64,000 nt of DNA from Xanthomonas sp. CFBP 8443 (lineage in GTDB: Bacteria; Pseudomonadota; Gammaproteobacteria; Xanthomonadales; Xanthomonadaceae). Below are positions 1 to 64,000 of this stretch, piece after piece (within the stretch, counting starts at the first letter, position 1; every line of letters starts with the position of its first letter). The notes beneath the pieces are model-generated. The model did not search any database. It saw only the letters and a list, made by a program, of their open reading frames with translations, and had not been told where the DNA came from. The stretch spans positions 4,464,001-4,528,000 of the forward strand of contig NZ_CP102592.1 in assembly GCF_025666195.1 (NCBI RefSeq), read 5' to 3'. A program made the position numbers and the translations under genes.

Positions 1-1605
1 CTTGGCTTCGACGTAGGAAGTGCCCTTTTTCGACTTTGATGCGCTCGGGAAGAAGATCTCAAACTGCGCGGGATCGTCAGGAACAGCACTCAGCCGGAGC
101 GCTGATCCAATGACTGAGCCAGGAAGGTAGGTCTCGATCTCTTTGCCAGCCGTTACCCACATGTATCCATCCCGGAGCTTTGCCACTTCTTCTTGAGCTT
201 TCAGCACACGGGGTTTAAGCGCGCTACCCTTGGATGACTTATCGCTATCACATATCAACGCAGCGTTACGATTGAGCCGAATCAGCTGAATGAGCTCCTC
301 GGGATTAGGCCCTGTTGGGTCGCCGAAGGTTGTCCGAGCTAAGAGTGAGCCCCCATAGAAGGCACAAGCATAGTCTCGGCCTTCCAGCAGCTTGCCTTCG
401 GAGATCAAGTCGATCCAATGGTTGATATAGATGGCATCTGACGGCCCTTCAACCCAGATGATACCGTTCGCTTGCAAGATGTCCGACGCGCGCGCACCCA
501 AGTCGCCGACCACCTGCGAGTGATCAAAGTGTGCCGAGATCGTCTGGGTCGTTGCAGCTGTTCCGTCATGTGAGACCCGAACGAACTGTGCGTGGTCCGA
601 GCGACTGAACTGGTCCAGCGTTGCGCTTGAATGGGTGGTCAAGAAGATCGGGCATCGATTCGCATCTGCGAACGTATCGATAAATTTTAACAGGCGGCGC
701 AGCAATGCGGGATGGAGGTTATTTTCCAACTCCTCGAACGCGAATACATAATCACTCGCACTTTTCTTCTCGAGCGTGGGAATCACTAGAAGATTGAGCA
801 GTACAAGAATGACAGTCTTTAAGCCGCTTCCCGAGCTACTCAGCGGGACAAGCCCTTTCGAAGACTCTTCTAAAAAAATCTCCCATTCACCGTCACCATG
901 CTGTTGCATCGAGATTGAAGAGAATGATCCATCGGGGCCAAAGATGTGGTTGAGCGCACCCCGCAAATCATTTTGGATGATGCGACGCGTCAACATGATG
1001 TTTTCCGCTCGGATGAGATGATCGCGGATAATGTTGGTCGCTCCTTGCCCATCGGATCGAAGCTCAAGTTTGGTGGCTGCTGGCTCGTTTCGAATATCAC
1101 GATCGGCCAACATGTGACGGAAGAATTTGTCTACAAAAGGAGCCCTGAGCCGGCTAGCCGCCTTGTTGAGCTCTATTTCCGCTGATTCGTTAACTACATG
1201 GCGAAAAACACGCCCACGAGCGTTACTCTCTTTGGCGTTATGCGCGAGATCATCGACGAGCCCGTGCGCGTTCTCGATCCAGTTCACCGGAGTGTCGACA
1301 AACCTTTCTCCGTGGAATGACCAATCGGACTCGCCGCTTGGGACGCCAAGAGCGCCGGATCGCTGTGCGTTGACGAAGACTCCTTGCAGAGTCGCCTTGT
1401 CAAACGTCCCACTGAACTGATACGAGGCAGTAAGGCGTGACTTTGCTCGGTCCGGCGAGCAAAGACTCTGGACGACTTTCAATAGCTGCGACTTACCGGT
1501 GTTGTTTCGACCAATAATCACATTGATCAACTTGAATTCATCAAAGCCACAATATTCATCCGTGAAGCAGCTTAGACCTTTTATTTTAGCGCCAGTGATA
1601 GGCAT
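1..1605 (-). CDS. OLD-family ATPase/TOPRIM nuclease (GajA-like), 3' end outside window
   Basis: The frame is open for 535 codons from an ATG at 1605 to the window edge, so the C-terminus is missing. The N-terminus has an SMC/ABC-type ATPase: Walker A GRNNTGKS at about residue 33, a signature-like LSSSGSG stretch, Walker B FAFEELENN and the switch LTTHSS. A TOPRIM domain follows, with the conserved Glu in WVEGPSDAI and the Asp pair in ICDSDKS. This order is that of overcoming-lysogeny-defect (OLD) nucleases, including GajA of the Gabija phage-defence system. Base composition is clearly less GC-rich than the rest of the window, which suggests transfer. A GajB-type helicase would lie just beyond position 1 and cannot be seen, so the defence role is inference; a stand-alone OLD nuclease is equally possible. 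Confidence 0.85.
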   Translation of the reverse strand, partial: MPITGAKIKGLSCFTDEYCGFDEFKLINVIIGRNNTGKSQLLKVVQSLCSPDRAKSRLTASYQFSGTFDKATLQGVFVNAQRSGALGVPSGESDWSFHGERFVDTPVNWIENAHGLVDDLAHNAKESNARGRVFRHVVNESAEIELNKAASRLRAPFVDKFFRHMLADRDIRNEPAATKLELRSDGQGATNIIRDHLIRAENIMLTRRIIQNDLRGALNHIFGPDGSFSSISMQQHGDGEWEIFLEESSKGLVPLSSSGSGLKTVILVLLNLLVIPTLEKKSASDYVFAFEELENNLHPALLRRLLKFIDTFADANRCPIFLTTHSSATLDQFSRSDHAQFVRVSHDGTAATTQTISAHFDHSQVVGDLGARASDILQANGIIWVEGPSDAIYINHWIDLISEGKLLEGRDYACAFYGGSLLARTTFGDPTGPNPEELIQLIRLNRNAALICDSDKSSKGSALKPRVLKAQEEVAKLRDGYMWVTAGKEIETYLPGSVIGSALRLSAVPDDPAQFEIFFPSASKSKKGTSYVEAK

Positions 1606-1735
1606 AGCACTCCTTGCAAGGCTGTTAGAGACCCGCGTAGTGTGACCATTGAATCAGGTCAGGCTGACTTCTGATCCTCACTTCTTTCCATAGTAGACAA
1701 CTTCCAATTGCCTTTGCGCATAAGCTCGTAGGCGA

Positions 1736-2161
1736 TCATGGCAACGGCTCCCAAGCATTGACGACGGAAACTCCCGTGGGCTCGAAGTCAGAGACGTTGC
1801 GCGTAACCACCGCCATGCCATGCACCAGCGCCGTCGCCGCGATGAGCGCGTCGCGCTCGCCGCGCTTGTCGGGTACATGCAACCGGGCGCAGCGTTGCGC
1901 CACAGCGGTATCGATCGGCAATGTACGCCCGGAGAACTCGGGTAATACGTGCTGCTCCAGCCATGAGCGCAGCATGGCGCCCTGGATGGCGTCCTTGCGT
2001 TCGATCGACAACACGCCAAGCTCCAGCTCCATGACGGTGATGGCCGAGATGAATAGATCGGCGGCATCGACGCTTTCCGCCCATGCCGCCACATTCGCAT
2101 CGGCTTTGCCGAGCCGCACCTTGCGCAACTCGGACAGCACGTTGGTGTCGAGTACGTACAT
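1736..2161 (-). CDS. PIN-domain toxin of a type II toxin-antitoxin pair (VapC/FitB-like)
   Basis: The 141-residue PIN-domain protein carries the acidic metal-binding pattern of VapC ribonucleases: LDTNVLSE at the N-terminus, an acidic MELELG segment in the middle and RGERDALIAATA near the C-terminus. PIN toxins cleave RNA, often tRNA or rRNA; the target here is unknown. The ATG at 2161 overlaps the stop codon of the antitoxin gene (TGATG), so the two are translationally coupled. A GTG one codon upstream at 2164 is a less likely start. The length is normal for FitB/VapC toxins and the active-site acids are intact, so the toxin is probably functional. Confidence 0.9.
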   Translation of the reverse strand: MYVLDTNVLSELRKVRLGKADANVAAWAESVDAADLFISAITVMELELGVLSIERKDAIQGAMLRSWLEQHVLPEFSGRTLPIDTAVAQRCARLHVPDKRGERDALIAATALVHGMAVVTRNVSDFEPTGVSVVNAWEPLP

Positions 2162-2415
2162 CACGAAAGATCAGCCGGCCGGGCTCCAATCGTCACACGC
2201 GGCGGCTCGAACTCGATGTCTGCAACGCCCGGCATCGCCAGCGCATCGGCAATGTTGCGCCGCTGCCTGGTCAGCCGTTGGTAGTCCTCGAAGCTCAACA
2301 GCACGTGCGCAGGCTTGCCGCGATCCGTGATGAACACCGGGCCGCTCTTGGTGGCCTTCTTGGCCCGCGTCACGTCTTGGTTCAATTCCCGACTGGATAG
2401 GGTTGTGATGGCCAT
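2161..2415 (-). CDS. Phd/YefM-family antitoxin
   Basis: An 84-residue antitoxin. The N-terminal half (MAITTLSSRELNQDVTRAKK, then a segment reading GPVFITDRGKPAHVLLS) is the Phd/YefM DNA-binding fold, and the C-terminal tail would wrap and neutralise the PIN toxin. A strong ribosome binding site (GGGAGG) precedes the ATG at 2415. The gene is first in a two-gene operon with the toxin at 1736-2161. An 18-bp near-palindrome lies 23 bp upstream of the start and is the likely autoregulatory operator. Confidence 0.9.
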   Translation of the reverse strand: MAITTLSSRELNQDVTRAKKATKSGPVFITDRGKPAHVLLSFEDYQRLTRQRRNIADALAMPGVADIEFEPPRVTIGARPADLS

Positions 2416-2437
2416 TGGGCACCTCCCGCGTTTTCTA

Positions 2438-2455
2438 TGTAGTTACGTTACTACA
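2438..2455. promoter_or_regulatory. Candidate operator of the toxin-antitoxin operon
   Basis: The 18-bp sequence TGTAGTTACGTTACTACA is a palindrome with 6-bp perfect arms (TGTAGT/ACTACA) and a single mismatched pair in the core. It ends 23 bp before the antitoxin start codon, where a Phd-type antitoxin would be expected to bind and repress its own operon. The binding itself is inferred. Confidence 0.6.
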
Positions 2456-2546
2456 ATGCAGATTTGAGGCGCAAGCGAGCAGCCGGGCGGTTGGTAGCAG
2501 GCGACAGCGGAACGCTATGCGCACTTTCGGTCCCACAGCAAAATGC

Positions 2547-3365
2547 TCACCCCTCATCCCGCCCACCAGAAGCTCGACCCCGCGACCGCACCGCAAAATA
2601 GCGTGTCGGCGACAGCCCAAGCGCCTTCTTGAACATCGTGATGAACGCGGTGACCGATTCGTAGCCCAGGCTTTCGGACACGCGCTGGACCGGGGCGCCG
2701 CCGGCCAGGTCGCGGATGGCGATGAGCAGGTGCAGCTGTTGCCGCCAGCGGCCGAAGGACAGGCCGGTTTCGCGGGCGATCAGGCGCGTCAGCGTGCGCT
2801 CGCCCAGCGCCAGGCGTTTGGCCCAGTCGGTGATGGTGCTGCGGTCCGCCGGATGCGCGGCCAGCGCGTCGGCCAATGCCCGCACCTTGGGGTGGTGGCT
2901 GACCGGCAGGTACAGGCGTTCCGCCGGCATCTGCACCAGTTCGTCCAGCAGCACGCGCGCGAGCCGGTCGGTGTGCCCGTCGCGCGGGGCGTCGGGCGGT
3001 GCGTCGGCCAGGTGCAGGATCATCTCCCGCACCAGCGGCGAGATGGACAGGGTCACGCAGTGCTGCGGCAAGTCCACGAGGCCGGGCTCGACGAACAGGT
3101 AGCACAGGCGGGCATTGGCGGTGGCGCGGTTGCTGTGCGGCATGCCGCCGGGAATCCACACGCCGCACTGCGGCGGCACGATCCACAGGGCGCGTTCGAC
3201 CTGGCAGGTCACGGCGCCGTGCAGGGCGAGGATCAACTGCCCCTTGCGGTGTTCGTGCACCGGGATCTCGGCATCGTGATCGGCCACCTGCAAGCGGCTG
3301 GCCAGCGCCGGCCGGTCTGTCGCGTCCGGGTCCAGATCGAAGCCGGGGAGCGTCACGCGCGTCAT
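2547..3365 (-). CDS. AraC-family regulator, probably of the adjacent efflux operon
   Basis: A 272-residue regulator: an N-terminal cupin-like sensor domain (EIPVHEHRKGQLILALHG through the PHSN segment at about residue 77) followed by a C-terminal AraC-type double helix-turn-helix with the signature GYESVTAFITMFKKALGLSPTRY. The layout resembles the NimR/YeaM group, which activates neighbouring efflux genes. The ATG at 3365 was chosen because the cupin domain begins soon after it; the open frame runs further upstream only as an overlap with the divergent gene. Only 78 bp separate it from the FUSC gene, and that gap holds a direct repeat typical of AraC sites. Control of the pump is inferred from this arrangement. 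Confidence 0.88.
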   Translation of the reverse strand: MTRVTLPGFDLDPDATDRPALASRLQVADHDAEIPVHEHRKGQLILALHGAVTCQVERALWIVPPQCGVWIPGGMPHSNRATANARLCYLFVEPGLVDLPQHCVTLSISPLVREMILHLADAPPDAPRDGHTDRLARVLLDELVQMPAERLYLPVSHHPKVRALADALAAHPADRSTITDWAKRLALGERTLTRLIARETGLSFGRWRQQLHLLIAIRDLAGGAPVQRVSESLGYESVTAFITMFKKALGLSPTRYFAVRSRGRASGGRDEG

Positions 3366-3383
3366 TCTGTTATTGACCGGATT

Positions 3384-3410
3384 TAGCGAAACGTTGTCAT
3401 TGTAGCGAAA
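3384..3410. promoter_or_regulatory. Direct repeat, probable AraC-type binding site
   Basis: Two identical TAGCGAAA octamers lie at 3384-3391 and 3403-3410, with starts 19 bp apart (about two helical turns), between the AraC gene and the divergent efflux operon. AraC-family proteins bind directly repeated half-sites of this kind. Adjacent bases also match partly (TTTAGCGAAA and TGTAGCGAAA). Confidence 0.55.
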
Positions 3411-3443
3411 TTCGGCGAGCGGGCCGCTGCCTACGATGTGCCC

Positions 3444-5426
3444 ATGCATTCGCCGGCCCCCTCCCCTTTCCGCTCCTTCCTCGCCCGGCCGCTCGCGCTG
3501 CTGGCGGCGCCCGCGCTGCAGGCCGATCGGGAGGCCGCGCTGTTCTCGCTCAAATGCCTGGCCGCCGCGCTGCTCGGGCTGTACCTGTCGTTGCGGATCG
3601 GCCTGACGCGCCCGTTCTGGGTGATCGGCACGGTCTATCTGGTGTCGCAGCCGCTGTCCGGGGCCACGCTGAGCCGTGGCCTGTTCCGCCTGGTGGGCAC
3701 GCTGGGCGGTGCGGTGGCCACGGTGGCGCTGGTGCCGCGCTTCGCCAACGCGCCGCTGGTGCTGAGCGTGGCGCTGGCCGGATGGATGGGGCTGTGCCTG
3801 TACCTGGCCATGCTCGACCGGACGCCGCGTTCCTACGCGTTCCTGCTGGCCGGGTACACGACCAGCCTGATCGGCTTCCCCAGCGTGATGGTGCCCGGTG
3901 AGGTCTTCAGCATCGCCATCACCCGCGTGCAGGAAATCGCCATCGGCATCCTGGCCGCCACGCTGGTGCATGGGCTGGTGCTGCCGCGCAAGGTGGCGCC
4001 GCGTGTGCAGGCGCGCGTGGCCGCGATCCTGTCCGATGCCGAGCGCTGGACGCAGGACATGCGCGCGGGTGCGAAGGACACGGTGCTGGCGGAGGATCGC
4101 GCGAAGGCGGCGGTGGACCTGCTCGAGCTGCACACGCTCTCCGTGCACCTGCGCTTCGATAGCGCGTATGGCCCTGCCCAGGTGGAGATGCTGCGGGCGC
4201 TGCACGATCGGATGCTCGACGTGCTGCTGCTGTCCAGTGCCGTGGACGATGCGATGGCCGAGTTGCGCGCAGCCGAGCGCGGTCCGCAGGCAGTGGTCGC
4301 CGCAGATCCGGACGGCTGGCGCGCATCGCTGCAGGCCAACCTGGCCCCGCGCCTTGCCGAACTGGACACAGCCCATCGCGATTGCCGCTTGCTGGAGGCG
4401 CAGTTGCGCGCCGCCAACCCGCACTGGCGCCGGCAGGTTCCCGCGCGGCTTGCGAAACAGGTGCGCGGCCACGTCCTGCACCGCGATCACCGCCTCGCCC
4501 TGCGCGCCGCGGTCGGTGCCTTCGTCGGCATCGTGCTGAGCTGCGGCCTGTGGATCGCCACGGCTTGGTCCGATGGCGCAACGGCGGTGTCCATCGTCGG
4601 CACGGCGTGCCTGCTGTTCGGCACCACCGAGGCGCCTGCCGGCCATGTCATGCGCTATCTGGCCGGGTCGGCCATCGGTGTCGTGGTCGGGCTGCTGTAC
4701 GGCTTCGTGATCTTCCCGAGCCTGTCCGATTTCATCGGCCTGGCGGCCGCGCTCGCGCCGGCGCTGCTGCTGTGCGGCTCGTTCCTGGCGCGCCCGGCTT
4801 TCATCATGGGCGCGCTGGGCGTGGTGCTGACGTTCCCGCTCATCGCGGGCCTGGGCGCCACCAATGCCGCGAGCTTCGCGGGCGCGCTCAACGGCAGCGT
4901 GGCGCTGTTCGTGGGCACGGCGGCAGCACTGTGCAGCATGCTGCTGTTCCAGACCATGGACACGCAGCGCAGCCGCAAGCGGCTACTGGGTGCGATCGCA
5001 CGCGCCATCGCACGCCGCGCCCGCGGACGTGGACGCACTACCGCCGACTGGACCAGCCGCATGGTGGACCGGCTCGGCCTGCTCGCGCCCCGCTTGCGCG
5101 GCCAGCCGGATGCCGCCCACACCCTGCGCACGCTGTTTGCGGACATGCGCGCGGCAGGTGCCGTGGCCGAGCTGCGTGCGATGGGCAAGGCGCTGAAGGG
5201 CCAAGACGTGCGCGCCTGCCATGCCGAGTTGCTCGACCGGGCGGCCGCCCATTTCCGGACCCGTGCCATGCCCGCATACGCACTGGACAAGCAACTACTG
5301 GATTCCCTCGACCGCATGCGCATGGCGGTCGTCGCGGACAAGGAACCCGCAGGCGAACGCGTGCTCTCGCTACTTTCGGATCTGCGCCGCGACCTGCTGG
5401 CGCCGCTGATCGTGCAACGGGACTGA
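3444..5426 (+). CDS. FUSC-family inner-membrane efflux protein (AaeB-like)
   Basis: A protein of about 660 residues with two membrane bundles (residues about 35-175 and about 355-500) separated and followed by cytoplasmic domains. This is the FUSC/AaeB layout of aromatic-acid exporters. The first gene of a four-gene operon that also encodes a DUF1656 peptide, an HlyD-type adaptor and a NodT-type outer-membrane channel; together they form a tripartite pump. In E. coli aaeXAB exports hydroxybenzoates and is controlled by a LysR regulator. Here the neighbour is an AraC regulator and an outer-membrane channel is included, so the substrate may differ. The start is ATG 3444; an in-frame GTG at 3438 is also possible, and neither has a clear ribosome binding site. 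Confidence 0.88.
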   Translation: MHSPAPSPFRSFLARPLALLAAPALQADREAALFSLKCLAAALLGLYLSLRIGLTRPFWVIGTVYLVSQPLSGATLSRGLFRLVGTLGGAVATVALVPRFANAPLVLSVALAGWMGLCLYLAMLDRTPRSYAFLLAGYTTSLIGFPSVMVPGEVFSIAITRVQEIAIGILAATLVHGLVLPRKVAPRVQARVAAILSDAERWTQDMRAGAKDTVLAEDRAKAAVDLLELHTLSVHLRFDSAYGPAQVEMLRALHDRMLDVLLLSSAVDDAMAELRAAERGPQAVVAADPDGWRASLQANLAPRLAELDTAHRDCRLLEAQLRAANPHWRRQVPARLAKQVRGHVLHRDHRLALRAAVGAFVGIVLSCGLWIATAWSDGATAVSIVGTACLLFGTTEAPAGHVMRYLAGSAIGVVVGLLYGFVIFPSLSDFIGLAAALAPALLLCGSFLARPAFIMGALGVVLTFPLIAGLGATNAASFAGALNGSVALFVGTAAALCSMLLFQTMDTQRSRKRLLGAIARAIARRARGRGRTTADWTSRMVDRLGLLAPRLRGQPDAAHTLRTLFADMRAAGAVAELRAMGKALKGQDVRACHAELLDRAAAHFRTRAMPAYALDKQLLDSLDRMRMAVVADKEPAGERVLSLLSDLRRDLLAPLIVQRD

Positions 5427-5430
5427 GGCG

Positions 5431-5640
5431 ATGTTTGCCGATCTTTCCATCGATGGCGTCTTCGTCCCCGGCCTGCTGGCGGTGGCGCTGGTCGCGCTGG
5501 CGCTGTCGTTGCTGGTGTCGCGGCTGCTGGCACGCCTCGGCCTGTACCGGGTGTTCGCCTATCGGCCGCTGGTGGGCCTGTCGCTGTTCGTGATCCTGGC
5601 GGAGCTGTTGATCCGGCTCGCGCCCCTGCTCGAGAAATGA
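5431..5640 (+). CDS. DUF1656 small membrane protein (AaeX-like)
   Basis: A 69-residue protein with two hydrophobic helices (about residues 10-30 and 43-62). Sequence character and length match the DUF1656/AaeX family, which is nearly always encoded beside FUSC and HlyD efflux genes; its biochemical role is not established. It begins 4 bp after the FUSC stop codon and ends 1 bp before the HlyD gene, so it is in the same transcript. Confidence 0.88.
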   Translation: MFADLSIDGVFVPGLLAVALVALALSLLVSRLLARLGLYRVFAYRPLVGLSLFVILAELLIRLAPLLEK

Positions 5641-5641
5641 A

Positions 5642-6526
5642 ATGAAGCACATGCTTGTCGTCATCGGACGTTGGAGCGCCACGCTCGCCGTCTTCGCCAT
5701 TGCCGTCGTCGCGGCGCTGTCCATCTGGAACCGCTACGAAACGCGGCCATGGACGCGCGATGGCCGGGTGCGCGCGGACGTGGTGCGCGTGGCATCGGAC
5801 ATGGGCGGGCTGGTCACGCAGGTGCTGGTGCACGACAACCAGCGGGTGAAGGCCGGCCAGCTGCTGCTGGTGCTGGACCAGCCGCGCGTCGCCGCCGCGC
5901 TGGAGCAGGCGGAGGCCAGCGTGCGCAGCGCGCAGGCCACGCTCGGCCTGGCCCGGCGCGAATCGAAACGGGACATGGCGCTGGGCGATCTGGTCGCCTC
6001 GGAGACGCGCGAGCGCAACGCCGCCAAGGTGGAGACGGAGCTGGCGAACCTGGCGCAGGCCCAGGCGCAGCGGCGGGTGGCGCTGCTGAACGTGCAGCGC
6101 ACCGAGGTACGCGCCAGCACCGACGGCATCGTGACCAACCTCGACCTGCACACCGGCGATTTCCTGCAGCCGGGCGCGCAGGCGATGGCGCTGATCGATG
6201 CCGGCAGCGTCCGGGTCGAAGGCTATTTCGAGGAAACCAAGCTCGCCTGCATCCGCGAAGGCGACGCCGCCGTCGCCCGGCTGATGGGCGATGGCCGCGC
6301 GGTGCGCGGGCATGTGGAGAGCATCGCCGCCGGCATTGCCGACGACCAGCGCGCGAGCACCCACAACCTGCTGCCCGCCGTGGCGCCGACCTATTCGTGG
6401 GTGCGGCTGGCGCAACGCATTCCGGTCCGCATCCGGATCGACGACGCCGCGCCGCAGACCCGGCTCATCATCGGCAGGACCGCGAGCGTGACCGTGATCC
6501 CGGGCGCATCGGGTGCCTGCAAATGA
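5642..6526 (+). CDS. HlyD-family periplasmic adaptor (AaeA-like)
   Basis: A 294-residue membrane-fusion protein. One N-terminal anchor helix (about residues 10-30) is followed by RWTRDGRVRADVV-like sequence (TRDGRVRADVVRVASDMGG), the typical start of the biotinyl-lipoyl-like domain, then an alpha-helical hairpin rich in Ala and Gln (about 75-145) and a beta-barrel domain. It would bridge the FUSC inner-membrane protein to the NodT channel. The stop codon overlaps the next gene's start (ATGA at 6523-6526), which shows translational coupling. Confidence 0.9.
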   Translation: MKHMLVVIGRWSATLAVFAIAVVAALSIWNRYETRPWTRDGRVRADVVRVASDMGGLVTQVLVHDNQRVKAGQLLLVLDQPRVAAALEQAEASVRSAQATLGLARRESKRDMALGDLVASETRERNAAKVETELANLAQAQAQRRVALLNVQRTEVRASTDGIVTNLDLHTGDFLQPGAQAMALIDAGSVRVEGYFEETKLACIREGDAAVARLMGDGRAVRGHVESIAAGIADDQRASTHNLLPAVAPTYSWVRLAQRIPVRIRIDDAAPQTRLIIGRTASVTVIPGASGACK

Positions 6527-7968
6527 GCGGCAAGGTTCGCCGCGCCGGCGCGATCGCGTTGGCGCTGTCGCTGGCCGGCTGCGTGTCCGGTCCGGACTAC
6601 CGCGTTCCGGCCAACGCGGTTGCGGCCGCACCGCAGGCCCAACGCGCGTTCGTCTCGGGCCAGGACCCGGCGTTCGCACTGGCCGAGCCGCCGCAGCGCT
6701 GGTGGCAGCTCTACGACGATCCCAGGCTCGACGCCTACGTCGCCGAAGCGCTGCAGGCCAACACCGACCTGCGCACGGCGGACGCCAACCTGCGGCGCGC
6801 CTCGGCGACGGTGCTGCAGTCTCGCGCCCAAGGCGCGCTGCACACCGACGCGAATGCGTCGGCCACGCTGGCCCATGCGGGCGGATACACCTCGCCGTCG
6901 TCTTCGCCACAGGTGTACGCGCTCGGCATCGACCTGTCCTATCCGCTGGATCTGGCCGGCGGCATCCGCCGCGGCATCGAGGCGGCCAGCGCGGATGCGC
7001 AGGCCGTTGCGGCGGCACGCGATCACGTGCGGGTGGTCGTCGCCGCGGCCGTCACCCGCGCCTATCTCGGCACCTGCTCGGCCAACCTGACGCTGGCGGC
7101 CACGCAGCGCGTACTGGAGACGCAGCGCGCCACGCTGGATGCCACGCGCCGGCTTGCAGCGGGCGGGCGCGGCACGGAATTCGACGTGAGCCGGGCCCAG
7201 GCCGCGGTCGACCGCAGCGCGGCGGCGATCCCGCATCTGGTGGCCGAGCGCCAGGCGGCCTTGTTCGAGCTGGCCGCACTGATGGGCCGGCTGCCGGCGG
7301 ACTACCCGCAGGACGCGCGCCGTTGCCAGCAGCCGCCGCGCCTGCAGCGCGCGATTCCGGTCGGCGACGGCTGGCAGCTGATCCAGCGCCGCCCGGACAT
7401 CCGCGCGGCGGAGCGCAACCTGGCGGCCGCCACCGCGACGATCGGCGTGGAAACGGCGAACCTCTACCCGCAGGTGAGCATCGGCGCCTCCGCGGGCATG
7501 GCGAATTCGCTGGGGAAACTGCTGTCCGGCGACAGCTTCGGCGCCACCCTCGGTCCACTGCTGTCGTGGCGTTGGCCCAATCGCAGGGTGGCCAAGGCTC
7601 GTATCGATGCGGCCGGCGCCGACGCCGATGCCGCGCTGGCGTCGTTCGATGGCGCGGTACTGCAGGCCTTGCGGCAGACGGAAACCGCGCTGTCGGCCTA
7701 TGCCCAGGAGATCGACCGCGAACGCAGCCTCGCCCACGCGCGCGACGCTGCCGCCCGCGCCAGCGGCCAGGCCGGGCAGCTGTATCGGTTCGGCAGGATC
7801 GGCTTCCTCGATGTCCTGTCCGCCGAGGCCGCGTTGGCGGACGCCGAATCGGCGCTGGCGTCCTCGCGCGCGCAGCTGGTCGATCGCCAGGTGGATCTGT
7901 TCCTGGCGCTCGGCGGTGGTTGGTCGGACGCAGGGCCGGAGGCTGGTCAGACGGGAACACGTCAATAG
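6523..7968 (+). CDS. NodT-family outer-membrane efflux lipoprotein
   Basis: A 481-residue TolC-like channel. The signal peptide ends in the lipobox SLAGC (about residues 14-18), so the protein is probably lipidated. Two OEP repeats follow, each with the long helical segments of the family (first about residues 50-270, second about 275-470), and the typical QRRPDIRAAERNLAAATA segment lies at about 287. It is the outer-membrane exit of the pump encoded upstream. Its start overlaps the HlyD stop. The gene is the last of the operon; a convergent copper gene follows. Confidence 0.92.
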   Translation: MSGKVRRAGAIALALSLAGCVSGPDYRVPANAVAAAPQAQRAFVSGQDPAFALAEPPQRWWQLYDDPRLDAYVAEALQANTDLRTADANLRRASATVLQSRAQGALHTDANASATLAHAGGYTSPSSSPQVYALGIDLSYPLDLAGGIRRGIEAASADAQAVAAARDHVRVVVAAAVTRAYLGTCSANLTLAATQRVLETQRATLDATRRLAAGGRGTEFDVSRAQAAVDRSAAAIPHLVAERQAALFELAALMGRLPADYPQDARRCQQPPRLQRAIPVGDGWQLIQRRPDIRAAERNLAAATATIGVETANLYPQVSIGASAGMANSLGKLLSGDSFGATLGPLLSWRWPNRRVAKARIDAAGADADAALASFDGAVLQALRQTETALSAYAQEIDRERSLAHARDAAARASGQAGQLYRFGRIGFLDVLSAEAALADAESALASSRAQLVDRQVDLFLALGGGWSDAGPEAGQTGTRQ

Positions 7969-8099
7969 CGATTCATTGCCGACGCATGTCCCACGCCTGA
8001 GAGGAAGCCATGGCCGAGCGCCGTTCCATCCGCATAGGCCGTCGTTGGACACGCCCCGCTTGGGCCGAACTTCGCCAACAACACGGCTCCTTGAACCCA

Positions 8100-8123
8100 C
8101 CATCGGCCAAGAACCGCCGATGG
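8100..8123. terminator. Hairpin between convergent genes, possible terminator
   Basis: A perfect 8-bp inverted repeat (CCATCGGC/GCCGATGG) with an 8-nt loop lies in the 190-bp gap between the convergent NodT and PCu(A)C genes. No T-tract follows on either strand, so intrinsic termination is uncertain. The rest of the gap shows nothing recognisable. Confidence 0.35.
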
Positions 8124-8158
8124 CGGAGAACGCGCACCGAATGCGAAACGCCAACACG

Positions 8159-8716
8159 TCAGTGCATGTGCTGCCCGTGGTCGTCTTCGCCAGGGCCATC
8201 GGCGCCCATCGGCTGCACGTCGAAATGGACCGTCACCGGCGGTGCGTGCTGGAATGTCAGCGTGGCCTCGACCGGCGTGCCCGCGACGAACGGCGCGCGT
8301 GGCTCGATGAACATCAAGTGGTTTCCGCTCGGTTGCAGCGCAACGGTTGCGTGCGGCGGCAGTTCCAGGCCTTCATCGAGCCGGCGCATCTTCATGACGT
8401 CGCCATCCATCCGCATCTCGTGGATTTCCACCCGCGCGCTGGCGGGCGACTCGATCGCGACCAGCTTGTCGGCGGTGTCGGCGTCGTTGCGCAAGGTGAC
8501 GTAGCCGGCGCCCACGGCCGCGCCGGGCGGCGTGGCGCGCGCCCAGGCCTGGCCGATGTGCACGCTCGGCGACGCCGAGCGCGAGGGCGCGGCCGCGGCA
8601 TCGGCGGCCGGAGCTGGCGCAGCCGTCGGCCCATCCTGCACTGCATGGTCGTTGGGCGGCTGGCAGGCTGCCAGGACGAGCATCGCGGCGACGAGTGTGG
8701 TGACGCGGGTTTTCAT
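8159..8716 (-). CDS. PCu(A)C-family periplasmic copper chaperone
   Basis: A 185-residue lipoprotein precursor: signal peptide with lipobox LAAC, an Ala/Pro-rich linker, then a PCu(A)C domain. The copper-binding residues are present: HEMRM near the middle and, after the spacer, the NHLMF segment, as in the H-M-x10-M-x21-H-x-M motif. These chaperones deliver Cu(I) to the CuA centre of cytochrome oxidase together with SCO proteins. A His/Met tail (DDHGQHMH) ends the protein. A strong ribosome binding site (AGAGGA) precedes the ATG. It is the last gene of a DUF2946, TonB receptor, SCO, PCu(A)C operon. Confidence 0.93.
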   Translation of the reverse strand: MKTRVTTLVAAMLVLAACQPPNDHAVQDGPTAAPAPAADAAAAPSRSASPSVHIGQAWARATPPGAAVGAGYVTLRNDADTADKLVAIESPASARVEIHEMRMDGDVMKMRRLDEGLELPPHATVALQPSGNHLMFIEPRAPFVAGTPVEATLTFQHAPPVTVHFDVQPMGADGPGEDDHGQHMH

Positions 8717-8800
8717 GGTGATTCCTCTTGGCTTGCTGGAGAAGACCGCCGCGATGCGACGGTCGGCGTGTTGTCGTGCGATGGATGGAAGCGGGTGCGA

Positions 8801-9427
8801 TCAGTCGTACGCCAGCACCTGGCGAATATCCTCCACACACTCCTCCACGCTCTGCTTGTGCGCCAGGCCCACGCGCAGATCGCCCGCGGCGTCGAACACA
8901 TAGCTGCGGGTGGAATGGTCGATGGTGTAGGTGTTGCCGATCGGCACCTTGGTGTAAGCCACGTTGAGTTGCGCGGTGGCGATCTTGATCTCGCTCTCCG
9001 TGCCGGTCAGGCCGACGAAGTCCGGATCGAAGGCCTGCACATAGGTGCGCAGGACCTTGGGGGTGTCGCGCTCCGGATCCAGCGTGGCGAACGCGAACTG
9101 CACGTGGCGTGCGTCCTCGCCGAGCTGCCGCTTGATCTGCGTGGCGCGCACCAGCGTGGTGGGACAGACGTCCGGGCAGCGGGTGAAGCCGAAGAACAGC
9201 ACCAGCGCCTTGCCGCGGAAGCTCTGCAGCGGACGCGGGACGCCCTGCGTGTCGGTCAGGTAGAAGCTCACGCCGCGCCCGGCCGCGCTCAGGTCGGCAC
9301 CGTGCAGCGGCGGGCGGCTGCAGCCGCACAGCAACAAGGCGAGCAGCAGGAACGCCGCATGGCGGGCGCGGTGCCGCGTTGGGCCGCCGTCTCGCGATTG
9401 GAATAGTGCGAATGTCGAAGTGTTCAT
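8801..9427 (-). CDS. SCO-family copper/thiol protein
   Basis: A thioredoxin-fold SCO1/SenC protein of about 208 residues with a lipoprotein-type signal (LLLCGC). It carries the metal-binding CPDVC (CxxxC) motif after FFGFTR and the distal histidine in the DHSTRSYVFD segment. SCO proteins help assemble the CuA site of cytochrome c oxidase. I chose the ATG at 9427 (MNTSTFALF), 10 bp after the receptor gene; an in-frame start 12 codons upstream would overlap that gene. It is encoded with the PCu(A)C chaperone, its usual functional partner. Confidence 0.92.
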   Translation of the reverse strand: MNTSTFALFQSRDGGPTRHRARHAAFLLLALLLCGCSRPPLHGADLSAAGRGVSFYLTDTQGVPRPLQSFRGKALVLFFGFTRCPDVCPTTLVRATQIKRQLGEDARHVQFAFATLDPERDTPKVLRTYVQAFDPDFVGLTGTESEIKIATAQLNVAYTKVPIGNTYTIDHSTRSYVFDAAGDLRVGLAHKQSVEECVEDIRQVLAYD

Positions 9428-9437
9428 GTGCGCGCCC

Positions 9438-11564
9438 TCAGTACTGGTACCGCATGCCCGCATACACCGAGCGCGGCGCGCCGGCCTGCAGGATCGCCGC
9501 GTCGGCGCTCGCCCGGTTGCGCACGCTCATGCTGCCCACGTAGCGTTTGTCGGCCAGGTTCCTGCCTTCGAGGAAGAACTGCCAGCGGTCGCGGGCGAAA
9601 CCCGTGCGCAGGCCGACCAGGCCGTAGCGGCCGATGCGGTAGGTGTTGCTGAAGTCGGCATGGCGCGCGCCCACCAGGTCGAACGTCGGCCCGGCGTAGA
9701 AGCCGTTCTGATAGCGATACATCACCTCGCCCCGTATCGCGTAATCCGGCGCGGCCGGCAGGGCGTTGTTGCCGTAATGCGGATCGCCATCGAACGCGAA
9801 GCGGTTGTAGCTGGCGCTGAGCAGCGGTTCGATGCGATGCACGCCGTCGCCTAGCGGAATACTGGCGCCGACCAGCGCCTCGACGCCGGCATGCACGGTG
9901 CGATCCATGTTCGCGGACAGGCTGGTGCCCGGTGCGGCGGGGTCGTCGACGGAGAGGATCTCGTCGCGGATCTGCGCGTAGTACACGTCCACGTCCCACT
10001 GCCAGCTCACCGACTGCGAAGCGGGCGGCGTGCTGCCGCGCACGCCCAGTTCGTAGACGATGCCGTGCATGGCATCGAGGGTGGAGCCGTCGCCGCGCAC
10101 GTCGTCTTCCAGATCGAACGTGGTCGGCGCTTCGTAGAGGCGGCTGATGCTGGCGTAGGCTTCGCTGCCCTGGGCGATGGCGTAGATCGCACCGACGCGG
10201 GGATTGAAGGCGCGGTAGTCGGCCTTCGGATTGCGCAGCGTGCCGCTGGCCAAGTCGGTGTTGCGCACGTCGCGGCCGGTGAACACGCCCTGCGCGCCGT
10301 AGACCAGCGTCCAGTCCTGGGCGAGCTTCCAGCGGTCCACGACGAACACCTCGGTGCTGTCGGAGCGGTTGTCGATGATGCCGGTGCGGCCATTGCGCTG
10401 GCCGTGGTCGTTGCGGTAGTTGCCGCCGGTCTCGCGCGTGTCGGCCAGGTTGAGGCCCACGAGCAGGTCGTGATCGCCGCGCTTGACGTTGTAGCGCGCC
10501 ATGCCGGCCCAGGTGCGCTGGTCGGTGTTCTTGAGCAGGCTGAAGACTTCCACCGGCGCAGCGGGACCGCTGCCATCGAAGTCGACCATGACCTTGTCGA
10601 CGATGGGATGATAGAGATCCTGGTTCTCGTAGGACAGGCCGAACTCCAGCCGGCTGTCCGCATCCGGCGTCCAGTCGCCCTTCAGCGCCAGGCGATCGGT
10701 GGTGGTGTTCCACTGGAAGTTGCCGCTGATCGCCGACGGATTGGCCTGATACGCGTCCTGGTCGAACTGCGCCTTGCTGAGCGCGCCGGCCAACTGCTCG
10801 CGGTTGTCCACGTGCATGGCGTAGACGCGCAGGTCCAGATCCTGCGACGCCTGCCAACCGCCATTGGCGTAGACGCCGCTGCGGTTCTGCCGGCCGTGCT
10901 CGCGATAGCCGTCCGAATGCTTGCCTTCCACCATCACCTGCCCATCCAGGTCGCCGGAGACGCCGCCGGCGGTGAAGCGGCCGCTGCGCAGGCCGTGGCT
11001 GCCGCCGCTGATGGCGGCCTGCCAGGGCGCGCTGTTGCGCGCGGTGTAGCTCACGAAGTCGATGGCGCCGCCCAGGTTGCTGGCGCCGTAGGTCAACGCA
11101 TTGGCGCCGCGGGCGACGATCGCGTGGCGCGCAGCCAGCGGGTCCATGAAGCGGTTGTGGTTGTTGCCGTCGGCGGTGGTGACCGGTAGGCCGTCCTGGA
11201 ACAACTTGACGCCGTTGTTGTCGTAGTCGGTGGCATCGAGGTTGGAACCGCGGCTGGAGAGGAACATGGCATCGCCGCCGGTGCCGCTCTCGGCCCAGAC
11301 GCCGGGCACATAGCGCAGCGAATCGGCCATGTTGGCGACCGCGCGTTCGTGGAACGCATCGCCATCGAGCACGCTGACGCCGCCCGGCGTCAGTGCCTGT
11401 TCGGCGTAGATGCGCTCGAGCGCCGCCGAACGGACCTGGACGGCATCAAGCGTGGTGGGCGTGGTGGGCTCGGCGGCGCGCAGTGCGGCGGCCGGCACAA
11501 GAATGGCGAACACAGCCATGGCCAAGCGCGACGCACGCGGCGCCGCGATGGAAAGAATCGACAT
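9438..11564 (-). CDS. TonB-dependent receptor of the copper cluster
   Basis: A 708-residue outer-membrane receptor: signal peptide ending at LRAAEP, a short TonB-box region, a plug domain (about residues 45-160, with the segment GGAIDFVSYTARN near its end) and a 22-strand barrel ending in an aromatic residue (RYQY). No STN signalling domain is present. Its genes of context (DUF2946, SCO, PCu(A)C) point to copper uptake. P. aeruginosa oprC, a copper receptor, also has a DUF2946 gene beside it. I could not verify OprC copper ligands here, so the substrate is inferred from the operon. A good ribosome binding site (GGGAG) precedes the ATG. Confidence 0.85.
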   Translation of the reverse strand: MSILSIAAPRASRLAMAVFAILVPAAALRAAEPTTPTTLDAVQVRSAALERIYAEQALTPGGVSVLDGDAFHERAVANMADSLRYVPGVWAESGTGGDAMFLSSRGSNLDATDYDNNGVKLFQDGLPVTTADGNNHNRFMDPLAARHAIVARGANALTYGASNLGGAIDFVSYTARNSAPWQAAISGGSHGLRSGRFTAGGVSGDLDGQVMVEGKHSDGYREHGRQNRSGVYANGGWQASQDLDLRVYAMHVDNREQLAGALSKAQFDQDAYQANPSAISGNFQWNTTTDRLALKGDWTPDADSRLEFGLSYENQDLYHPIVDKVMVDFDGSGPAAPVEVFSLLKNTDQRTWAGMARYNVKRGDHDLLVGLNLADTRETGGNYRNDHGQRNGRTGIIDNRSDSTEVFVVDRWKLAQDWTLVYGAQGVFTGRDVRNTDLASGTLRNPKADYRAFNPRVGAIYAIAQGSEAYASISRLYEAPTTFDLEDDVRGDGSTLDAMHGIVYELGVRGSTPPASQSVSWQWDVDVYYAQIRDEILSVDDPAAPGTSLSANMDRTVHAGVEALVGASIPLGDGVHRIEPLLSASYNRFAFDGDPHYGNNALPAAPDYAIRGEVMYRYQNGFYAGPTFDLVGARHADFSNTYRIGRYGLVGLRTGFARDRWQFFLEGRNLADKRYVGSMSVRNRASADAAILQAGAPRSVYAGMRYQY

Positions 11565-11617
11565 GAGGAACTCCCGAAATGAAGTGACGCGCGTACGCGG
11601 CGCGCGGAGGATCGACT

Positions 11618-12019
11618 TCAGGCCGGAAGCGGGGGCCCTCGGGAGCCCAGTCCGTTGGGATGCAGGAACGCGCGCGCGACATCGAACCGTCGGGTCCATG
11701 CGCTGCGGCGCGGTGTGGCGTGCAGGGCCAGCAGCAGGCACAACAGCAGCACCATGCCCGCGGCGAGCGGGCAATACGGGCAGTCGTCGTGCATGTGATC
11801 CATGGCCGGCGCCGCCGGCGCCTCGCCGTCAGGCACGACGGACGGGGCGCCGATCTTGACCAGCTTCATGCCGCTGGCCGTGCACAGTTGGGCCCACGTG
11901 CCGTTCGCATCGCCGACGGCGGACGCGACCAGCCGCGACGCGATCGGCATGGCGAACAACAACGCCACGGCGAGCATCGCCAACAAGATCATCCTGCGCT
12001 GGAAGGCCGCGTGTCGCAT
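11618..12019 (-). CDS. DUF2946 protein with CPYCPL motif, copper-associated
   Basis: A 133-residue membrane protein: an N-terminal hydrophobic helix (about residues 10-32), a polar periplasmic segment with MDHMHDDCPYCPL, and a second hydrophobic helix. The His/Met/Cys-rich motif before helix two is the hallmark of DUF2946 and could bind copper. The function is not established, but the family recurs next to copper TonB receptors. The ATG at 12019 starts 54 bp ahead of the receptor gene; an in-frame ATG at 12049 would add ten residues. It is the promoter-proximal gene of the copper operon. Confidence 0.8.
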   Translation of the reverse strand: MRHAAFQRRMILLAMLAVALLFAMPIASRLVASAVGDANGTWAQLCTASGMKLVKIGAPSVVPDGEAPAAPAMDHMHDDCPYCPLAAGMVLLLCLLLALHATPRRSAWTRRFDVARAFLHPNGLGSRGPPLPA

Positions 12020-12441
12020 CCGGACGCATTGTAGCCATGGCGCGCGCATCGCCGGCAAGCCGCGGTGCAGCGCTAGCGCAGCGTGCAAGCGAGAACTATG
12101 GATGCCCGCTTGGCGTTCGCGAACGCGATCACACGCTCCCGGGACAGCAGCCGACAAGCGATGGCGGCGACGACGGCGGATGCGTGTCGTGCGGCTGCTC
12201 GCTGCCTGAAAAACGGGCATGGCCAGATCTCGCCGGCTGCAAAAAAAGCAGCCGTCGGCGGCCGATTCCATGCGCCGAGCACCCCTGTCCACGACCCTGG
12301 CAAATGTAATGTTATTACATGTTAGCATGCGGGCCGATTTCGACCGGGGCCTTTGCTCGGCGCCTCTCTCCCGGTCGCTATCCGCCGCTCCTCCCTTTGA
12401 CGCCGGCCCATCGGCAGACGCCCGCACGAGCATCCCTCCCC
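12020..12441. other. Divergent intergenic region with regulatory palindrome
   Basis: The 422-bp gap between the DUF2946 gene (minus) and the second TonB receptor (plus). The only clear signal is the AT-rich palindrome at 12304-12320. No convincing small gene was found; open frames here lack ribosome binding sites. Confidence 0.5.
12304..12320. promoter_or_regulatory. AT-rich palindrome, Fur/Zur-type operator candidate
   Basis: ATGTAATGTTATTACAT has perfect 7-bp arms (ATGTAAT/ATTACAT) around GTT. It lies 121 bp before the TonB receptor start in otherwise GC-rich DNA. Size, AT-richness and symmetry resemble binding sites of Fur-family repressors, Zur in particular. The regulator is inferred, not shown. 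Confidence 0.45.
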
Positions 12442-14484
12442 ATGAAGATCCGCCTCATCGCCGCCGTCCTTGCGGCCCAATCCAGCACCGCCGCCTACGC
12501 GGAAGCCCAAGGCACCGCCACCACCATGGGCGCCGTGCAGGTGCGCAACGGCCAGGCTCAGCTGACCGCCAACGAGGTGCTGACCTCGGTCGATGTCCTG
12601 GGCGCCGAGCGGATCGAGGACAAGACGGTCATGCAGAGCTGGGAACTGCTGGGCCAGATGCCGGGCATGCAGCTGACCGAGACGCGCCAGGGCGCCGAGT
12701 CGGGCAAGGTGACCTTCCGCGCGTTCAACGGCGAAGGCTACCTCAACGGCATCAAGACCCTGATCGACGGCATTCCAAGCAACGTCAACAGCGGCAACCA
12801 GCGCTTCATCGACATGCTGTTCCCGCTGGAGATCGACTACATCGAGGTCGTCCGCGGCACCAACGACCCGCGCTACGGCCTGCACAACATCGGCGGCAAC
12901 ATCAACTTCGGCACCCGCCAGGGCGGCGACTACTCCGATGCGCGGCTGACCTACGGCAGCTTCAACACCCGCGAGGCGCAACTCGCGCTGGGCCGCGAAG
13001 CCGACGGCTTCGCGCAGAACTATTTCCTCGGCGCGCAGGCGTCCGATGGCTACCGCGCGCACGACGGCTCGAAGAAGATCAGCGTCGGCGGCAAATGGTT
13101 CTTCGGCAGCGACGCGGACGTGGCGAAGTTCGGCGTGACCGCCCGCCTGTACCACCATGAGGCCGACGAGTCGGGATTCATGACCGCCGAGGAGCTCGCC
13201 GCCGACCGCCGCGCATCCGATCCGCGCAATGCCAACGACTTTGACGATCGCGACATGCGGCACCTGAGCACCCATCTGGATCTGCGGCTTTCCGACAGCG
13301 TGCACCTGAGCAGCAAGCTGTACTACAACGGGTACGACGACGATCGCTACGTCACCTTCAGCGACTACCCCGTGGGCGACGCGCCGCGCCAGCGCCGCGA
13401 ATGGAACGAGCGCCAGACCGGCCTGCTGTCGACGCTGACCTGGGTGGCCGGCGACACGCTCACCCTCGAAGGCGGGGTGAACCGCGAGCACCAGGACAAC
13501 CGCTACCGGCGCAGCCGTTTCCGCTTCGGCATCCCGACCGACTTCGATGCCGCGCCGACGCGCATCCAGAACGACGACCGCTACACGCTCGACAACACCG
13601 GCGCCTACGTCCAGGCGATCTACGCGCCCGTGGCCGCGCTGCGGATCGTGCCGGCATTCCGCGTCGACCGCTTCGATGGCCACACCCGGCTGCCCGGCGG
13701 CATCGAGGCGCCGCTGCAACGCTACGGCACCATCGAGCAGCCCAAGCTCAGCGTGATGTACGCGCTCACCCCGGCGCTGAACGTCTACGCCAACTGGGGC
13801 CGCACGTTCCAGATCCTCACCGGCTCCACCGCGCCCGCCTACCTCACCGCCGGCCAGAAAGCCTTCGCGCCGTCGGTCAACACCGGCAAGGAAGCGGGCA
13901 TCAAGTTCAGCGGGGCCAACGGCACCGACGTCCGGCTGGCCATCTGGCAGCAGGACGCCACCGACGAGGTGGCCAACATGCCGGCCACTGGCACCACCGT
14001 CGGCCTGGGACAGACGCGCCGGCGCGGCGTCGACCTGCAGGCCAGCGCGCGCATCGGCGAGCGCTGGTCGCTGTGGGGTTCGCACGCCTACCAGGAAGCC
14101 AAGGTGGTCAGCGCGTTCGCCGACGACGGCACCTCGCTCGCCGGCAACGAAGTCCTGGCGACGCCGCGCTTCATCTCCAACATCGGCGTGGATTTCGATG
14201 CTTCCGACCGCCTGCGCTTCGGCGCGCAGGCACGTGCGCAGGGCGACTACTACCTGGAAGCGCGCAACACCGAAGGCAAGTTCGGTGGCTTCGCGGTGCT
14301 CGACCTGAGCGCCGGCTACCGGCTCTCCGAACGCGCGCGCATCGACCTGCAGCTCAAGAACGTGACCGGCCGCGAATACGCCTACGCCTGGTACGACAGC
14401 TTCTTCTGGGGCAGCGACGCGCGCCCGATGTTCTCGCCCGCCCCCACGCGATCGGCGTTCGTGTCGTTGAGCTTGAAGCTCTGA
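12442..14484 (+). CDS. TonB-dependent outer-membrane receptor, substrate unknown
   Basis: A 680-residue receptor: signal peptide (ends at AAYA), plug domain at about residues 45-165 (segment RYGLHNIGGNINFGTRQGGD), then a beta barrel ending in SLSLKL, whose last residue is Leu rather than the common Phe. There is no STN signalling domain. The open frame extends upstream, but the ATG at 12442 is directly followed by a good signal peptide. The gene diverges from the copper operon and has a Fur/Zur-like palindrome upstream, so it may import a metal complex such as zinc or iron. This is inference from context. Confidence 0.85.
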   Translation: MKIRLIAAVLAAQSSTAAYAEAQGTATTMGAVQVRNGQAQLTANEVLTSVDVLGAERIEDKTVMQSWELLGQMPGMQLTETRQGAESGKVTFRAFNGEGYLNGIKTLIDGIPSNVNSGNQRFIDMLFPLEIDYIEVVRGTNDPRYGLHNIGGNINFGTRQGGDYSDARLTYGSFNTREAQLALGREADGFAQNYFLGAQASDGYRAHDGSKKISVGGKWFFGSDADVAKFGVTARLYHHEADESGFMTAEELAADRRASDPRNANDFDDRDMRHLSTHLDLRLSDSVHLSSKLYYNGYDDDRYVTFSDYPVGDAPRQRREWNERQTGLLSTLTWVAGDTLTLEGGVNREHQDNRYRRSRFRFGIPTDFDAAPTRIQNDDRYTLDNTGAYVQAIYAPVAALRIVPAFRVDRFDGHTRLPGGIEAPLQRYGTIEQPKLSVMYALTPALNVYANWGRTFQILTGSTAPAYLTAGQKAFAPSVNTGKEAGIKFSGANGTDVRLAIWQQDATDEVANMPATGTTVGLGQTRRRGVDLQASARIGERWSLWGSHAYQEAKVVSAFADDGTSLAGNEVLATPRFISNIGVDFDASDRLRFGAQARAQGDYYLEARNTEGKFGGFAVLDLSAGYRLSERARIDLQLKNVTGREYAYAWYDSFFWGSDARPMFSPAPTRSAFVSLSLKL

Positions 14485-14822
14485 GCAGCGGCGATGCGCC
14501 CGTGGATTTCCGTCGACCCGAATGCCTGCCGCGCAAACGGCAGTATTCCGATGCCACGGATTTCCGACCAATCACTCGGCCCCAAGAACTAAATAGGCAC
14601 CTCTGGACTGCTTGCTGGTGGCCCACCAACGACCGAGCCACGCTCTAAAATATTTTCAGTATTTATATATTCATGCACCCACTAGCGATCCGGACGCACA
14701 ATTTGGATCCCTTTTGAACTGCTGAATAGCCTGCTTCGGACGGCCTCAGACTTCCGGCACTGAGACCGAATCCCAACGACCAACCAGCGGCGCACCTGCA
14801 GCCATGTCGGACGGCATGAAGA
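14485..14822. other. Intergenic gap with hairpin repeat and AT-rich block
   Basis: The 338-bp gap between the convergent TonB receptor and HxlR genes. It contains a weak hairpin (CTGCCG/CGGCAG, 14526-14543), copy 1 of a short hairpin repeat at 14605-14636, and an AT-rich block at about 14646-14674 that is unlike the flanking DNA. No gene is seen. Confidence 0.5.
14605..14636. repeat. Short dispersed hairpin repeat, copy 1
   Basis: A 32-bp unit centred on the palindrome TGGTGG-C-CCACCA. It matches the unit at 45926-45957 at 28 of 32 positions in the same orientation. Both copies lie between genes and are followed by AT-rich sequence. No mobile-element gene is nearby. Confidence 0.55.
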
Positions 14823-15218
14823 TCACTTCGTCTTCCGTCCCGCGGTATTGGCTTTACGCCCGCGTGCGGCCGGCTTCGCCGGCACGCTGCCTCCGTGCTC
14901 GTTCCACCAGACCGTCAACGCTTCCATGGTCGGCCCGAGGCCACGCGCCTTGGTCGTGATCGCGTACTCGACACGGGGCGGCACCTCCGGAAACACCGTA
15001 CGCGACACGAGTCCGTCGGCCTCCAGCTCGCGCAGCTGTGCCGTCAGCATGTGTTGAGTGATGCCAGCAATCGCCTTGCGTAGCTCCCCAAAGCGGTAGA
15101 CCCGCTGGTTGAGCAACCACATGATTTCCAGCTTCCATTTACCCGAGAGCAGTGCGAACGCGCGACGCATTTCCTCGTGCATGTTCACAGCGGAATTGCC
15201 ATTCGTCATGTTTTCCAT
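14823..15218 (-). CDS. HxlR-family transcriptional regulator
   Basis: A 131-residue winged-helix protein of the HxlR group: the LLSGKWKLEIMWLLNQRVYRFGELRKAI-type core begins about 25 residues in, and the wing ends with EYAITTKARGLGP. HxlR proteins respond to aldehydes, redox change or small molecules and usually control a neighbouring oxidoreductase. This fits the divergent DoxX and SDR genes. A basic tail (RGRKANTAGRKTK) is unusual but small. I chose the ATG at 15218; an in-frame GTG at 15230 is possible but would lie within the candidate operator. Confidence 0.9.
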   Translation of the reverse strand: MENMTNGNSAVNMHEEMRRAFALLSGKWKLEIMWLLNQRVYRFGELRKAIAGITQHMLTAQLRELEADGLVSRTVFPEVPPRVEYAITTKARGLGPTMEALTVWWNEHGGSVPAKPAARGRKANTAGRKTK

Positions 15219-15221
15219 ACT

Positions 15222-15245
15222 AAGTACCACTTATTCATCCTACTT
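15222..15245. promoter_or_regulatory. Candidate HxlR operator
   Basis: Just upstream of the HxlR start there is AAGT-ACC-ACTT (15222-15232), and the half-site AAGTA pairs with TACTT at 15241-15245. Such inverted repeats between an HxlR gene and its divergent target are typical of its sites. The assignment is tentative. Confidence 0.4.
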
Positions 15246-15310
15246 GTTGCGTTTCATCTTAGACGACATTCTTGGAGGAAGTCGATCTTAACCGAATTTA
15301 GGAATCCGTT

Positions 15311-15718
15311 ATGGTTGCGCAATATGTCTACTGGGTCAGCACCACATTACTGACATTTCTATATATCGCTTCCGCTACGCTCTATCTCGTCAGGAAGGAC
15401 TGGGTACGCCAAGCGCTGGTCGAATTGAACTATCCCGCTTCCTACCTTGTGCCGCTCATGATCGCGATCAAGCTGCTCGGGCCGCTGGCCATCCTGTCGC
15501 GCGTCAGCGTGCCCCTGAGCGACCTGGCCTATGCCGGCATGTTCTTTCACCTGCTGCTGTCCGGCTCCGCGCACCTCGGCGTGCGCAAGCCCAAGGGCGC
15601 GCTGCCGGCGCTCCTGGGCCTCGTGCTGCTGGTCGTCTCGTTCTCCACCCAAAATTTCGCTCGCGACGTCCCTTCGCCATATGGCGCGGTCATCGCGGCG
15701 CAACAGAGCAATCCTTAG
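15311..15718 (+). CDS. DoxX-like four-helix membrane protein
   Basis: A 135-residue integral membrane protein with four hydrophobic helices (about residues 8-27, 45-65, 73-90 and 97-115), matching the DoxX/DoxX_2 family in size and layout. Members occur in redox-stress settings, but no reaction can be given for this one. It is the first gene of a two-gene unit with the SDR, 18 bp upstream of it, and is divergent from the HxlR regulator. Confidence 0.8.
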   Translation: MVAQYVYWVSTTLLTFLYIASATLYLVRKDWVRQALVELNYPASYLVPLMIAIKLLGPLAILSRVSVPLSDLAYAGMFFHLLLSGSAHLGVRKPKGALPALLGLVLLVVSFSTQNFARDVPSPYGAVIAAQQSNP

Positions 15719-15736
15719 CCCTCACAGGAGAAAACC

Positions 15737-16480
15737 ATGTCCCGCCTCAACGGAAAAGTAGCCATCGTCACGGGTGCCGGCCGCGGCATCGGCCGCGCCA
15801 CCGCCAAGCTGTTCGCAGCACAAGGCGCCAAGGTTGCCGTCCTCTCTCTCACCCCGGCGAACGTGGATGCCGTCGTAGCCGACATAGCCGCCGCCGGCGG
15901 CACGGCGATTGGCATACCTTGCGACATCGGCAATGCCGACCAACTCAAGGAGGCGATCGCCAAGGTGGCGGCCACCTATGGCGGCATCGACATCTTGGTG
16001 AACAACGCCTTCGATCCCACCGCGCCGTTCTCGTCCGTCCTCGATCTGTCGACGGAGCAGTTGCAACGCAATTTCGACCTCGGTCCCATCGCTTATCTGC
16101 GCGCGATGCAGGCGGCCTATCCCCACCTGAAGGCAAGCGGCGAGGGACGCATCATCAATTTCGGCTCGATGGCCGGCGTTGTCGGACTAGCCGGCTATGC
16201 ACCCTACAACATGGCAAAAGAGGCTGTGCGTGCCTTGACCCGTACCGCCGCACGCGAGTGGGCGGCCGACAAGATCACCGTGAACAACGTGCTGCCGGTC
16301 GCTGAAACTTGGGGAGCGGATGCCAACGTGCCGGCACCAACCAATCCGCTGGGCCGCTATGGCTCGCCAGAAGACGACATTGCCCCGGTCGTGCTGTTCC
16401 TGGCCAGCAAGGACAGCCAGTTCATCACCGGGTCGAGCCTCACCCCCGACGGCGGCTCCATCATCGACAGCGCGCGCTGA
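15737..16480 (+). CDS. Short-chain dehydrogenase/reductase
   Basis: A 247-residue classical SDR. It has the cofactor motif TGAGRGIG (about residue 12), NNA at about 90, the catalytic Ser in INFGSMAGV, and the Tyr/Lys pair in YNMAK. The C-terminal LTPDGGSIIDSAR is typical. NAD(P)-dependent oxidation or reduction of a carbonyl is expected; the substrate cannot be told. A good ribosome binding site (AGGAG) precedes the ATG. The pair with DoxX under an HxlR regulator suggests an aldehyde or quinone stress role, which is inferred. Confidence 0.92.
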   Translation: MSRLNGKVAIVTGAGRGIGRATAKLFAAQGAKVAVLSLTPANVDAVVADIAAAGGTAIGIPCDIGNADQLKEAIAKVAATYGGIDILVNNAFDPTAPFSSVLDLSTEQLQRNFDLGPIAYLRAMQAAYPHLKASGEGRIINFGSMAGVVGLAGYAPYNMAKEAVRALTRTAAREWAADKITVNNVLPVAETWGADANVPAPTNPLGRYGSPEDDIAPVVLFLASKDSQFITGSSLTPDGGSIIDSAR

Positions 16481-16507
16481 TTCGCTATCCATCGACAAGG
16501 AAAGAAC

Positions 16508-16626
16508 ACGAAATTCACGCTTTCACCATCGACACGGCGGATCCGCAGGAGCTCGCCACGTGGTGGTCGCAGGCCCTGGGGATTGCCGCTGCCAAAGTGC
16601 TTGGCCGACGATGCCGACCTGACGGC
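16508..16626 (+). pseudogene. Decayed VOC (glyoxalase-like) gene remnant
   Basis: A short frame reads HAFTIDTADPQELATWWSQA and then LGIAAAKVL, which is the start of a VOC-family protein. The start has decayed: after AAGGAAAG the sequence is ACGAAATTCAC where ATGAAAATTCAC would fit, so one base is changed and one lost. The coding signal fades after about 35 codons and runs into the end of the convergent SapC gene. It lies downstream of the SDR and was probably the third gene of that operon. Confidence 0.6.
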
Positions 16627-17421
16627 TCAACGCGCCATCAGGTCGGCGAAGCGCGCCAGCGAGGCCAGGTGGAAATGCACCAGCGACAGCCATCCGTTGC
16701 GGTGCCACTGGACGATGACCTCCTCGGATAGCGTGGCGAATTTTTCCGCATCCACCACATGGAAGCCGTCGATGCTGGCCTTGCGGCCATCGGGGAAGGT
16801 GATGTTGGCGGTGCGCTCCAGCAGCAGGCCCTGTGCGGCCAGTTGCGCGGTGAACTGCCGGGTCGCCCGGTCTTCGCGGGTGAAGGCTTCGCAGAACTGC
16901 AGCGCCTGCCGGGTCAGCTCGCTGGGCTGGCCGCCTTCGAACAAGGCGAGTCCCTCCTCACCGGACGCGACCACCATGTCGGCCTCGGCGTCGATCGCCA
17001 GCGCATAGCCTTCCGGTTCGTCCATCTGCACGAACACGAACGGATAGCGGCGCACGTAGGCGGGAACATAGCTGCCGGCCGCCCAGGCGTCCCCGTCGAC
17101 GAAGCGGTTGCTGTCCGCCTGCAGCCCCAGCAGCGCCATCGGCATGTAGTCGTTGCCGGCGAAGACCAGCGGGTAGCAACGCGACGCCGCGGCGAACTCG
17201 CCGGCCAGCACCGGCACCGAGTGGCTGCGCGCGGCGAAGCCCACGCCGGCCGGGCGCACGCGCCAATCCGCGTGGTCGTGCGAGGAAAGCAGCACCGGCC
17301 GGCGATAGAACATCGGCCATGGCGAGGTCGCCGGCTGCGGCGGCGTGCCGGCGTGAGGCGGCACGCCGGCGGCGTGGTCCGTCGGCGATGTGGCTGCGTC
17401 GTCCATTGTTTCGGAAGTCAT
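16627..17421 (-). CDS. SapC-family protein
   Basis: A 264-residue protein matching the SapC family: the conserved block SHSVPVLAGEFAAASRCYPL is followed by FAGNDYMPMALLGL and, later, YVPAYVRRYPFVF. SapC was named from a Caulobacter S-layer protein, and in Xanthomonadaceae and Caulobacterales it is common next to TonB receptors and transport genes. Its function is unclear. No signal peptide is evident. It is the last gene of the minus-strand block that starts with tpsA and includes exbB, exbD, tonB and a porin. Confidence 0.85.
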   Translation of the reverse strand: MTSETMDDAATSPTDHAAGVPPHAGTPPQPATSPWPMFYRRPVLLSSHDHADWRVRPAGVGFAARSHSVPVLAGEFAAASRCYPLVFAGNDYMPMALLGLQADSNRFVDGDAWAAGSYVPAYVRRYPFVFVQMDEPEGYALAIDAEADMVVASGEEGLALFEGGQPSELTRQALQFCEAFTREDRATRQFTAQLAAQGLLLERTANITFPDGRKASIDGFHVVDAEKFATLSEEVIVQWHRNGWLSLVHFHLASLARFADLMAR

Positions 17422-17514
17422 GTCGTGTCCCTCTGGTTCGATGTCGTTGGTGCAACAAGGGGTATTGGCATTGCCGTACGTATCGACGCACGGCGTTCCG
17501 GGCCGCCGGATACG

Positions 17515-19236
17515 TCAGAAGCCCGCGTTCACTTCCAACTGGAACAGGTCGATCGACAACGGCGCGCCCGTCACTTCCTTGGCCGCCATCCAGCGCCCGC
17601 TCAACCACACGTTCTTGTCGAACATGTAGGAGGCGCCGAGGTAGTAGCCCTTGGCATTGGTTCCGCCCAGATGGAAGTTGGAGTCGTTGAAGCCGTCGGG
17701 CAGTGCATCGGCCTCGATCCGCTTGTAGCCCAGCCAGGCGTTCCAGTCCCCGGATTGGGTGAGCGCCAGGTTGCCGAACGTGGCCTGCGCCAAGTAGGCG
17801 GTATCGCCGCTGCGGATATCCTGCGGCCCGGCGACGGCGCCGGCCGCTGCGCCCAGGTTGGTGACGATGCCGCCGTTGGCGCGCTTCCACATTTCGGCCG
17901 GGTCGTAGGCCAGGTTCTGCAGCCAGTTCGCTTCCAGGCGCACGCCGTAGCCGGCGAACGCCGGCGCTTCCCATTTCAGGTTGACATCCAGCAGTTCGAA
18001 CTCCGACGCCAGGCCCACGTACTGCGGCAGCGGCGTGTTGGCCGGGTCCAGCGGATCCAGCGCGATATCGCGCAGCAGCATCAGCGTATTGCCCTTCTGC
18101 ATGAACGCCGGACGCGACCAATCGGTGCTGCAATGGTCGGCGCCGGCATACAGCGCGCAGGGCTGCGACAACTCGCCGGCGACGTTGCGGAAGTCGTAGT
18201 AGGCCACCGCCGCACGCAGCTTCTGCGCGTTGCCGAACTCCCAGCCCGCGCCCACCTGCAGGCCGTTGAGCCACTTGTTCTCGCTCTGCATCTTGTTCTG
18301 GCTGGTGCTGGGGAAACCGTCGGACGAATACTCCAGCGGGGTCATGCCCAGCGTGGCGAACAGCGACAGGCCGTCGGGCCCCACTTCGTCGGCGTACTTG
18401 AACGCGATGCCGTCGAAGTTCAGGTCGTTGGAGAACAGCGTGTCGGTGGACCAGTAGGGATTGCCGAAGCGGCCGCCGACGATCTCCATCCAGTCGACCG
18501 GCGACCAGGACAGCCACGCTTGATCCAGCCATGCGTCCTTCTTGGCCAGGCCGCCACCCAGGGTCTGCGTGGTGGAGACCGGGCCGTCGTCGCTGCCCGA
18601 CGCCAGGCGCACGCCGGCGCGGGTGTGTTCGCCCAGGTCGGCGACCACTCCGATGCGCGCGCGGATGCGCCAGGAATTGTTGCGGTCCTCGCGGGTGTTG
18701 CGCAGCGGCGGCAGGTTGAGATTGGTGTTCTCGTTGATGTCGTAGCCGGACCCTGCGTTGATGCGGCTCCAGTCGACCTCGATGTCGCTGTTGCGCTCCG
18801 AATACAGGCGCGATTCGTTGCGCACGCGCACGTCGCCCTGCACGCGCAGGCGCTGCGTCCACTCCGGCACCTGCTCCGGCGCGGCCCAGCGCTCGGCCTT
18901 GGCCTGTGCCATGACTTGCGCCTTGACTTCGTCGCGGATGCCGTCGCGCACGGTGTCCGGGATGTACGGCACCCGCACGTCGCCCGGCTGCGCGGCGATC
19001 GCCGACGCCGCTGCGGCCGGCGCGGCCTCGCGCTGGGCTTCCTCCAGCAATGCCTGCCCCACTTCCGGCTTCAGTGCGCCGCTGTCGATCAGGCCGCGGA
19101 TCAGCTTGATCATCGTGCTTTCGCTGCGCGCGCCCTGCGCCTGTGCGCCGGTGGCGAAAAGGGCCAGGCCGATGCCGGCGGCGACGGCGGTGGTGCGCAG
19201 TCCGCGCAAGGCGGAGCGTATGGTCGAACGAGTCAT
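17515..19236 (-). CDS. Putative outer-membrane porin
   Basis: A 573-residue protein: signal peptide ending GAQAQ, a short helical segment (SESTMIKLIRGLIDSGALK) that may be a trimerisation or peptidoglycan-anchoring element, then a beta barrel ending in Phe (VNAGF). It matches the putative-porin family (Porin_5-like). The ATG at 19236 is chosen; a GTG four codons upstream is also possible. It is encoded directly after tonB, exbD and exbB of the Tps cluster, so it may be the energised outer-membrane partner of that complex or a nutrient channel. Confidence 0.82.
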   Translation of the reverse strand: MTRSTIRSALRGLRTTAVAAGIGLALFATGAQAQGARSESTMIKLIRGLIDSGALKPEVGQALLEEAQREAAPAAAASAIAAQPGDVRVPYIPDTVRDGIRDEVKAQVMAQAKAERWAAPEQVPEWTQRLRVQGDVRVRNESRLYSERNSDIEVDWSRINAGSGYDINENTNLNLPPLRNTREDRNNSWRIRARIGVVADLGEHTRAGVRLASGSDDGPVSTTQTLGGGLAKKDAWLDQAWLSWSPVDWMEIVGGRFGNPYWSTDTLFSNDLNFDGIAFKYADEVGPDGLSLFATLGMTPLEYSSDGFPSTSQNKMQSENKWLNGLQVGAGWEFGNAQKLRAAVAYYDFRNVAGELSQPCALYAGADHCSTDWSRPAFMQKGNTLMLLRDIALDPLDPANTPLPQYVGLASEFELLDVNLKWEAPAFAGYGVRLEANWLQNLAYDPAEMWKRANGGIVTNLGAAAGAVAGPQDIRSGDTAYLAQATFGNLALTQSGDWNAWLGYKRIEADALPDGFNDSNFHLGGTNAKGYYLGASYMFDKNVWLSGRWMAAKEVTGAPLSIDLFQLEVNAGF

Positions 19237-19289
19237 CTGCTTGCTCACAAGGTTTGGAAGTCTTCGAAAGGATTGGTTCGAGCGCGTGC

Positions 19290-19994
19290 TCATCCGGCCG
19301 GACGCCGTCCCTGCACCAGCACGCGCGCGGGAAATTTCAACGAGGCCGGCGGAATCTCGTCCACGCGCCCGACGGCGCGGATGACCGCGAGCACCGCTTC
19401 GTCGGCCTCGTGGTTGCCGCTGCCGCGCAACAGCTCCACGCGGGTCAGCTGGCCCGAACCGTCCAGCCACACGTGCACGGTCAGCTGGAAGGCCAGCTTG
19501 CGGATGCGTTCGTCGCGGGACACCGCCTGCTGCAGCACGTAGCCCAGGTAGCGGCCGTAGGACGCGTTGCCGCCGCCCCCACCGGCGCCCGCGCCGGTGC
19601 TGCCGCCGCCGCTGCCGGACTGGATGCCGAAGTTGTCGGTGCCGGCCTGCGCGTCGGCATCCATGGTCACCGGATCCGCTGCGTCGGGCGTGGGCGCTTC
19701 CTCGGCCGGCTTGGGCGCTTCGTCCAGCGGCTCCGGTTCGGGCATCGTTTCCTCCGGCTCCTGCTCCGGTTCCGGTTCGGGCTCCGGTTCTGGCGGCGGC
19801 GGTGGCGGCGGTGGCGGCAACATCACCATCGGCGTGTCCGCCACCGGGCGCCGCGTGCTCGCCGCGTCCTTGAAGAGCAGGTACCAGGCCAGAAAGCCCA
19901 GCGCCGCGATCAGGCCGATGGAGGCGAGGACCGCCGGCAGCCAGCGTGGCCATGGGCGCGTGGGTCCGCCCCGATCGGGATGGGAGGAAGTCAC
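19290..19994 (-). CDS. TonB-family energy transducer
   Basis: A 234-residue protein with one N-terminal membrane helix (about residues 18-40), a proline-rich stretch including a nine-proline run and Glu-Pro repeats (about residues 60-100), a Gly-rich linker and a C-terminal TonB-like domain (about 150-230). It spans the periplasm and passes energy from ExbB-ExbD to an outer-membrane partner. The start is GTG 19994, 4 bp past the exbD stop, with AGGGGTGAT as ribosome binding site. In the P. aeruginosa Pdt cluster a similar exbB-exbD-tonB set follows the TpsB gene. Confidence 0.88.
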   Translation of the reverse strand: MTSSHPDRGGPTRPWPRWLPAVLASIGLIAALGFLAWYLLFKDAASTRRPVADTPMVMLPPPPPPPPPEPEPEPEPEQEPEETMPEPEPLDEAPKPAEEAPTPDAADPVTMDADAQAGTDNFGIQSGSGGGSTGAGAGGGGGNASYGRYLGYVLQQAVSRDERIRKLAFQLTVHVWLDGSGQLTRVELLRGSGNHEADEAVLAVIRAVGRVDEIPPASLKFPARVLVQGRRPAG

Positions 19995-19998
19995 GCCA

Positions 19999-20412
19999 TC
20001 ACCCCTGTGGCTTGCCGGTGACCAGCCCGACCTGGCTGATCTCGACCTTGCGCAGCAGGTCCAGCACCTCGACCACGCGCGCGTACTGCACCTGCGCATC
20101 GCCGCGCACGATCACCGGGAAGTCGGGGTTGACCGCCTTCTCGCTGCGCAGCCGGTCTTCCAGTTCGGACAGGCTGACCGGAAAGGCGTCCAGGAAGATC
20201 TGGCCGGCGTTGTCGACGGTGATCGCCTTGGTCTTCGGCTTCTCCAGCGCCATGCTCGAGCTGGCCTTGGGCAGGTTCACCTGGATGCCGGGAATGGTCG
20301 CGTTGCTGGTCAGGATGAAGATCACCAGCACCACCAGCAGCACATCGACGAACGGGGTGACGTTGATCCCCTTCTCGCGTTTCTTGATACCGAATCTCTT
20401 GGGCCTGGCCAT
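19999..20412 (-). CDS. exbD: ExbD-family proton-channel subunit
   Basis: A 137-residue ExbD/TolR protein: a short basic cytoplasmic N-terminus, one membrane helix containing the essential Asp (D23 in INVTPFVDVLLVVLVIF), and a periplasmic domain with the VIVRGDAQVQYARVVEVLDL segment. It pairs with the ExbB-like protein encoded 11 bp upstream to drive the TonB protein encoded 4 bp downstream. Confidence 0.93.
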   Translation of the reverse strand: MARPKRFGIKKREKGINVTPFVDVLLVVLVIFILTSNATIPGIQVNLPKASSSMALEKPKTKAITVDNAGQIFLDAFPVSLSELEDRLRSEKAVNPDFPVIVRGDAQVQYARVVEVLDLLRKVEISQVGLVTGKPQG

Positions 20413-20423
20413 GACGCGCCTCC

Positions 20424-22253
20424 TCAGGCCTGCACGGACGCAAGCGGCGCCGGCGAGCCGGGACGGTCGAACTCTTCGGCCAGGCGCGCGGTGAACTCGT
20501 CGACGAACACCGCCATGTCGGCGGCGATGGATTCTGCGCGCGACGCCAGCCAGTTGTAGCCGAACAACGCCGGGATCGCGACGCCCAGGCCCGCGGCCGT
20601 GCACAGCAGCGCGGCGGCCATGCCGGGCGCCACCGAGTTGATGTCGACCGCGCCGGCCATCGCCGCGACCGCGAACACCAGCATGATGCCGATGACGGTG
20701 CCGAACAGCCCGATGTAGGGCGCGCCCTCGATGGTGGTGGACAACCAGTTCATGCGCTTGGTCATGCGCTCGGCTTCGCGGGTGACCTCCGCATCCATCG
20801 ACGCGCGGATCGAGGTGATGGCCGCCGCCGACAGCCCGTGCGCGCCGCGCGCCTGGCGGCCGTGCAGTTCGTCCATGGCGATCCGGTAGAGCCGCCACAG
20901 CGTGGAGGTATCGCGGATCTGCGCGCCGATCGCGCCCTGCTTCTCCAGGTCCTGCAGCGTCGCCACCGGCGCGCCCACGACCTTCTTGTACTGCTGGGTG
21001 AAGGCGGCGTTGGCCTTGGCCACCGCACCGAAGTAGCGGCTCTTGGCGACCATGATCGCCCACGACAGCAACAGCATGATGCCCAGCACGATCACCACCA
21101 CCCAGGCATCGACCGGCATCGCCTTGAGGATGAAGCCGAAGTGGCTCACGCCGGCGGTCTGCTCGTCCTCGCCGAACGCGGTCAGGCGCGACTCGGCACC
21201 CTGCGCGCTGGCATCGGCCAGCAGCACGGCGGCGGGACGGGCGACCTTGGACACGCGCACTTCGTCGATCGCGCCGGCGAACGGGTTGGCCGGCGGAATC
21301 GCCGCGGCGGGCGCGGCCGGATCGGTCGGCGCCGCGGCGGCAGCAGCGGCGTCGCCGCCGATCAGCGCTTCGCCGCCGAAGGCCGGCAACGCGGCGTCGA
21401 TGCGCGCGGCCTCGCGTCCGCCCACGTACAGGATCGCCGCGCCTTCGCTGGCGACCAGCGCAACGTGCGCCCATTGGCCCGCCTTCAGCGGCGGCACGGC
21501 GGCGCTGCGGCTCTGCCCGATCTGGATGTAGGGCACGCCGTTATCGAGACCGACGAGCAGCGTATTGCCCGCTTCGCGCCGCGCGTAGATGGCCTGGTTG
21601 GCGCCCAGCTGTTCCGGCTTGATCCAGGCGGAGAAGGTCATCGCGCCGCCGGCGGTGGTCGCCAGCGACGGCGATCCCGGCAGGCGCATCGGCTGTCCGG
21701 CTAGCAGCGCGCCGCGCCCGATCACCGCGCCTTCGGCAGCGGCCAGCTTGCCGGCCGCGTGGTTGGCGTAGGCGGTGGTGTCGCGCGGCTCGGCGCCCGC
21801 TTCGGCGAAGTGGTAGACCGCGGTGTAGTCCGGGTCGAACGCCAGCTGGCCGTTGCCCGCGGCCGGCGCGTTCGGATTGCCGTAGTACATCCAGATCGTC
21901 TGCGCGGCGGTGCCGTTGACGGCGGGCACGTCCACCCAGATCAGCGCCATGGCCAGGTTGGCGTCGTACTGCTCGATCTGGTGGTTGAGGATGGTGCGGC
22001 CGTCGCTGCCGACGAAGCGGATGTCCTTGCCGCCATCGGCCAGGCCGTCGAAGGCGAAGTTGCCGCTATGCAGGCGGATCAGCACCGGCACCCGGCCGAC
22101 GTTGCCGCCCAGCGCCGCGCCCTGCGGGCCGGCGTCGATGGTGATCGGCTTGCGGTACTTCCAGTCCGCCTGCCACCACGGGGTTTCGGCATGGGCCGCG
22201 CCGAGCATCGACATGCCCAGGAGGAACAACAACAGGGTGATGAGGCGTTGCAT
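20424..22253 (-). CDS. Chimeric DUF2341-LamG-ExbB/TolQ protein
   Basis: A 609-residue fusion. A signal peptide (ends AHA, residue 22) is followed by a DUF2341 domain (about residues 28-130, starting WWQADWKYRKPITI), a concanavalin-like LamG domain (about 150-320, FSAWIKPEQ and WAHVALVAS segments), then a three-helix MotA/TolQ/ExbB channel domain (about 375-590, with APYIGLFGTVIGIM and PGMAAALLCTAAGLGVAIPA). The large N-terminal part would lie in the periplasm, which ordinary ExbB lacks. It is followed by exbD and tonB. The carbohydrate-type fold suggests the motor senses or binds a periplasmic ligand or peptidoglycan; this is inference. Confidence 0.88.
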   Translation of the reverse strand: MQRLITLLLFLLGMSMLGAAHAETPWWQADWKYRKPITIDAGPQGAALGGNVGRVPVLIRLHSGNFAFDGLADGGKDIRFVGSDGRTILNHQIEQYDANLAMALIWVDVPAVNGTAAQTIWMYYGNPNAPAAGNGQLAFDPDYTAVYHFAEAGAEPRDTTAYANHAAGKLAAAEGAVIGRGALLAGQPMRLPGSPSLATTAGGAMTFSAWIKPEQLGANQAIYARREAGNTLLVGLDNGVPYIQIGQSRSAAVPPLKAGQWAHVALVASEGAAILYVGGREAARIDAALPAFGGEALIGGDAAAAAAAPTDPAAPAAAIPPANPFAGAIDEVRVSKVARPAAVLLADASAQGAESRLTAFGEDEQTAGVSHFGFILKAMPVDAWVVVIVLGIMLLLSWAIMVAKSRYFGAVAKANAAFTQQYKKVVGAPVATLQDLEKQGAIGAQIRDTSTLWRLYRIAMDELHGRQARGAHGLSAAAITSIRASMDAEVTREAERMTKRMNWLSTTIEGAPYIGLFGTVIGIMLVFAVAAMAGAVDINSVAPGMAAALLCTAAGLGVAIPALFGYNWLASRAESIAADMAVFVDEFTARLAEEFDRPGSPAPLASVQA

Positions 22254-22291
22254 TTGATGGAATCTCCGAGGTGTCGCGTTGGAAGGCGTGT

Positions 22292-23941
22292 TCAGTAGTT
22301 GGCGCCGACGCTGATGTGCAGGCGGTCGGCGTCCTTGGTCGTGGTCGGCCCGTCGGTCAGCGTGTGGCCGTAGTCGAGGCGGACGTTGAAGTGTTCGGTG
22401 ACACGGAAGCTGGTGCCCACGCCGATCGCCGCCATCGACGATGCGTCGTCCTGCTCGGCCAGCGGCCTGCGCAACCCCAGCCAGGCGCCGTCGAGGAAGC
22501 TGTAGACGCGCCAGTCCTGCAGGTTCCACAGCGCAAGCGGGCGGCTGCGCCACTCGATGGTGGCCAGGCCGCCGTAGTCGCCGATGCCTTCGGCAGAGCG
22601 GTAGCCGCGGGTCGTGTACATGCCGCCGGCGGCGAACTGTTCGCCCGACACCAGCGGCTGGTCGGTCAGCTGCGCGGAGATCCGGGCGAACCATTGCGCG
22701 CCGTTCTGCATCGTGTAGGTGTCGCTGATGTCGGCCTTGACCGCGAAGAAGCTGCCGTCGGCATGCGCGCGTTTCCAGTCGAACTCGTCGTCGCTGCTGC
22801 CATAGCCGAGCAGGCTGCGCGTGCCGAACACGGTCTGCAGGCCGACGCTGAGATGGTGCTTGTCGCCCTGCCGGAAGCCGCTGTAGGCGAACGTCACCGG
22901 CGCGTATTTCAGCGGGGCGAAGTCCGACGGCATGCCGACCATCGCCACCGACTCGTCCAGGTCCTTGAACTCCACGCCGATCGACAGCTGGTGCCACCAC
23001 GCGCCGGCCATCGGCAGCGTGCGCACCAGCTTGGCGCCCAGGGCGTGGCCCTTGCCGGTGACATTGGTCTGGCCGGTGGACACCACGTTGCTGTCGGACG
23101 TGTAGCCGGAGAACTCCAGCGTCCAGTCCGGGCTGCCCAACGGCATGGCATAGGAGCCGGACCACACGTTCGCCTGGTCCAGGTCCTGCGGCGCGGCGAA
23201 GAACGTCAGCGACGCCACGTGCTCCTTCTGCCACAGGTTGTCGTGGCCGATGGTGAGGATCGAGCGCAGCGGCTCGGTATCGGCGCTGTGGTCGTTGTTG
23301 AGCGTGGCGCCGAAACGCCACGGCGACTTGTCCTGCACCTTCAGGTCCACGTCCATGGTGCCGTCGGCCTTGCCTTGCTTGACCAGCGGCACCACCTGGC
23401 GCTTGGCGGTGCGGTTCAACGCCGCCAGCTGCTCCTGCGCCAGGTCGAAATCGGGCACGCTGCCTGCGCGCAAAGCAGGCACGCGCTCGCGCAGCGCGTC
23501 GCTGTCGTTGTGCTCGGCGCCGCTCACGCTGACCTGGCCGATGCGCGTTTCGGTCACCTGCAGGATCACCACGCCGCCGCTGACCTGCTGTTCCGGCAGG
23601 TCCACGTACACCGACTGGTAACCGTTGCGCTGGTAGGCCGCGTGCAGCGCGGCGCGCGCGGCTTCCACGTCCTGCAAGGTCCGTCCCGGGCCCAGGTAGG
23701 CCGAGACCGCTTTTTCGATGTCGCGGGCCGCCAGCACCGTATTGCCGCGCACCAGGTACTCGTTGATGTTGACGCGCTGCGCCGGCGGCGTCGGCGCAGC
23801 GGCTTGCGCCGCCACGGCGTCCGGCGCTGTCGGCGGCGCTGCGTTTTCCGGCGGCGCCGACTGCGCGCTGGCCACGTTCAGGCCGGCCAGGATGCACAGG
23901 GTCAATGGCGCGAACGCAAGCGCCTTGTTCGATTGGAACAT
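22292..23941 (-). CDS. TpsB two-partner-secretion outer-membrane transporter
   Basis: A 549-residue FhaC/ShlB-type protein: signal peptide, Pro/Ala-rich linker, two POTRA domains (about residues 55-205, starting INEYLVRGNTVLAARDIEKA) and a 16-strand barrel with the internal VRGYR-like loop motif (TTRGYR, about 455), ending in aromatic VGANY. It would translocate the TpsA protein encoded upstream across the outer membrane. The gene follows tpsA after 225 bp and precedes exbB by 38 bp. Confidence 0.92.
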   Translation of the reverse strand: MFQSNKALAFAPLTLCILAGLNVASAQSAPPENAAPPTAPDAVAAQAAAPTPPAQRVNINEYLVRGNTVLAARDIEKAVSAYLGPGRTLQDVEAARAALHAAYQRNGYQSVYVDLPEQQVSGGVVILQVTETRIGQVSVSGAEHNDSDALRERVPALRAGSVPDFDLAQEQLAALNRTAKRQVVPLVKQGKADGTMDVDLKVQDKSPWRFGATLNNDHSADTEPLRSILTIGHDNLWQKEHVASLTFFAAPQDLDQANVWSGSYAMPLGSPDWTLEFSGYTSDSNVVSTGQTNVTGKGHALGAKLVRTLPMAGAWWHQLSIGVEFKDLDESVAMVGMPSDFAPLKYAPVTFAYSGFRQGDKHHLSVGLQTVFGTRSLLGYGSSDDEFDWKRAHADGSFFAVKADISDTYTMQNGAQWFARISAQLTDQPLVSGEQFAAGGMYTTRGYRSAEGIGDYGGLATIEWRSRPLALWNLQDWRVYSFLDGAWLGLRRPLAEQDDASSMAAIGVGTSFRVTEHFNVRLDYGHTLTDGPTTTKDADRLHISVGANY

Positions 23942-24110
23942 CGGTGGATTCTCGAAACGGAAAAGGGTGAAGAAGCCGTCGCGGCTCCACTCATCTAGGT
24001 GTCGATGCGGGCGCGCGGAAACGGATTCCCCTGCGTGTTTCCTGCGGCCCAGACATCATGGCGTGCGCATGTATCGCCGACGTTGCAAAGGGCCGCGCTT
24101 GCGGTCCTGT

Positions 24111-24149
24111 CTCGTGGCGAAGGCGCTCGCTGGGCGCCTTCGCCACGAG
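24111..24149 (-). terminator. Strong hairpin downstream of tpsA
   Basis: A perfect 16-bp inverted repeat (24111-24126 with 24134-24149, loop TCGCTGG) lies 18 bp after the tpsA stop and before tpsB. No T-tract follows, so it may attenuate or stabilise the giant tpsA transcript rather than end transcription fully. It could set the ratio of TpsA to the downstream genes. Confidence 0.5.
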
Positions 24150-24166
24150 CGCCATGACGATTGCGG

Positions 24167-27100
24167 TCATTGCGTGTCCGGCGCCAAGCGCGCGCGTTGC
24201 TCGGGCGTCAGCTCTCCCATGCCGACCACCTGCACCACGCTGTTGCTGTCGTAGCCCTCGTCCTTGCGCGGGGGCTCGACGCTGCTGGAATCCTCGCCGA
24301 ATCCCAGCACCTGCACGCTGATCACCGAGGGCCGCGACTGCTGCGTCTGCCGCTTCACCATGTCCTGCGCGGCCTGCACCGCGCTGTTGGCCGCCGCGCT
24401 GGCCGAGGTCAACGCGCTGACGTTCACCGCCGCCACCACCGGAATGCCGGTGGCTTCGCCCTGGGTCTGGATGTTCTCGGCGTTGAGCACCTGCAAGGCC
24501 GCAAGGTTCACGTTGCCGGACACGCGGATGCCGGCCTCGCCCGCATCGATGGTGCCCAGCGGCGCGATCAGGTCGATGTCGCCCGGCGGCACTTCGGGTA
24601 CGGGATTGAGCGTGGCGATGCCCGCACCGGTGTTCGGCGCGCTCGGCGACAGGCTGACGTTGCCGACGTCGTCGTAGGCGCGGCGTTGCGGGGTGTACAC
24701 CACCGTGGTCTTGCTGCCGCGGCCGGCGTTGATGTCGCCCTGCGCGGACCAGGCCAGGATGTTGCCGCCGAAGGTGGTGAAGATGCGGCTCTGGCCCATG
24801 AGGATGTCGTCGAGCGCGTACAGGTTGATGTCGCCCTCGCCCTGGGTCATCACGCCCGATCCGGCACCCGGAACGAATCCGCCGTCCACGCCCACCAACG
24901 TGCGTCCGCCCGGCGTCATGATGCTGATGTCGCCGCCGAAGTTGGTGTGGATGCCGGCATCGAGCACGTCGTAGAACGCCACGTCGTAGCCCGGGCTGCC
25001 CAACGCCTCCCATTCGGCCTTGGTGATGTAGGTCTTGCCGGGGGTCGGGCGGTCCTTGCCGATGCCGTTCGAGAGCACCCAGCTGTCGTAGTAGAGCGCG
25101 CTGCTGAACAGGGTCAGGTCCCCTTCGTAGACGCGCTTGTGGCCCGCGGCGTCGCGCTCCGGCAACAGCGTGGCGATGGCCTCGCGGCCGCGCAGGTAGC
25201 TGCCGAAGCGTTGGCCGTCCTGGTCGTTGTATTCGCGTCCTGCGATCTTGAGTTCGGCGTAGTACACGTTGCGCAGGAAGGCGCGCTGCTGTTCCGGCGG
25301 CAGGCCGTCGAAGAACGCACGCGCATCCATCGTCGCCGCGTCGAAATGCAGGCCCAGGCCATTGCCGCTGCCGTTGCCGTTGCCGAAGCGCTCGCTCAGC
25401 CAGTTCACCAGGTGCAGTCGGCTCTCGACCTTGTATTCGCGGGAAAGCGAGCGATTGCTGGCGGCCTGTCCCTGCGCCACGGCGTCGTTGCGCCGCTGGT
25501 CCAGCTCGGCCTGCTTGCCGGCCAGGAACGCCGCGGCGCCGGCGTCATCGCCGCTGTAGCCGAACTCGCGCTGTAGCCATTGCGCCAAGGTCAGCTCGCC
25601 GCTGTAGATGGTCAAGGCCTTGCCGGGCTGATCGGCGAACGGCCGTTCGGAATCGGCCTGGTTGCCGGGATCCAGGTAACGCTCCGCAAAGCCGGACCAG
25701 TTCGCGCCATCGCCCATGCCGGCGGCAACGGCGATGCTCGCGCCGCTGCTGCGATCGTCCGGGGAGACGTTCACGACCGCCCCCAGGCTCTTCAATTCGC
25801 CCTTGTCCGCGAAGTAGAGGTGGCGCCCGGCGGTCACTTCCAGCAGGCCGGGACCGGTGATGTAGAAGCTGCTGTGGCGGATATCGCGGCCCGCTTCCAC
25901 CACCGAGATGTCGTCCGCATGCGTGTGCGAGATCAGGTTGCCCTTGCCGGCGACGACGGTGTCGTTCTTGCCCAGGGGCGTGCCGGAATCGGTAATGTCG
26001 CGGCCGGCGCGGATGGCCACCGGAATGGAGCCTTCGTAGCGCACGCCGTCGCGGCCCTGGTAGCCCAGCGAGGCGATGTTGCCGGTACGCAGCCCCACGA
26101 TGTCGCCCTGCACCGCGTAGTACTGCGCCGGCTGCTGCGCCTGCGGCGCGTAGGCGGACGTGGCCGCACTGGCGAAGGTGAACAGCGCGGCGCCGTTATA
26201 GCGTCCGCCCTCCAGCGCCCAGTCGCTATAGGCCGCCGCTTCCGGGGCCACGTTGTGCACGCGCACCGGATCGAAGCCCCACTGGCCGCCGCCGGTGTAG
26301 GACAGCAGGCCGGAGAAGCCGGGACGGAACGGACTGGTCAGCGCAAGCGGGTCGGCGGTCGAGGCGGTGATCGGATAGCCGCTGGCGTAGATCGAGTCCA
26401 TCGCCAGCAATTGCAGTTCGCCCTTGCCGGTGACGTTGACGAACTGCTCGCCGTGCGGCGACGGCGCCAGGGTCAGGCCCATCGACACCCGCAATGGCGA
26501 CTGGGGGGCCATCGGGTTGAGCAGCGGGGTGGTACCCACGCCGTAGTACATGCTGCCGTTGGCCGCGACCGCGCGCAGGATCGAGGGATAGAAATGGCCG
26601 TCCAGGGTGGCCGACTGGTTGCGGCCGTGGGAGGGGCTGACCACGTCTTCCGACACGCCGCTCTCGGCCCACGCCGTGGTCGGGGTCAGATTTCCGCCGG
26701 CGCTGAACAGATCCACCGCACTGGCCGGCGTCCACAGCGAGAACCAGCTCCAGCCCTCGCCCTCGTGTGCGACGCCTTGGTAGGAGAACGGCGTGGCGTT
26801 GTACTGCAGGCTGCGGCCGGGGTCGACCACGCCGCCCAGAACCAGATCGCCGCGGCTGTCCAGGCGTGCGGTCGCATCACCGACCACCAGCACCGGTCCG
26901 CCGCCCGACAGCGAACGTCCGGCGGCGAAGGGATCGCCGCCGCGCGAGTCCATCTGGTCGAGCACGCCATAGCGCAGCTGCACGCCGCCGACGGCGCCGG
27001 CCTGCAGGTTCAGCGCGCCGCGCAGGTTGACGAAGGTGCTGTTGAGATCGTGCTCGTTGCGCTGCAGGCCCGGGTTGGGATTGAGCGCGCCGCCGATGCG

Positions 27101-30100
27101 GATGTCCAGATCGCCACCGCCGGTCTGTACCAGCTCGCCGGCCGCTGTCATCCGCCCTGTGCTGGCGACCGCCAGGTGCAGACCCTGGCTGCGCGGCGCA
27201 TAGGAGCGGGTATTTCCCGTCTGTCCGGTGAGCGCGGCATCGCCGCGCGCGCCGATCATGCCGGCGTCGCCATCCGCTTCCACCCTGAGGTTGCCGCCGC
27301 CCAGCGTGCCGATCCCGGTGAATCCGGTGAGGAACGGCGTATTGGCGAACAACGACTGGCCGGTCTCGTCCCGCTGGCCATTGGCCGGCCCGGCCACATA
27401 CGTGCCGAAGTTGATCCACCAGGCCGCCGGCACGGCGTCCGCGCCGGTGTCCACGCTGCCGGTGCCCTGGCGCCAGAGCCAGCTGCCCACCGCGGTGGTG
27501 CCGATATGTTCGCGAATGTTGCCCAGCGTCACGTTGAACCGGTACTGCCCGGCGTTGTGACCGATGAGATCGCCGATGGCGTCGCCCTGCGCGCGCAGCA
27601 GCAGGTTGCCGCCATGCTCCGGGTACCACGCCTGGTACAGGCTGCCTTGGCCACCGTCGACCCAGGCCTCGTACTCCGTGCCTTCGCTGCCGAGCACGCT
27701 GCCATCGGCCAGTCGGCCCCGGCGCTGGTCGTACGCCAAGCCCAGCGATGCCGACGCGGTGCCTGCGGTGTAGATGCCATAGGGCGAACTCATCTGGAAA
27801 TCGCCGCCGGAGATCAGGTCCAGATCGCCGGTGCCGGTGCGCAGCACGCTGAACAGTTGCTGGCGTGCCGGCCGGCCTTCCACGCGTGTTTCGGCGGGCT
27901 TGCCTGGATCCAGGACCCCGGCCACCGCGCCAAGCCCCCAGTCGTTGAGTTCCAATGGCGTTTCGGAGATCAAGCCCATGTTGCGCAGCATCTGCATCAT
28001 GTCCGCCGAAATCTCTTCGCCAGGCACGATGCCGACAACACCAATCGATTCCCACGTCGCCACGTCGACATCCGGCGCCCAGTGATAGGTCGCCGGCCTG
28101 CCGCTGCCGGGAATCTCCACTTCCATGAAGCCCAGGCCGAAGTGCGTATCGGCCAAGTGCAGGCGGGCATCGCTGCCGTGCCGGACCAGCCGGGTGTCCG
28201 CCGCCGCCGTGTCCGCAGCGGCGACCAGGCGCAGATCCCACGATTGCGACCCTTGCGGCAACATCGGCGCCAACGCCCAGGTCCTGCCCTGGTTGCCGTC
28301 GGCATCGACCGCCGGACGCAGGTTGACCATGACCGCGTCGCCGGGAAGCTTGACGTCGGTCTCGCCGGGCACGATCGCGCCCTTGGCCAATGCCAGCGGC
28401 CGCTCCAGGGTCATGTTCGCCGGCAGCGGCACGCCGCCCGGCCACACGAACGCGGCCATCTGCGTTTCCGACGGCAGGCGGAACCCGGCGCCTAGTTGCA
28501 TGCCCGGCTGCAGTTCGACCGGCTGCTGCAGCACCGTGCCCGCCGCATGGACGACGTTGCCGCCGGCATCGCGCACCGCCGCGCCGAGCACGCTGCCTGC
28601 CGGCAGCGTGAGCGCCTGCTCCAGCGGCATCGCGACGGGCAGCACCGTGCCTGTCGGCAGCGTCATGGCCTGGGTGGGCAGGTCGTAATTGAGCGTGCGC
28701 CCGGCCGCGAACTGCGTGCCTTCGGCCAGGGTGACCAGGCCGCCATGCGGAATGATCAGGTCCCCGCCCCAGGGCATGCGCCCGGCCGGCAGCACCCAGC
28801 CCTTGTCGTCCGGCGAGACCGGCAGTTTCGATCCGTCGAAGCCGTCGCTCAGGCTGCCGAAGATTTCCAGGTCGCCGCCCGCGCGGATCAGCAGTGCGCC
28901 CGCTTCGCCCGAGCCGTACGCGCCGGTCAGCTGCGCATGCGGATTGACGCTGGCGTAGCGATGGCCGGACAGATCGATGTCGCCATCGATGTGCAGATCG
29001 CCATCGGCCGTGCTGCTGACGATCTCGATCCCCGGGCGGAGATGGAACTGGTTGCCGTAGGCGCGCAGTCCGCCCAGCTTGCCGTTCATCAGGCCGCCGT
29101 TCGCCAGCGCGTTGGCGACGAACTGCTGGCTGTCGGCATGCTTGCGGTCCAGGTAGGCCTGGTCGATGGTCTGGTAGTCGCGGCCGTCCACGCCGATATC
29201 CGTCCCGGCAGCGGCGTCGTCGTAGCGGTGGAAGGCATTGACGGTGACCGCACGGGCGCCGGCGATCCGCACCGTGCCCGACGCGTCGATGTCCACGTCG
29301 TTGCCGGTGGCGCCACCCAGGCGCGGCGCGTTGAGCGTGACGGTGCCGTAGTCGGCGCTCGCGCCAGCCACGCCCAGGTCCATGCGCGCCCCGCTGCCGA
29401 TCGCCAGGCGGCCGTCGCCGGAATCTATTTCGATCGTCGCGCGGTTCGGCGCCTCGATCGCCTTGCCGTAGCTGTCCGTGCGCAACACGCTGCCGCTGGC
29501 GTCGAGCACCGCGCTGCCGGCCAGGGTGACGCCCGCGTTCGCCGCCAGGCGGATGCTGCCCACCTGCTCGCCGCTGGCATCGACCGTGCCGTTGACGGTC
29601 AGGCTGCCGTTGTCGACGGAGACGTTGATCTCGCGCGCCTTGAGTTCGTCGCCGACGGCCAGGTCGCCCTGCCCGAGCTGGAAGCTGCGGCCGCCGAACG
29701 CTTCGCCTGCGGTCAGCCTGGCGTTGAGGCCGCTGAAGTCGGCGATGCGCTGGCCGCGCACGTCGATGTAGCCGGAAGCGAACGGCACCGCGGTGCCGCC
29801 GGCGTCGTAGTGCCCGCTGCTGCCGGCGGCTATCGCGCCGGCCAGGTCGACGCCGCCTTCCAGCGCCATCGCCGTCAGCTTGCCGGCGCGGTTGAAGTCG
29901 GCGGAGATATCGATGCGCGACGCCGCCGACTGGAGGACATCGCCCTGGCGGCTGTCGAGGACGACGTCGCCGCCCCAGCTGTATTTGCTGACATCGTAGA
30001 AATCGATCTTCCTGCCGGCCAGATCCAGCCATGCGCGATCGGCCAGCGCCACGTCGCCGTCCGCCGCCAGTGTCAGCCTGCCGCTGGGCAGCAGGACGGC

Positions 30101-33100
30101 GGTGTCGAGCGTCAGCGCGCCGCGCGCGTCCAGGACCAGTTCGGCACCCAGCGCATCGGCCAGCGCGGCGTTGTCCGGCGAGGGCCGACCGGTGCCCGCG
30201 GGTGCCGTGGCGGTGATGTTGCCGCCGGCCTTGATCGTGTTCACCGAACCGGCATGGCCGGTCAGCAAGGGCGTGGAGATGCTGAGATCGCCACCGCTGT
30301 AGCGGAACGACTTGCTGGCGTCGTCCCAGCCATCGCGGGACTGGTAAACCGACAGGCTGCCCTTGTGGTTGGCGGTGATCCGTTCGCTGGCATTGAGCGC
30401 GACGCTGGCGAATCCCAGGGCCAGGCGGTCGTGCGTGGCCAGCGTGTCCGCTTGGCTGCGCGGCCCGTAGCCGAACTCGATCTGGCGCGCATCGACGACC
30501 AGTTGGCCGCTGCCGGAACCCGGGCCGCCGGCGACCAGGCTGCCGGCGGCGCCCTTGGCGCCGTTCCAGACCAGCGTGTCGGTTTCGATGCGCGCCACGT
30601 CCGCCGCATCGCCATGGCCGTAGAGCGCGGGGGTGCCCAACACCAACTGCTTCAACGACGACTTGCCGGTGAGCGCGTCGAACGTGGACAACTCCACCGA
30701 GTCGAAGAAGTTCACCGAATCGCGCGCGGTGAGCACCAGGTTCTCCAACGCCGGCGCGCCGGTGCTGGTGTCGCCCGCCAACAACCGGTCGAGCACCTGC
30801 TGGTTCAGGGTCAGGCCATTGGGCAGGACGCCGCGCGCGGCGGCATCGGCCAGCGCCTGTTCGCTGCCGATGTTGACGCCGCCCACCGCCAACACCAGGT
30901 TGCGGGTGCCGTAGCGCACCGAGTCGTCCAGCAGGAACGCCTTCTCGGTCGCGGCGGTGATCGTGCCCTCGGCGTAGAGCCGCGTGCTGCCCGTGCAGCT
31001 GGCGCCCTCGGCGCAGGCGCCGATATCGATCCTGCCGGAACCGTAGAGACCATCGCTGGCTTTCGGTGCCAGCATGTCCAGCCAACCATTGGACAGCGCC
31101 AACACACCATTGAGGCCCGGGTCGAACACGTAGCCCAGCTTCGAGTCCCAGGCCGCCGCGCCGCGGCCCAGCGTGTCGATGGAGGCGCCCTGCTCCACGG
31201 TGATGCCGCCCGCGGGCTGCCCGCTGATCAGGAATACCTGGGCCGCGGACAGCACGGCGCCTTCGCGCAGCGTGATCGAACGCGCGCTGGTGTAGACGTT
31301 GCCGAGACTGACCAGGTGCGCGTCCTGCGTCCTGCGCTGCACGTCTGTGAACTGCGATATCAACTCATTGCCGATGCTGAGGGTCGAAGCACCCACTCCG
31401 TTGAGCACATCGGCATGCAGCGAGACGCCGTCGAATCCTTCGGTCGCGGCAGCGCCTTCGCCCAGGATCTCGATGTCCCGGCCACGCACCACCAAGGTGC
31501 CGCCGTAACCGCCTTCGGCCGCCGCGAAGCGCACCGTGCCGTCGGCCATCTGCAGGCCGTGGCGATCGTCCAGGCCATTGCCCGGCGCCAGGTGCAGGGT
31601 CTTGGCGTCGCGCTCGAGCAGCGGCCGCGGCACGCCGTCGCGCTCGGCCCAGGCCAGGCCGAACTCGGCAAAGCTGGTTTCGTTGTACTGCGAATAGGCG
31701 CGCAGCGTGTCGGCCGAGGTGAGGATCGCCTGGGTCGGCAAGGCGTCCGCGATATCGGTACCGGCGACGCTCAGCCGCGCGGATGCGCCGTAGGAGCCGT
31801 TGCGCATCGGGCTGACCGCGCCGGCGGCCGCCACGCTGTTGGCCAGGCCGTTGAGCTCGACGCGGAACGCGCCGGGCAGCAAGGCGTACGAGGACGGCAG
31901 CAGCGTGTAGGTGCCGGCGGGCAGGCCGGGCACGCCTTCGCCCAGGGTGATCTGCCGACCGATCGCGGGATCGCCGGCGCCGTGTTCCTGCGCTACCGGC
32001 GCGTAGCCCGGCTGCGTGCCCGGGACGATCGCATAGACCGGATTGGTCGACAGGCCCGGCAGCACGAAGCCACCGCCATCGGCCGCCATCTGCACCAGCG
32101 GATTCAGGCGCGCATCGGTGGAGCCGCCGCGCCCGGACAGGAACGCCGCACCGGCCAGTTTTCCGCCACCGGACAGATCGATCGATGCGCCGTCCTGCAC
32201 CTCGATCCTGCCGCCGTCCAACTGCACCGAACCCATCAGGCTGCCGAGGCCCTGATAGGTCACGTCGCGGCCATCGTAGGTGTAGGTCAGGCCGTCGACG
32301 GTGCCGCCGTAGGGCATGGTCAATCCGGCGGCGCTGGCCGAGGTGATGCTGCCGGGACGAAGGACCACGTTGCTCGGCTGGCCGACGTCGTGTTCGTCCG
32401 GATCCACCAACGTGTTGCCACTGCCCATGACGATCGTGCCCAGCGGCGCGCGCAGCACGCCGCCCTGGTCGATCGCGCCGGAGCGCAGATACAGGCTGCC
32501 GAAGACGGAGAACGGCACGCGCGGCTCGGCGCTGCCGGTGCGCTCGATGCGCTCGATGCGCTCGATGCGCAGGCTGCGCTCGCCGTCGAACGCCACGGCT
32601 TCGCCGCCCCACTGGTTCAAGTAGGGATAGCGGCCGACGTTCACCTCGGCCAGCGCGCCGGTCGCCGGATAGATCTGGCTGGCCGCAAGCACCAGGTCGC
32701 CGCCGGTGTCCAGCGACGTCCGATCCTTGGCGGTGGCCTTGAGGAAGCGCAGATCGCCCTGGCTGCGCAGCTCCACGGTTTCGAAGCCGGCGCGTTGCAC
32801 GTCCAGCGGCGTGCCGCTGGCCTGGGCCGCGATGCCGGCGGTGCCGAAGGCCACGTCTTCGATGACATCCAGCAGGCTGCTGTCGATCGTCAGGCGCGAG
32901 CCTTCGAGAACGTCCGGCAAGCCCGAAGGCACCGGGTAGGGCATGGCGTGGTGGTCTTTCTGCGAGCGGGTGGCGCCGGCCAGCCGCACGTAGGGGGCCG
33001 CCAGCGCGATGTCGGCGCCTTGTGAACCCGGCGCAAGACTGATGCTGCCGGCGGTCAGGCGCAGGCTCTGGCCCAGCTGCAGGTCCACGCCATCGCCGAT

Positions 33101-36100
33101 GCCGAGAACGCCGTTGACCAGCAGCGAGAGATTGTCGAAGCCGCCGGCCTGGATCCGGTCCACGCCGATGCGCGCATGGCCGTAGTCCAACCCGGTCCCC
33201 GCGTACCCCGGTTGCAGCTGTTCCGGCAGCGCTTCGCGCTCCTGCTCGGCCACCAGGTGCATTTCACGCACGCTGCGCACGCGCGGATCCGGCCTGTCGA
33301 CGAGCGGATAGTTCGGCGTTTCCAGCGCCAGCGCCAGGGTGCCGCCCGCCGCGCCGGCGCCGCCTGCCGCCGCGCGCAGGTCGCCATCGACGAACAGGCC
33401 ATTGGAGCTGGCCAGATGGATCAGCCCGCCATCGGAGGCGATCGGGGCCGCCTGCCCTTGCGGAACGTCGAGCGTGGCCGCCGCGCCGGACGCCTCCAGC
33501 CGCGCACCGGGACGCACCACCACGAACGCGTCGGCTGCGCCGACCTCGGTGGCATCGGCCTGGTACGTGCCGCCGATCTGGATGCGGCCGCCATCGGTCA
33601 CCTGTCCATAGCGGCGGCCCTGCGCGTCCAGCGCGACATGCGCGAGACCGGCGACATCCAGCAGCGCGGTTTCGCCGATCCACAGCGAGCGGTCATGCGA
33701 CTGGCCCGTGTTCAGCGCGGGATCGAAGTCGTCGATGTGCAGATCGATGTGGCCGCCTGCAGCGCGCAGCGTGCCTTCCACGGTGATTTGCCCATTGCCG
33801 GTCAAGCCGATGCTGCGCCCGGGATCGACGCCGATGCGCGCGCCCTGTCCGATCGACAGGGTCGACGGCGCGCCGAAACGGCTGCCCGCGTACAGTTGCA
33901 GGTCGGCGCCATCGCGGAGGGATAGCCGCGCCGCGGTCACGTCTTCCTGGAACTGCGGCGGCTGCCACAGCGTCAATGCCGCGCTCGGATCGGCCCCGGT
34001 CTCGACCAACCGCGCGCTGGACCGGTCCCATTGCAGCACCGGCATGCGCACGTCGATCGTGGCGCCCTCGGCGACCGCCAGGCTCTGCTGCCCGTGGATC
34101 TCGTAGGAAGAAAAACCCTGCGCGAACAGGTCCGCATCCAGATGCAGCGGCGCGGCCACCGCGACGTCCTGCTGGAGCACCCTGCCCGCGGCGATGCGGG
34201 TTCCCGCCTCGAACACCACCGCGACCGGTGCCCGATCGCCGGCCTTCACCACCGCCGTCGCCGGCTTGACCGCCAGGCCATTGGGGAACACCTTGCCCTG
34301 TACCACATAGCCGGTGGGAAACGTGCCATCGATGTTGGTGATGACGGTGCCGGCCGGCAACTGCGGCGGCGGGTTGTACGAGTACACGAAGATCTGCTCG
34401 CCGGCGGACGTGTTGACCCAATAGCTGGCGCCGGAATCGGGCAACGGCAGCGTCCAGGCGGCAGCGAGCGTCAGGTGGGTTTCCGGCCGGTTCATCGCGA
34501 CCACCGGGGCCGAACCCACCGCCTCGCCCGGTTTGGCGTGGCTGCGCGTGTAGCGATAGTCCGACGGCAGCACGGCGCCCTCGGCCACGCTGAAATCCGA
34601 TTCGGTGATCAGATCGATCAGCGAGGCCTCGCCTTGCCTCAGCACGCCATCGCTGCCCGGCACCTGACCGCCGATCACCACCGAACCGCCGGACTGCAAG
34701 GTCAGCCGGCCGCCGCCCTTGACGCCCTGGCTGCGCACTTCGCCTGCCAGCGTCAACCATCCCGGCTTGGCGTCGTCGACGGTCTCGCTGGTCAACAGGT
34801 CGCTGGCGATCAGCGCGATGTCGCCGCCGCGTCCGCCGCGCAGGGTGTCGTCGGCCATCAGCACCGCGCCCGCCGAGGCGTCCAGCAGCGCGCCTTTGCC
34901 CACGCTCACGCTGCCGCTGCTGCGCACGTCGATGTCGCCGCCGCCCGCATAGGGCATGCCGCCGATGTCGCCGCCGTCCCGCGCCAGGTTGGTCCACAGG
35001 CCGCGCGTATCGAGCACCACACCTTCATCGATCGCCGTGCGCGCGGACATGCCGTCCGGCACGGGCGCCACCGCCGTTTCGATCCATCCCAGGTTGCCGG
35101 TCCATTTCTCGACCACGTTGCCCAGGGCAATGCGGCCACCGCGCGCGGTGAGATCGGCGCCAACGTCCACCTGCGTGGCGTGCAAAGCGATCTGCCCACC
35201 GGCCGCCACCGCGACCGCCTCGTTCACCTCCACGGCGTCCGTCGCGTAGGCCTGCAGCGAACCCAGCTGCTGCCGGTTGAGCCAGCCCGCGTCCAGCACG
35301 ATGCGCCGCGCGTCGGCATCGGCCGGGTCCGAGGCGGCGCCGTCATCGCCCGCATCGACGTCGGCATCGGCATCGCCGGCCGCCTGGCCGATGACGATGT
35401 CCTTGGCGACCGCGCCGGCGCTGTAGCGCAGATCCTGCACATCCTTGTCGTACACCGTGGCGTAGCTGCCGACGATCAGCTCGCCGTTGCGGGCCGCGGC
35501 GGTCTGGCTTTGGCGATACCCGTCGAGGTCCTGCTCGCGCGCCTGGGTCTGCCGGTCGCCCTGGAACGTGGCGGTCTCGATGTCGCCTTCCAGCGTGGCG
35601 GCGCGGGTGGCGACGACCAGCCTGCCGGCGTCGCGGCCGACGGTGTAGCCGTTCTCCAGCCGCTTCTGCCTGCCGATCAAGGGACTGTAGTAGTACGCGT
35701 TGGCGGCACTGCCCCAACGTTCGTGGGTATCTTCGAAACCGCGGTACAGGCCGGTGTACAGCAGGTCGCCCGGCGCGGTCGACGCGTTGTAGAGCTTGCC
35801 GTCGGCGCCCTTGAGGTGGGTCTGGTTGACATAGCCGGTCTGCACGTCGAGGGTGCCGCCGGACAGGTTGATGCGGGAACCGCGTTGGCTGACCAGTTCG
35901 CCGCCGCCGAACTGCACGGTGCCGCCCTGCGCCGACCATTCGCCGATGCCATGGCCGGTGATGCCCAGGTAGCCGCCCACTTCCAGCAGCCCGCCGGCGG
36001 TGTACCAGCGATCGGCTTCGTAGCCGTTGGTGCCCGCCGGGACCAGCACCAGGTCGCGCCGGTCCAGCCAGATGTTGTTGTTGTTGAGCGCCTTGCCGTC

Positions 36101-37753
36101 GCGGTTGACCGGGGCGTCGCGCTGCTCGTTGCCCTGCACGTTGATCTGGACGTTGTTCGCTTCCATCGCGATCTTCACGCCCACGTGGCCGGACACGTCG
36201 ATGCGCGCGCCTTCCTGCACCCGGCTGGTGCCGGCGGCGTCGACCAGCACCTGGCCGCTGGTGGCCAGCGTCAGGCTGCCGCCGTCGAAGGTCACGTCGC
36301 CGCCGCTGGCGATCTGCACCAGCGACTGGTCGCGGCGATGCTGGACGCCGTCGCCCGGCTTGTCCGCGTCCTTGACCAGGGTCTCGCGCTGCACGTCCAG
36401 CGCGGTGGTCGCGCTGTCGTCGAGCACGATCGCGGTCAGGCTGCCTTCGCCCAGGCGAACCTGGCCGTCCGCGTCGCCTGCGTCGTTGCTCAGGTGGATG
36501 GTGCCGCGGGTATGCACCGACGTGGTCGACAGCAGCGTTCCCTGCTGGCGCACGTCGCGTCCGGCCAAGGTGATGTCGCCGGTGCTGGCCTGGATCAGGC
36601 CGGTATTGCTCACTACGCCGCCGGCACGCGGCGCCGCGTCTGCGGCCTGGCTCGCGCCGGGTCCGGAACGCAACGCGGTCACCACATTGCCGCGCGTGGT
36701 CGAGGTCTGGTTCTGCTCGGTGCCCATGCCCTTGCGGATCACGAAGGCATCGCCGGCGGCCAGCGTGGCCTGGCCGTTGGCCGCGCTGATCTGGCCATGG
36801 TTATGGACCTCGGCGCCGAGCAGCATCACGTAGCCGCCGCCTTCGGTGACCGTCGACGGGGTGTGCGTAGTGATCTGGGCGCCGCGCTCGACGACGACGC
36901 TGCCGCTGGCCTGGCCGAAGCCGTTCGTGGCGCTGGCGAGATCGTTGGCGAAGGTGGGAACGAACCCGCTGCCCTTGGCGTCGCTGTAGAGCCCCTTGGC
37001 GAACTGCTGATCGCTGATGTCCACGGCCGCTGCGGCCAGGTTCTTGACGTTGACCTGGCTGCTGCCGCCGAACACCACGCCGTTGCGATTGACCAGAAAC
37101 ACCGTGCCGGGCGCGTTGATCTGGCCCTGGATCTGCGAGGGCCGCGCCAGCGGATCGTTGATGCGGTTGAGCACCGACCAGCTCGCGTCCTGGCGGAAAT
37201 CCACCAGCGTGTCGCGGCCGACGTTGAACGTCTCCCAGTTGAGCACCGCCTTGTCGCCGGTCTGTTCGATGGTGACGGTGGTCTTGCCGCCGGCGACCGC
37301 CTGGGTGGGGTCCTTCGCGTTATGCCAACCGCTGGTCAGCGCGTTGTCGTCGATCTTCAGGCCGCCTTCGCCCAATCCGTCGGGCACGCTGGCCGGGCGC
37401 ACCCGCGCCGCGTCGCGCGCCGCCTGCTGCATGCGCTGCTGCACGGCGATGGCCTGCGCCGCCGTGCCCAGGTTCTCCAGCGAGGTCTTGAGCTTGTCGC
37501 GCGCTTCCTGGGTCTGCTGCTGGGGACGCGGCAGGTTGGCCGGCATGCCGTTGGGCAACTGCCCTGTCTGGGCCGCGGCCTGCTGCTGCGCGCCCTTGGT
37601 GGCGAACCAGCCGGCACTGAACGCTTGCTGCGCATGCACGCCGCCGGCCATGCCGCCGGCCACCAGCAGCGCGGTGATCGCATGTGCCAGCGGCTTGATC
37701 CGCAAGCCGCGGTTCGCGGAAGTGCGGCCAGCCTGGTTCGCCTGTTTCACCAT
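24167..37753 (-). CDS. Giant filamentous haemagglutinin, TpsA of two-partner secretion
   Basis: The 4528-residue exoprotein is the largest gene here. An extended signal peptide ends near HAQQ (residues 40-43). A TPS secretion domain follows at about 150-280, with the LNRINDPLARPSQIQGQINA stretch and VNRNGVVFGG (222-230), the NPNGI-type motif. The rest is a long beta-helix of repeated adhesin-like strands, poor in cysteine, ending in a region like DUF3739. TpsB exports it; the predicted role is adhesion or contact with cells. ATG 37753 is chosen because GGGTGG lies at good spacing; a GTG at 37762 also fits. It heads the gene set with tpsB, exbB, exbD and tonB. P. aeruginosa PdtA is the closest described arrangement. 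Confidence 0.93.
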   Translation of the reverse strand: MVKQANQAGRTSANRGLRIKPLAHAITALLVAGGMAGGVHAQQAFSAGWFATKGAQQQAAAQTGQLPNGMPANLPRPQQQTQEARDKLKTSLENLGTAAQAIAVQQRMQQAARDAARVRPASVPDGLGEGGLKIDDNALTSGWHNAKDPTQAVAGGKTTVTIEQTGDKAVLNWETFNVGRDTLVDFRQDASWSVLNRINDPLARPSQIQGQINAPGTVFLVNRNGVVFGGSSQVNVKNLAAAAVDISDQQFAKGLYSDAKGSGFVPTFANDLASATNGFGQASGSVVVERGAQITTHTPSTVTEGGGYVMLLGAEVHNHGQISAANGQATLAAGDAFVIRKGMGTEQNQTSTTRGNVVTALRSGPGASQAADAAPRAGGVVSNTGLIQASTGDITLAGRDVRQQGTLLSTTSVHTRGTIHLSNDAGDADGQVRLGEGSLTAIVLDDSATTALDVQRETLVKDADKPGDGVQHRRDQSLVQIASGGDVTFDGGSLTLATSGQVLVDAAGTSRVQEGARIDVSGHVGVKIAMEANNVQINVQGNEQRDAPVNRDGKALNNNNIWLDRRDLVLVPAGTNGYEADRWYTAGGLLEVGGYLGITGHGIGEWSAQGGTVQFGGGELVSQRGSRINLSGGTLDVQTGYVNQTHLKGADGKLYNASTAPGDLLYTGLYRGFEDTHERWGSAANAYYYSPLIGRQKRLENGYTVGRDAGRLVVATRAATLEGDIETATFQGDRQTQAREQDLDGYRQSQTAAARNGELIVGSYATVYDKDVQDLRYSAGAVAKDIVIGQAAGDADADVDAGDDGAASDPADADARRIVLDAGWLNRQQLGSLQAYATDAVEVNEAVAVAAGGQIALHATQVDVGADLTARGGRIALGNVVEKWTGNLGWIETAVAPVPDGMSARTAIDEGVVLDTRGLWTNLARDGGDIGGMPYAGGGDIDVRSSGSVSVGKGALLDASAGAVLMADDTLRGGRGGDIALIASDLLTSETVDDAKPGWLTLAGEVRSQGVKGGGRLTLQSGGSVVIGGQVPGSDGVLRQGEASLIDLITESDFSVAEGAVLPSDYRYTRSHAKPGEAVGSAPVVAMNRPETHLTLAAAWTLPLPDSGASYWVNTSAGEQIFVYSYNPPPQLPAGTVITNIDGTFPTGYVVQGKVFPNGLAVKPATAVVKAGDRAPVAVVFEAGTRIAAGRVLQQDVAVAAPLHLDADLFAQGFSSYEIHGQQSLAVAEGATIDVRMPVLQWDRSSARLVETGADPSAALTLWQPPQFQEDVTAARLSLRDGADLQLYAGSRFGAPSTLSIGQGARIGVDPGRSIGLTGNGQITVEGTLRAAGGHIDLHIDDFDPALNTGQSHDRSLWIGETALLDVAGLAHVALDAQGRRYGQVTDGGRIQIGGTYQADATEVGAADAFVVVRPGARLEASGAAATLDVPQGQAAPIASDGGLIHLASSNGLFVDGDLRAAAGGAGAAGGTLALALETPNYPLVDRPDPRVRSVREMHLVAEQEREALPEQLQPGYAGTGLDYGHARIGVDRIQAGGFDNLSLLVNGVLGIGDGVDLQLGQSLRLTAGSISLAPGSQGADIALAAPYVRLAGATRSQKDHHAMPYPVPSGLPDVLEGSRLTIDSSLLDVIEDVAFGTAGIAAQASGTPLDVQRAGFETVELRSQGDLRFLKATAKDRTSLDTGGDLVLAASQIYPATGALAEVNVGRYPYLNQWGGEAVAFDGERSLRIERIERIERTGSAEPRVPFSVFGSLYLRSGAIDQGGVLRAPLGTIVMGSGNTLVDPDEHDVGQPSNVVLRPGSITSASAAGLTMPYGGTVDGLTYTYDGRDVTYQGLGSLMGSVQLDGGRIEVQDGASIDLSGGGKLAGAAFLSGRGGSTDARLNPLVQMAADGGGFVLPGLSTNPVYAIVPGTQPGYAPVAQEHGAGDPAIGRQITLGEGVPGLPAGTYTLLPSSYALLPGAFRVELNGLANSVAAAGAVSPMRNGSYGASARLSVAGTDIADALPTQAILTSADTLRAYSQYNETSFAEFGLAWAERDGVPRPLLERDAKTLHLAPGNGLDDRHGLQMADGTVRFAAAEGGYGGTLVVRGRDIEILGEGAAATEGFDGVSLHADVLNGVGASTLSIGNELISQFTDVQRRTQDAHLVSLGNVYTSARSITLREGAVLSAAQVFLISGQPAGGITVEQGASIDTLGRGAAAWDSKLGYVFDPGLNGVLALSNGWLDMLAPKASDGLYGSGRIDIGACAEGASCTGSTRLYAEGTITAATEKAFLLDDSVRYGTRNLVLAVGGVNIGSEQALADAAARGVLPNGLTLNQQVLDRLLAGDTSTGAPALENLVLTARDSVNFFDSVELSTFDALTGKSSLKQLVLGTPALYGHGDAADVARIETDTLVWNGAKGAAGSLVAGGPGSGSGQLVVDARQIEFGYGPRSQADTLATHDRLALGFASVALNASERITANHKGSLSVYQSRDGWDDASKSFRYSGGDLSISTPLLTGHAGSVNTIKAGGNITATAPAGTGRPSPDNAALADALGAELVLDARGALTLDTAVLLPSGRLTLAADGDVALADRAWLDLAGRKIDFYDVSKYSWGGDVVLDSRQGDVLQSAASRIDISADFNRAGKLTAMALEGGVDLAGAIAAGSSGHYDAGGTAVPFASGYIDVRGQRIADFSGLNARLTAGEAFGGRSFQLGQGDLAVGDELKAREINVSVDNGSLTVNGTVDASGEQVGSIRLAANAGVTLAGSAVLDASGSVLRTDSYGKAIEAPNRATIEIDSGDGRLAIGSGARMDLGVAGASADYGTVTLNAPRLGGATGNDVDIDASGTVRIAGARAVTVNAFHRYDDAAAGTDIGVDGRDYQTIDQAYLDRKHADSQQFVANALANGGLMNGKLGGLRAYGNQFHLRPGIEIVSSTADGDLHIDGDIDLSGHRYASVNPHAQLTGAYGSGEAGALLIRAGGDLEIFGSLSDGFDGSKLPVSPDDKGWVLPAGRMPWGGDLIIPHGGLVTLAEGTQFAAGRTLNYDLPTQAMTLPTGTVLPVAMPLEQALTLPAGSVLGAAVRDAGGNVVHAAGTVLQQPVELQPGMQLGAGFRLPSETQMAAFVWPGGVPLPANMTLERPLALAKGAIVPGETDVKLPGDAVMVNLRPAVDADGNQGRTWALAPMLPQGSQSWDLRLVAAADTAAADTRLVRHGSDARLHLADTHFGLGFMEVEIPGSGRPATYHWAPDVDVATWESIGVVGIVPGEEISADMMQMLRNMGLISETPLELNDWGLGAVAGVLDPGKPAETRVEGRPARQQLFSVLRTGTGDLDLISGGDFQMSSPYGIYTAGTASASLGLAYDQRRGRLADGSVLGSEGTEYEAWVDGGQGSLYQAWYPEHGGNLLLRAQGDAIGDLIGHNAGQYRFNVTLGNIREHIGTTAVGSWLWRQGTGSVDTGADAVPAAWWINFGTYVAGPANGQRDETGQSLFANTPFLTGFTGIGTLGGGNLRVEADGDAGMIGARGDAALTGQTGNTRSYAPRSQGLHLAVASTGRMTAAGELVQTGGGDLDIRIGGALNPNPGLQRNEHDLNSTFVNLRGALNLQAGAVGGVQLRYGVLDQMDSRGGDPFAAGRSLSGGGPVLVVGDATARLDSRGDLVLGGVVDPGRSLQYNATPFSYQGVAHEGEGWSWFSLWTPASAVDLFSAGGNLTPTTAWAESGVSEDVVSPSHGRNQSATLDGHFYPSILRAVAANGSMYYGVGTTPLLNPMAPQSPLRVSMGLTLAPSPHGEQFVNVTGKGELQLLAMDSIYASGYPITASTADPLALTSPFRPGFSGLLSYTGGGQWGFDPVRVHNVAPEAAAYSDWALEGGRYNGAALFTFASAATSAYAPQAQQPAQYYAVQGDIVGLRTGNIASLGYQGRDGVRYEGSIPVAIRAGRDITDSGTPLGKNDTVVAGKGNLISHTHADDISVVEAGRDIRHSSFYITGPGLLEVTAGRHLYFADKGELKSLGAVVNVSPDDRSSGASIAVAAGMGDGANWSGFAERYLDPGNQADSERPFADQPGKALTIYSGELTLAQWLQREFGYSGDDAGAAAFLAGKQAELDQRRNDAVAQGQAASNRSLSREYKVESRLHLVNWLSERFGNGNGSGNGLGLHFDAATMDARAFFDGLPPEQQRAFLRNVYYAELKIAGREYNDQDGQRFGSYLRGREAIATLLPERDAAGHKRVYEGDLTLFSSALYYDSWVLSNGIGKDRPTPGKTYITKAEWEALGSPGYDVAFYDVLDAGIHTNFGGDISIMTPGGRTLVGVDGGFVPGAGSGVMTQGEGDINLYALDDILMGQSRIFTTFGGNILAWSAQGDINAGRGSKTTVVYTPQRRAYDDVGNVSLSPSAPNTGAGIATLNPVPEVPPGDIDLIAPLGTIDAGEAGIRVSGNVNLAALQVLNAENIQTQGEATGIPVVAAVNVSALTSASAAANSAVQAAQDMVKRQTQQSRPSVISVQVLGFGEDSSSVEPPRKDEGYDSNSVVQVVGMGELTPEQRARLAPDTQ
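32541..32567. repeat. Nine-bp tandem repeat inside tpsA
   Basis: Three perfect copies of CGCTCGATG encode a repeated Arg-Ile-Glu in the TpsA protein (IERIERIERTGS). The unit keeps the frame, so slippage would change copy number without inactivating the gene. Confidence 0.7.
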
Positions 37754-38076
37754 TGCATCCACCCGTCGGAATATCGTTCGCTGATATGGACGAGCGCTTT
37801 CGATCCATGCCGATCATGGCCGCGCATCGCGGGCCACGATCGTCGCAATGCACCGCGTTGCGCTCGTTACGAGGGATAAGACCGGCGCTTGCGGCGCGGA
37901 CTGAACCGCTGCAACAAAAATTTCATGAGCGCCGCGAAACAGCCGCAAATCGCCTGGCGCGTTTCATGCCGATGTCATGTGGACGCGCTACAACACGCGC
38001 GCCCGACGCGCCTGCGGCATCCGCGGCACGCGGCGACCGCTCCCCTGCGATCGTCCGGCACCGCCTGAAGACCGCC
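37754..38076. other. Region upstream of tpsA
   Basis: The 323-bp gap between tpsA (minus) and the fecR-like gene end must hold the tpsA promoter. An AT-rich stretch (TGAAATTTTTGTTGCAG on the minus strand, about 37909-37925) stands out in GC-rich DNA and could be part of an ECF-sigma promoter. A small inverted repeat ATATC-N7-GATAT lies at 37771-37787. No gene was accepted here. Confidence 0.4.
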
Positions 38077-39123
38077 TCAGCTCATCACGACCACGCCGCC
38101 CGGCATCGACAGGATCCTTGCGCCATAGGCATCGCGCACCAGGTCGACGAAGGTGTCCAGGCGATCGAGCGGGATCCGCGCCTGCACCAGCCGCTCGGCC
38201 AGGGCGCCGTTGGTCACCACGATCCGGCCGCTGCGATGGCGATTGATCTCGTCCACGACCGCCGCCAGCGGCTCGTTATTGAAGATCAGCAGGCCGTGCC
38301 GCCAACCGTCGATGCGCTCGGCATCGACCTGCGCCACCGATGCGATCCGGTCCGGCGCCAACCGCGCCTGCCAGGCCGGCTGCAGCACCACGTTGCGTCC
38401 GTTGCGGCTGACCCGCGCCTCGCCCTGCAGGCAGGTCACGCGGATGTCCTCGTCCACGCAACGCACGTTGATGCGCGAGCCGGGCGCGGCGATGACCTCG
38501 GCTCCCGCGACCAGGATCGACACACCTGCCGCCGCGGCGCGCGGCAATTCGAACTGCGCTTCGCCTTCCAGCAGTTCCATAGCGACCGATCGGCCTGCGC
38601 CGGACTGGCGCTTGAGCGCGGTCCGGGTGGCCATCGCGATGCTCAATCCCTGCACATCGAATTGGACGCTTTCGCCGGTGGCGGTGCGGTAGTCGGCCGA
38701 CAGTTCCTGCCAGTCCGGCCATAGACCTAACGGCGACTTGACGACCATCCAGCCCGTGGCGGCCGCCACCGCGCCGCCGAGGAACGCGCGACGTCCCATG
38801 CGCCGCTCGCGCCCATGCCCGCGCCCGGCGCTGACGCACGGACGTGGCGCAAGCGGCGTGGCGACAGTGCCGGGCGCCGGAGCGGCGTCGGCACGCTCGC
38901 GCTCGGCAACCACCGCCAGCCGGTGCGCCGGCTCCAGCGCCCGCCACACCTGCCGGACTTCGGCAAAGGCGCGCGCATGCAGCGGATCGGCCTGGCGCCA
39001 ACGGCGGAACGCCTCCGCATCGTCCGCGGTGACGCGACCGGACGTCAGCCGCAGCAGCCAGTGCTGCGCCTGCTCCCTGACGGACGCACCGATGTGCATC
39101 GGTTCTGTGGTCTTCATATTCAT
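38077..39123 (-). CDS. FecR-type anti-sigma factor
   Basis: A 348-residue FecR-family protein: a cytoplasmic N-terminus with the DUF4880 segment (AFRRWRQADPLHARAFAEV), a membrane segment (about residues 111-127, preceded by twin Arg), a periplasmic FecR domain (about 140-270) and a C-terminal DUF4974-like domain that starts near NNEPLAAVVDEINRH. It would hold the sigma factor until the STN protein signals. Its ATG overlaps the sigma stop (TGATG), so the two are coupled. The corresponding P. aeruginosa protein is VreR. Confidence 0.9.
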   Translation of the reverse strand: MNMKTTEPMHIGASVREQAQHWLLRLTSGRVTADDAEAFRRWRQADPLHARAFAEVRQVWRALEPAHRLAVVAERERADAAPAPGTVATPLAPRPCVSAGRGHGRERRMGRRAFLGGAVAAATGWMVVKSPLGLWPDWQELSADYRTATGESVQFDVQGLSIAMATRTALKRQSGAGRSVAMELLEGEAQFELPRAAAAGVSILVAGAEVIAAPGSRINVRCVDEDIRVTCLQGEARVSRNGRNVVLQPAWQARLAPDRIASVAQVDAERIDGWRHGLLIFNNEPLAAVVDEINRHRSGRIVVTNGALAERLVQARIPLDRLDTFVDLVRDAYGARILSMPGGVVVMS

Positions 39124-39659
39124 CAGGACGGTTTTCCCGCGCCCGGACCGAACCGCTGCACGACTTGCCGGTCCAGGCGCATCGCGCAGTGCTGCAGCGC
39201 CTTCTTCAGTTCCTTGCCGATCATCCGCAGCGACACGCCATGTTGCTGGGCGATGAGGTCCAACGGCCGCTGTTCGATCCGCGCCGCCACCAGGATCGCG
39301 CGCTGCCGCGGACTGAGTTCCTGCAGCGCCTGCGCGAGCAGCAGCAGTTCCGACTGGCCGAAGGCGACCACCGCCGGATCGATGCCGCCGGTGTCCTCGT
39401 CCATCAGCGCCTCGATTTCTTCGCCGGTCAGCACCCGCGCCTGGCTGGCGCGCTGGTCCGAGGCGACGTTCACCGCCATCCGGAACAGGTAGGCGACCGG
39501 ATTGCGCTGCGGTTGGGTGGCAGCGCCCATGCGCTCCACCCGCAGCCAGGTTTCCTGCAACGCGTCCAGCGCCAGATCGTCCGAGCCCAACCGCCGCCTC
39601 AGGCGCTTGCGGAAGGCCTCGTAGTTGTCGAGGAACAGGCTGCGCAGGCCGGCGCTCAT
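39123..39659 (-). CDS. ECF sigma factor, FecI/VreI-like
   Basis: A 178-residue ECF sigma factor. Region 2 contains LALDALQETWLRVERM and region 4 contains LSPRQRAILVAARIEQRPLDLIAQQHGVSLRMIGKELKKAL, a clear helix-turn-helix. The start at 39659 overlaps the stop of the STN gene upstream (ATGA), and its stop overlaps the fecR start. The three genes form one translationally coupled unit, as in cell-surface signalling systems. The most likely target is the tpsA promoter next door, by analogy with VreI control of pdtA. Confidence 0.9.
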   Translation of the reverse strand: MSAGLRSLFLDNYEAFRKRLRRRLGSDDLALDALQETWLRVERMGAATQPQRNPVAYLFRMAVNVASDQRASQARVLTGEEIEALMDEDTGGIDPAVVAFGQSELLLLAQALQELSPRQRAILVAARIEQRPLDLIAQQHGVSLRMIGKELKKALQHCAMRLDRQVVQRFGPGAGKPS

Positions 39660-40444
39660 CGCGAGCGCTTGCACGGTGGCGTGGACGTGTCCGATTCCGG
39701 CAGCAACAACAGCATCACCGGTTGCGGCACCTCGCTCGGCAGGCCGCGCAGCGGCAAGCCGGCCAGGCGCCGCACGATCTCCGCATCGCGTTGCGCATCG
39801 CCGCTGGATTCGAACAGTTCCGGCTGCCGGATCCGGTCGCGCTCGTCCAGCCAGAAGCGCACCCCGGCGCGATAACGCCCCGGGCGCGCCAGCGTCGACG
39901 CGCACAAGGCCTGTTCCAGCGAGCGCTGGATGACGCGCGCGCTGCCCGCGCGCGCAGCCGCGCTTCCTGCCCCCGTCGCGGGCGCCGCATACGTGTTTTC
40001 GGTGCCGGGCGAGACGGTGCCAGTCGCCACCAGCGTGAACGCCCCGTCCTCTACGTACCTGGGCGCGAGCCCTGTGCCGACCAACATCAACTGCAGTGCC
40101 TCCCTCTGCCGATAGCGTCCCGCGACCGGCGACGACTCCAGCCCGACCAGCAGGCGCGAATCGATCAGCACGGCCAATCCGGTCGTCTCCCCGAACGCCT
40201 GCAACGCATCGGCTAAGGGCTGCGAAGGAATGTCGAACGCGCGCACCGCCTCCACGCGCGCCTGCGCGCTGTCGCCCGATCGAGGCGTGTCCGCGAACGC
40301 TGGCGGCGGATGCAGCCAGGCGAGCGCCAACACGGCGAGCGAACACCACCTGCCCCTGGATGATCCGAACGCATGCCACGGCGTGTGGCTACCGATGGCG
40401 TCGCGTCCAGGTGTCATCAAACTGCATGCAAGACGCGCCACCAT
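39656..40444 (-). CDS. STN-domain protein without receptor barrel (VreA-like)
   Basis: A 262-residue periplasmic protein: signal peptide (ends AFADTP), an STN signalling domain at about residues 65-145 (FDIPSQPLADALQAFGETTG, then LLVGTGLAPRY), a linker, and a C-terminal part (about 165-255) that resembles the TonB C-terminal domain. TonB receptors normally join STN to a 22-strand barrel; this protein has no barrel. In the P. aeruginosa PUMA3 system, VreA likewise lacks the barrel and signals to VreR and VreI. The start may be ATG 40444 or ATG 40417. Confidence 0.8.
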   Translation of the reverse strand: MVARLACSLMTPGRDAIGSHTPWHAFGSSRGRWCSLAVLALAWLHPPPAFADTPRSGDSAQARVEAVRAFDIPSQPLADALQAFGETTGLAVLIDSRLLVGLESSPVAGRYRQREALQLMLVGTGLAPRYVEDGAFTLVATGTVSPGTENTYAAPATGAGSAAARAGSARVIQRSLEQALCASTLARPGRYRAGVRFWLDERDRIRQPELFESSGDAQRDAEIVRRLAGLPLRGLPSEVPQPVMLLLLPESDTSTPPCKRSR

Positions 40445-40498
40445 CGCAACGCGGAATCCATCACACTAATCGGGCTCGATTTCAATCCAGTGACAGCC

Positions 40499-40882
40499 AT
40501 GCCCCGACCTCGAACGTCGCGTCCCCGCCTGTCCATCCTGCCGATCGCCCTGGCGCTGTTTGCGGCCGATGCGCACGCGACCGATCCGCAACCGCCGGAT
40601 GCCGACGACGCAGCACTGCATTGCATCGAAGTCGAAGTGAACGGCGAACGCATCCCGGACTACGACTGCTTCAGCCAGATGCTCGCCGGCCAAGACACAA
40701 CTGCCGACGTCCGGCCCGCCGCCATGACCGCATCCGAGCGCATCGCCCGGCGCCCGCCGGCCGCACTGGGACTGGCGGATCGCGCCGCCACCAGCCAGCG
40801 GATGGGCAACGCCTTCGGCAAGTCCACCACGCCGCAACGGCCGCCGCCGCCCGCGCCACGCCCGGTCGTCCCCAACCGTTGA
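40499..40882 (+). CDS. Small secreted protein of unknown function
   Basis: A 127-residue protein with a likely signal peptide (LSILPIALALFAADAHA) and a mature part with two cysteines (HCIEVEV and DYDCFSQ) ending in a proline-rich tail. I do not recognise a domain. ATG 40499 starts at a good signal peptide; it diverges from the STN gene by 54 bp and may share regulation with it. Two cysteines spaced 19 residues apart could form a disulphide. Confidence 0.6.
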   Translation: MPRPRTSRPRLSILPIALALFAADAHATDPQPPDADDAALHCIEVEVNGERIPDYDCFSQMLAGQDTTADVRPAAMTASERIARRPPAALGLADRAATSQRMGNAFGKSTTPQRPPPPAPRPVVPNR

Positions 40883-40932
40883 AGCGGCGAAGGAGCGGCT
40901 GCACGAAAATGGAACCTCGCGCGGCCGGCGCC

Positions 40933-41433
40933 TCAGTGCTGCGAGCCAGGCGGCGCGTCATCCGGATTCGCGCGCAGCGACAGTCCCAGCACCAGCGGTT
41001 GCCGCATATCGGCCGGCGGCGGCGCCGACAGCGGCTTGGCGGCCAACAGCGCGCGCAGATCGGCATCGGCCTGGGGGCTGCCGAGCGTCTGGAACTCGGC
41101 GCGCTCGATGCCGCCCTGCGCCGAGATCCAGATGCGCACCACCCACGGCCCGGCCTGTGCGGCCGCCACCTGCGGCTGCTCCAGCCACGCATGCAATCGC
41201 GTCACCAGTTCGCCGCCTCCGTCGCTGAGGCGGTGCTGCAATTCGCCGCTGGCGAGCGCGGCGTAGCGCGCCCAGTGCGCGGGCACAGGTGCCTGCACCG
41301 ACGTTGCCGTCGCCCCGGCGCCAGCGGCCAGCATCGCGCCGCCCAAGGCGAAGCCGAATGTTTTTGCCAGCGATAGCGTGCGCAAGCGATACCGCCAGCC
41401 GGATCGACGGCTTCCCGTCTTGTCGTGTTGCAT
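40933..41433 (-). CDS. TonB C-terminal-like periplasmic protein
   Basis: A 166-residue protein with one N-terminal hydrophobic helix (about residues 24-42) and a C-terminal domain (about 85-160) with WVVRIWISAQGGIERAEFQT, typical of the TonB C-terminal fold. It lacks a proline-rich spacer. It follows the tyrosine phosphatase gene by 152 bp in the same direction, so it may be an accessory energy transducer for the receptor at 42770. Function is inferred. Confidence 0.65.
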   Translation of the reverse strand: MQHDKTGSRRSGWRYRLRTLSLAKTFGFALGGAMLAAGAGATATSVQAPVPAHWARYAALASGELQHRLSDGGGELVTRLHAWLEQPQVAAAQAGPWVVRIWISAQGGIERAEFQTLGSPQADADLRALLAAKPLSAPPPADMRQPLVLGLSLRANPDDAPPGSQH

Positions 41434-41585
41434 CTCTTCCGTCCTCGCAAAGTTTCGCCCGTGGTGCCGTACGCAAGCGTGGGCGCGGCGAAGCGGCCAA
41501 CTGCGCCGCGCCCTTACGCTGCCGAACGCTACCGCCACCGCGATGAATGGCGGCGCTGGCAATGACGCCCAGGATGCCGCGTCCG

Positions 41586-42758
41586 CTAGCGGGCGGCGCG
41601 CCGTTCGCTTGCGGCCACCAGCGGCGCAGGCTCCAGGTAGATCGCCTGCAGGCGCTTGCGGTCTTCGCGGCTCACGCCCAGTTCCTTCTCGAAGTAGGCG
41701 TCGAGCGAGCCGTAGTCGTTGCGGATCTGGTCGAACGCGGCCGCGATCAGCGAGGCGTCGGTTCCCGACAACACCTTCAGCGCTTCCGGCGGCAGCTTGC
41801 CCATCGCTTCCATCGTCGCGCTGTGCGGCCCGTCGGCCTTGGGCGCGCCCTTGGCCTTGGACGCGGCATGCTTGGCCTTGCGTGCGGCTTCCTGCTTCGG
41901 ATAGACCAGCGCGCTCAGCGCGTAGTCGGCGCTGACCGTGTCCGGGGCCACGCCCAGCGCGGTGAGCACCAGCGCGCCCAGCACGCCGGTGCGGTCCTTG
42001 CCGGCGCTGCAGTTGAACAGCAGGCCGTTGCCTTCCTGCAGGTCGGCGAAGGCCTGCTTGAACTGCGCCGCGTACATCTTGGGCATCGTCCGGTAGAAAC
42101 TGCCGAACACGCGTAGCGCGGCCATTTCCGGGTTGGCCGACGGCGTGGAGAACGCCTTGGCGAAGGCGCCCGGGTCGAAATCCAGCTTGTAATCCAGGCT
42201 GTAGTAGTCGCCACCTTGGGTGATGCGCTGCGCATCGGTCGGCTCGACCTTTCGCTCTTCCTGCGAACGCAGGTCGCAGATGGTCTTGATGCCGAGCTTC
42301 TGCAGGTAGGCGTAGTCGGCATCGGTCAGGTCGCTCATCACGCCGGAACGGTAGAGCCTGCCCCACTTGACGCTGCGGCCATCGGTGGTGCGGTAGCCGC
42401 CGAGGTCGCGGAAATTGACTCCGCCTTCCAGCGGCAGCACGCGTTCGGCGACGACTTCCTTGTGGCCCTCGTTGTCGTCGACCAGCACGTACGGACGCGT
42501 GCCGGCGGCATGTTCGAGTTCCACGCGGCCGGTGGCGCCGGGCGCATCGTCGATCCGCTTGGCGTTGCCGGAGACCTTGCCCTGGGCATCGCTGAGCACG
42601 AGGTCGAGTTTTTCGCCGGCGGCCAGCGCGCCGGTCCAGACCACGGCGATCCTAGTCGGCGAAACGCGCTCGACGGCGATGTCGGTCGGCAGCTGCGCCT
42701 GCGCGTCGAACGCGAGGGCGGCAATGGCGATGGCCAACAGTGGCTTGCTGTTCTTCAT
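41586..42758 (-). CDS. Secreted tyrosine/dual-specificity phosphatase (PF13350-like)
   Basis: A 390-residue protein with signal peptide (ends AQAQ), an N-terminal beta domain, and a phosphatase domain with VNFRDLGGYRTTDG (about 114-127) and the P-loop FNCSAGKDRTG (catalytic Cys 250, Arg 256). The first P-loop residue is Asn where His is common. It would remove phosphate from tyrosine or a lipid/inositol substrate in the periplasm. It follows the TonB receptor by 11 bp and probably processes a phosphorylated ligand that the receptor imports; this link is inferred. Confidence 0.88.
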   Translation of the reverse strand: MKNSKPLLAIAIAALAFDAQAQLPTDIAVERVSPTRIAVVWTGALAAGEKLDLVLSDAQGKVSGNAKRIDDAPGATGRVELEHAAGTRPYVLVDDNEGHKEVVAERVLPLEGGVNFRDLGGYRTTDGRSVKWGRLYRSGVMSDLTDADYAYLQKLGIKTICDLRSQEERKVEPTDAQRITQGGDYYSLDYKLDFDPGAFAKAFSTPSANPEMAALRVFGSFYRTMPKMYAAQFKQAFADLQEGNGLLFNCSAGKDRTGVLGALVLTALGVAPDTVSADYALSALVYPKQEAARKAKHAASKAKGAPKADGPHSATMEAMGKLPPEALKVLSGTDASLIAAAFDQIRNDYGSLDAYFEKELGVSREDRKRLQAIYLEPAPLVAASERRAAR

Positions 42759-42769
42759 GTGATGGTTCC

Positions 42770-45031
42770 TCAGAAGCGGATGGCGACGTCGAGCCCGAAG
42801 GTGCGCGGGTCGTTGAAGATGCCGTAGGTGCCCAGGCTGGCGGTATTGCTGGTGTAGAACAGGTGCTCCTCGTCCAGCAGGTTGCGCGACCACAGCGAGA
42901 ACTCCGCCGTGGCCCCGCTGCTGCCCAGCGGCACGTCGATCAGGGCCACGCGCGCGTTGACCACGAAGGAGCTGTCGGTGAGGGTCTGCTCGACCTCGCT
43001 GGTGTAGTAGCCGTCGGACCAGTTGCCGTCGAGGTGGAACTTCAGCGCCGAAGCGCCCAGCGGCACCAGGTAGTCGATGCCGACGCTACCGGCGTTTTCC
43101 GGTGCGTACAGCGGCAGCACGGTGACCAGCGGGTTGCCGGCCACGTACGGATTTGGCGCGCTCAGCGGGTCGGCCTTGGTGTAGGCGTAGTCCACGCTCA
43201 GGGTCAGGCCATCCAGCGGCATGATGCTGAACTCCAGTTCCGCACCCTTGGACTTGCCGTCGGTGCTGGCATTGGTGGTATCGGACACGGTACGGGTCTG
43301 GCCCGGCGCCAGCGGCAGGAAGAAGTCCATCTGCCGGTCCTTGACCGTGGCGGAGAACAGCGCCAGGTTCAACCGCGCGCGGTCGTCCCAGAACTGGGTC
43401 TTGGCGCCGAGTTCGATCGCTTCGACCTCTTCCGGCGCGAACGCGCGATAGCTGATCGAACGCGAGTTGGCGCCGCCGGCCTTGAAGCCGGTGCTCCACT
43501 TGGCATAGACCATCGTGTCGTCGCCGAGATCGTAGGCCACGTTGAGCATCGGGTCGAAGCGGCTCCACGAGCCTTCGAATGCCAGGTTGGACGCCGCCCC
43601 GTTCAAGGTGTGCAGCCGCCCTTCCTTGTCGTCCTTGGTCCAGCGCCCGCCGGCGGTCAGGTGCAGGTTTTCGATCGAGGCCGGCGTCCAGGTGGCCTGG
43701 CCGAAGACGCCGAGGCTGTCGGCCTTGGCCTTGCTGGCGCGGTCGATGCGCACCTTGCCCAGGTCCAGCGGCTGGTTGATCGTGGTGTAGGCGCTGCCGT
43801 CGGCGTTCCAGCGCAGGGTGTTCGGGGTCTGCGCGTTGTCGCCCACGGTCTCGTGGTAGTAGAACGCGCCGGCGACGTATTCCACCTGCGCGGTGTTGCC
43901 GATCAGCTGGAATTCCTGGCTGTACTGGTGCTGGTAGAACTTGGCCAGGCTGTAGCGGCCGAACTCGCCGTTCGGCGCGAACGAGGAGATCGCATCGTTC
44001 AGGCCGTTGTCGAACTGGCCCTGCTCAAGCTGTCGGTACGAGCTGATCGACTTCAGCTGCAGATCGTCCGACAGCGTCCAGGTCAGGTTCAACAGGTGGC
44101 CATCGGTCTTGCCGACGTTCTCTTCCTGCGGCACGCCGATGATGGCCGCGTCGCGCCGATCGCGCTGCGCGCCGGCGCTCAGCAGCGGGCCACGCCGCGC
44201 GCTGCCGCCGCCCAGGTACTGCGCATGGTAGGGCGTGGTCGCGTCGTAGGAATGATCGAGCGCGTACAGGGCCTCGAAGCTGTCGCTCGGCTGCCACAGC
44301 GCGCTGAGGCGGGCGCCGCGCTTGTCGTAGCCGTTGAAATCCTCCTGGCCGCGCATCGGATTGTCGGTGGTGCCGCCGCGATGCGCCTGCACCGCGTCGA
44401 TCTTGAAGCTGACGTCGCCCACGCGCGGCAGATCCAGGTGCATGCCGCTGCTGTAGCCGTCGTAATTGGAGACGCCGACGTTGGCCCTCAGCCCGAACTC
44501 GCCGGTCGGCGCCTTGGTCACGATGCTGATGGCGCCGCCTTCGGTGTTGCGGCCGAACAGCGTGCCTTGCGGCCCCTTCAGCACCTCGATGCGTTCCACG
44601 TCGTACAGCGCGGTCCCCAGTCCCTGGGCGCGGCCGAGGAATACCCCGTCGACGTACACGCCCACGCCCTGGTCGCGCGCCGGCTGGTTGGCATCGCCGC
44701 TGGCGCCGATGCCGCGGATGCCGATGTTCAGCGCCGAGCTGCGGGTGGCGAACGGCGCGATACGCAGCGAGGGAATCGAACCGTCGGCCAGGCTGCCGAG
44801 GGAAATCGCGCTGCGATCCTTCAGTTCCTCGTCGTTGAGCACCGACACCGAGATCGGCGTTTCCTGCAGGTTGGTCACGCGCTTCTGCGCGCTCACCACG
44901 ACCTGGTCGAGCGTGACCGGATCGGACGCCTGCCGGGTCGCGGTTTCCTGCGGGGCTTCCTGCGCGAACACCGGCCCGGCGACCAACGCGGCCAGCGCCA
45001 GGGCGACGGCGCGGGAAAGAGGATGACGCAT
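42770..45031 (-). CDS. TonB-dependent receptor with phosphatase partner
   Basis: A 753-residue receptor: signal peptide ending PVFAQ, a plug domain (about residues 40-160, with ETPISVSVLNDEEL and LKGPQGTLFGRNTEGGAISI) and a barrel ending in Phe (VAIRF). There is no STN domain. The plug type is common for organic substrates in sphingomonads and Xanthomonadaceae. It is the first gene of an operon with a phosphatase and a TonB-C-like protein, divergent from a TetR regulator and separated by a palindromic operator. The start is ATG 45031 with a signal peptide immediately following. The substrate is unknown. Confidence 0.88.
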   Translation of the reverse strand: MRHPLSRAVALALAALVAGPVFAQEAPQETATRQASDPVTLDQVVVSAQKRVTNLQETPISVSVLNDEELKDRSAISLGSLADGSIPSLRIAPFATRSSALNIGIRGIGASGDANQPARDQGVGVYVDGVFLGRAQGLGTALYDVERIEVLKGPQGTLFGRNTEGGAISIVTKAPTGEFGLRANVGVSNYDGYSSGMHLDLPRVGDVSFKIDAVQAHRGGTTDNPMRGQEDFNGYDKRGARLSALWQPSDSFEALYALDHSYDATTPYHAQYLGGGSARRGPLLSAGAQRDRRDAAIIGVPQEENVGKTDGHLLNLTWTLSDDLQLKSISSYRQLEQGQFDNGLNDAISSFAPNGEFGRYSLAKFYQHQYSQEFQLIGNTAQVEYVAGAFYYHETVGDNAQTPNTLRWNADGSAYTTINQPLDLGKVRIDRASKAKADSLGVFGQATWTPASIENLHLTAGGRWTKDDKEGRLHTLNGAASNLAFEGSWSRFDPMLNVAYDLGDDTMVYAKWSTGFKAGGANSRSISYRAFAPEEVEAIELGAKTQFWDDRARLNLALFSATVKDRQMDFFLPLAPGQTRTVSDTTNASTDGKSKGAELEFSIMPLDGLTLSVDYAYTKADPLSAPNPYVAGNPLVTVLPLYAPENAGSVGIDYLVPLGASALKFHLDGNWSDGYYTSEVEQTLTDSSFVVNARVALIDVPLGSSGATAEFSLWSRNLLDEEHLFYTSNTASLGTYGIFNDPRTFGLDVAIRF

Positions 45032-45089
45032 CGTGGTGGTTCCTGAAGGGGGTGGGAATAGCCGGCAATCTTGCGAGCCGCCGTTGACA

Positions 45090-45107
45090 GTTGAATGACC
45101 GTTCAAC
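45090..45107. promoter_or_regulatory. Candidate TetR operator
   Basis: GTTGAA-TGACCG-TTCAAC is an 18-bp sequence with perfect 6-bp arms between the divergent receptor (start 45031) and TetR (start 45157) genes, about 50-60 bp from each start. This placement fits a site that represses both. Confidence 0.6.
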
Positions 45108-45156
45108 GCACTTCCCTGGGCTACCATCGGCGTCACTCCCACGTGCGAGCGAATCC

Positions 45157-45774
45157 ATGCCTTCATTCGCCAGCAGCGACGCCGCTTCGGAAAACGACTA
45201 CGCCAGACAGAAGCGCCAGCGCATCCTCGACGCCGCGCGCGAGTGCTTCATCGAAGACGGTTTCGAGGCCGCGTCGATGGCCAAGATCGCAGCGCGCGCG
45301 GGCCTGAGTACCGGCCTGCCCTACCACTACTTCCAGAACAAACGCGCGATCGTATTGGCGCTGATCGAGCAGCACCTGGAGGAAAGTCGCCAGGGCCTGG
45401 CGCGGATCCAGGCCGCGGACGACCTGGCCGACACGCTGCAATCGGCCTTCGAACTGTGGCGCAGCCGCAAGGTCAGCGCGTTCCATGTCGGCCTGCAGAG
45501 CGAGATCACCGCGCTGGGCATGCGCGATGTCCACGTCGCGCGCGACCTGCAGCGCAACGGCCGGGACATGCGCCAGATGGTCGTGGGCTGGCTGCAGCAG
45601 CGCGACGCCAAGCAGGGACGAAGCCGTGCTGCGGACCAACTGGAGCTGGCCGCGGCCATGATCCAGTGCTTTTCCGACGGCCTGGCCCTGATGGCTGCGC
45701 GCGAGCCGGACTTCGACCCGGCCCTGGTCGAAGCCCTGCTGCAGCGCGTGGTGCCACTGGCGCTGGAAGGCTGA
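45157..45774 (+). CDS. TetR-family transcriptional regulator
   Basis: A 205-residue TetR protein: N-terminal helix-turn-helix (RQRILDAARECFIEDGFEAA, then GLSTGLPYHYFQNKRAIVLAL) and a helical ligand-binding domain. I chose the ATG at 45157; an upstream frame lacks a sensible start and overlaps the operator. It is divergent from the receptor-phosphatase operon and likely represses it in the absence of its ligand. Confidence 0.9.
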   Translation: MPSFASSDAASENDYARQKRQRILDAARECFIEDGFEAASMAKIAARAGLSTGLPYHYFQNKRAIVLALIEQHLEESRQGLARIQAADDLADTLQSAFELWRSRKVSAFHVGLQSEITALGMRDVHVARDLQRNGRDMRQMVVGWLQQRDAKQGRSRAADQLELAAAMIQCFSDGLALMAAREPDFDPALVEALLQRVVPLALEG

Positions 45775-45925
45775 GACAGAGCCGCGCAACGAAGTCGGGC
45801 CACGTCAAACGCAGCCCTCACGTCTGCTCCAGTGTTCTTCGTGCGCCCCGGCCGCCAAGCAGATTTGCGTGATCGGCTGGCAGGCTCGGCAGGAGATCGT
45901 GCAGCACCGTAACCAGGCGTCCGTG

Positions 45926-45957
45926 GGACCGCTTGTTGGTGGCCCACCAGCAACCGA
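45926..45957. repeat. Short dispersed hairpin repeat, copy 2
   Basis: The 32-bp unit with the core palindrome TGGTGG-C-CCACCA matches the unit at 14605-14636 at 28 of 32 positions. A further GGCCCACCA lies at 46001-46009. Downstream is an AT-rich stretch, as at copy 1. Confidence 0.55.
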
Positions 45958-46089
45958 ATTAACCCTACAAGCCATTGTAAGAATTAAAAATTCATCAGGA
46001 AGGCCCACCACTTTGACTCGCAATTTGACTCACTAACGACGCAGTCGCGAGCGCCTCCTACCGGACGCCGCCAGGTATCGCGGCGGCGC

Positions 46090-46103
46090 CTGACCAAGGT
46101 CAA
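46090..46103 (+). promoter_or_regulatory. FNR-type box of nnrS
   Basis: CTGAC-CAAG-GTCAA differs from TTGAC-N4-GTCAA at one base. Its centre is 42.5 bp before the A of the nnrS ATG. At the spacing expected for a class II FNR site (-41.5), a weak -10 (GAAACT, 46126-46131) and a start site at about 46138 would follow. Confidence 0.6.
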
Positions 46104-46138
46104 GGACACGCACGGGTCGCGACCGGAAACTAGCGGCC

Positions 46139-47362
46139 ATGCCTAACCTACCCGCGTCCCATGAGCATCCTTCTCCGGCCATGCTGGCGCGCGCGCCGCA
46201 TCGACTGCTGTTCTTCGTCGGCGCAGGCAACCTGTTGCTGCTGATGGCTTGGTGGGCCCTATGGCTGGCCGGCCTGCACGGCGGCTGGGCGCTGCCGCAA
46301 CCGCCGTTGCCGGCCGGTTGGCTGCATGCATTGGCGATGCAGTACCTGGTGCTGCCCAGTTTCGTTTTCGGCTTCCTGCTGACCGTGTTCCCGCGCTGGA
46401 TGGGACTGCCGGAACTGCCGCGCCGACACTATGTGCCGATCGGCGCCGGGCTGTTCGGCGGACAGGCGGCGCTGCTGCTGGCGATGCTGGGCTGGGCGCC
46501 GGGCCTGTGGTTGGGACTGGCGCTGGCCATCGCCGGCTGGAGCGGTGCGCTGGTCGTGCTGGGCGGGCTGCTGAAGGCCGAGCGCGGCCGCACCTGGCAC
46601 GCATACTCGTGCTACGCGGCGTTGCTGCTGGGCTGGCTGGGCCTGCTGGCGTTCGCGGGCGTGGCCGCCGGCGAGAGCAGGCTGATGGCCGCCAACATCG
46701 CGTTGGGCAGCTTCGGCCTGCTGCTGCCGCTGTACCTGAGCGTCGCCCATCGCATGTTCCCGTTCTTCGCCGGCAACGCGGTGCCGGGTTACGTGGCGTG
46801 GCGCCCACTGTGGTGGCTGGCTGCGATGTGGGCAACGCTGCTCGCGCACCTGGCGCTGGCCCTGGCCGGCGCCGACGCCTGGCTATGGCTGGCCGACGCG
46901 CCTGCGCTCGCGCTCGCCGCGTACGCGCTATGGCGCTGGTGGCCGCGCGGCTGCATGCCCGGTCTGCTGGCCGCGCTGTTCATCGGCATGGCCTGGTTGC
47001 CGGTCACCTACGCGCTATACGTGGTCCAGAGCGTGGGCTGTCTGCTCACCGGGCAGTTGTTGCTGGGCCGTGGGCCGATCCACGCCTTGTCCATCGGCCT
47101 GTTCGGCAGCCTGCTGGTGGCGATGGTGACGCGGGTGACGCAGGGCCATTCCGGCCGCCCGCTGACGATGCCGCCGGTGGCCTGGTTCGCGTTCGCCGCG
47201 ATCCAGGGTGTGGCCACGATGCGGGTCGTCGCCGAACTGACACCGGACCCGTTGCGCTGGCAGGTGGCGGCCGCCGTCGGCTGGCTGCTGGCGCTGGCTC
47301 CCTGGGTAGCCCGGATCGGCCGCATCTACCTGAGTCCGCGCCCCGACGGCAAGGGCGGCTGA
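46139..47362 (+). CDS. nnrS: NnrS-family membrane protein
   Basis: A 407-residue integral membrane protein with about 12 hydrophobic helices, matching NnrS: the conserved LPLYLSVAHRMFPFF segment (about residue 195) and THVTQ-like GHSGRPL region (about 335) are present, with His residues that could bind haem. NnrS is tied to nitrite/NO metabolism and is found in denitrifiers, where it is induced by NO- or anaerobiosis-responsive regulators. It opens the nitrate respiration region and has an FNR-type box immediately upstream. The ATG lies almost at the predicted transcript start, so the message may be leaderless. Confidence 0.9.
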   Translation: MPNLPASHEHPSPAMLARAPHRLLFFVGAGNLLLLMAWWALWLAGLHGGWALPQPPLPAGWLHALAMQYLVLPSFVFGFLLTVFPRWMGLPELPRRHYVPIGAGLFGGQAALLLAMLGWAPGLWLGLALAIAGWSGALVVLGGLLKAERGRTWHAYSCYAALLLGWLGLLAFAGVAAGESRLMAANIALGSFGLLLPLYLSVAHRMFPFFAGNAVPGYVAWRPLWWLAAMWATLLAHLALALAGADAWLWLADAPALALAAYALWRWWPRGCMPGLLAALFIGMAWLPVTYALYVVQSVGCLLTGQLLLGRGPIHALSIGLFGSLLVAMVTRVTQGHSGRPLTMPPVAWFAFAAIQGVATMRVVAELTPDPLRWQVAAAVGWLLALAPWVARIGRIYLSPRPDGKGG

Positions 47363-47455
47363 GCGCACCATCGCGGGCGGGACGCGCCACTGGCATGCTT
47401 CGCAAATCCCACGTCGCCAAAGGCCAACCGGCGCTCCATGGCACACTATGGCGCG

Positions 47456-48283
47456 TCAGGCCGGCAGCAGTGCGCCACCCATCTGATGCAACGCCGCCAG
47501 GTCGAGCAGTTGCAGCTCGCGCCTGCTCACCTCGATCAGCCGCCGCAACTGCAAGCGCCGGAATGTGCGGCTCACGGTTTCCGGAGTGAGCCGCAGGTAG
47601 TTGGCGATGTCCGTGCGCGGCATTCCCAGGTGCAGCCGCTGCGCGGACAGCCCGCGCCGTTGCGCATGCTGCGACAGCAGCATGAGGAAGGCGGCCAGGC
47701 GCTGGTCTGCCTCGTAGCGCCCGATCAGCAGGCGGGTACTCCGATCGAGGCGGCGGCTGAGCAGGTCCAACAGGTTGCGCTGCAGGCCGGGAACGGTCTC
47801 GGTCAACCGCGTGACCGTGGCCAGCGGCAGGCGGCACAGCGATGTGGCCTCGAGCACGCGCGCGCTGCAGCCGTGGCGTTCGGCGTGGATGGCGTCCAGC
47901 CCGATCACGTCTCCGGGCATCGCGAAACCGAGGATCTGTTCCTCGCTCGACGGCGCGCCGACGACCAGCTTGACCGTGCCGCTGCGCACCACCAGCAACG
48001 CCAACATCGGATCGCCTTCGTGGAACAGGCACGCGCCCGCCGGGTACGGGCCGCTGTGCACGACGTGCAGGTGCATGTCGTGCACACGCTGCTCGTGACC
48101 ACGCGCCAGGCAGAGCGCGCCGACATCGCAGATCAGGCATTGCCGCATGGCGCTGCCGTTGCGGTTGGGACAGATCGGCAGCCGGCGCGGTACCGGCGGG
48201 TGGAGTGCGCTCGTGTGCCTAGGTGGTGACGCAACCGACGTGGCGGTGGCGCGCGCGGATGCAGCGTGCCGCCGCGCGTTCAT
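47456..48283 (-). CDS. FNR-type oxygen-sensing regulator (first of two)
   Basis: A CRP/FNR protein of 275 residues from ATG 48283, or 230 from ATG 48148. I prefer 48283 because it overlaps the stop of the preceding gene (TGATG), though the added 45 residues are unusual. The FNR cluster motif is intact: C49-x2-C52-x5-C58 and C150 (in ATSLC). A cNMP-type beta roll (about 70-170) and a helix-turn-helix with E-T-V-S-R in its recognition helix (PETVSR, which reads TTGAT-type sites) follow. Intact cysteines suggest a [4Fe-4S] O2 sensor. It is co-transcribed with the 82-residue protein from an FNR-type promoter, so it may regulate itself. Confidence 0.88.
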   Translation of the reverse strand: MNARRHAASARATATSVASPPRHTSALHPPVPRRLPICPNRNGSAMRQCLICDVGALCLARGHEQRVHDMHLHVVHSGPYPAGACLFHEGDPMLALLVVRSGTVKLVVGAPSSEEQILGFAMPGDVIGLDAIHAERHGCSARVLEATSLCRLPLATVTRLTETVPGLQRNLLDLLSRRLDRSTRLLIGRYEADQRLAAFLMLLSQHAQRRGLSAQRLHLGMPRTDIANYLRLTPETVSRTFRRLQLRRLIEVSRRELQLLDLAALHQMGGALLPA

Positions 48284-48528
48284 CCGCCACAGCACCCGCA
48301 GCAGCCGCCACCGTCCGCTGGCGCATCGCCATCGGCGACCAGTTCGGGCTTCGCGCCGAAGCTGCCGAGCACCGCCAGCACCTCGTGCGCCGGCAGCGAG
48401 GTCACGATGTCGAGCTGGCCGCTGGCCCGATCGATGCTGAGTTCGGCGCCAGGATCGGTGGTTCGCAACGCGGCCTGCATCAGTGCGATACGTTCCGCCG
48501 TCAGCGGCGTTTCGGAATGGATGGACAT
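48280..48528 (-). CDS. Small HMA-like protein with Cys-rich tail
   Basis: An 82-residue cytosolic protein. The core (about residues 8-65; segment DPGAELSIDRASGQLDIVTS) looks like a heavy-metal-associated (HMA) fold but lacks the usual CxxC loop. Instead the last ten residues are GGGCCGCCGG, with four cysteines. It precedes the first FNR gene, coupled by TGATG, and has an FNR-type box with a good -10 (TACAGT) upstream. It may carry copper or iron, or deliver metal to an anaerobic enzyme; this is inference. A ribosome binding site (GAGAG) precedes ATG 48528. Confidence 0.7.
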   Translation of the reverse strand: MSIHSETPLTAERIALMQAALRTTDPGAELSIDRASGQLDIVTSLPAHEVLAVLGSFGAKPELVADGDAPADGGGCCGCCGG

Positions 48529-48617
48529 GGCGGTCTCTCGTGCATGCACCGTCGCGCCGCGCAACTGCGGTCGCATCCGGGACACCGACACTGTAGGCCG
48601 CGGTACGCGGCACCGCC

Positions 48618-48631
48618 TTGACCGCAGTCAA
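48618..48631 (-). promoter_or_regulatory. FNR-type box of the HMA-like/FNR operon
   Basis: TTGAC-CGCA-GTCAA is a perfect inverted repeat. A -10-like TACAGT lies at 48590-48595, its centre exactly 32 bp from the box centre, as for an activator site at -41.5. This predicts a start site near 48583 and a leader of about 54 nt before ATG 48528. Confidence 0.7.
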
Positions 48632-48734
48632 GCGGACCGGGGCTCACATTCGTGCATTGCAGGAGCGCACAGGACAGCGCATGCGGCACGTGTCGCTGGC
48701 CGCGCCGCGAGCGACGCGATCTAGGAGCATCCGG

Positions 48735-49481
48735 CTACGGGCTCCCCCCGCCGGATGCGAACGCCTCCAGCCGCGCCGGATCGCGCAACACCACTTCGCG
48801 CTGCTTGATCGCGATGATGCCGTCGTCGCCGAGCCGGCGCAGCACGCGGCTGACCGTTTCCGGCGCCATGCGCAGGTAGTTGGCGATCTCGGTGCACGCC
48901 ATGGTCAGGTTGAAACGCGTGGCCGAGAAGCCCCGCTGCGCGTAGCGCCGCGACAGGTCGAGCAGGAATGCGGCCATGCGCTCTTCGGTGCGGTAGTCGG
49001 CGGCCAGCATCGACGCCTTGCCGATCTCCGCGCTGAGCAGGCTGAACAGCTTGGCCTGCAGGCCGGGCATGCGCGAGGCCAGCAGGGTCATCTTGGGAAA
49101 GGAGAACTGGCACAGCAGCACCGTGTCCAGCGCCACAGCGTTGCAGGGAAAGCGCGAGGAATGGATCGCGTTGAGCCCGATCACTTCGCCCGGCAGGCTG
49201 AAGCCCAGTACCTGCTCGTTGCCGTTGCTGTCGTTGACGAAGGTCTTGACCATGCCGGCCCGGACCGCGGCGATGGCGCGGAATTCCTCGCCGGTGCGGA
49301 AGATGTAGTCGCCGGCATGGAACGGGCCGACATGATCCACCAGCACATGCAGTTCGGAAAGCATCGACTTGTCGTAGCCCTGCGAGATGCAGGCATCGGA
49401 GAACGCGCAGGTCGAGCAGAAGCGCAGCTCGTCGCCATCGCTCGACGCGGCCGGATTGAGCGGGGGAGCGGACGACGTCAT
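48735..49481 (-). CDS. FNR-type oxygen-sensing regulator (second of two)
   Basis: A 248-residue FNR homologue closer to the classical form: C22-x2-C25-x5-C31 plus C124 (VLLCQFSF) provide the [4Fe-4S] ligands, with the residue spacing of E. coli FNR (20, 23, 29, 122). The beta roll (about 45-145), dimer helix and helix-turn-helix (CTEIANYLRMAPETVSRVLR) follow. The recognition helix has E-T-V-S-R like E. coli FNR. The gene is on the minus strand, 55 bp after the HemN-like gene. It is the likely master regulator of the nar operon here, while the other FNR protein may have a narrower role. Confidence 0.92.
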   Translation of the reverse strand: MTSSAPPLNPAASSDGDELRFCSTCAFSDACISQGYDKSMLSELHVLVDHVGPFHAGDYIFRTGEEFRAIAAVRAGMVKTFVNDSNGNEQVLGFSLPGEVIGLNAIHSSRFPCNAVALDTVLLCQFSFPKMTLLASRMPGLQAKLFSLLSAEIGKASMLAADYRTEERMAAFLLDLSRRYAQRGFSATRFNLTMACTEIANYLRMAPETVSRVLRRLGDDGIIAIKQREVVLRDPARLEAFASGGGSP

Positions 49482-49536
49482 CGGCCGCACCTGGACACGC
49501 GAACGGGGCTGCCGCAATGCGGCGACGGGTTACCGG

Positions 49537-50739
49537 CTAGGGAGCCGACGCTGGATGCTGAAAACATGCGGCAACGATACGCCATAGCAGCGCGCCGGTG
49601 AATGACAGCGACAGCACCTGGTCGTTCCAGCTGACCAGCCCCTGCTCCTCCAGCGGTCGCAGCCGCGCCAGCGCCAGCGCGAATTCGTCGTGGAACGGCA
49701 TGGCATCGGTGCGTTGCGTCGCCCGCGCATCCAGCCGGTAGTCGCAGGCCAGCGACTGCATGATCTCCGCGCGCATGGCCTCGTCCTGCGACTGCACCAG
49801 CCCGCGCTCGATGCCCAGCCGCCCGGCGGCGACGGCCGCGCACCAGCGCGCCGGATCGCCGATCGCCTGGCAGAACACCTCGCCCAGCTGGCTCTCCGCC
49901 CCCGCACCGATGCCGATCAGGTCGGTGCGCTCGGCGCGCACCGTTCCGGTCAGGTCGCAATACTGCGCACGGCTGCCGCGGCGCCAGGGCGGGCTGGACG
50001 CCACGGCGAAGGTGTCCGCCCCGGCAGGCGCATAGCCGGCCTCGCCGAGCCGTTGCACCGCATCGGCCAGCAGGCGCGGCAGCGTGGGACCGACCGCCGC
50101 CAGCCAGGCCAGTCCCACCCGATCCGGTCGCCACGACAATACCTCCTCCAGCCGCAAGGCATCCGGGTATCCGGCCAGCACGTGACCGGTGGCGGCAAAG
50201 CCGGCGCCGGCGATTGCCTCGCGCGCGGCCAGCCGCGACGCCGCGGACGCGGTGCCGTCGTCGAGCAGTACCCCGCGGGTACAGCCCGCGGCCACCAGCG
50301 AACGCGCCGCCACCGAATTGCCTGGCCGCAACAGCACGGCCACGTCCGCGCGTGCGACCGTGCGCAGCGACTGCGGGATCGCATTGAGCAAGCGCGCCAC
50401 GCCGCCGCAGCCGATCAGCTCGGGCAAGCCTTCGCCCAGCACGATGTACAGCACTTCGCGATCCTCGTCGAACAGCGCCGCGCTCCGCGCCAGCGCGCGC
50501 AACAGGCAGTGCAGGTACTCGCCCGGCGCGATCGGCGACCCGCCCCGCGGAGCGCCGAAGCACAACGTCAGCGAGCGCGGGATCAGGTGGTCGTTGCCGA
50601 CCCGCACCGTCTTGGCGAAATCGGCATCGCCGAAGCCGCAGACGTAGTGCGCGCAAGGCGGATGCAACGGCCAGTGCGGTGCTGCAGGCAGGTAGCGTGC
50701 CAGAGCAGCCCGGTCGATCGCGAACGGGGAGCATTCCAT
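49537..50739 (-). CDS. HemN-like protein lacking radical-SAM cysteines
   Basis: A 400-residue protein that aligns over its length with oxygen-independent coproporphyrinogen oxidase HemN: the N-terminal DRAALARYLPAAPHWPLHPP region, and a C-terminal HemN domain with LGEVFCQAIGD, EIMQSLACDYRLD and LSFTGALLWRIV. At the place of HemN's CxxxCxxC cluster (IPFCHKLCYFC in E. coli) it reads LTLCFGAPRGG, with one cysteine, and the GGGTP SAM-binding stretch is LGEGLPE. It cannot hold the usual [4Fe-4S]-SAM centre, so catalysis by HemN chemistry is unlikely; a haem-binding or regulatory role is possible. The ATG at 50739 is preferred because the predicted -10 (TAACGT, 50747-50752) lies past the GTG at 50760. 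Confidence 0.8.
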   Translation of the reverse strand: MECSPFAIDRAALARYLPAAPHWPLHPPCAHYVCGFGDADFAKTVRVGNDHLIPRSLTLCFGAPRGGSPIAPGEYLHCLLRALARSAALFDEDREVLYIVLGEGLPELIGCGGVARLLNAIPQSLRTVARADVAVLLRPGNSVAARSLVAAGCTRGVLLDDGTASAASRLAAREAIAGAGFAATGHVLAGYPDALRLEEVLSWRPDRVGLAWLAAVGPTLPRLLADAVQRLGEAGYAPAGADTFAVASSPPWRRGSRAQYCDLTGTVRAERTDLIGIGAGAESQLGEVFCQAIGDPARWCAAVAAGRLGIERGLVQSQDEAMRAEIMQSLACDYRLDARATQRTDAMPFHDEFALALARLRPLEEQGLVSWNDQVLSLSFTGALLWRIVAACFQHPASAP

Positions 50740-50774
50740 GCCGGACACGTTAGCGGCCACTTGCCAGCCAGGCC

Positions 50775-50788
50775 CTGATCAAGATCAA
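50775..50788 (-). promoter_or_regulatory. FNR-type box of the HemN-like gene
   Basis: On the minus strand TTGAT-CTTG-ATCAG, one mismatch from TTGAT-N4-ATCAA. The -10-like TAACGT (50747-50752) is centred 32 bp away, as for an FNR activator site at -41.5. This predicts transcription from about 50740, one base before the ATG at 50739. Confidence 0.7.
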
Positions 50789-50947
50789 GTCGGCGCTCGA
50801 ACGCGACGATCGCGATCGGGTGGCGACCGTGCGCCGGGGCGAGCGGTGTTGCGAATGGCTGCGCCGACGTCTCGGATGCGCAGCAGACCGAGCGGCTCGC
50901 CCCGCAACCGTGGGCGCCGTCCTGTCTCAGGCGTCGCTGCAGGCGGT

Positions 50948-52270
50948 TCAGGCCAGAGGTGCGTTCGCTGCGGCGGCGGCCTCGGCGATCTCCGGCAGGT
51001 CGGTCTGCGCGCGCAGGCCGGGATGCTGGCGATGCTCCATGCGCCGGACCGCGAAGTGCATCCACGCCAGGGCGATGCTCACCAGCACGAACAACAGCAT
51101 GAAACAGCTGGTCCACACCCCGATCAGGTCGTTCATCGCACCGAAGGCGATTGGCAGCACGAAGCCCCCCAACCCGCCGATCATGCCGACCACGCCGCCG
51201 ACCGCGCCGACGTGCTGCGGGTAGTAGGCCGGAATGTGCTTGAACACCGCGGCCTTGCCCAGCGACATGAAGAAGCCGAGCACGAACACCAGCACGGTGA
51301 ATGGGACCACGCCAACCGCCAGGTGGAAGGCGATGTCGCCGTCGATGCCCTTGATCACGTAACGGGTATCCGGGTACGCCAGCAGGAAGGTGCACACTAC
51401 CGATACGCTCAGCGTCCAGTACATCACCCGGCGCGCGCCATAGCGGTCCGACAGCAGGCCGCCAGCGATGCGGAACAGGCTCGCCGGGATCGAATAGCAG
51501 GCCGCGACCAGGCCGGCCTGGCGGATGTCCATGCCGTAGGCGCCGATCAGGTAGCGCGGCAACCACAACGCCAACGCCACGAACGCGCCGAACACGAAGA
51601 AGTAGTAGAGCGAGAAGCGCCACACCTGCAGCTTCGCCAGCGGCCGCATCTGCTCGCGGAACGACATCGGCTTGACGCCCGAGCGCTTGCGTTCGGCCTG
51701 CGAGGGATCTTCCTGGGTGCACAGGTAGAAGATCACCGCCATCACCGCCAGCGCCACGGCCCATACCTTCGCCACCGTGGTCCAGCCGGCCGCCACCATC
51801 AGCATTGGCGCCAGAAGCTTGGTCACGGCCGCACCGATGTTGCCGGCGCCGAATACGCCCAGCGCGGTGCCCTGCTTCGCCGCCGGGAACCACTTGGAGA
51901 CGTAGGCGACGCCGACCGAGAACGCGCCGCCGGCGATGCCGACGAACAGCGCCGCCAACAGGAACTGCGGGTAGCTGCGCGCATAGGTCAGCAGCCAGGT
52001 GGACGCCGCCGCGCACAACATCACCGCGGTCAGCAGGCGTCGGCCGCCGATCTGGTCGGTCAGCACGCCCAGGTTCACCCGGATCAGCGAACCGCTCAGT
52101 ACCGGCGTGGCGATGAGCAGGCCGAACTGGGTGTCGTTGAGTCCCAGTTGCTGCTTGATCTGGATGCCGACGATCGAGAAGATCATCCATACCGCGAAGC
52201 ACGTGGTGAAGGCGAAGGTACTGAGCCACAAGGCGCGCTGCTGGGCAGCGGAGGGAAGGACGGCGTTCAT
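50948..52270 (-). CDS. narK1: NarK1-type nitrate transporter (MFS)
   Basis: A 440-residue MFS protein with 12 helices and the nitrate-signature segments of the NarK1 type: GGAFSVGVAYVSKWFPAAKQGTALG and the later GLGGFVLP. NarK1 proteins are thought to work as H+/nitrate symporters, in contrast to the NarK2 antiporter type. It lies after the parvulin gene, so it closes the nar operon. The start is ATG 52270 (MNAVLPS), though a frame extends to 52318 without a ribosome binding site. Together with narK (60010-61428) it allows both initial nitrate entry and nitrate/nitrite exchange. Confidence 0.88.
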   Translation of the reverse strand: MNAVLPSAAQQRALWLSTFAFTTCFAVWMIFSIVGIQIKQQLGLNDTQFGLLIATPVLSGSLIRVNLGVLTDQIGGRRLLTAVMLCAAASTWLLTYARSYPQFLLAALFVGIAGGAFSVGVAYVSKWFPAAKQGTALGVFGAGNIGAAVTKLLAPMLMVAAGWTTVAKVWAVALAVMAVIFYLCTQEDPSQAERKRSGVKPMSFREQMRPLAKLQVWRFSLYYFFVFGAFVALALWLPRYLIGAYGMDIRQAGLVAACYSIPASLFRIAGGLLSDRYGARRVMYWTLSVSVVCTFLLAYPDTRYVIKGIDGDIAFHLAVGVVPFTVLVFVLGFFMSLGKAAVFKHIPAYYPQHVGAVGGVVGMIGGLGGFVLPIAFGAMNDLIGVWTSCFMLLFVLVSIALAWMHFAVRRMEHRQHPGLRAQTDLPEIAEAAAAANAPLA

Positions 52271-52356
52271 CGCATGGTCTGCATTCGTAGTGAAAGGCAC
52301 AGGCGCGCCTGCCTGCATCTTGGGCGGTTGGAGGGATGGCGGGAGGCCATGCCGGC

Positions 52357-53265
52357 TCAGGCCTCCGCTTCCGCCTCGATGGCATCCAGGCCGCTCACCC
52401 CGTAGTGTTCCTGCAACAGCTGCAGGTAGCGTTGCAGATCGCGTTGCCGCGACTGCAGTTCGAGGTAGTCGGCGATCCGCCGATGCACCTGCTCGAAGGT
52501 CTGCGGCAGGCCCGGCTCGATGTCGTCGACGACGACGACGTGATAGCCCCAGCGCGATTCCATCGGGAACCCGGCCAGGCCCTGGCGCAGGCGGAACAGT
52601 TGGCGGTCGAACTCCGGCGTGGTCTGCCCGCGCTGCAGCCAGCCCAGCTCGCCGCCCTGCTCGCGCGATGGGCAGTCGGAATGGCGCATGGCGAAATCGG
52701 CGAACAACTCCGGGCGCTGCTGCAGTTCGACAATCAGGCTCTCGCCGCGGCGGCGCGCCTCGTGGCGCCCGCCCACATCGTCGGCCGGCGCCGCGAACAG
52801 GATATGTCTGGCCTTGACCCGGTCCGGCGAGCGGAAGCGCTCGGCGTTCTGCGCGTAGTACCGCGCGCAGGCCTGCTCGTCCGGCACCCGCTGCTCGATC
52901 TCGCCCTCGAGCAGCATGCGTATCGTGGCCTCCTCGGCTGATTCGCGCCCGTCGGCAGGCAGTTGCGCCGCCAATCCCAGGCGCTCGCACTCGCGGCGCA
53001 GCAGTTCGCGCACCACCAGCGCGCGCGCCGCGGCCGCGCGCGACACCTGCGGCCGCATCGCGCGGTGGAACTGCATCTCCTGCGCGATATCCGCCTCGCT
53101 GATCGGCGTGTCGCCGACGAACAGCAGGCACGGCGCCGGCGCGCCCAGCGTGCGCGGGCCAGCATCCGCATCGTCGTGGTGCGCGTGCGCCTCCTCCGCC
53201 ACCGGCTGCTGCGAATCGATCACGGTGAGCGGCAGGCGCCGCGGCACGGACAAGGTGGCGGCCAT
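52357..53265 (-). CDS. Parvulin-type peptidyl-prolyl isomerase (NifM-like) of the nar operon
   Basis: A 302-residue PPIase: a long helical N-terminal chaperone part (about residues 50-165) and a parvulin domain (about 165-265, with RVKARHILF, GELGWLQRGQTTPEFD and WGYHVVVVDD). There is no signal peptide, so it acts in the cytoplasm. A parvulin gene follows narI in several Pseudomonas nar operons and may help NarG or NarH fold or mature. It starts only 2 bp after the narI stop. Confidence 0.88.
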   Translation of the reverse strand: MAATLSVPRRLPLTVIDSQQPVAEEAHAHHDDADAGPRTLGAPAPCLLFVGDTPISEADIAQEMQFHRAMRPQVSRAAAARALVVRELLRRECERLGLAAQLPADGRESAEEATIRMLLEGEIEQRVPDEQACARYYAQNAERFRSPDRVKARHILFAAPADDVGGRHEARRRGESLIVELQQRPELFADFAMRHSDCPSREQGGELGWLQRGQTTPEFDRQLFRLRQGLAGFPMESRWGYHVVVVDDIEPGLPQTFEQVHRRIADYLELQSRQRDLQRYLQLLQEHYGVSGLDAIEAEAEA

Positions 53266-53267
53266 GT

Positions 53268-53972
53268 TCAGCGCCTCCTGTCGTAGTTCAGCGGCGCCTG
53301 ACGCCGCCGCACCACCTGGTACGGACGCCACAGGTAGCTCAGCGGAATGCTCCAGACGTGCACCAGGCGGGTGAACGGGGCGATCAGGAACAGGGTCATC
53401 CCCAGAAACACGTGGGTCTTGTACACCCAGGAAACGTCGCTGATGTAGTCGGCCGCGCCCCAGCGGAAAGTGACGATGTGCTGCGCCCATTCGCCGAGCC
53501 GGATCATCACTGCGCCGTCCATGTGTTGCGTCGAGTAGCCGATACTGATCATGCCCAGCACCAACTGTGCGAACAGCAGCACCAGTACCAGCGTATCGCC
53601 GAAGGTACCGGTGGCGCGCACGCGCGGATTGGTCAGCCGGCGCACCAGCAAGATGGCGATGCCGACGAAGCAGAGCGCGCCGAACACGCCGCCGACGACC
53701 ATCGCCAGCAATTGCTTCTGCGGAGCAGTGATGAAGTGCTCGTACAGCGCGTGTGGCGTCAACAATCCGACCAGGTGTCCGCCCAGGATCGCCAGCACGC
53801 CGACATGGAAGCAGTTGCTGCCGATGCGCATGCCGCGGTCGGACAGCAGTTGGCTGGAGCCGGTGCGCCAGGTGTACATGGACTTGTCGAAGCGCACCCA
53901 GCTGCCGACGAAGAACACCGCCAGCGCGATGTACGGATAGATCTGGAATGCGAACTGATGCAAGTGGTTCAT
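53268..53972 (-). CDS. narI: Respiratory nitrate reductase gamma subunit (cytochrome b)
   Basis: A 234-residue five-helix membrane protein that anchors NarGH and oxidises quinol. The four haem-ligand histidines are present at positions 56, 66, 187 and 205, in FHVGVLAILGGHLVG and YKTHVFL/RLVHVWS; the last two match E. coli numbering. The start overlaps the narJ stop (ATGA). Confidence 0.96.
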   Translation of the reverse strand: MNHLHQFAFQIYPYIALAVFFVGSWVRFDKSMYTWRTGSSQLLSDRGMRIGSNCFHVGVLAILGGHLVGLLTPHALYEHFITAPQKQLLAMVVGGVFGALCFVGIAILLVRRLTNPRVRATGTFGDTLVLVLLFAQLVLGMISIGYSTQHMDGAVMIRLGEWAQHIVTFRWGAADYISDVSWVYKTHVFLGMTLFLIAPFTRLVHVWSIPLSYLWRPYQVVRRRQAPLNYDRRR

Positions 53973-54652
53973 GGCTTCACCTCGTTGATGGCCTGGATGC
54001 CTGCGACGGGCCGCGGGACCGGCTTGCAGTCTTCGCCCGGCGCCTGCGCGCCGAAGCGCACCGCTTCTTCTTCCCACAACCGGTCCATCGCCTCGGGCGA
54101 GTCGTCGCGCGCCTCGCCGCTGGCACGTTTGCGCAGCAGCGCCAGGTTCACTTCGCCATCGGCGTATTCCAGCAGCAACTCGAACAGCAGCGCGTAGCCG
54201 CTCTCGCGCTCGGCGGCGCGCGCCGCCAGCAGGCCGACGATATGGCCGACATGGCCCAGCCAGTCGCGCGCCTCCGCGTCGGGCCGCTGGTCCAAGTATT
54301 CCAGCAGCAGCGGCAGGTAGTCCGGCAGCTCCCGCGCGGACAGCTCGAAACCGTTGCTGCGGTAGGCTTCGATCAGGTCGACCATCGCCTGGCCGCGATC
54401 GCGGGACTCGCCGTGGATGTGCTCGAACAGCAGCAGGCTCATCGCCCGGCCGCGGTCGAACATGGACAGCCAGCGGTCCTGGACCGCGAGCGGGTCCTCG
54501 GCCAGCAGCTCCTGCACGAAGCCGCACAGCGCGGCGCGGCGCGGCGCCGACAAGGCCGGATCGTCGGCCGCCTGCAGCAGTTCCTCGCCGTGTTGCCAGA
54601 GAGCGTCCTGCGGATAATCCATCAGCACGCCGATCAGCTTGAGCAGGCTCAT
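53969..54652 (-). CDS. narJ: Nitrate reductase assembly chaperone
   Basis: A 227-residue NarJ/TorD-like chaperone, all-helical, with the family's MDYP start and the ELPDYLPLLLEYL segment (about 108-120). It binds the NarG N-terminus and helps insert the molybdenum cofactor and Fe-S cluster. It is not part of the final enzyme. The start overlaps narH's stop by 4 nt. Confidence 0.95.
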   Translation of the reverse strand: MSLLKLIGVLMDYPQDALWQHGEELLQAADDPALSAPRRAALCGFVQELLAEDPLAVQDRWLSMFDRGRAMSLLLFEHIHGESRDRGQAMVDLIEAYRSNGFELSARELPDYLPLLLEYLDQRPDAEARDWLGHVGHIVGLLAARAAERESGYALLFELLLEYADGEVNLALLRKRASGEARDDSPEAMDRLWEEEAVRFGAQAPGEDCKPVPRPVAGIQAINEVKP

Positions 54653-56196
54653 CGCACCACCTCCTCGGTTCCGCGCCGATTGGGCGACGGCACCGTGTGG
54701 CCGGTGGGCTTGCGGTTGCCGAACAGGTCCGCCGCGCTGTCGCCATTGCAGCCATTGCCGAAGGTGAAGCCGCAACCGCCGCGCTCGCCGAAGGCGTCGT
54801 TGGCGTACTCGCGATGTGCGGTGGGGATCACGAAGCGGTCCTCGTAGTTGGCGATCGCCAGGTACCGGTACATCGACTCGGCCTGCGCCACGCTGAGTCC
54901 GGCCTGCTGCAGCACCGCGAGGTCTTCCACGCCGTCCACGTTCTTGGCGCGGCGCCACGCGCGCATCGCCATCAACCGCTCCAGCGCGCGCACCACCGGC
55001 GCCTCGTCGCCGGCCGACAGCAGGTTGGCCAGATAGCGCACCGGAATGCGCAGCGATGCGATGTCCGGCAGCTCGCCGTTCATGCCGATGTGGCCGCGCT
55101 CGGCCGCCGACTGGATCGGCGACAGCGGCGGCACGTACCACACCATCGGCAGCGTGCGGTATTCCGGATGCAGCGGCAGCGCCAGCTTCCAGTCGATCGC
55201 CAGTTTGTACACCGGCGAGGCCTTGGCCGCCTGCAGCCAGCTATCCGGGATGCCCTCGGCGCGTGCGGCGGCGATCACCTGCGGGTCTTCCGGGTCCAGG
55301 AAGATGTCCAGGTGCGCCTGGTACAGATCCTTTTCGGCCGGCACCGCGGCGGCGCTCTGGATGCGGTCGGCGTCGTACAGCATCACCCCCAGGTAGCGGA
55401 TGCGGCCGACGCAGGTTTCCGAACACACGGTCGGTTCGCCCATCTCGATGCGTGGGTAGCAGAAGATGCACTTCTCCGACTTGCCGCTCTTCCAGTTGTA
55501 GTAGATCTTCTTGTATGGGCAGGCCGACACGCACATGCGCCAGCCGCGGCACTTGTCCTGGTCGATCAGCACGATGCCGTCCTCCTCGCGCTTGTAGATC
55601 GCGCCCGATGGACACGCCGACACGCAGGCAGGATTCAGGCAGTGTTCGCACAGCCTCGGCAGGTACATCATGAAGGTCTTCTCGAACGCGCCGTAGATCT
55701 CCTTCTGTACGTTGTCGAAATTGCGGTCCTTGGATCGCTTGGCGAACTCGGTGCCGAGGATTTCCTCCCAGTTCGGCCCCCACTCGATCTTCTCCATGCG
55801 CTGGCCGCTGATCAGCGAGCGCGGGCGCGCGGTGGGCTGGTGCTTGACGTCCGGGGCGGTATGCAGGTGCTGGTAGTCGAACTCGAACGGCTCGTAGTAG
55901 TCGTCGATCTGCGGAAGGTCGGGGTTGGCGAAGATCTTCGCCAGCATCCGGAAACGTCCGCCGGCGCGTGGGATCAGCTTGCCGGCGGCGGTCCGCACCC
56001 AGCCGCCGTTCCACTTGTCCTGGTTCTCCCATTCCTTGGGATAGCCCACGCCGGGCTTGGTTTCGACGTTGTTGAACCAGGCGTATTCCACGCCCTCGCG
56101 CGAGGTCCATACGTTCTTGCAGGTGATCGAGCAGGTATGGCAGCCGATGCACTTGTCCAGGTTCAACACCATCGCGATTTGCGCACGAACTTTCAT
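54649..56196 (-). CDS. narH: Respiratory nitrate reductase beta subunit (4 Fe-S clusters)
   Basis: A 515-residue Fe-S protein. The ligands are visible: C16/C19/C22/C26; LCEHCLNPACVSACP; CRGWRMCVSACP, where Trp replaces one Cys to give the [3Fe-4S] cluster; and CIFCYPRIEMGEPTVCSETC. It carries electrons from NarI haem to NarG. The ATG overlaps the narG stop (TGATG). Confidence 0.97.
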   Translation of the reverse strand: MKVRAQIAMVLNLDKCIGCHTCSITCKNVWTSREGVEYAWFNNVETKPGVGYPKEWENQDKWNGGWVRTAAGKLIPRAGGRFRMLAKIFANPDLPQIDDYYEPFEFDYQHLHTAPDVKHQPTARPRSLISGQRMEKIEWGPNWEEILGTEFAKRSKDRNFDNVQKEIYGAFEKTFMMYLPRLCEHCLNPACVSACPSGAIYKREEDGIVLIDQDKCRGWRMCVSACPYKKIYYNWKSGKSEKCIFCYPRIEMGEPTVCSETCVGRIRYLGVMLYDADRIQSAAAVPAEKDLYQAHLDIFLDPEDPQVIAAARAEGIPDSWLQAAKASPVYKLAIDWKLALPLHPEYRTLPMVWYVPPLSPIQSAAERGHIGMNGELPDIASLRIPVRYLANLLSAGDEAPVVRALERLMAMRAWRRAKNVDGVEDLAVLQQAGLSVAQAESMYRYLAIANYEDRFVIPTAHREYANDAFGERGGCGFTFGNGCNGDSAADLFGNRKPTGHTVPSPNRRGTEEVVR

Positions 56197-59100
56197 CACG
56201 CCACCTCCCCTGCCGCGACCTTCGCGGATTCGCCATCCAGCCAATCGACCTTGTCCATCTTGCGCACCACCACGAACTCGTCGCGGTTGGTGCCACAGGT
56301 GCCGTAGTAGTTGAAGCCGTAGGACAGCTGCGCGTAGCCGCCGATCATGTGGGTGGGCTTGAGTACCACTCGTGTGACCGAGTTGTGGATGCCGCCGCGG
56401 GTGCCGGTGACCTCCGACCCGGGCGTGTTGATGATGCGTTCCTGCGCGTGGTACATCATCGCCATGCCGGACATCACCCGTTGGCTGACCACCGCGCGCG
56501 CGGCGATCGCGCCGTTGACGTTGAACAGCTCGATCCAGTCGTTGTCGACGATGCCGGCGCTGCGCGCGTCGTCCTCGCTGAGCCACACGATCGGGCCGCC
56601 GCGCGAGAGCGTCTGCATGATCAGGTTGTCGCTGTAGGTGCTGTGGATGCCCCACTTCTGGTGCGGGGTGATCCAGTTCAGCACGATCTCCTTGTTGCCG
56701 TTCGGCTTGCGCCCGAGCATCGGCGCGGCGGCCTTGGTGTCCACAGGCGGGCGATAGCCCATGAAGCCTTCGCCAAAGGCGATCATCCACTCGTGATCCT
56801 GGTAGAACTGCTGGCGCCCGGTCAGGGTGCGCCACGGGATCAGCTCGTGGACGTTGGTGTAGCCGGCGTTGTAGCTGACGTGGTCGTCCTCCAGCCCCGA
56901 CCAGATCGGCGAGGAGATGATCTTGCGCGGCTGCGCCTGGATGTCGCGGAAGCGGATCGCCTCGTGCTCCTTGCCCACCGCAAGATGGGTGTGCTCGCGG
57001 CCGGTGAACTTGCCCAGCGATTCCCATGCCTTCACCGCGACGTGGCCATTGGTTTCCGGCGCCAGGTGCAGGATCACCTCGCAGGCGTCGATCGCCGACT
57101 CGATCGCCGGACGTCCGTGGCTGACGCCGTCCTCCAGCACGGTATGGTTGAGCTTGCCGAGGAAGGCCACCTCGTCGCGGGTATCCCAGTTCATGCCCTT
57201 GCCGCCGTTGCCGTGCTTGTCCAGCAGCGGGCCGAGCGAGGCGAACTTCTTGTACAGGTTCGGATAGTCACGCTCGACCACCGTCATCGACGGCATGGTT
57301 CTGCCCGGCACCGCCTCGCACTCGCCCCTGGTCCAGTCGGTCACGCCCATCGGCATCGCCAGTTCGTTGGGGGTGTCGTGCAGGATCGGCACCAGCACCA
57401 GGTCCTGCTCCACGCCCAGCACGCCGGGCGCCATCGCGCTCAGCGTCCTGGCCACGCCCTTGAAGATGTCCCAGTCGCTGCGCGATTCCCAGGCCGGGTC
57501 CACCGCCTTGGACAGCGGGTGGATGAACGGGTGCATGTCCGAGGTATTGAGATCGTCCTTCTCGTACCAGGTGGCGGTTGGCAGCACGATGTCCGAGTAC
57601 AGCGCGGTCGTGCACATGCGGAAGTCCAGCGTCACCAGCAGGTCGAGCTTGCCCTCGGCCGGCGCGTCGTGCCACTTCACCTCGTCCGGCTTGCGCGCGC
57701 CCTCCTCGCCAAGGTCCTTGCCCTGCACGCCGTGGCGGGTGCCCAGGAAGTGACGGAGCATGTACTCGTGGCCCTTGCCGGAGGAACCGAGCAGGTTGGA
57801 GCGCCAGATGAACATCACCCGCGGGAAGTTCTGCGGCGAATCCGGATCGGCGTAGGCGAAATCCAACGTGCCATCCTTCAGCTTCGTCAGCGCGTACTCG
57901 GCCGGCGCCACGCCGGCGCGCTCGGCCTCGCGGGTCAGCTGCAACGGATTGCGGTCCAGCTGCGGCGCGCTCGGCAACCAACCCATGCGGATCGCGCGCA
58001 GGTTGAGGTCGGCGATGGTGCCGGTGAACTTGCTCGGGTCCGCCAGCGGCGACAGGATTTCCTTCACCTCCAGCTTCTCGTAGCGCCACTGGTCCGAATT
58101 GAAATAGAAGAACGAGGTCCCGTTCATGTGCCGCGGCGGACGACTCCAGTCCAGTCCGAACGCCAGCGGCTGCCAGCCGGTCTGCGGGCGCAGCTTCTCC
58201 TGACCGACGTAATGCGACCAGCCGCCGCCGGTCTGGCCGATGCAGCCGCACATGACCAGCATGTTGATCAGGCCGCGATAGTTCATGTCGTTGTGGTACC
58301 AGTGGTTCACCGCCGCACCGACGATGATCATGCTGCGCCCGCGGGTCTTGTCGGCGGTACGCGCGAATTCGCGCGCGATCTCGATCACGTCGGCACGCGG
58401 CACCCCGGTGATGCGTTCCTGCCAGGCCGGCGTACCGGGCACGTCCTCGTCAAAGCTGGTGGCCACGTTGCCGCCGCCGAAGCCGCGATCCACGCCGTAC
58501 TGCGCCAGCAGCAGGTCGTACACCGTGGTCACCTCGATCGTGCCGTCGGCGCCTTGCAGGCGGCGCACCGGCACATTGCGTTCGAGCACGTCCTGGAACG
58601 TGGACGCTGTCCACGGTGCACTCTCGATGCCGCCGAAATACGGAAAGCTGACCGCCTCGATCGCCTCGTGATCGTCCTTCAGGCTCAGCCGCAAGCGGGT
58701 CGCAGCGCCGGCGCTGTCCTGCTGTTCGATGTTCCACTTGCCCTGCTCGCCCCAGCGGAAGCCGATCGAGCCTTTCGGCACCACGATGCGGCCGCTGGCT
58801 TCGTCCCACGCCAGCGTCTTCCATTCCGGGTTGTTGTCCTCGCCCAGGCCGCCCAGGTCGCTGGCGCGCAGGTAGCGCCCCGCCACCAGGCGTCCATCCG
58901 CGCGACGCTCCAGCCGCACCAGCAGCGGCATGTCCGAATACTGCCGGCAATAGTCGGTGAAGTACTGCGAGGGGCTGTCGACGTGGAACTCGCGCAGAAT
59001 CACATGGCCGAACGCCATCGCCAGCGCCGCGTCGGTGCCCTGCTTGGGGTGCAGCCAGTGGTCGGTGAGCTTGGCCACTTCCGAGTAATCGGGCGTGACT

Positions 59101-59936
59101 GCCACGGTCTTGGTGCCGTTGTAGCGCGCCTCGGTGAAGAAGTGCGCGTCCGGGGTGCGCGTCTGCGGCACGTTCGAACCCCAGGCGATGATGTAGCGGC
59201 TGTTGTACCAATCGGCCGATTCCGGCACGTCGGTCTGCTCGCCCCAGACCTGCGGCGAGGCCGGCGGCAGGTCGCAGTACCAGTCGTAGAACGACAGGCA
59301 GGCGCCGCCCAGCAGCGACAGGTAACGCGCGCCGGCGGCATAGGACACCATCGACATCGCCGGGATCGGCGAGAAGCCGATCACCCGGTCCGGGCCGTAC
59401 TCCTTGACCGTGTACAGATTGGACGCGGCGATGATCTCGTTGGCCTCGTCCCACTGCACGCGCACGAAGCCGCCCATGCCGCGCCGCGACTTGTACGCGA
59501 TGGCCTTGGCCGGATCCTCGACGATGCTGGCCCACGCGTCCACGGGCGAGAGCGTCTTGCGCGCCTGCCGCCACATGCGCAGCAACGCGCCGCGCACCAG
59601 CGGGTACTTCAGCCGGTTGGCGCTGTACAGGTACCAGGAGTAGCTGGCGCCGCGCGGGCAGCCGCGCGGCTCGTGGTTGGGCAGGTCCGGGCGCGTGCGC
59701 GGGTAGTCAGTCTGCTGCGTCTCCCAGGTCACCAGCCCATTCTTGACGTAGATCTTCCAGCTGCACGAGCCGGTGCAGTTCACGCCGTGGGTGGACCGCA
59801 CGATCTTGTCGTACTGCCAACGGGCGCGGTAACCGTTCTCCCACTCGCGGCTCTCGCTCTTGGTGACCCCGTGTCCGTCGGCGAAGCGCTCTGGCGCTCG
59901 CTTGAAGAACTGCAGCCGGTCCAGGAAATAACTCAT
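56196..59936 (-). CDS. narG: Respiratory nitrate reductase alpha subunit (Mo active site)
   Basis: A 1246-residue molybdopterin enzyme, the catalytic subunit that reduces nitrate to nitrite. The N-terminal FS0 cluster ligands H50, C54, C58 and C93 and the Mo ligand D222 (YCDLPPASPQ) sit at the same numbers as in E. coli NarG. The enzyme works in the cytoplasm on the membrane with NarH and NarI. The ATG is at 59936, 73 bp after narK, and no promoter is evident between them, so transcription probably begins before narK. Confidence 0.98.
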   Translation of the reverse strand: MSYFLDRLQFFKRAPERFADGHGVTKSESREWENGYRARWQYDKIVRSTHGVNCTGSCSWKIYVKNGLVTWETQQTDYPRTRPDLPNHEPRGCPRGASYSWYLYSANRLKYPLVRGALLRMWRQARKTLSPVDAWASIVEDPAKAIAYKSRRGMGGFVRVQWDEANEIIAASNLYTVKEYGPDRVIGFSPIPAMSMVSYAAGARYLSLLGGACLSFYDWYCDLPPASPQVWGEQTDVPESADWYNSRYIIAWGSNVPQTRTPDAHFFTEARYNGTKTVAVTPDYSEVAKLTDHWLHPKQGTDAALAMAFGHVILREFHVDSPSQYFTDYCRQYSDMPLLVRLERRADGRLVAGRYLRASDLGGLGEDNNPEWKTLAWDEASGRIVVPKGSIGFRWGEQGKWNIEQQDSAGAATRLRLSLKDDHEAIEAVSFPYFGGIESAPWTASTFQDVLERNVPVRRLQGADGTIEVTTVYDLLLAQYGVDRGFGGGNVATSFDEDVPGTPAWQERITGVPRADVIEIAREFARTADKTRGRSMIIVGAAVNHWYHNDMNYRGLINMLVMCGCIGQTGGGWSHYVGQEKLRPQTGWQPLAFGLDWSRPPRHMNGTSFFYFNSDQWRYEKLEVKEILSPLADPSKFTGTIADLNLRAIRMGWLPSAPQLDRNPLQLTREAERAGVAPAEYALTKLKDGTLDFAYADPDSPQNFPRVMFIWRSNLLGSSGKGHEYMLRHFLGTRHGVQGKDLGEEGARKPDEVKWHDAPAEGKLDLLVTLDFRMCTTALYSDIVLPTATWYEKDDLNTSDMHPFIHPLSKAVDPAWESRSDWDIFKGVARTLSAMAPGVLGVEQDLVLVPILHDTPNELAMPMGVTDWTRGECEAVPGRTMPSMTVVERDYPNLYKKFASLGPLLDKHGNGGKGMNWDTRDEVAFLGKLNHTVLEDGVSHGRPAIESAIDACEVILHLAPETNGHVAVKAWESLGKFTGREHTHLAVGKEHEAIRFRDIQAQPRKIISSPIWSGLEDDHVSYNAGYTNVHELIPWRTLTGRQQFYQDHEWMIAFGEGFMGYRPPVDTKAAAPMLGRKPNGNKEIVLNWITPHQKWGIHSTYSDNLIMQTLSRGGPIVWLSEDDARSAGIVDNDWIELFNVNGAIAARAVVSQRVMSGMAMMYHAQERIINTPGSEVTGTRGGIHNSVTRVVLKPTHMIGGYAQLSYGFNYYGTCGTNRDEFVVVRKMDKVDWLDGESAKVAAGEVA

Positions 59937-60009
59937 CGTGCCTCTCCCATCGCTAATGTGTGCATCGTGGCTTGGGTGTTTCCAATCGTTGCGCGGCCAG
60001 GCGGCCGGA

Positions 60010-61428
60010 TCAGCACGGAACCTCGGCACCGCGCCGGTAGTACCACCACCAAGTCACCGCCAGGCAGGTGCAATAGAAGGCGACGAACACGTACAGCGCC
60101 GCCTCCGGACCGCCGGTCAGGGCGATCGACGAGCCATAGCTCTTGGGAATGAAGAATCCGCCATAGGCGCCGATCGCGCCGGAGAACCCGACCACCGCGG
60201 CCGATTCGATGCCCGCCTGCCGTGTCGCCGCGGCCTTGCCCTGCGCATCGGCGCGCGACGACCAGCGCTCGTGCAGCGTGCGGAAGATCACCGGGATCAT
60301 CCGGAACGTGCTGCCGTTGCCGATGCCGGTGAGCACGAACAGCGCCAGGAACGAGGCCAGGAAACCGAAGAAGTTGCCTGCGCCGTGCGCGCCGGGCAGG
60401 AAGTGCAGTACCGCGAACACCGCCGCAGCCATCAGCGCGAACACCCAGAAGGTGATCCGCGCCCCGCCCAGGCGGTCGGCCAGCATGCCGCCCAGCGGAC
60501 GCGTCAGTGCGCCGACCAGCGGGCCGAGGAACGCATAGGCCAGCGCGTTGACCTCGGGGAACTGGGTCTTCATCAGCATCGGGAACCCGGCCGAGAAGCC
60601 GATGAACGAACCGAAGGTGCCGACGTACAGCCAGCACATCAGCCAGTTGTGCTTGCGCCGGAAGATCAGCGCCTGCTGAGCGAAGGACGAGCGCACGCTG
60701 GCGATGTCGTTCATGCCGAACCACGCCGCGACGACGCAGGCCAGCAACAGCGGCACCCACAGGAAGCCGGCGTTCTGCAGGAACAGTGCCGTGCCGTCCT
60801 TGACCTGTTGCGGCGCGCCAGACAACGCGCCGAAGATGCCGAAGGCAATCACCTGCGGCACCACGAACTGCGTCACCGACACGCCCAGGTTGCCCAGCCC
60901 GGCGTTCATGCCCAGCGCGAAGCCCTGTCGCGCCTTCGGATAGAAGAACGAGATGTTGGACATCGAGGACGAGAAGTTCGCGCCACCCAGGCCGCAGCAG
61001 ATGGCGATGGCCACGAACACCCAGTACGGCGTGTTCGGATTCTGCACCGCGAAGCCCAGCCACAGCGCTGGGATCAGCAACAGGGCGGTGGACAGCGCTG
61101 TCCAGCGGCGCCCGCCGAACAACGGAATCACGAACGAATAGAAGATCCGCAGCGTCGCCCCCGACAGGCTCGGCAGCGCCACCAGCAGGAACAGCTGGTT
61201 GGTGTCGAAGGCGAAGCCCGCGCGCGGCAGGTTCACGCTCACCACCGAGAACAGCATCCAGATCGAGAACGCCAGCAGCAGCGAAGGGACGGAGATCGCC
61301 AGGTTGCGCGTGGCGATGCGCCGGCCGGTGCTTGCCCAATAGGCCGGGTCCTCGGGACGCCAGTCCTGGATGATGCGGCCGCGGCCGCCGCCGGGATTGT
61401 GAGTTGCGACATCTGCTTGAACAGTCAT
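60010..61428 (-). CDS. narK: NarK/NarU-type nitrate/nitrite antiporter (MFS)
   Basis: A 472-residue MFS protein of the E. coli NarK type: IIQDWRPEDPAYWASTG at the N-terminus and both nitrate signature motifs, GGANFSSSMSNISFFYPKARQG and GIGNGSTFRMIPVIFRT. It likely exchanges external nitrate for internal nitrite. The ATG at 61428 has a ribosome binding site (AGGTGA). The gene heads the narK-narGHJI operon and has a perfect FNR box at 61522-61535. Confidence 0.94.
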   Translation of the reverse strand: MTVQADVATHNPGGGRGRIIQDWRPEDPAYWASTGRRIATRNLAISVPSLLLAFSIWMLFSVVSVNLPRAGFAFDTNQLFLLVALPSLSGATLRIFYSFVIPLFGGRRWTALSTALLLIPALWLGFAVQNPNTPYWVFVAIAICCGLGGANFSSSMSNISFFYPKARQGFALGMNAGLGNLGVSVTQFVVPQVIAFGIFGALSGAPQQVKDGTALFLQNAGFLWVPLLLACVVAAWFGMNDIASVRSSFAQQALIFRRKHNWLMCWLYVGTFGSFIGFSAGFPMLMKTQFPEVNALAYAFLGPLVGALTRPLGGMLADRLGGARITFWVFALMAAAVFAVLHFLPGAHGAGNFFGFLASFLALFVLTGIGNGSTFRMIPVIFRTLHERWSSRADAQGKAAATRQAGIESAAVVGFSGAIGAYGGFFIPKSYGSSIALTGGPEAALYVFVAFYCTCLAVTWWWYYRRGAEVPC

Positions 61429-61521
61429 GGCCGTCACCTGATGAATTGGACTTGCGGCAGATGCGGAGATACAGCTCCCATCGCCCCACGGCCATTGAGC
61501 CATCACCGCGGCACCAGGCCG

Positions 61522-61535
61522 TTGATCGAAATCAA
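61522..61535 (-). promoter_or_regulatory. FNR box of the nar operon
   Basis: TTGAT-CGAA-ATCAA is a perfect consensus FNR site. A -10-like CTCAAT (61494-61499) is centred 32 bp away, which predicts a start near 61487 and a 59-nt leader before narK. Confidence 0.8.
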
Positions 61536-61560
61536 TCCCGCCGCCTCCAATCGGATATCC

Positions 61561-61574
61561 ATGACAAATGTCAA
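61561..61574 (-). promoter_or_regulatory. Second FNR/DNR-type site upstream of narK
   Basis: On the minus strand TTGAC-ATTT-GTCAT, one mismatch from TTGAC-N4-GTCAA. It is centred 39 bp upstream of the perfect FNR box and overlaps the end of the preceding gene. It may allow cooperative or alternative binding by the second FNR-type regulator. Confidence 0.5.
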
Positions 61575-61990
61575 ACGGCGCCGTCGCCGGAAAAGCCGAT
61601 CTGGATGCCGGTCACGGCCTGCGCTTCGGCATTGCGTCCGCGTGCGGTGCCGGTCCGCGTCCGCGCGCTGTCGCGCACATCCACTTCGAACACCATCCGC
61701 AGCGCGCTTTGGCCGTTTTGCTGCGCCGCCGCCTGGAACTGGAGCCCGTCGCGGCACGGCAATCGCCCGCAGTAGGCCTCCACCGCCGCGCGTGGCAGCG
61801 CCACCCGCCAGTGGGTCGGCGTGCCACCCATCGCCGCCGTTTCCAGTTCGGCCAATACCAGCGTCTGGCACAACGAAGGCCCGCCGGGGATGCACAACCG
61901 GTTCGCCACTTCTCCGCCCCCCAGCAGCACGGCCAGCTCCGCCTCGTCCACCCGGAACCGCAAGGTCTGTGCCTGGTGTTGCAGCTTCAT
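61571..61990 (-). CDS. Unknown small protein between moaE and narK
   Basis: A 139-residue soluble protein without signal peptide or membrane helix. Its start (MKLQHQAQTLRFRVDEAELA) and the GLQFQA and RMVFEVDVRD strands suggest a small all-beta fold. I do not recognise the family. ATG 61990 follows GGAGAAG at good spacing; a GTG at 62005 is a weaker option. Its placement inside the nitrate cluster, between cofactor and transport genes, suggests a role in molybdoenzyme assembly or nitrate metabolism, but no motif proves it. Confidence 0.7.
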   Translation of the reverse strand: MKLQHQAQTLRFRVDEAELAVLLGGGEVANRLCIPGGPSLCQTLVLAELETAAMGGTPTHWRVALPRAAVEAYCGRLPCRDGLQFQAAAQQNGQSALRMVFEVDVRDSARTRTGTARGRNAEAQAVTGIQIGFSGDGAV

Positions 61991-62104
61991 GGATCGCTTC
62001 TCCACGTCAGTGATAGCGCAGCCGGGCGCATCGGCTCAGCGGTTGCGAAGGGATGGCCCCACAATCGACGCTCACTGCATCGCGCGCCGCAGCACATGGC
62101 GCCG

Positions 62105-62668
62105 TCAGACATCGGTCAACGCCATGCCGTCCGCGGCGACATCCCGGTCGTGGCGATGCGCATGCACGGACTCGCGCTCGGTGTCCGCCGTTGAGGCGGG
62201 AACCAGCGCCGATTCGCACAAGGTGCAGCCTTCGCTCCACTCGCTGCTGCCGTCCTGGTAGTGTTCCCGCTTCCAGATCGGGCTGGTGTGCTTGACCGCC
62301 TCGATCACCCGCCGGCACGCGCGGAACGCTTCGTCGCGATGCGGCGAGCCGGCCGCCACCACCACCGCCAGTTCGCCGATGGCCAGCCGCCCCCTGGCGT
62401 GCGCCACGTACAGTTTCAGCTTTGGCCCGATGTCGGCCAGCGCCTGCTGCATGATGCGCTCGAAGCCATTGAGCGCCAGCGCATCGAACATGTCGTAGCT
62501 GATGCCGGTCACGACGCGGCCATGATTGAAGTCGCGCACGCGGCCGATGAAGACGGCCAGCCCGCCGAAGCCGGGGTCGGATACGAAATCGATCGCTGCG
62601 GCCGGATCCAGCGCCGCCAGCGCGCGATCGACGACCTGCGCATGAAGGATGCCTGCATGTGCGTTCAT
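62105..62668 (-). CDS. moaE: Molybdopterin synthase catalytic subunit MoaE
   Basis: A 187-residue MoaE: FIGRVRDFNHGRVVTGISYD, HARGRLAIGELAVVVAAGSP, and HRDEAFRACRRVIEAVKHTSPIWKRE with the active-site lysines. It joins with MoaD to convert cyclic pyranopterin monophosphate to molybdopterin for NarG. The C-terminal tail (about 30 residues, His/Asp-rich) is longer than usual. It starts 5 bp after the moaD stop. Confidence 0.96.
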   Translation of the reverse strand: MNAHAGILHAQVVDRALAALDPAAAIDFVSDPGFGGLAVFIGRVRDFNHGRVVTGISYDMFDALALNGFERIMQQALADIGPKLKLYVAHARGRLAIGELAVVVAAGSPHRDEAFRACRRVIEAVKHTSPIWKREHYQDGSSEWSEGCTLCESALVPASTADTERESVHAHRHDRDVAADGMALTDV

Positions 62669-62673
62669 CCCGC

Positions 62674-62934
62674 TCAACCTCCGCTCACCGGCGGCAGCAC
62701 CGCCACTTCGCCATCGGCTGGCAGCGGATCGCGCTCGTGCAGGATCTGCCGGCTGTCGGCGAACGCCGAACAGCGCAGCAGCGCCGGGCGGAAGCCCGGA
62801 ACCGTGGCCTCCAGGCGCTCTTGCAGCACCGCGCGCAGATCGGCCATGCATTGCCCGGCCGCAAGTTCGAATTCCAGCGGCTGGCCGGCGGCGTAATCGG
62901 AAAGCGCGCCGAACAGGCGCACCGAAATCTTCAT
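62674..62934 (-). CDS. moaD: Molybdopterin synthase sulfur carrier MoaD
   Basis: An 86-residue ubiquitin-like protein that ends in Gly-Gly, the residue pair thiocarboxylated for sulfur transfer to MoaE. The core VRLFGALSDYAAGQPLEFEL and LPADGEVAVLPPVSGG are typical. The ATG overlaps the moeA stop (ATGA). Confidence 0.95.
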   Translation of the reverse strand: MKISVRLFGALSDYAAGQPLEFELAAGQCMADLRAVLQERLEATVPGFRPALLRCSAFADSRQILHERDPLPADGEVAVLPPVSGG

Positions 62935-64000
62935 GACTGTTTCTCCCAGGATAGTTGCACGGGCTGCCAATGGCCCAGGCCATACACTTGCACCGGTTCG
63001 TCCGCGGCCACGTCGGCCACGCCTTCCGGCACCACCAGCCACGCATTGGCCGCCAGCAGCGGCCGCAGCCGGAACGAGTGCTGCTGCGGCAGGATCGCAG
63101 CGCGCAATTGCCCGCTGCGATCGCACGCCACCACGCCGCTGCCATGGAAGCGCAGCGCTGCCGGCTTGGCGATCGGCATGCCCGCCGGCAACCACAGCGG
63201 CTTTTCCGCAGCCAGGCCAAGCATCGCGCGCAGCGCCGGTTCGACGAAGAAGCGCAGGCCTACCGCGCTGGACACTGGATTGCCGGGAAGGCCGAAGTAC
63301 AGCGGCCCCTCCGCCAGGGTGGCGAACAGCAGTGGCTTCCCTGGGCGGATCGCCACCTTGTGGAACCCGATCCGCGCGCCGCGCTGGCGCAGCGCCTCGG
63401 GCACGAAGTCGTAGCGTCCCTGCGACACCGCGCCGCTGCTGAGTACCGCATCGGCGCCCGCTGCCAGCGCAGCGTCGAGGGCGGCATGGAACTGCGCAGG
63501 TTCGTCGCCGACGATGCCCTGCCAGACCACCTCGGCACCCGCCGCGCGCAGTTGCGCGGCCAGGAATGGACGGTTGCTGTCGCGGATCTGGCCCGAGGCC
63601 AACGGCTGTGCCGGATCGCCCACCAGTTCGCGCCCGGTGGCGATCACCGCCACCCGTGGACGCCGCCGCACCAGCACCTGCGCCACGCCCAGCGCTGCCA
63701 GCATGGTGGTCTGCGGCGCACCCAGGCGCTCGCCGGCGGGCAGCACCGGTTCGCCCACGCAGACGTCCTCGCCACTGCGGCGCACGTGCTGGCCCGGCTG
63801 CACCGCGGCCAGCAGGCGGATCGCCAGCGGCCGGCCCTCGGCCCGTGCAAGCACCTCCACCTGCTCCACCGGAATCACCGCATCCAGCCCGGCAGGCACG
63901 GGCGCGCCGGTCATCATTTCCCAGGCGCCATCGCCGGCGCGGCATTGCGTATCGCCGGCCGCCTGCCAGCCGCGCACGGCGAGTTCCACACCGGCAGCCA
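62931..64000 (-). CDS. moeA: Molybdopterin molybdenumtransferase MoeA, 5' end outside window
   Basis: The frame is open to the window edge (356 codons seen), so the N-terminus is missing. Visible parts match MoeA: MMTGAPVPAGLDAVIPVE, RDSNRPFLAAQL and GLPGNPVSSAVGLRFFVEPAL. The usual SGGVSVGDYD site reads SGAVSQGRYDFV, so some MPT-binding residues differ while the final Asp is kept. It inserts molybdenum into MPT-AMP. It forms a tight moeA-moaD-moaE unit that supplies cofactor to NarG. Confidence 0.93.
   Translation of the reverse strand, partial: AAGVELAVRGWQAAGDTQCRAGDGAWEMMTGAPVPAGLDAVIPVEQVEVLARAEGRPLAIRLLAAVQPGQHVRRSGEDVCVGEPVLPAGERLGAPQTTMLAALGVAQVLVRRRPRVAVIATGRELVGDPAQPLASGQIRDSNRPFLAAQLRAAGAEVVWQGIVGDEPAQFHAALDAALAAGADAVLSSGAVSQGRYDFVPEALRQRGARIGFHKVAIRPGKPLLFATLAEGPLYFGLPGNPVSSAVGLRFFVEPALRAMLGLAAEKPLWLPAGMPIAKPAALRFHGSGVVACDRSGQLRAAILPQQHSFRLRPLLAANAWLVVPEGVADVAADEPVQVYGLGHWQPVQLSWEKQS

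Follow-up and report, generated by a model that had tools for sequence, protein, structure and literature searches.

The oxygen-independent coproporphyrinogen III oxidase HemN (CgdH; TIGR00538, PDB 1OLT) has relatives with other described properties. HemW is related to HemN and is reported to deliver haem to NarI, and in E. coli its [4Fe-4S] cluster is needed for the transfer of haem, while CgdH2 of Campylobacter jejuni is HemN-like and binds haem but is described as having no coproporphyrinogen dehydrogenase activity (available sections of PMC10320005). ChuW/HutW (TIGR04107) is a haem-degrading methyltransferase. By its curated family name ('HemN-related non-iron pseudo-SAM protein', NCBIfam TIGR04419), PsgB is a precedent for cluster-free relatives of HemN. 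Our searches of open-licence papers listed no description of the protein presented here, termed pseudo-HemN. Its gene lies in the window, i.e., the whole stretch of 64,000 nucleotides of Xanthomonas sp. CFBP 8443 DNA that was analyzed.

A HemN Homologue Lacking the Radical-SAM Centre

The gene and the positions of its altered motifs are:

49537..50739, (-) strand: radical-SAM-dead HemN paralogue (pseudo-HemN), 400 aa, ATG at 50739, frame open
50539..50571, (-) strand: LTLCFGAPRGG, residues 57-67, what remains of the deleted [4Fe-4S] loop (family alignment)
50419..50439, (-) strand: LGEGLPE, residues 101-107, at the GGGTP position (family alignment)

The original prediction described a HemN homologue with the N- and C-terminal features of HemN and without the radical-SAM centre. 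We confirmed that a HemN homologue without radical-SAM motifs is encoded at 49537-50739 (-). The C-terminal half is clearly HemN, with 90.1 bits against TIGR00538 (best stretch 223-394; the curated cut-off of 324.95 was not reached). The N-terminal half is too weak for the profile libraries; it was identified from the alignment of the family and from the predicted fold. PF04055 was absent from the matches of pseudo-HemN in the profile libraries at E up to 10. The complete HemN fold including the C-terminal domain was confidently predicted in the structural model.

In the alignment, LTLCFGAPRGG occupies the position of the CxxxCxxC loop of HemN, and LGEGLPE replaces GGGTP, both as first proposed. 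The second and third Cys columns of CxxxCxxC are gapped in all 17 rows of the clade to which the window protein belongs (the short clade), and none of the 17 has Cys in the first. Of GGGTP, the third G is left in 17/17 rows, the P in 6/17 and the first G in 5/17. The SAM-contact positions, which we take to be those of E, Q, R, and D in the E. coli protein, are replaced or deleted in all 17. A second clade of longer dead relatives is less stripped: it carries an acidic residue at the SAM-contact Asp (D in 16 and E in 12 of 28 rows), while the Glu is kept in 2, the Gln in 2 and the Arg in 3 of these 28. Since both the cluster and the SAM contacts are missing, pseudo-HemN should not, judging from its family, perform radical chemistry, and it would be unable to make or use a 5'-deoxyadenosyl radical.

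Pseudo-HemN also differs from HemN in being about 55 residues shorter than the model, and a true HemN is present in the same genome, as had been suspected (G000:C1:2154568-2155920, 539 bits). Against the HemW model TIGR00539 it scored 10.6 bits (E 0.22), short of the cut-off of 205.4, which a separate HemW of the same genome exceeds with 364.8 bits. That HemW also surfaced as a match to TIGR04419, the PsgB family, which was matched neither by the window pseudo-HemN (E up to 10) nor by eight longer relatives (E up to 1). The match to ChuW/HutW is weak and C-terminal (20.1 bits, far below the cut-off of 400), and pseudo-HemN differs from these proteins in having no radical-SAM motif. Unlike pseudo-HemN, CgdH2 has kept the cluster motif, belongs to the MenK branch and takes its haem from ferrochelatase (available sections of PMC10320005).

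The barrel could have been re-purposed as a new catalyst with a new metal site formed by C153, C261, C332, C392, and mostly C290. Four of these cysteines (C153, C261, C332, and C392) are invariant in the 17 short-clade rows, C290 is Cys in 13/17, and the C153 and C261 positions are Cys in 0/12 intact rows. The C332 position is, however, also Cys in 12/12 intact rows, and in the longer clade the C153 position is Cys in 5/28 and the C261 position in 0/28 rows. We regard a new catalyst as improbable.

Pseudo-HemN Is Embedded in a Nitrate-Respiration Cluster

The nitrate-respiration island spans positions 46139-63989 of the window. The genes around pseudo-HemN are:

48735..49517, (-) strand: FNR-type regulator (crp1), downstream of pseudo-HemN, N-terminal CxxCxxxxxC, NF008365 176.9 bits, cut-off 228
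50948..52270, (-) strand: narK-type nitrate/nitrite transporter, upstream of pseudo-HemN, 440 aa, TIGR00886 224.7 bits, cut-off 311.7
52357..53424 as scanned, start unrefined, (-) strand: PpiC/NifM-like peptidyl-prolyl isomerase of the nar cluster (profile match)
53268..53972, (-) strand: narI, haem-b subunit of nitrate reductase (PF02665 on an overlapping stretch)
56196..59936, (-) strand: narG (TIGR01580, 2228 bits at G000:C1:4520235-4523933)
60010..61506, (-) strand: narK2/NarU-type transporter upstream of narG (profile match)

The start of crp1 is either a TTG at 49517, 19 bp past the stop of pseudo-HemN, or an ATG at 49481. The PpiC-type isomerase (52357-53424, (-) strand) scored best as NifM (106 bits, below the cut-off of 168). 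Other observations on the island and its flank were a second FNR-type regulator (47456-48172, (-) strand) with an N-terminal CxxCxxxxxC, adjoining nnrS (46139-47362, (+) strand), and a 103-aa reading frame between the two FNR-type genes (48280-48591, (-) strand) that ends C-terminally in GGGCCGCCGG. The latter had no Pfam or NCBIfam match and is perhaps a small metal-binding protein. A 798-aa reading frame at 42770-45166 (-) resembles a TonB-dependent receptor by eye. In the Stenotrophomonas maltophilia K279a genome paper, the FNR-family gene of the nar cluster of that strain is named fnr2 (Smlt2767), and the word coproporphyrinogen is absent from the paper (PMC2643945).

A search with the window protein covered 5.8 billion proteins. 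Among the 7,999 candidates scored it returned a further seven proteins of this type (96, 90, 90, 70, 43, 41, and 40% identity) and one intact HemN; one of the 90% identical proteins is filed under Xanthomonas. Orthologues were located on 16 named contigs, 15 titled Stenotrophomonas and one [Pseudomonas] hibiscicola. All 16 loci have the gene order narK2-narGHJI-ppiC-narK-pseudo-HemN-FNR, with a relative of the PpiC-type isomerase at the same place in each. The original prediction had held that intact cysteines at this locus in related genomes would mean recent decay. The intact motif was found in none of the 16 named loci, so that the nar-adjacent orthologues share the loss, and in none of 11 loci of the longer clade.

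Among 91 Stenotrophomonas genomes, pseudo-HemN was found in 35 and narG in 40, with all 35 within the 40 (Fisher p 3.6e-20, kinship ignored). Five of the 40 narG-positive genomes had no detected dead HemN. Four of these were read downstream of narG and showed no pseudo-HemN or FNR gene past narK in the stretch read; the contig of the fifth (G508) stops within ppiC. Canonical hemN was present in 90/91 genomes, including all 35 carriers of pseudo-HemN (partial in G486). The exception was G301, one of the narG-positive genomes without pseudo-HemN, where no canonical hemN match reached the search threshold and a hemN beside a related FNR gene is split over two frames (L195, G301:C1:2784000-2792000, positions 4479-5884); either the strain or its assembly may have a broken hemN.

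In the first nine loci read, the dead relatives of the longer clade are 426-461 aa long. The clade occurs in other genera of the family and, in one case (G099), in a genome from a different family within the order. Seven of 11 loci come directly after narHJI-ppiC-narK in the stretch read. When eight of them were used as queries against proteins (E up to 1e-60, 7,999 candidates scored), there were 85 matches, 12 with CxxxCxxC and 73 without it, the latter including four fragments and one 798-aa protein. Named organisms with dead relatives included Lysobacter, Thermomonas, Solilutibacter, and Rhodanobacteraceae, and Sphaerotilus for one fragment. The source names of the dead relatives, where given, were hypothetical protein or oxygen-independent coproporphyrinogen III oxidase. 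P0079, a HemN-like protein with two of the three cluster cysteines (AxxxCxxC) and GGGGP, is by its sequence a possible stepwise intermediate of motif loss.

In a family sample of 395 genomes, for which four candidates per genome were scored and misses are possible, we detected 14 short-type and 10 long-type genomes. The long-type genomes scored 614.9 bits or more, the next one 463.2, and CxxxCxxC is missing from all 10 long-type genes, each of which was read. narG was present in 23 of these 24 genomes compared to 64/395 overall; the long-type genome G227 had no narG match. No dead HemN was detected, among the four candidates scored per genome and with misses possible, in 41 of the 64 narG-positive genomes; from these and the five Stenotrophomonas genomes above it follows that Nar does not strictly need pseudo-HemN. 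None of the other 19 members of the window's genus in this sample gave a narG match, and the nar island is therefore rare there.

The position of pseudo-HemN directly upstream of the FNR gene, probably co-transcribed with it, in the window and in 16/16 named loci could mean that the two proteins are partners, with pseudo-HemN sensing haem or porphyrin and modulating the regulator, or protecting its cluster. The same FNR-type gene adjoins 9/11 longer-clade loci read, but no FNR gene appears in the stretch read for the other two (L147 and L198). Furthermore, 23 of the 51 narG-negative Stenotrophomonas genomes keep the FNR gene (at least 71% identity) without pseudo-HemN, which ties pseudo-HemN to nar more than to the regulator and weakens the case for a partnership. 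Eight of these 23 were read: in four (L185-L188) some 2 kb separate the FNR gene from moeA, where the nar island would sit, and in L189, L190, L194, and L199 it is not near moeA. Adjacency may also be heritage, since intact hemN is found beside fnr as well: a few Stenotrophomonas species carry an intact hemN with a related FNR gene outside the nar cluster, among them G455 and G290, which have narG, lack pseudo-HemN and carry the pair elsewhere in the genome. A role as partner of the regulator is thus unlikely in our judgement.

The Upstream FNR-Type Box

The FNR consensus is TTGAT-N4-ATCAA. The promoter elements considered are:

50775-50788, (-) strand: FNR-type box TTGATCTTGATCAG ((+) strand reading CTGATCAAGATCAA), starting 49 nt upstream of the pseudo-HemN ATG
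50747..50752, (-) strand: TAACGT, -10-like hexamer 22 nt after the box (sequence; predicted promoter)
61522..61535, (-) strand: perfect FNR box TTGATCGAAATCAA before narK2 (motif scan)

The FNR-type box upstream of pseudo-HemN is real. It has one mismatch to the consensus, and the 64 kb contain four sites with 0-1 mismatch compared to an average of 0.5 over 20 first-order Markov simulations. The box begins 49 nt ahead of the ATG, and the 22-nt gap that separates it from TAACGT corresponds to class II spacing; a transcript predicted from this arrangement would have no leader or almost none.

Of 46 short-clade loci (counting the window, and some genomes twice), 42 carry a one-mismatch box at -48 or -49. 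L065 has such a box at -69; for L064, L069, and L097, every candidate within 320 nt has at least three mismatches. Across lineages the half-sites are constant and the middle four bases variable. The FNR-type promoter that had been predicted is upheld by this constant distance among orthologues, and pseudo-HemN, a predicted FNR-regulated gene, has a conserved box at class II distance. In the longer clade such a box was found only in L148 of nine loci scanned, where one of two lies at -49. Pseudo-HemN of the window's clade would be made when oxygen is short.

Pseudo-HemN Is Maintained by Selection

Pseudo-HemN is under purifying selection, with a constraint weaker than that on its neighbours. 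Pairwise dN/dS (Nei-Gojobori) had a median of 0.20 for the 16 named loci and 0.13 for 31 distinct short-clade genes, compared to 0.08 for the adjacent FNR gene and 0.07 for narK. For seven genomes that have canonical hemN as well, the 21 pairs gave medians of 0.17 (pseudo-HemN, range 0.04-0.25) and 0.09 (canonical hemN). The value for pseudo-HemN is thus about twice that of hemN, narK, and crp1. When the window is compared with the 16 named loci by best segment, pseudo-HemN also has the lowest similarity of any gene in the cluster, at 37-41% identity, with narH at about 90% (85-93%).

A pseudogene was considered and rejected, in keeping with the original prediction: the frame is unbroken in all 35 Stenotrophomonas matches and dN/dS is well under 1. 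The gene might nevertheless be a slowly decaying remnant, merely carried in the nar island. Its raised dN/dS and low identity speak for this, as does a further HemN in G465 (L192), which is apparently degenerating independently. The range of dN/dS and the stop-free frames speak against it, and so do the confidently predicted complete fold, the FNR box at a fixed distance and the residues that are invariant across the short clade. We consider slow decay very improbable.

One branch separated dead from intact rows in both trees (62 vs. 28 and 53 vs. 29), for which the tree program warns that long branches meet in this split. L192 (G465:C4:134500-142500, about 4513-5871, (-) strand) is HemN-like with a damaged motif (CxxxCxC, GSGTP) and lies beside an FNR gene and nnrS, in a narG-positive Stenotrophomonas without short pseudo-HemN. 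It joins Stenotrophomonas hemN once the other dead rows are omitted, so that fnr-adjacent hemN genes have probably lost the motif on more than one occasion; from its sequence, L192 looks like an independent loss.

Proposed Function

We suggest that a second hemN copy became a pseudoenzyme in the Lysobacterales, where an fnr-adjacent hemN is still intact in some Stenotrophomonas, and that in the clade of the window it belongs to the nitrate-respiration programme. NarI takes two b haems. Together with the haem transfer from HemW to NarI and the haem binding of CgdH2, this makes a haem- or porphyrin-handling role in Nar assembly our first choice, which we advance tentatively. The retained tetrapyrrole-binding shape would hold haem or a precursor for the Nar complex, or pass it on, or would serve to steer the canonical haem pathway during the build-up of Nar; of these, we propose the haem/NarI step as the most likely single function of pseudo-HemN. 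The functions first suggested, a haem carrier, a regulator of haem use or a NarI maturation factor, are all still candidates. Several points speak against our first choice. We found no haem ligand, haem-binding motif or partner for the protein. HemW is encoded in the same genome, so haem delivery by pseudo-HemN would be redundant or additional. Also against it are the narG-positive genomes with no detected dead HemN, the lack of a narG match in G227, the acidic residue and the few Glu, Gln or Arg kept at SAM-contact positions in the longer clade, and the raised dN/dS. A more specific proposal, possible but rather doubtful, is that the radical-SAM-free HemN pseudoenzymes of the Lysobacterales form a family of nitrate-respiration-specific haem chaperones that do without the iron-sulfur cluster and SAM chemistry of HemW when they load NarI or a different anaerobic haemoprotein.

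Alternatively, pseudo-HemN could be a pseudoenzyme modulator of the canonical haem pathway that acts on HemN, ferrochelatase or another step, so as to dampen or channel the synthesis of haem while nitrate is respired. It is common for paralogues with a dead active site to regulate their relatives, canonical HemN exceeds the cut-off in all 35 Stenotrophomonas genomes with pseudo-HemN, and the C-terminal HemN domain is the part best recognised by the HemN model. On the other hand, E. coli HemN acts as a monomer, and a modulator of the haem pathway alone leaves the tight link to nar unexplained. We think this about as unlikely as the partnership with the FNR-type regulator, and retain haem or porphyrin handling in Nar assembly as the preferred reading.

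Several proteins named oxygen-independent coproporphyrinogen III oxidase by their sources lack CxxxCxxC and GGGTP, and their annotation is hereby corrected. It is not yet understood how haem gets to NarI and other membrane enzymes, or to what extent the haem chaperones of the HemN family need the radical-SAM machinery. A natural cluster-free HemN that is under selection and tied to nar operons would allow the handling of haem to be studied apart from radical chemistry.
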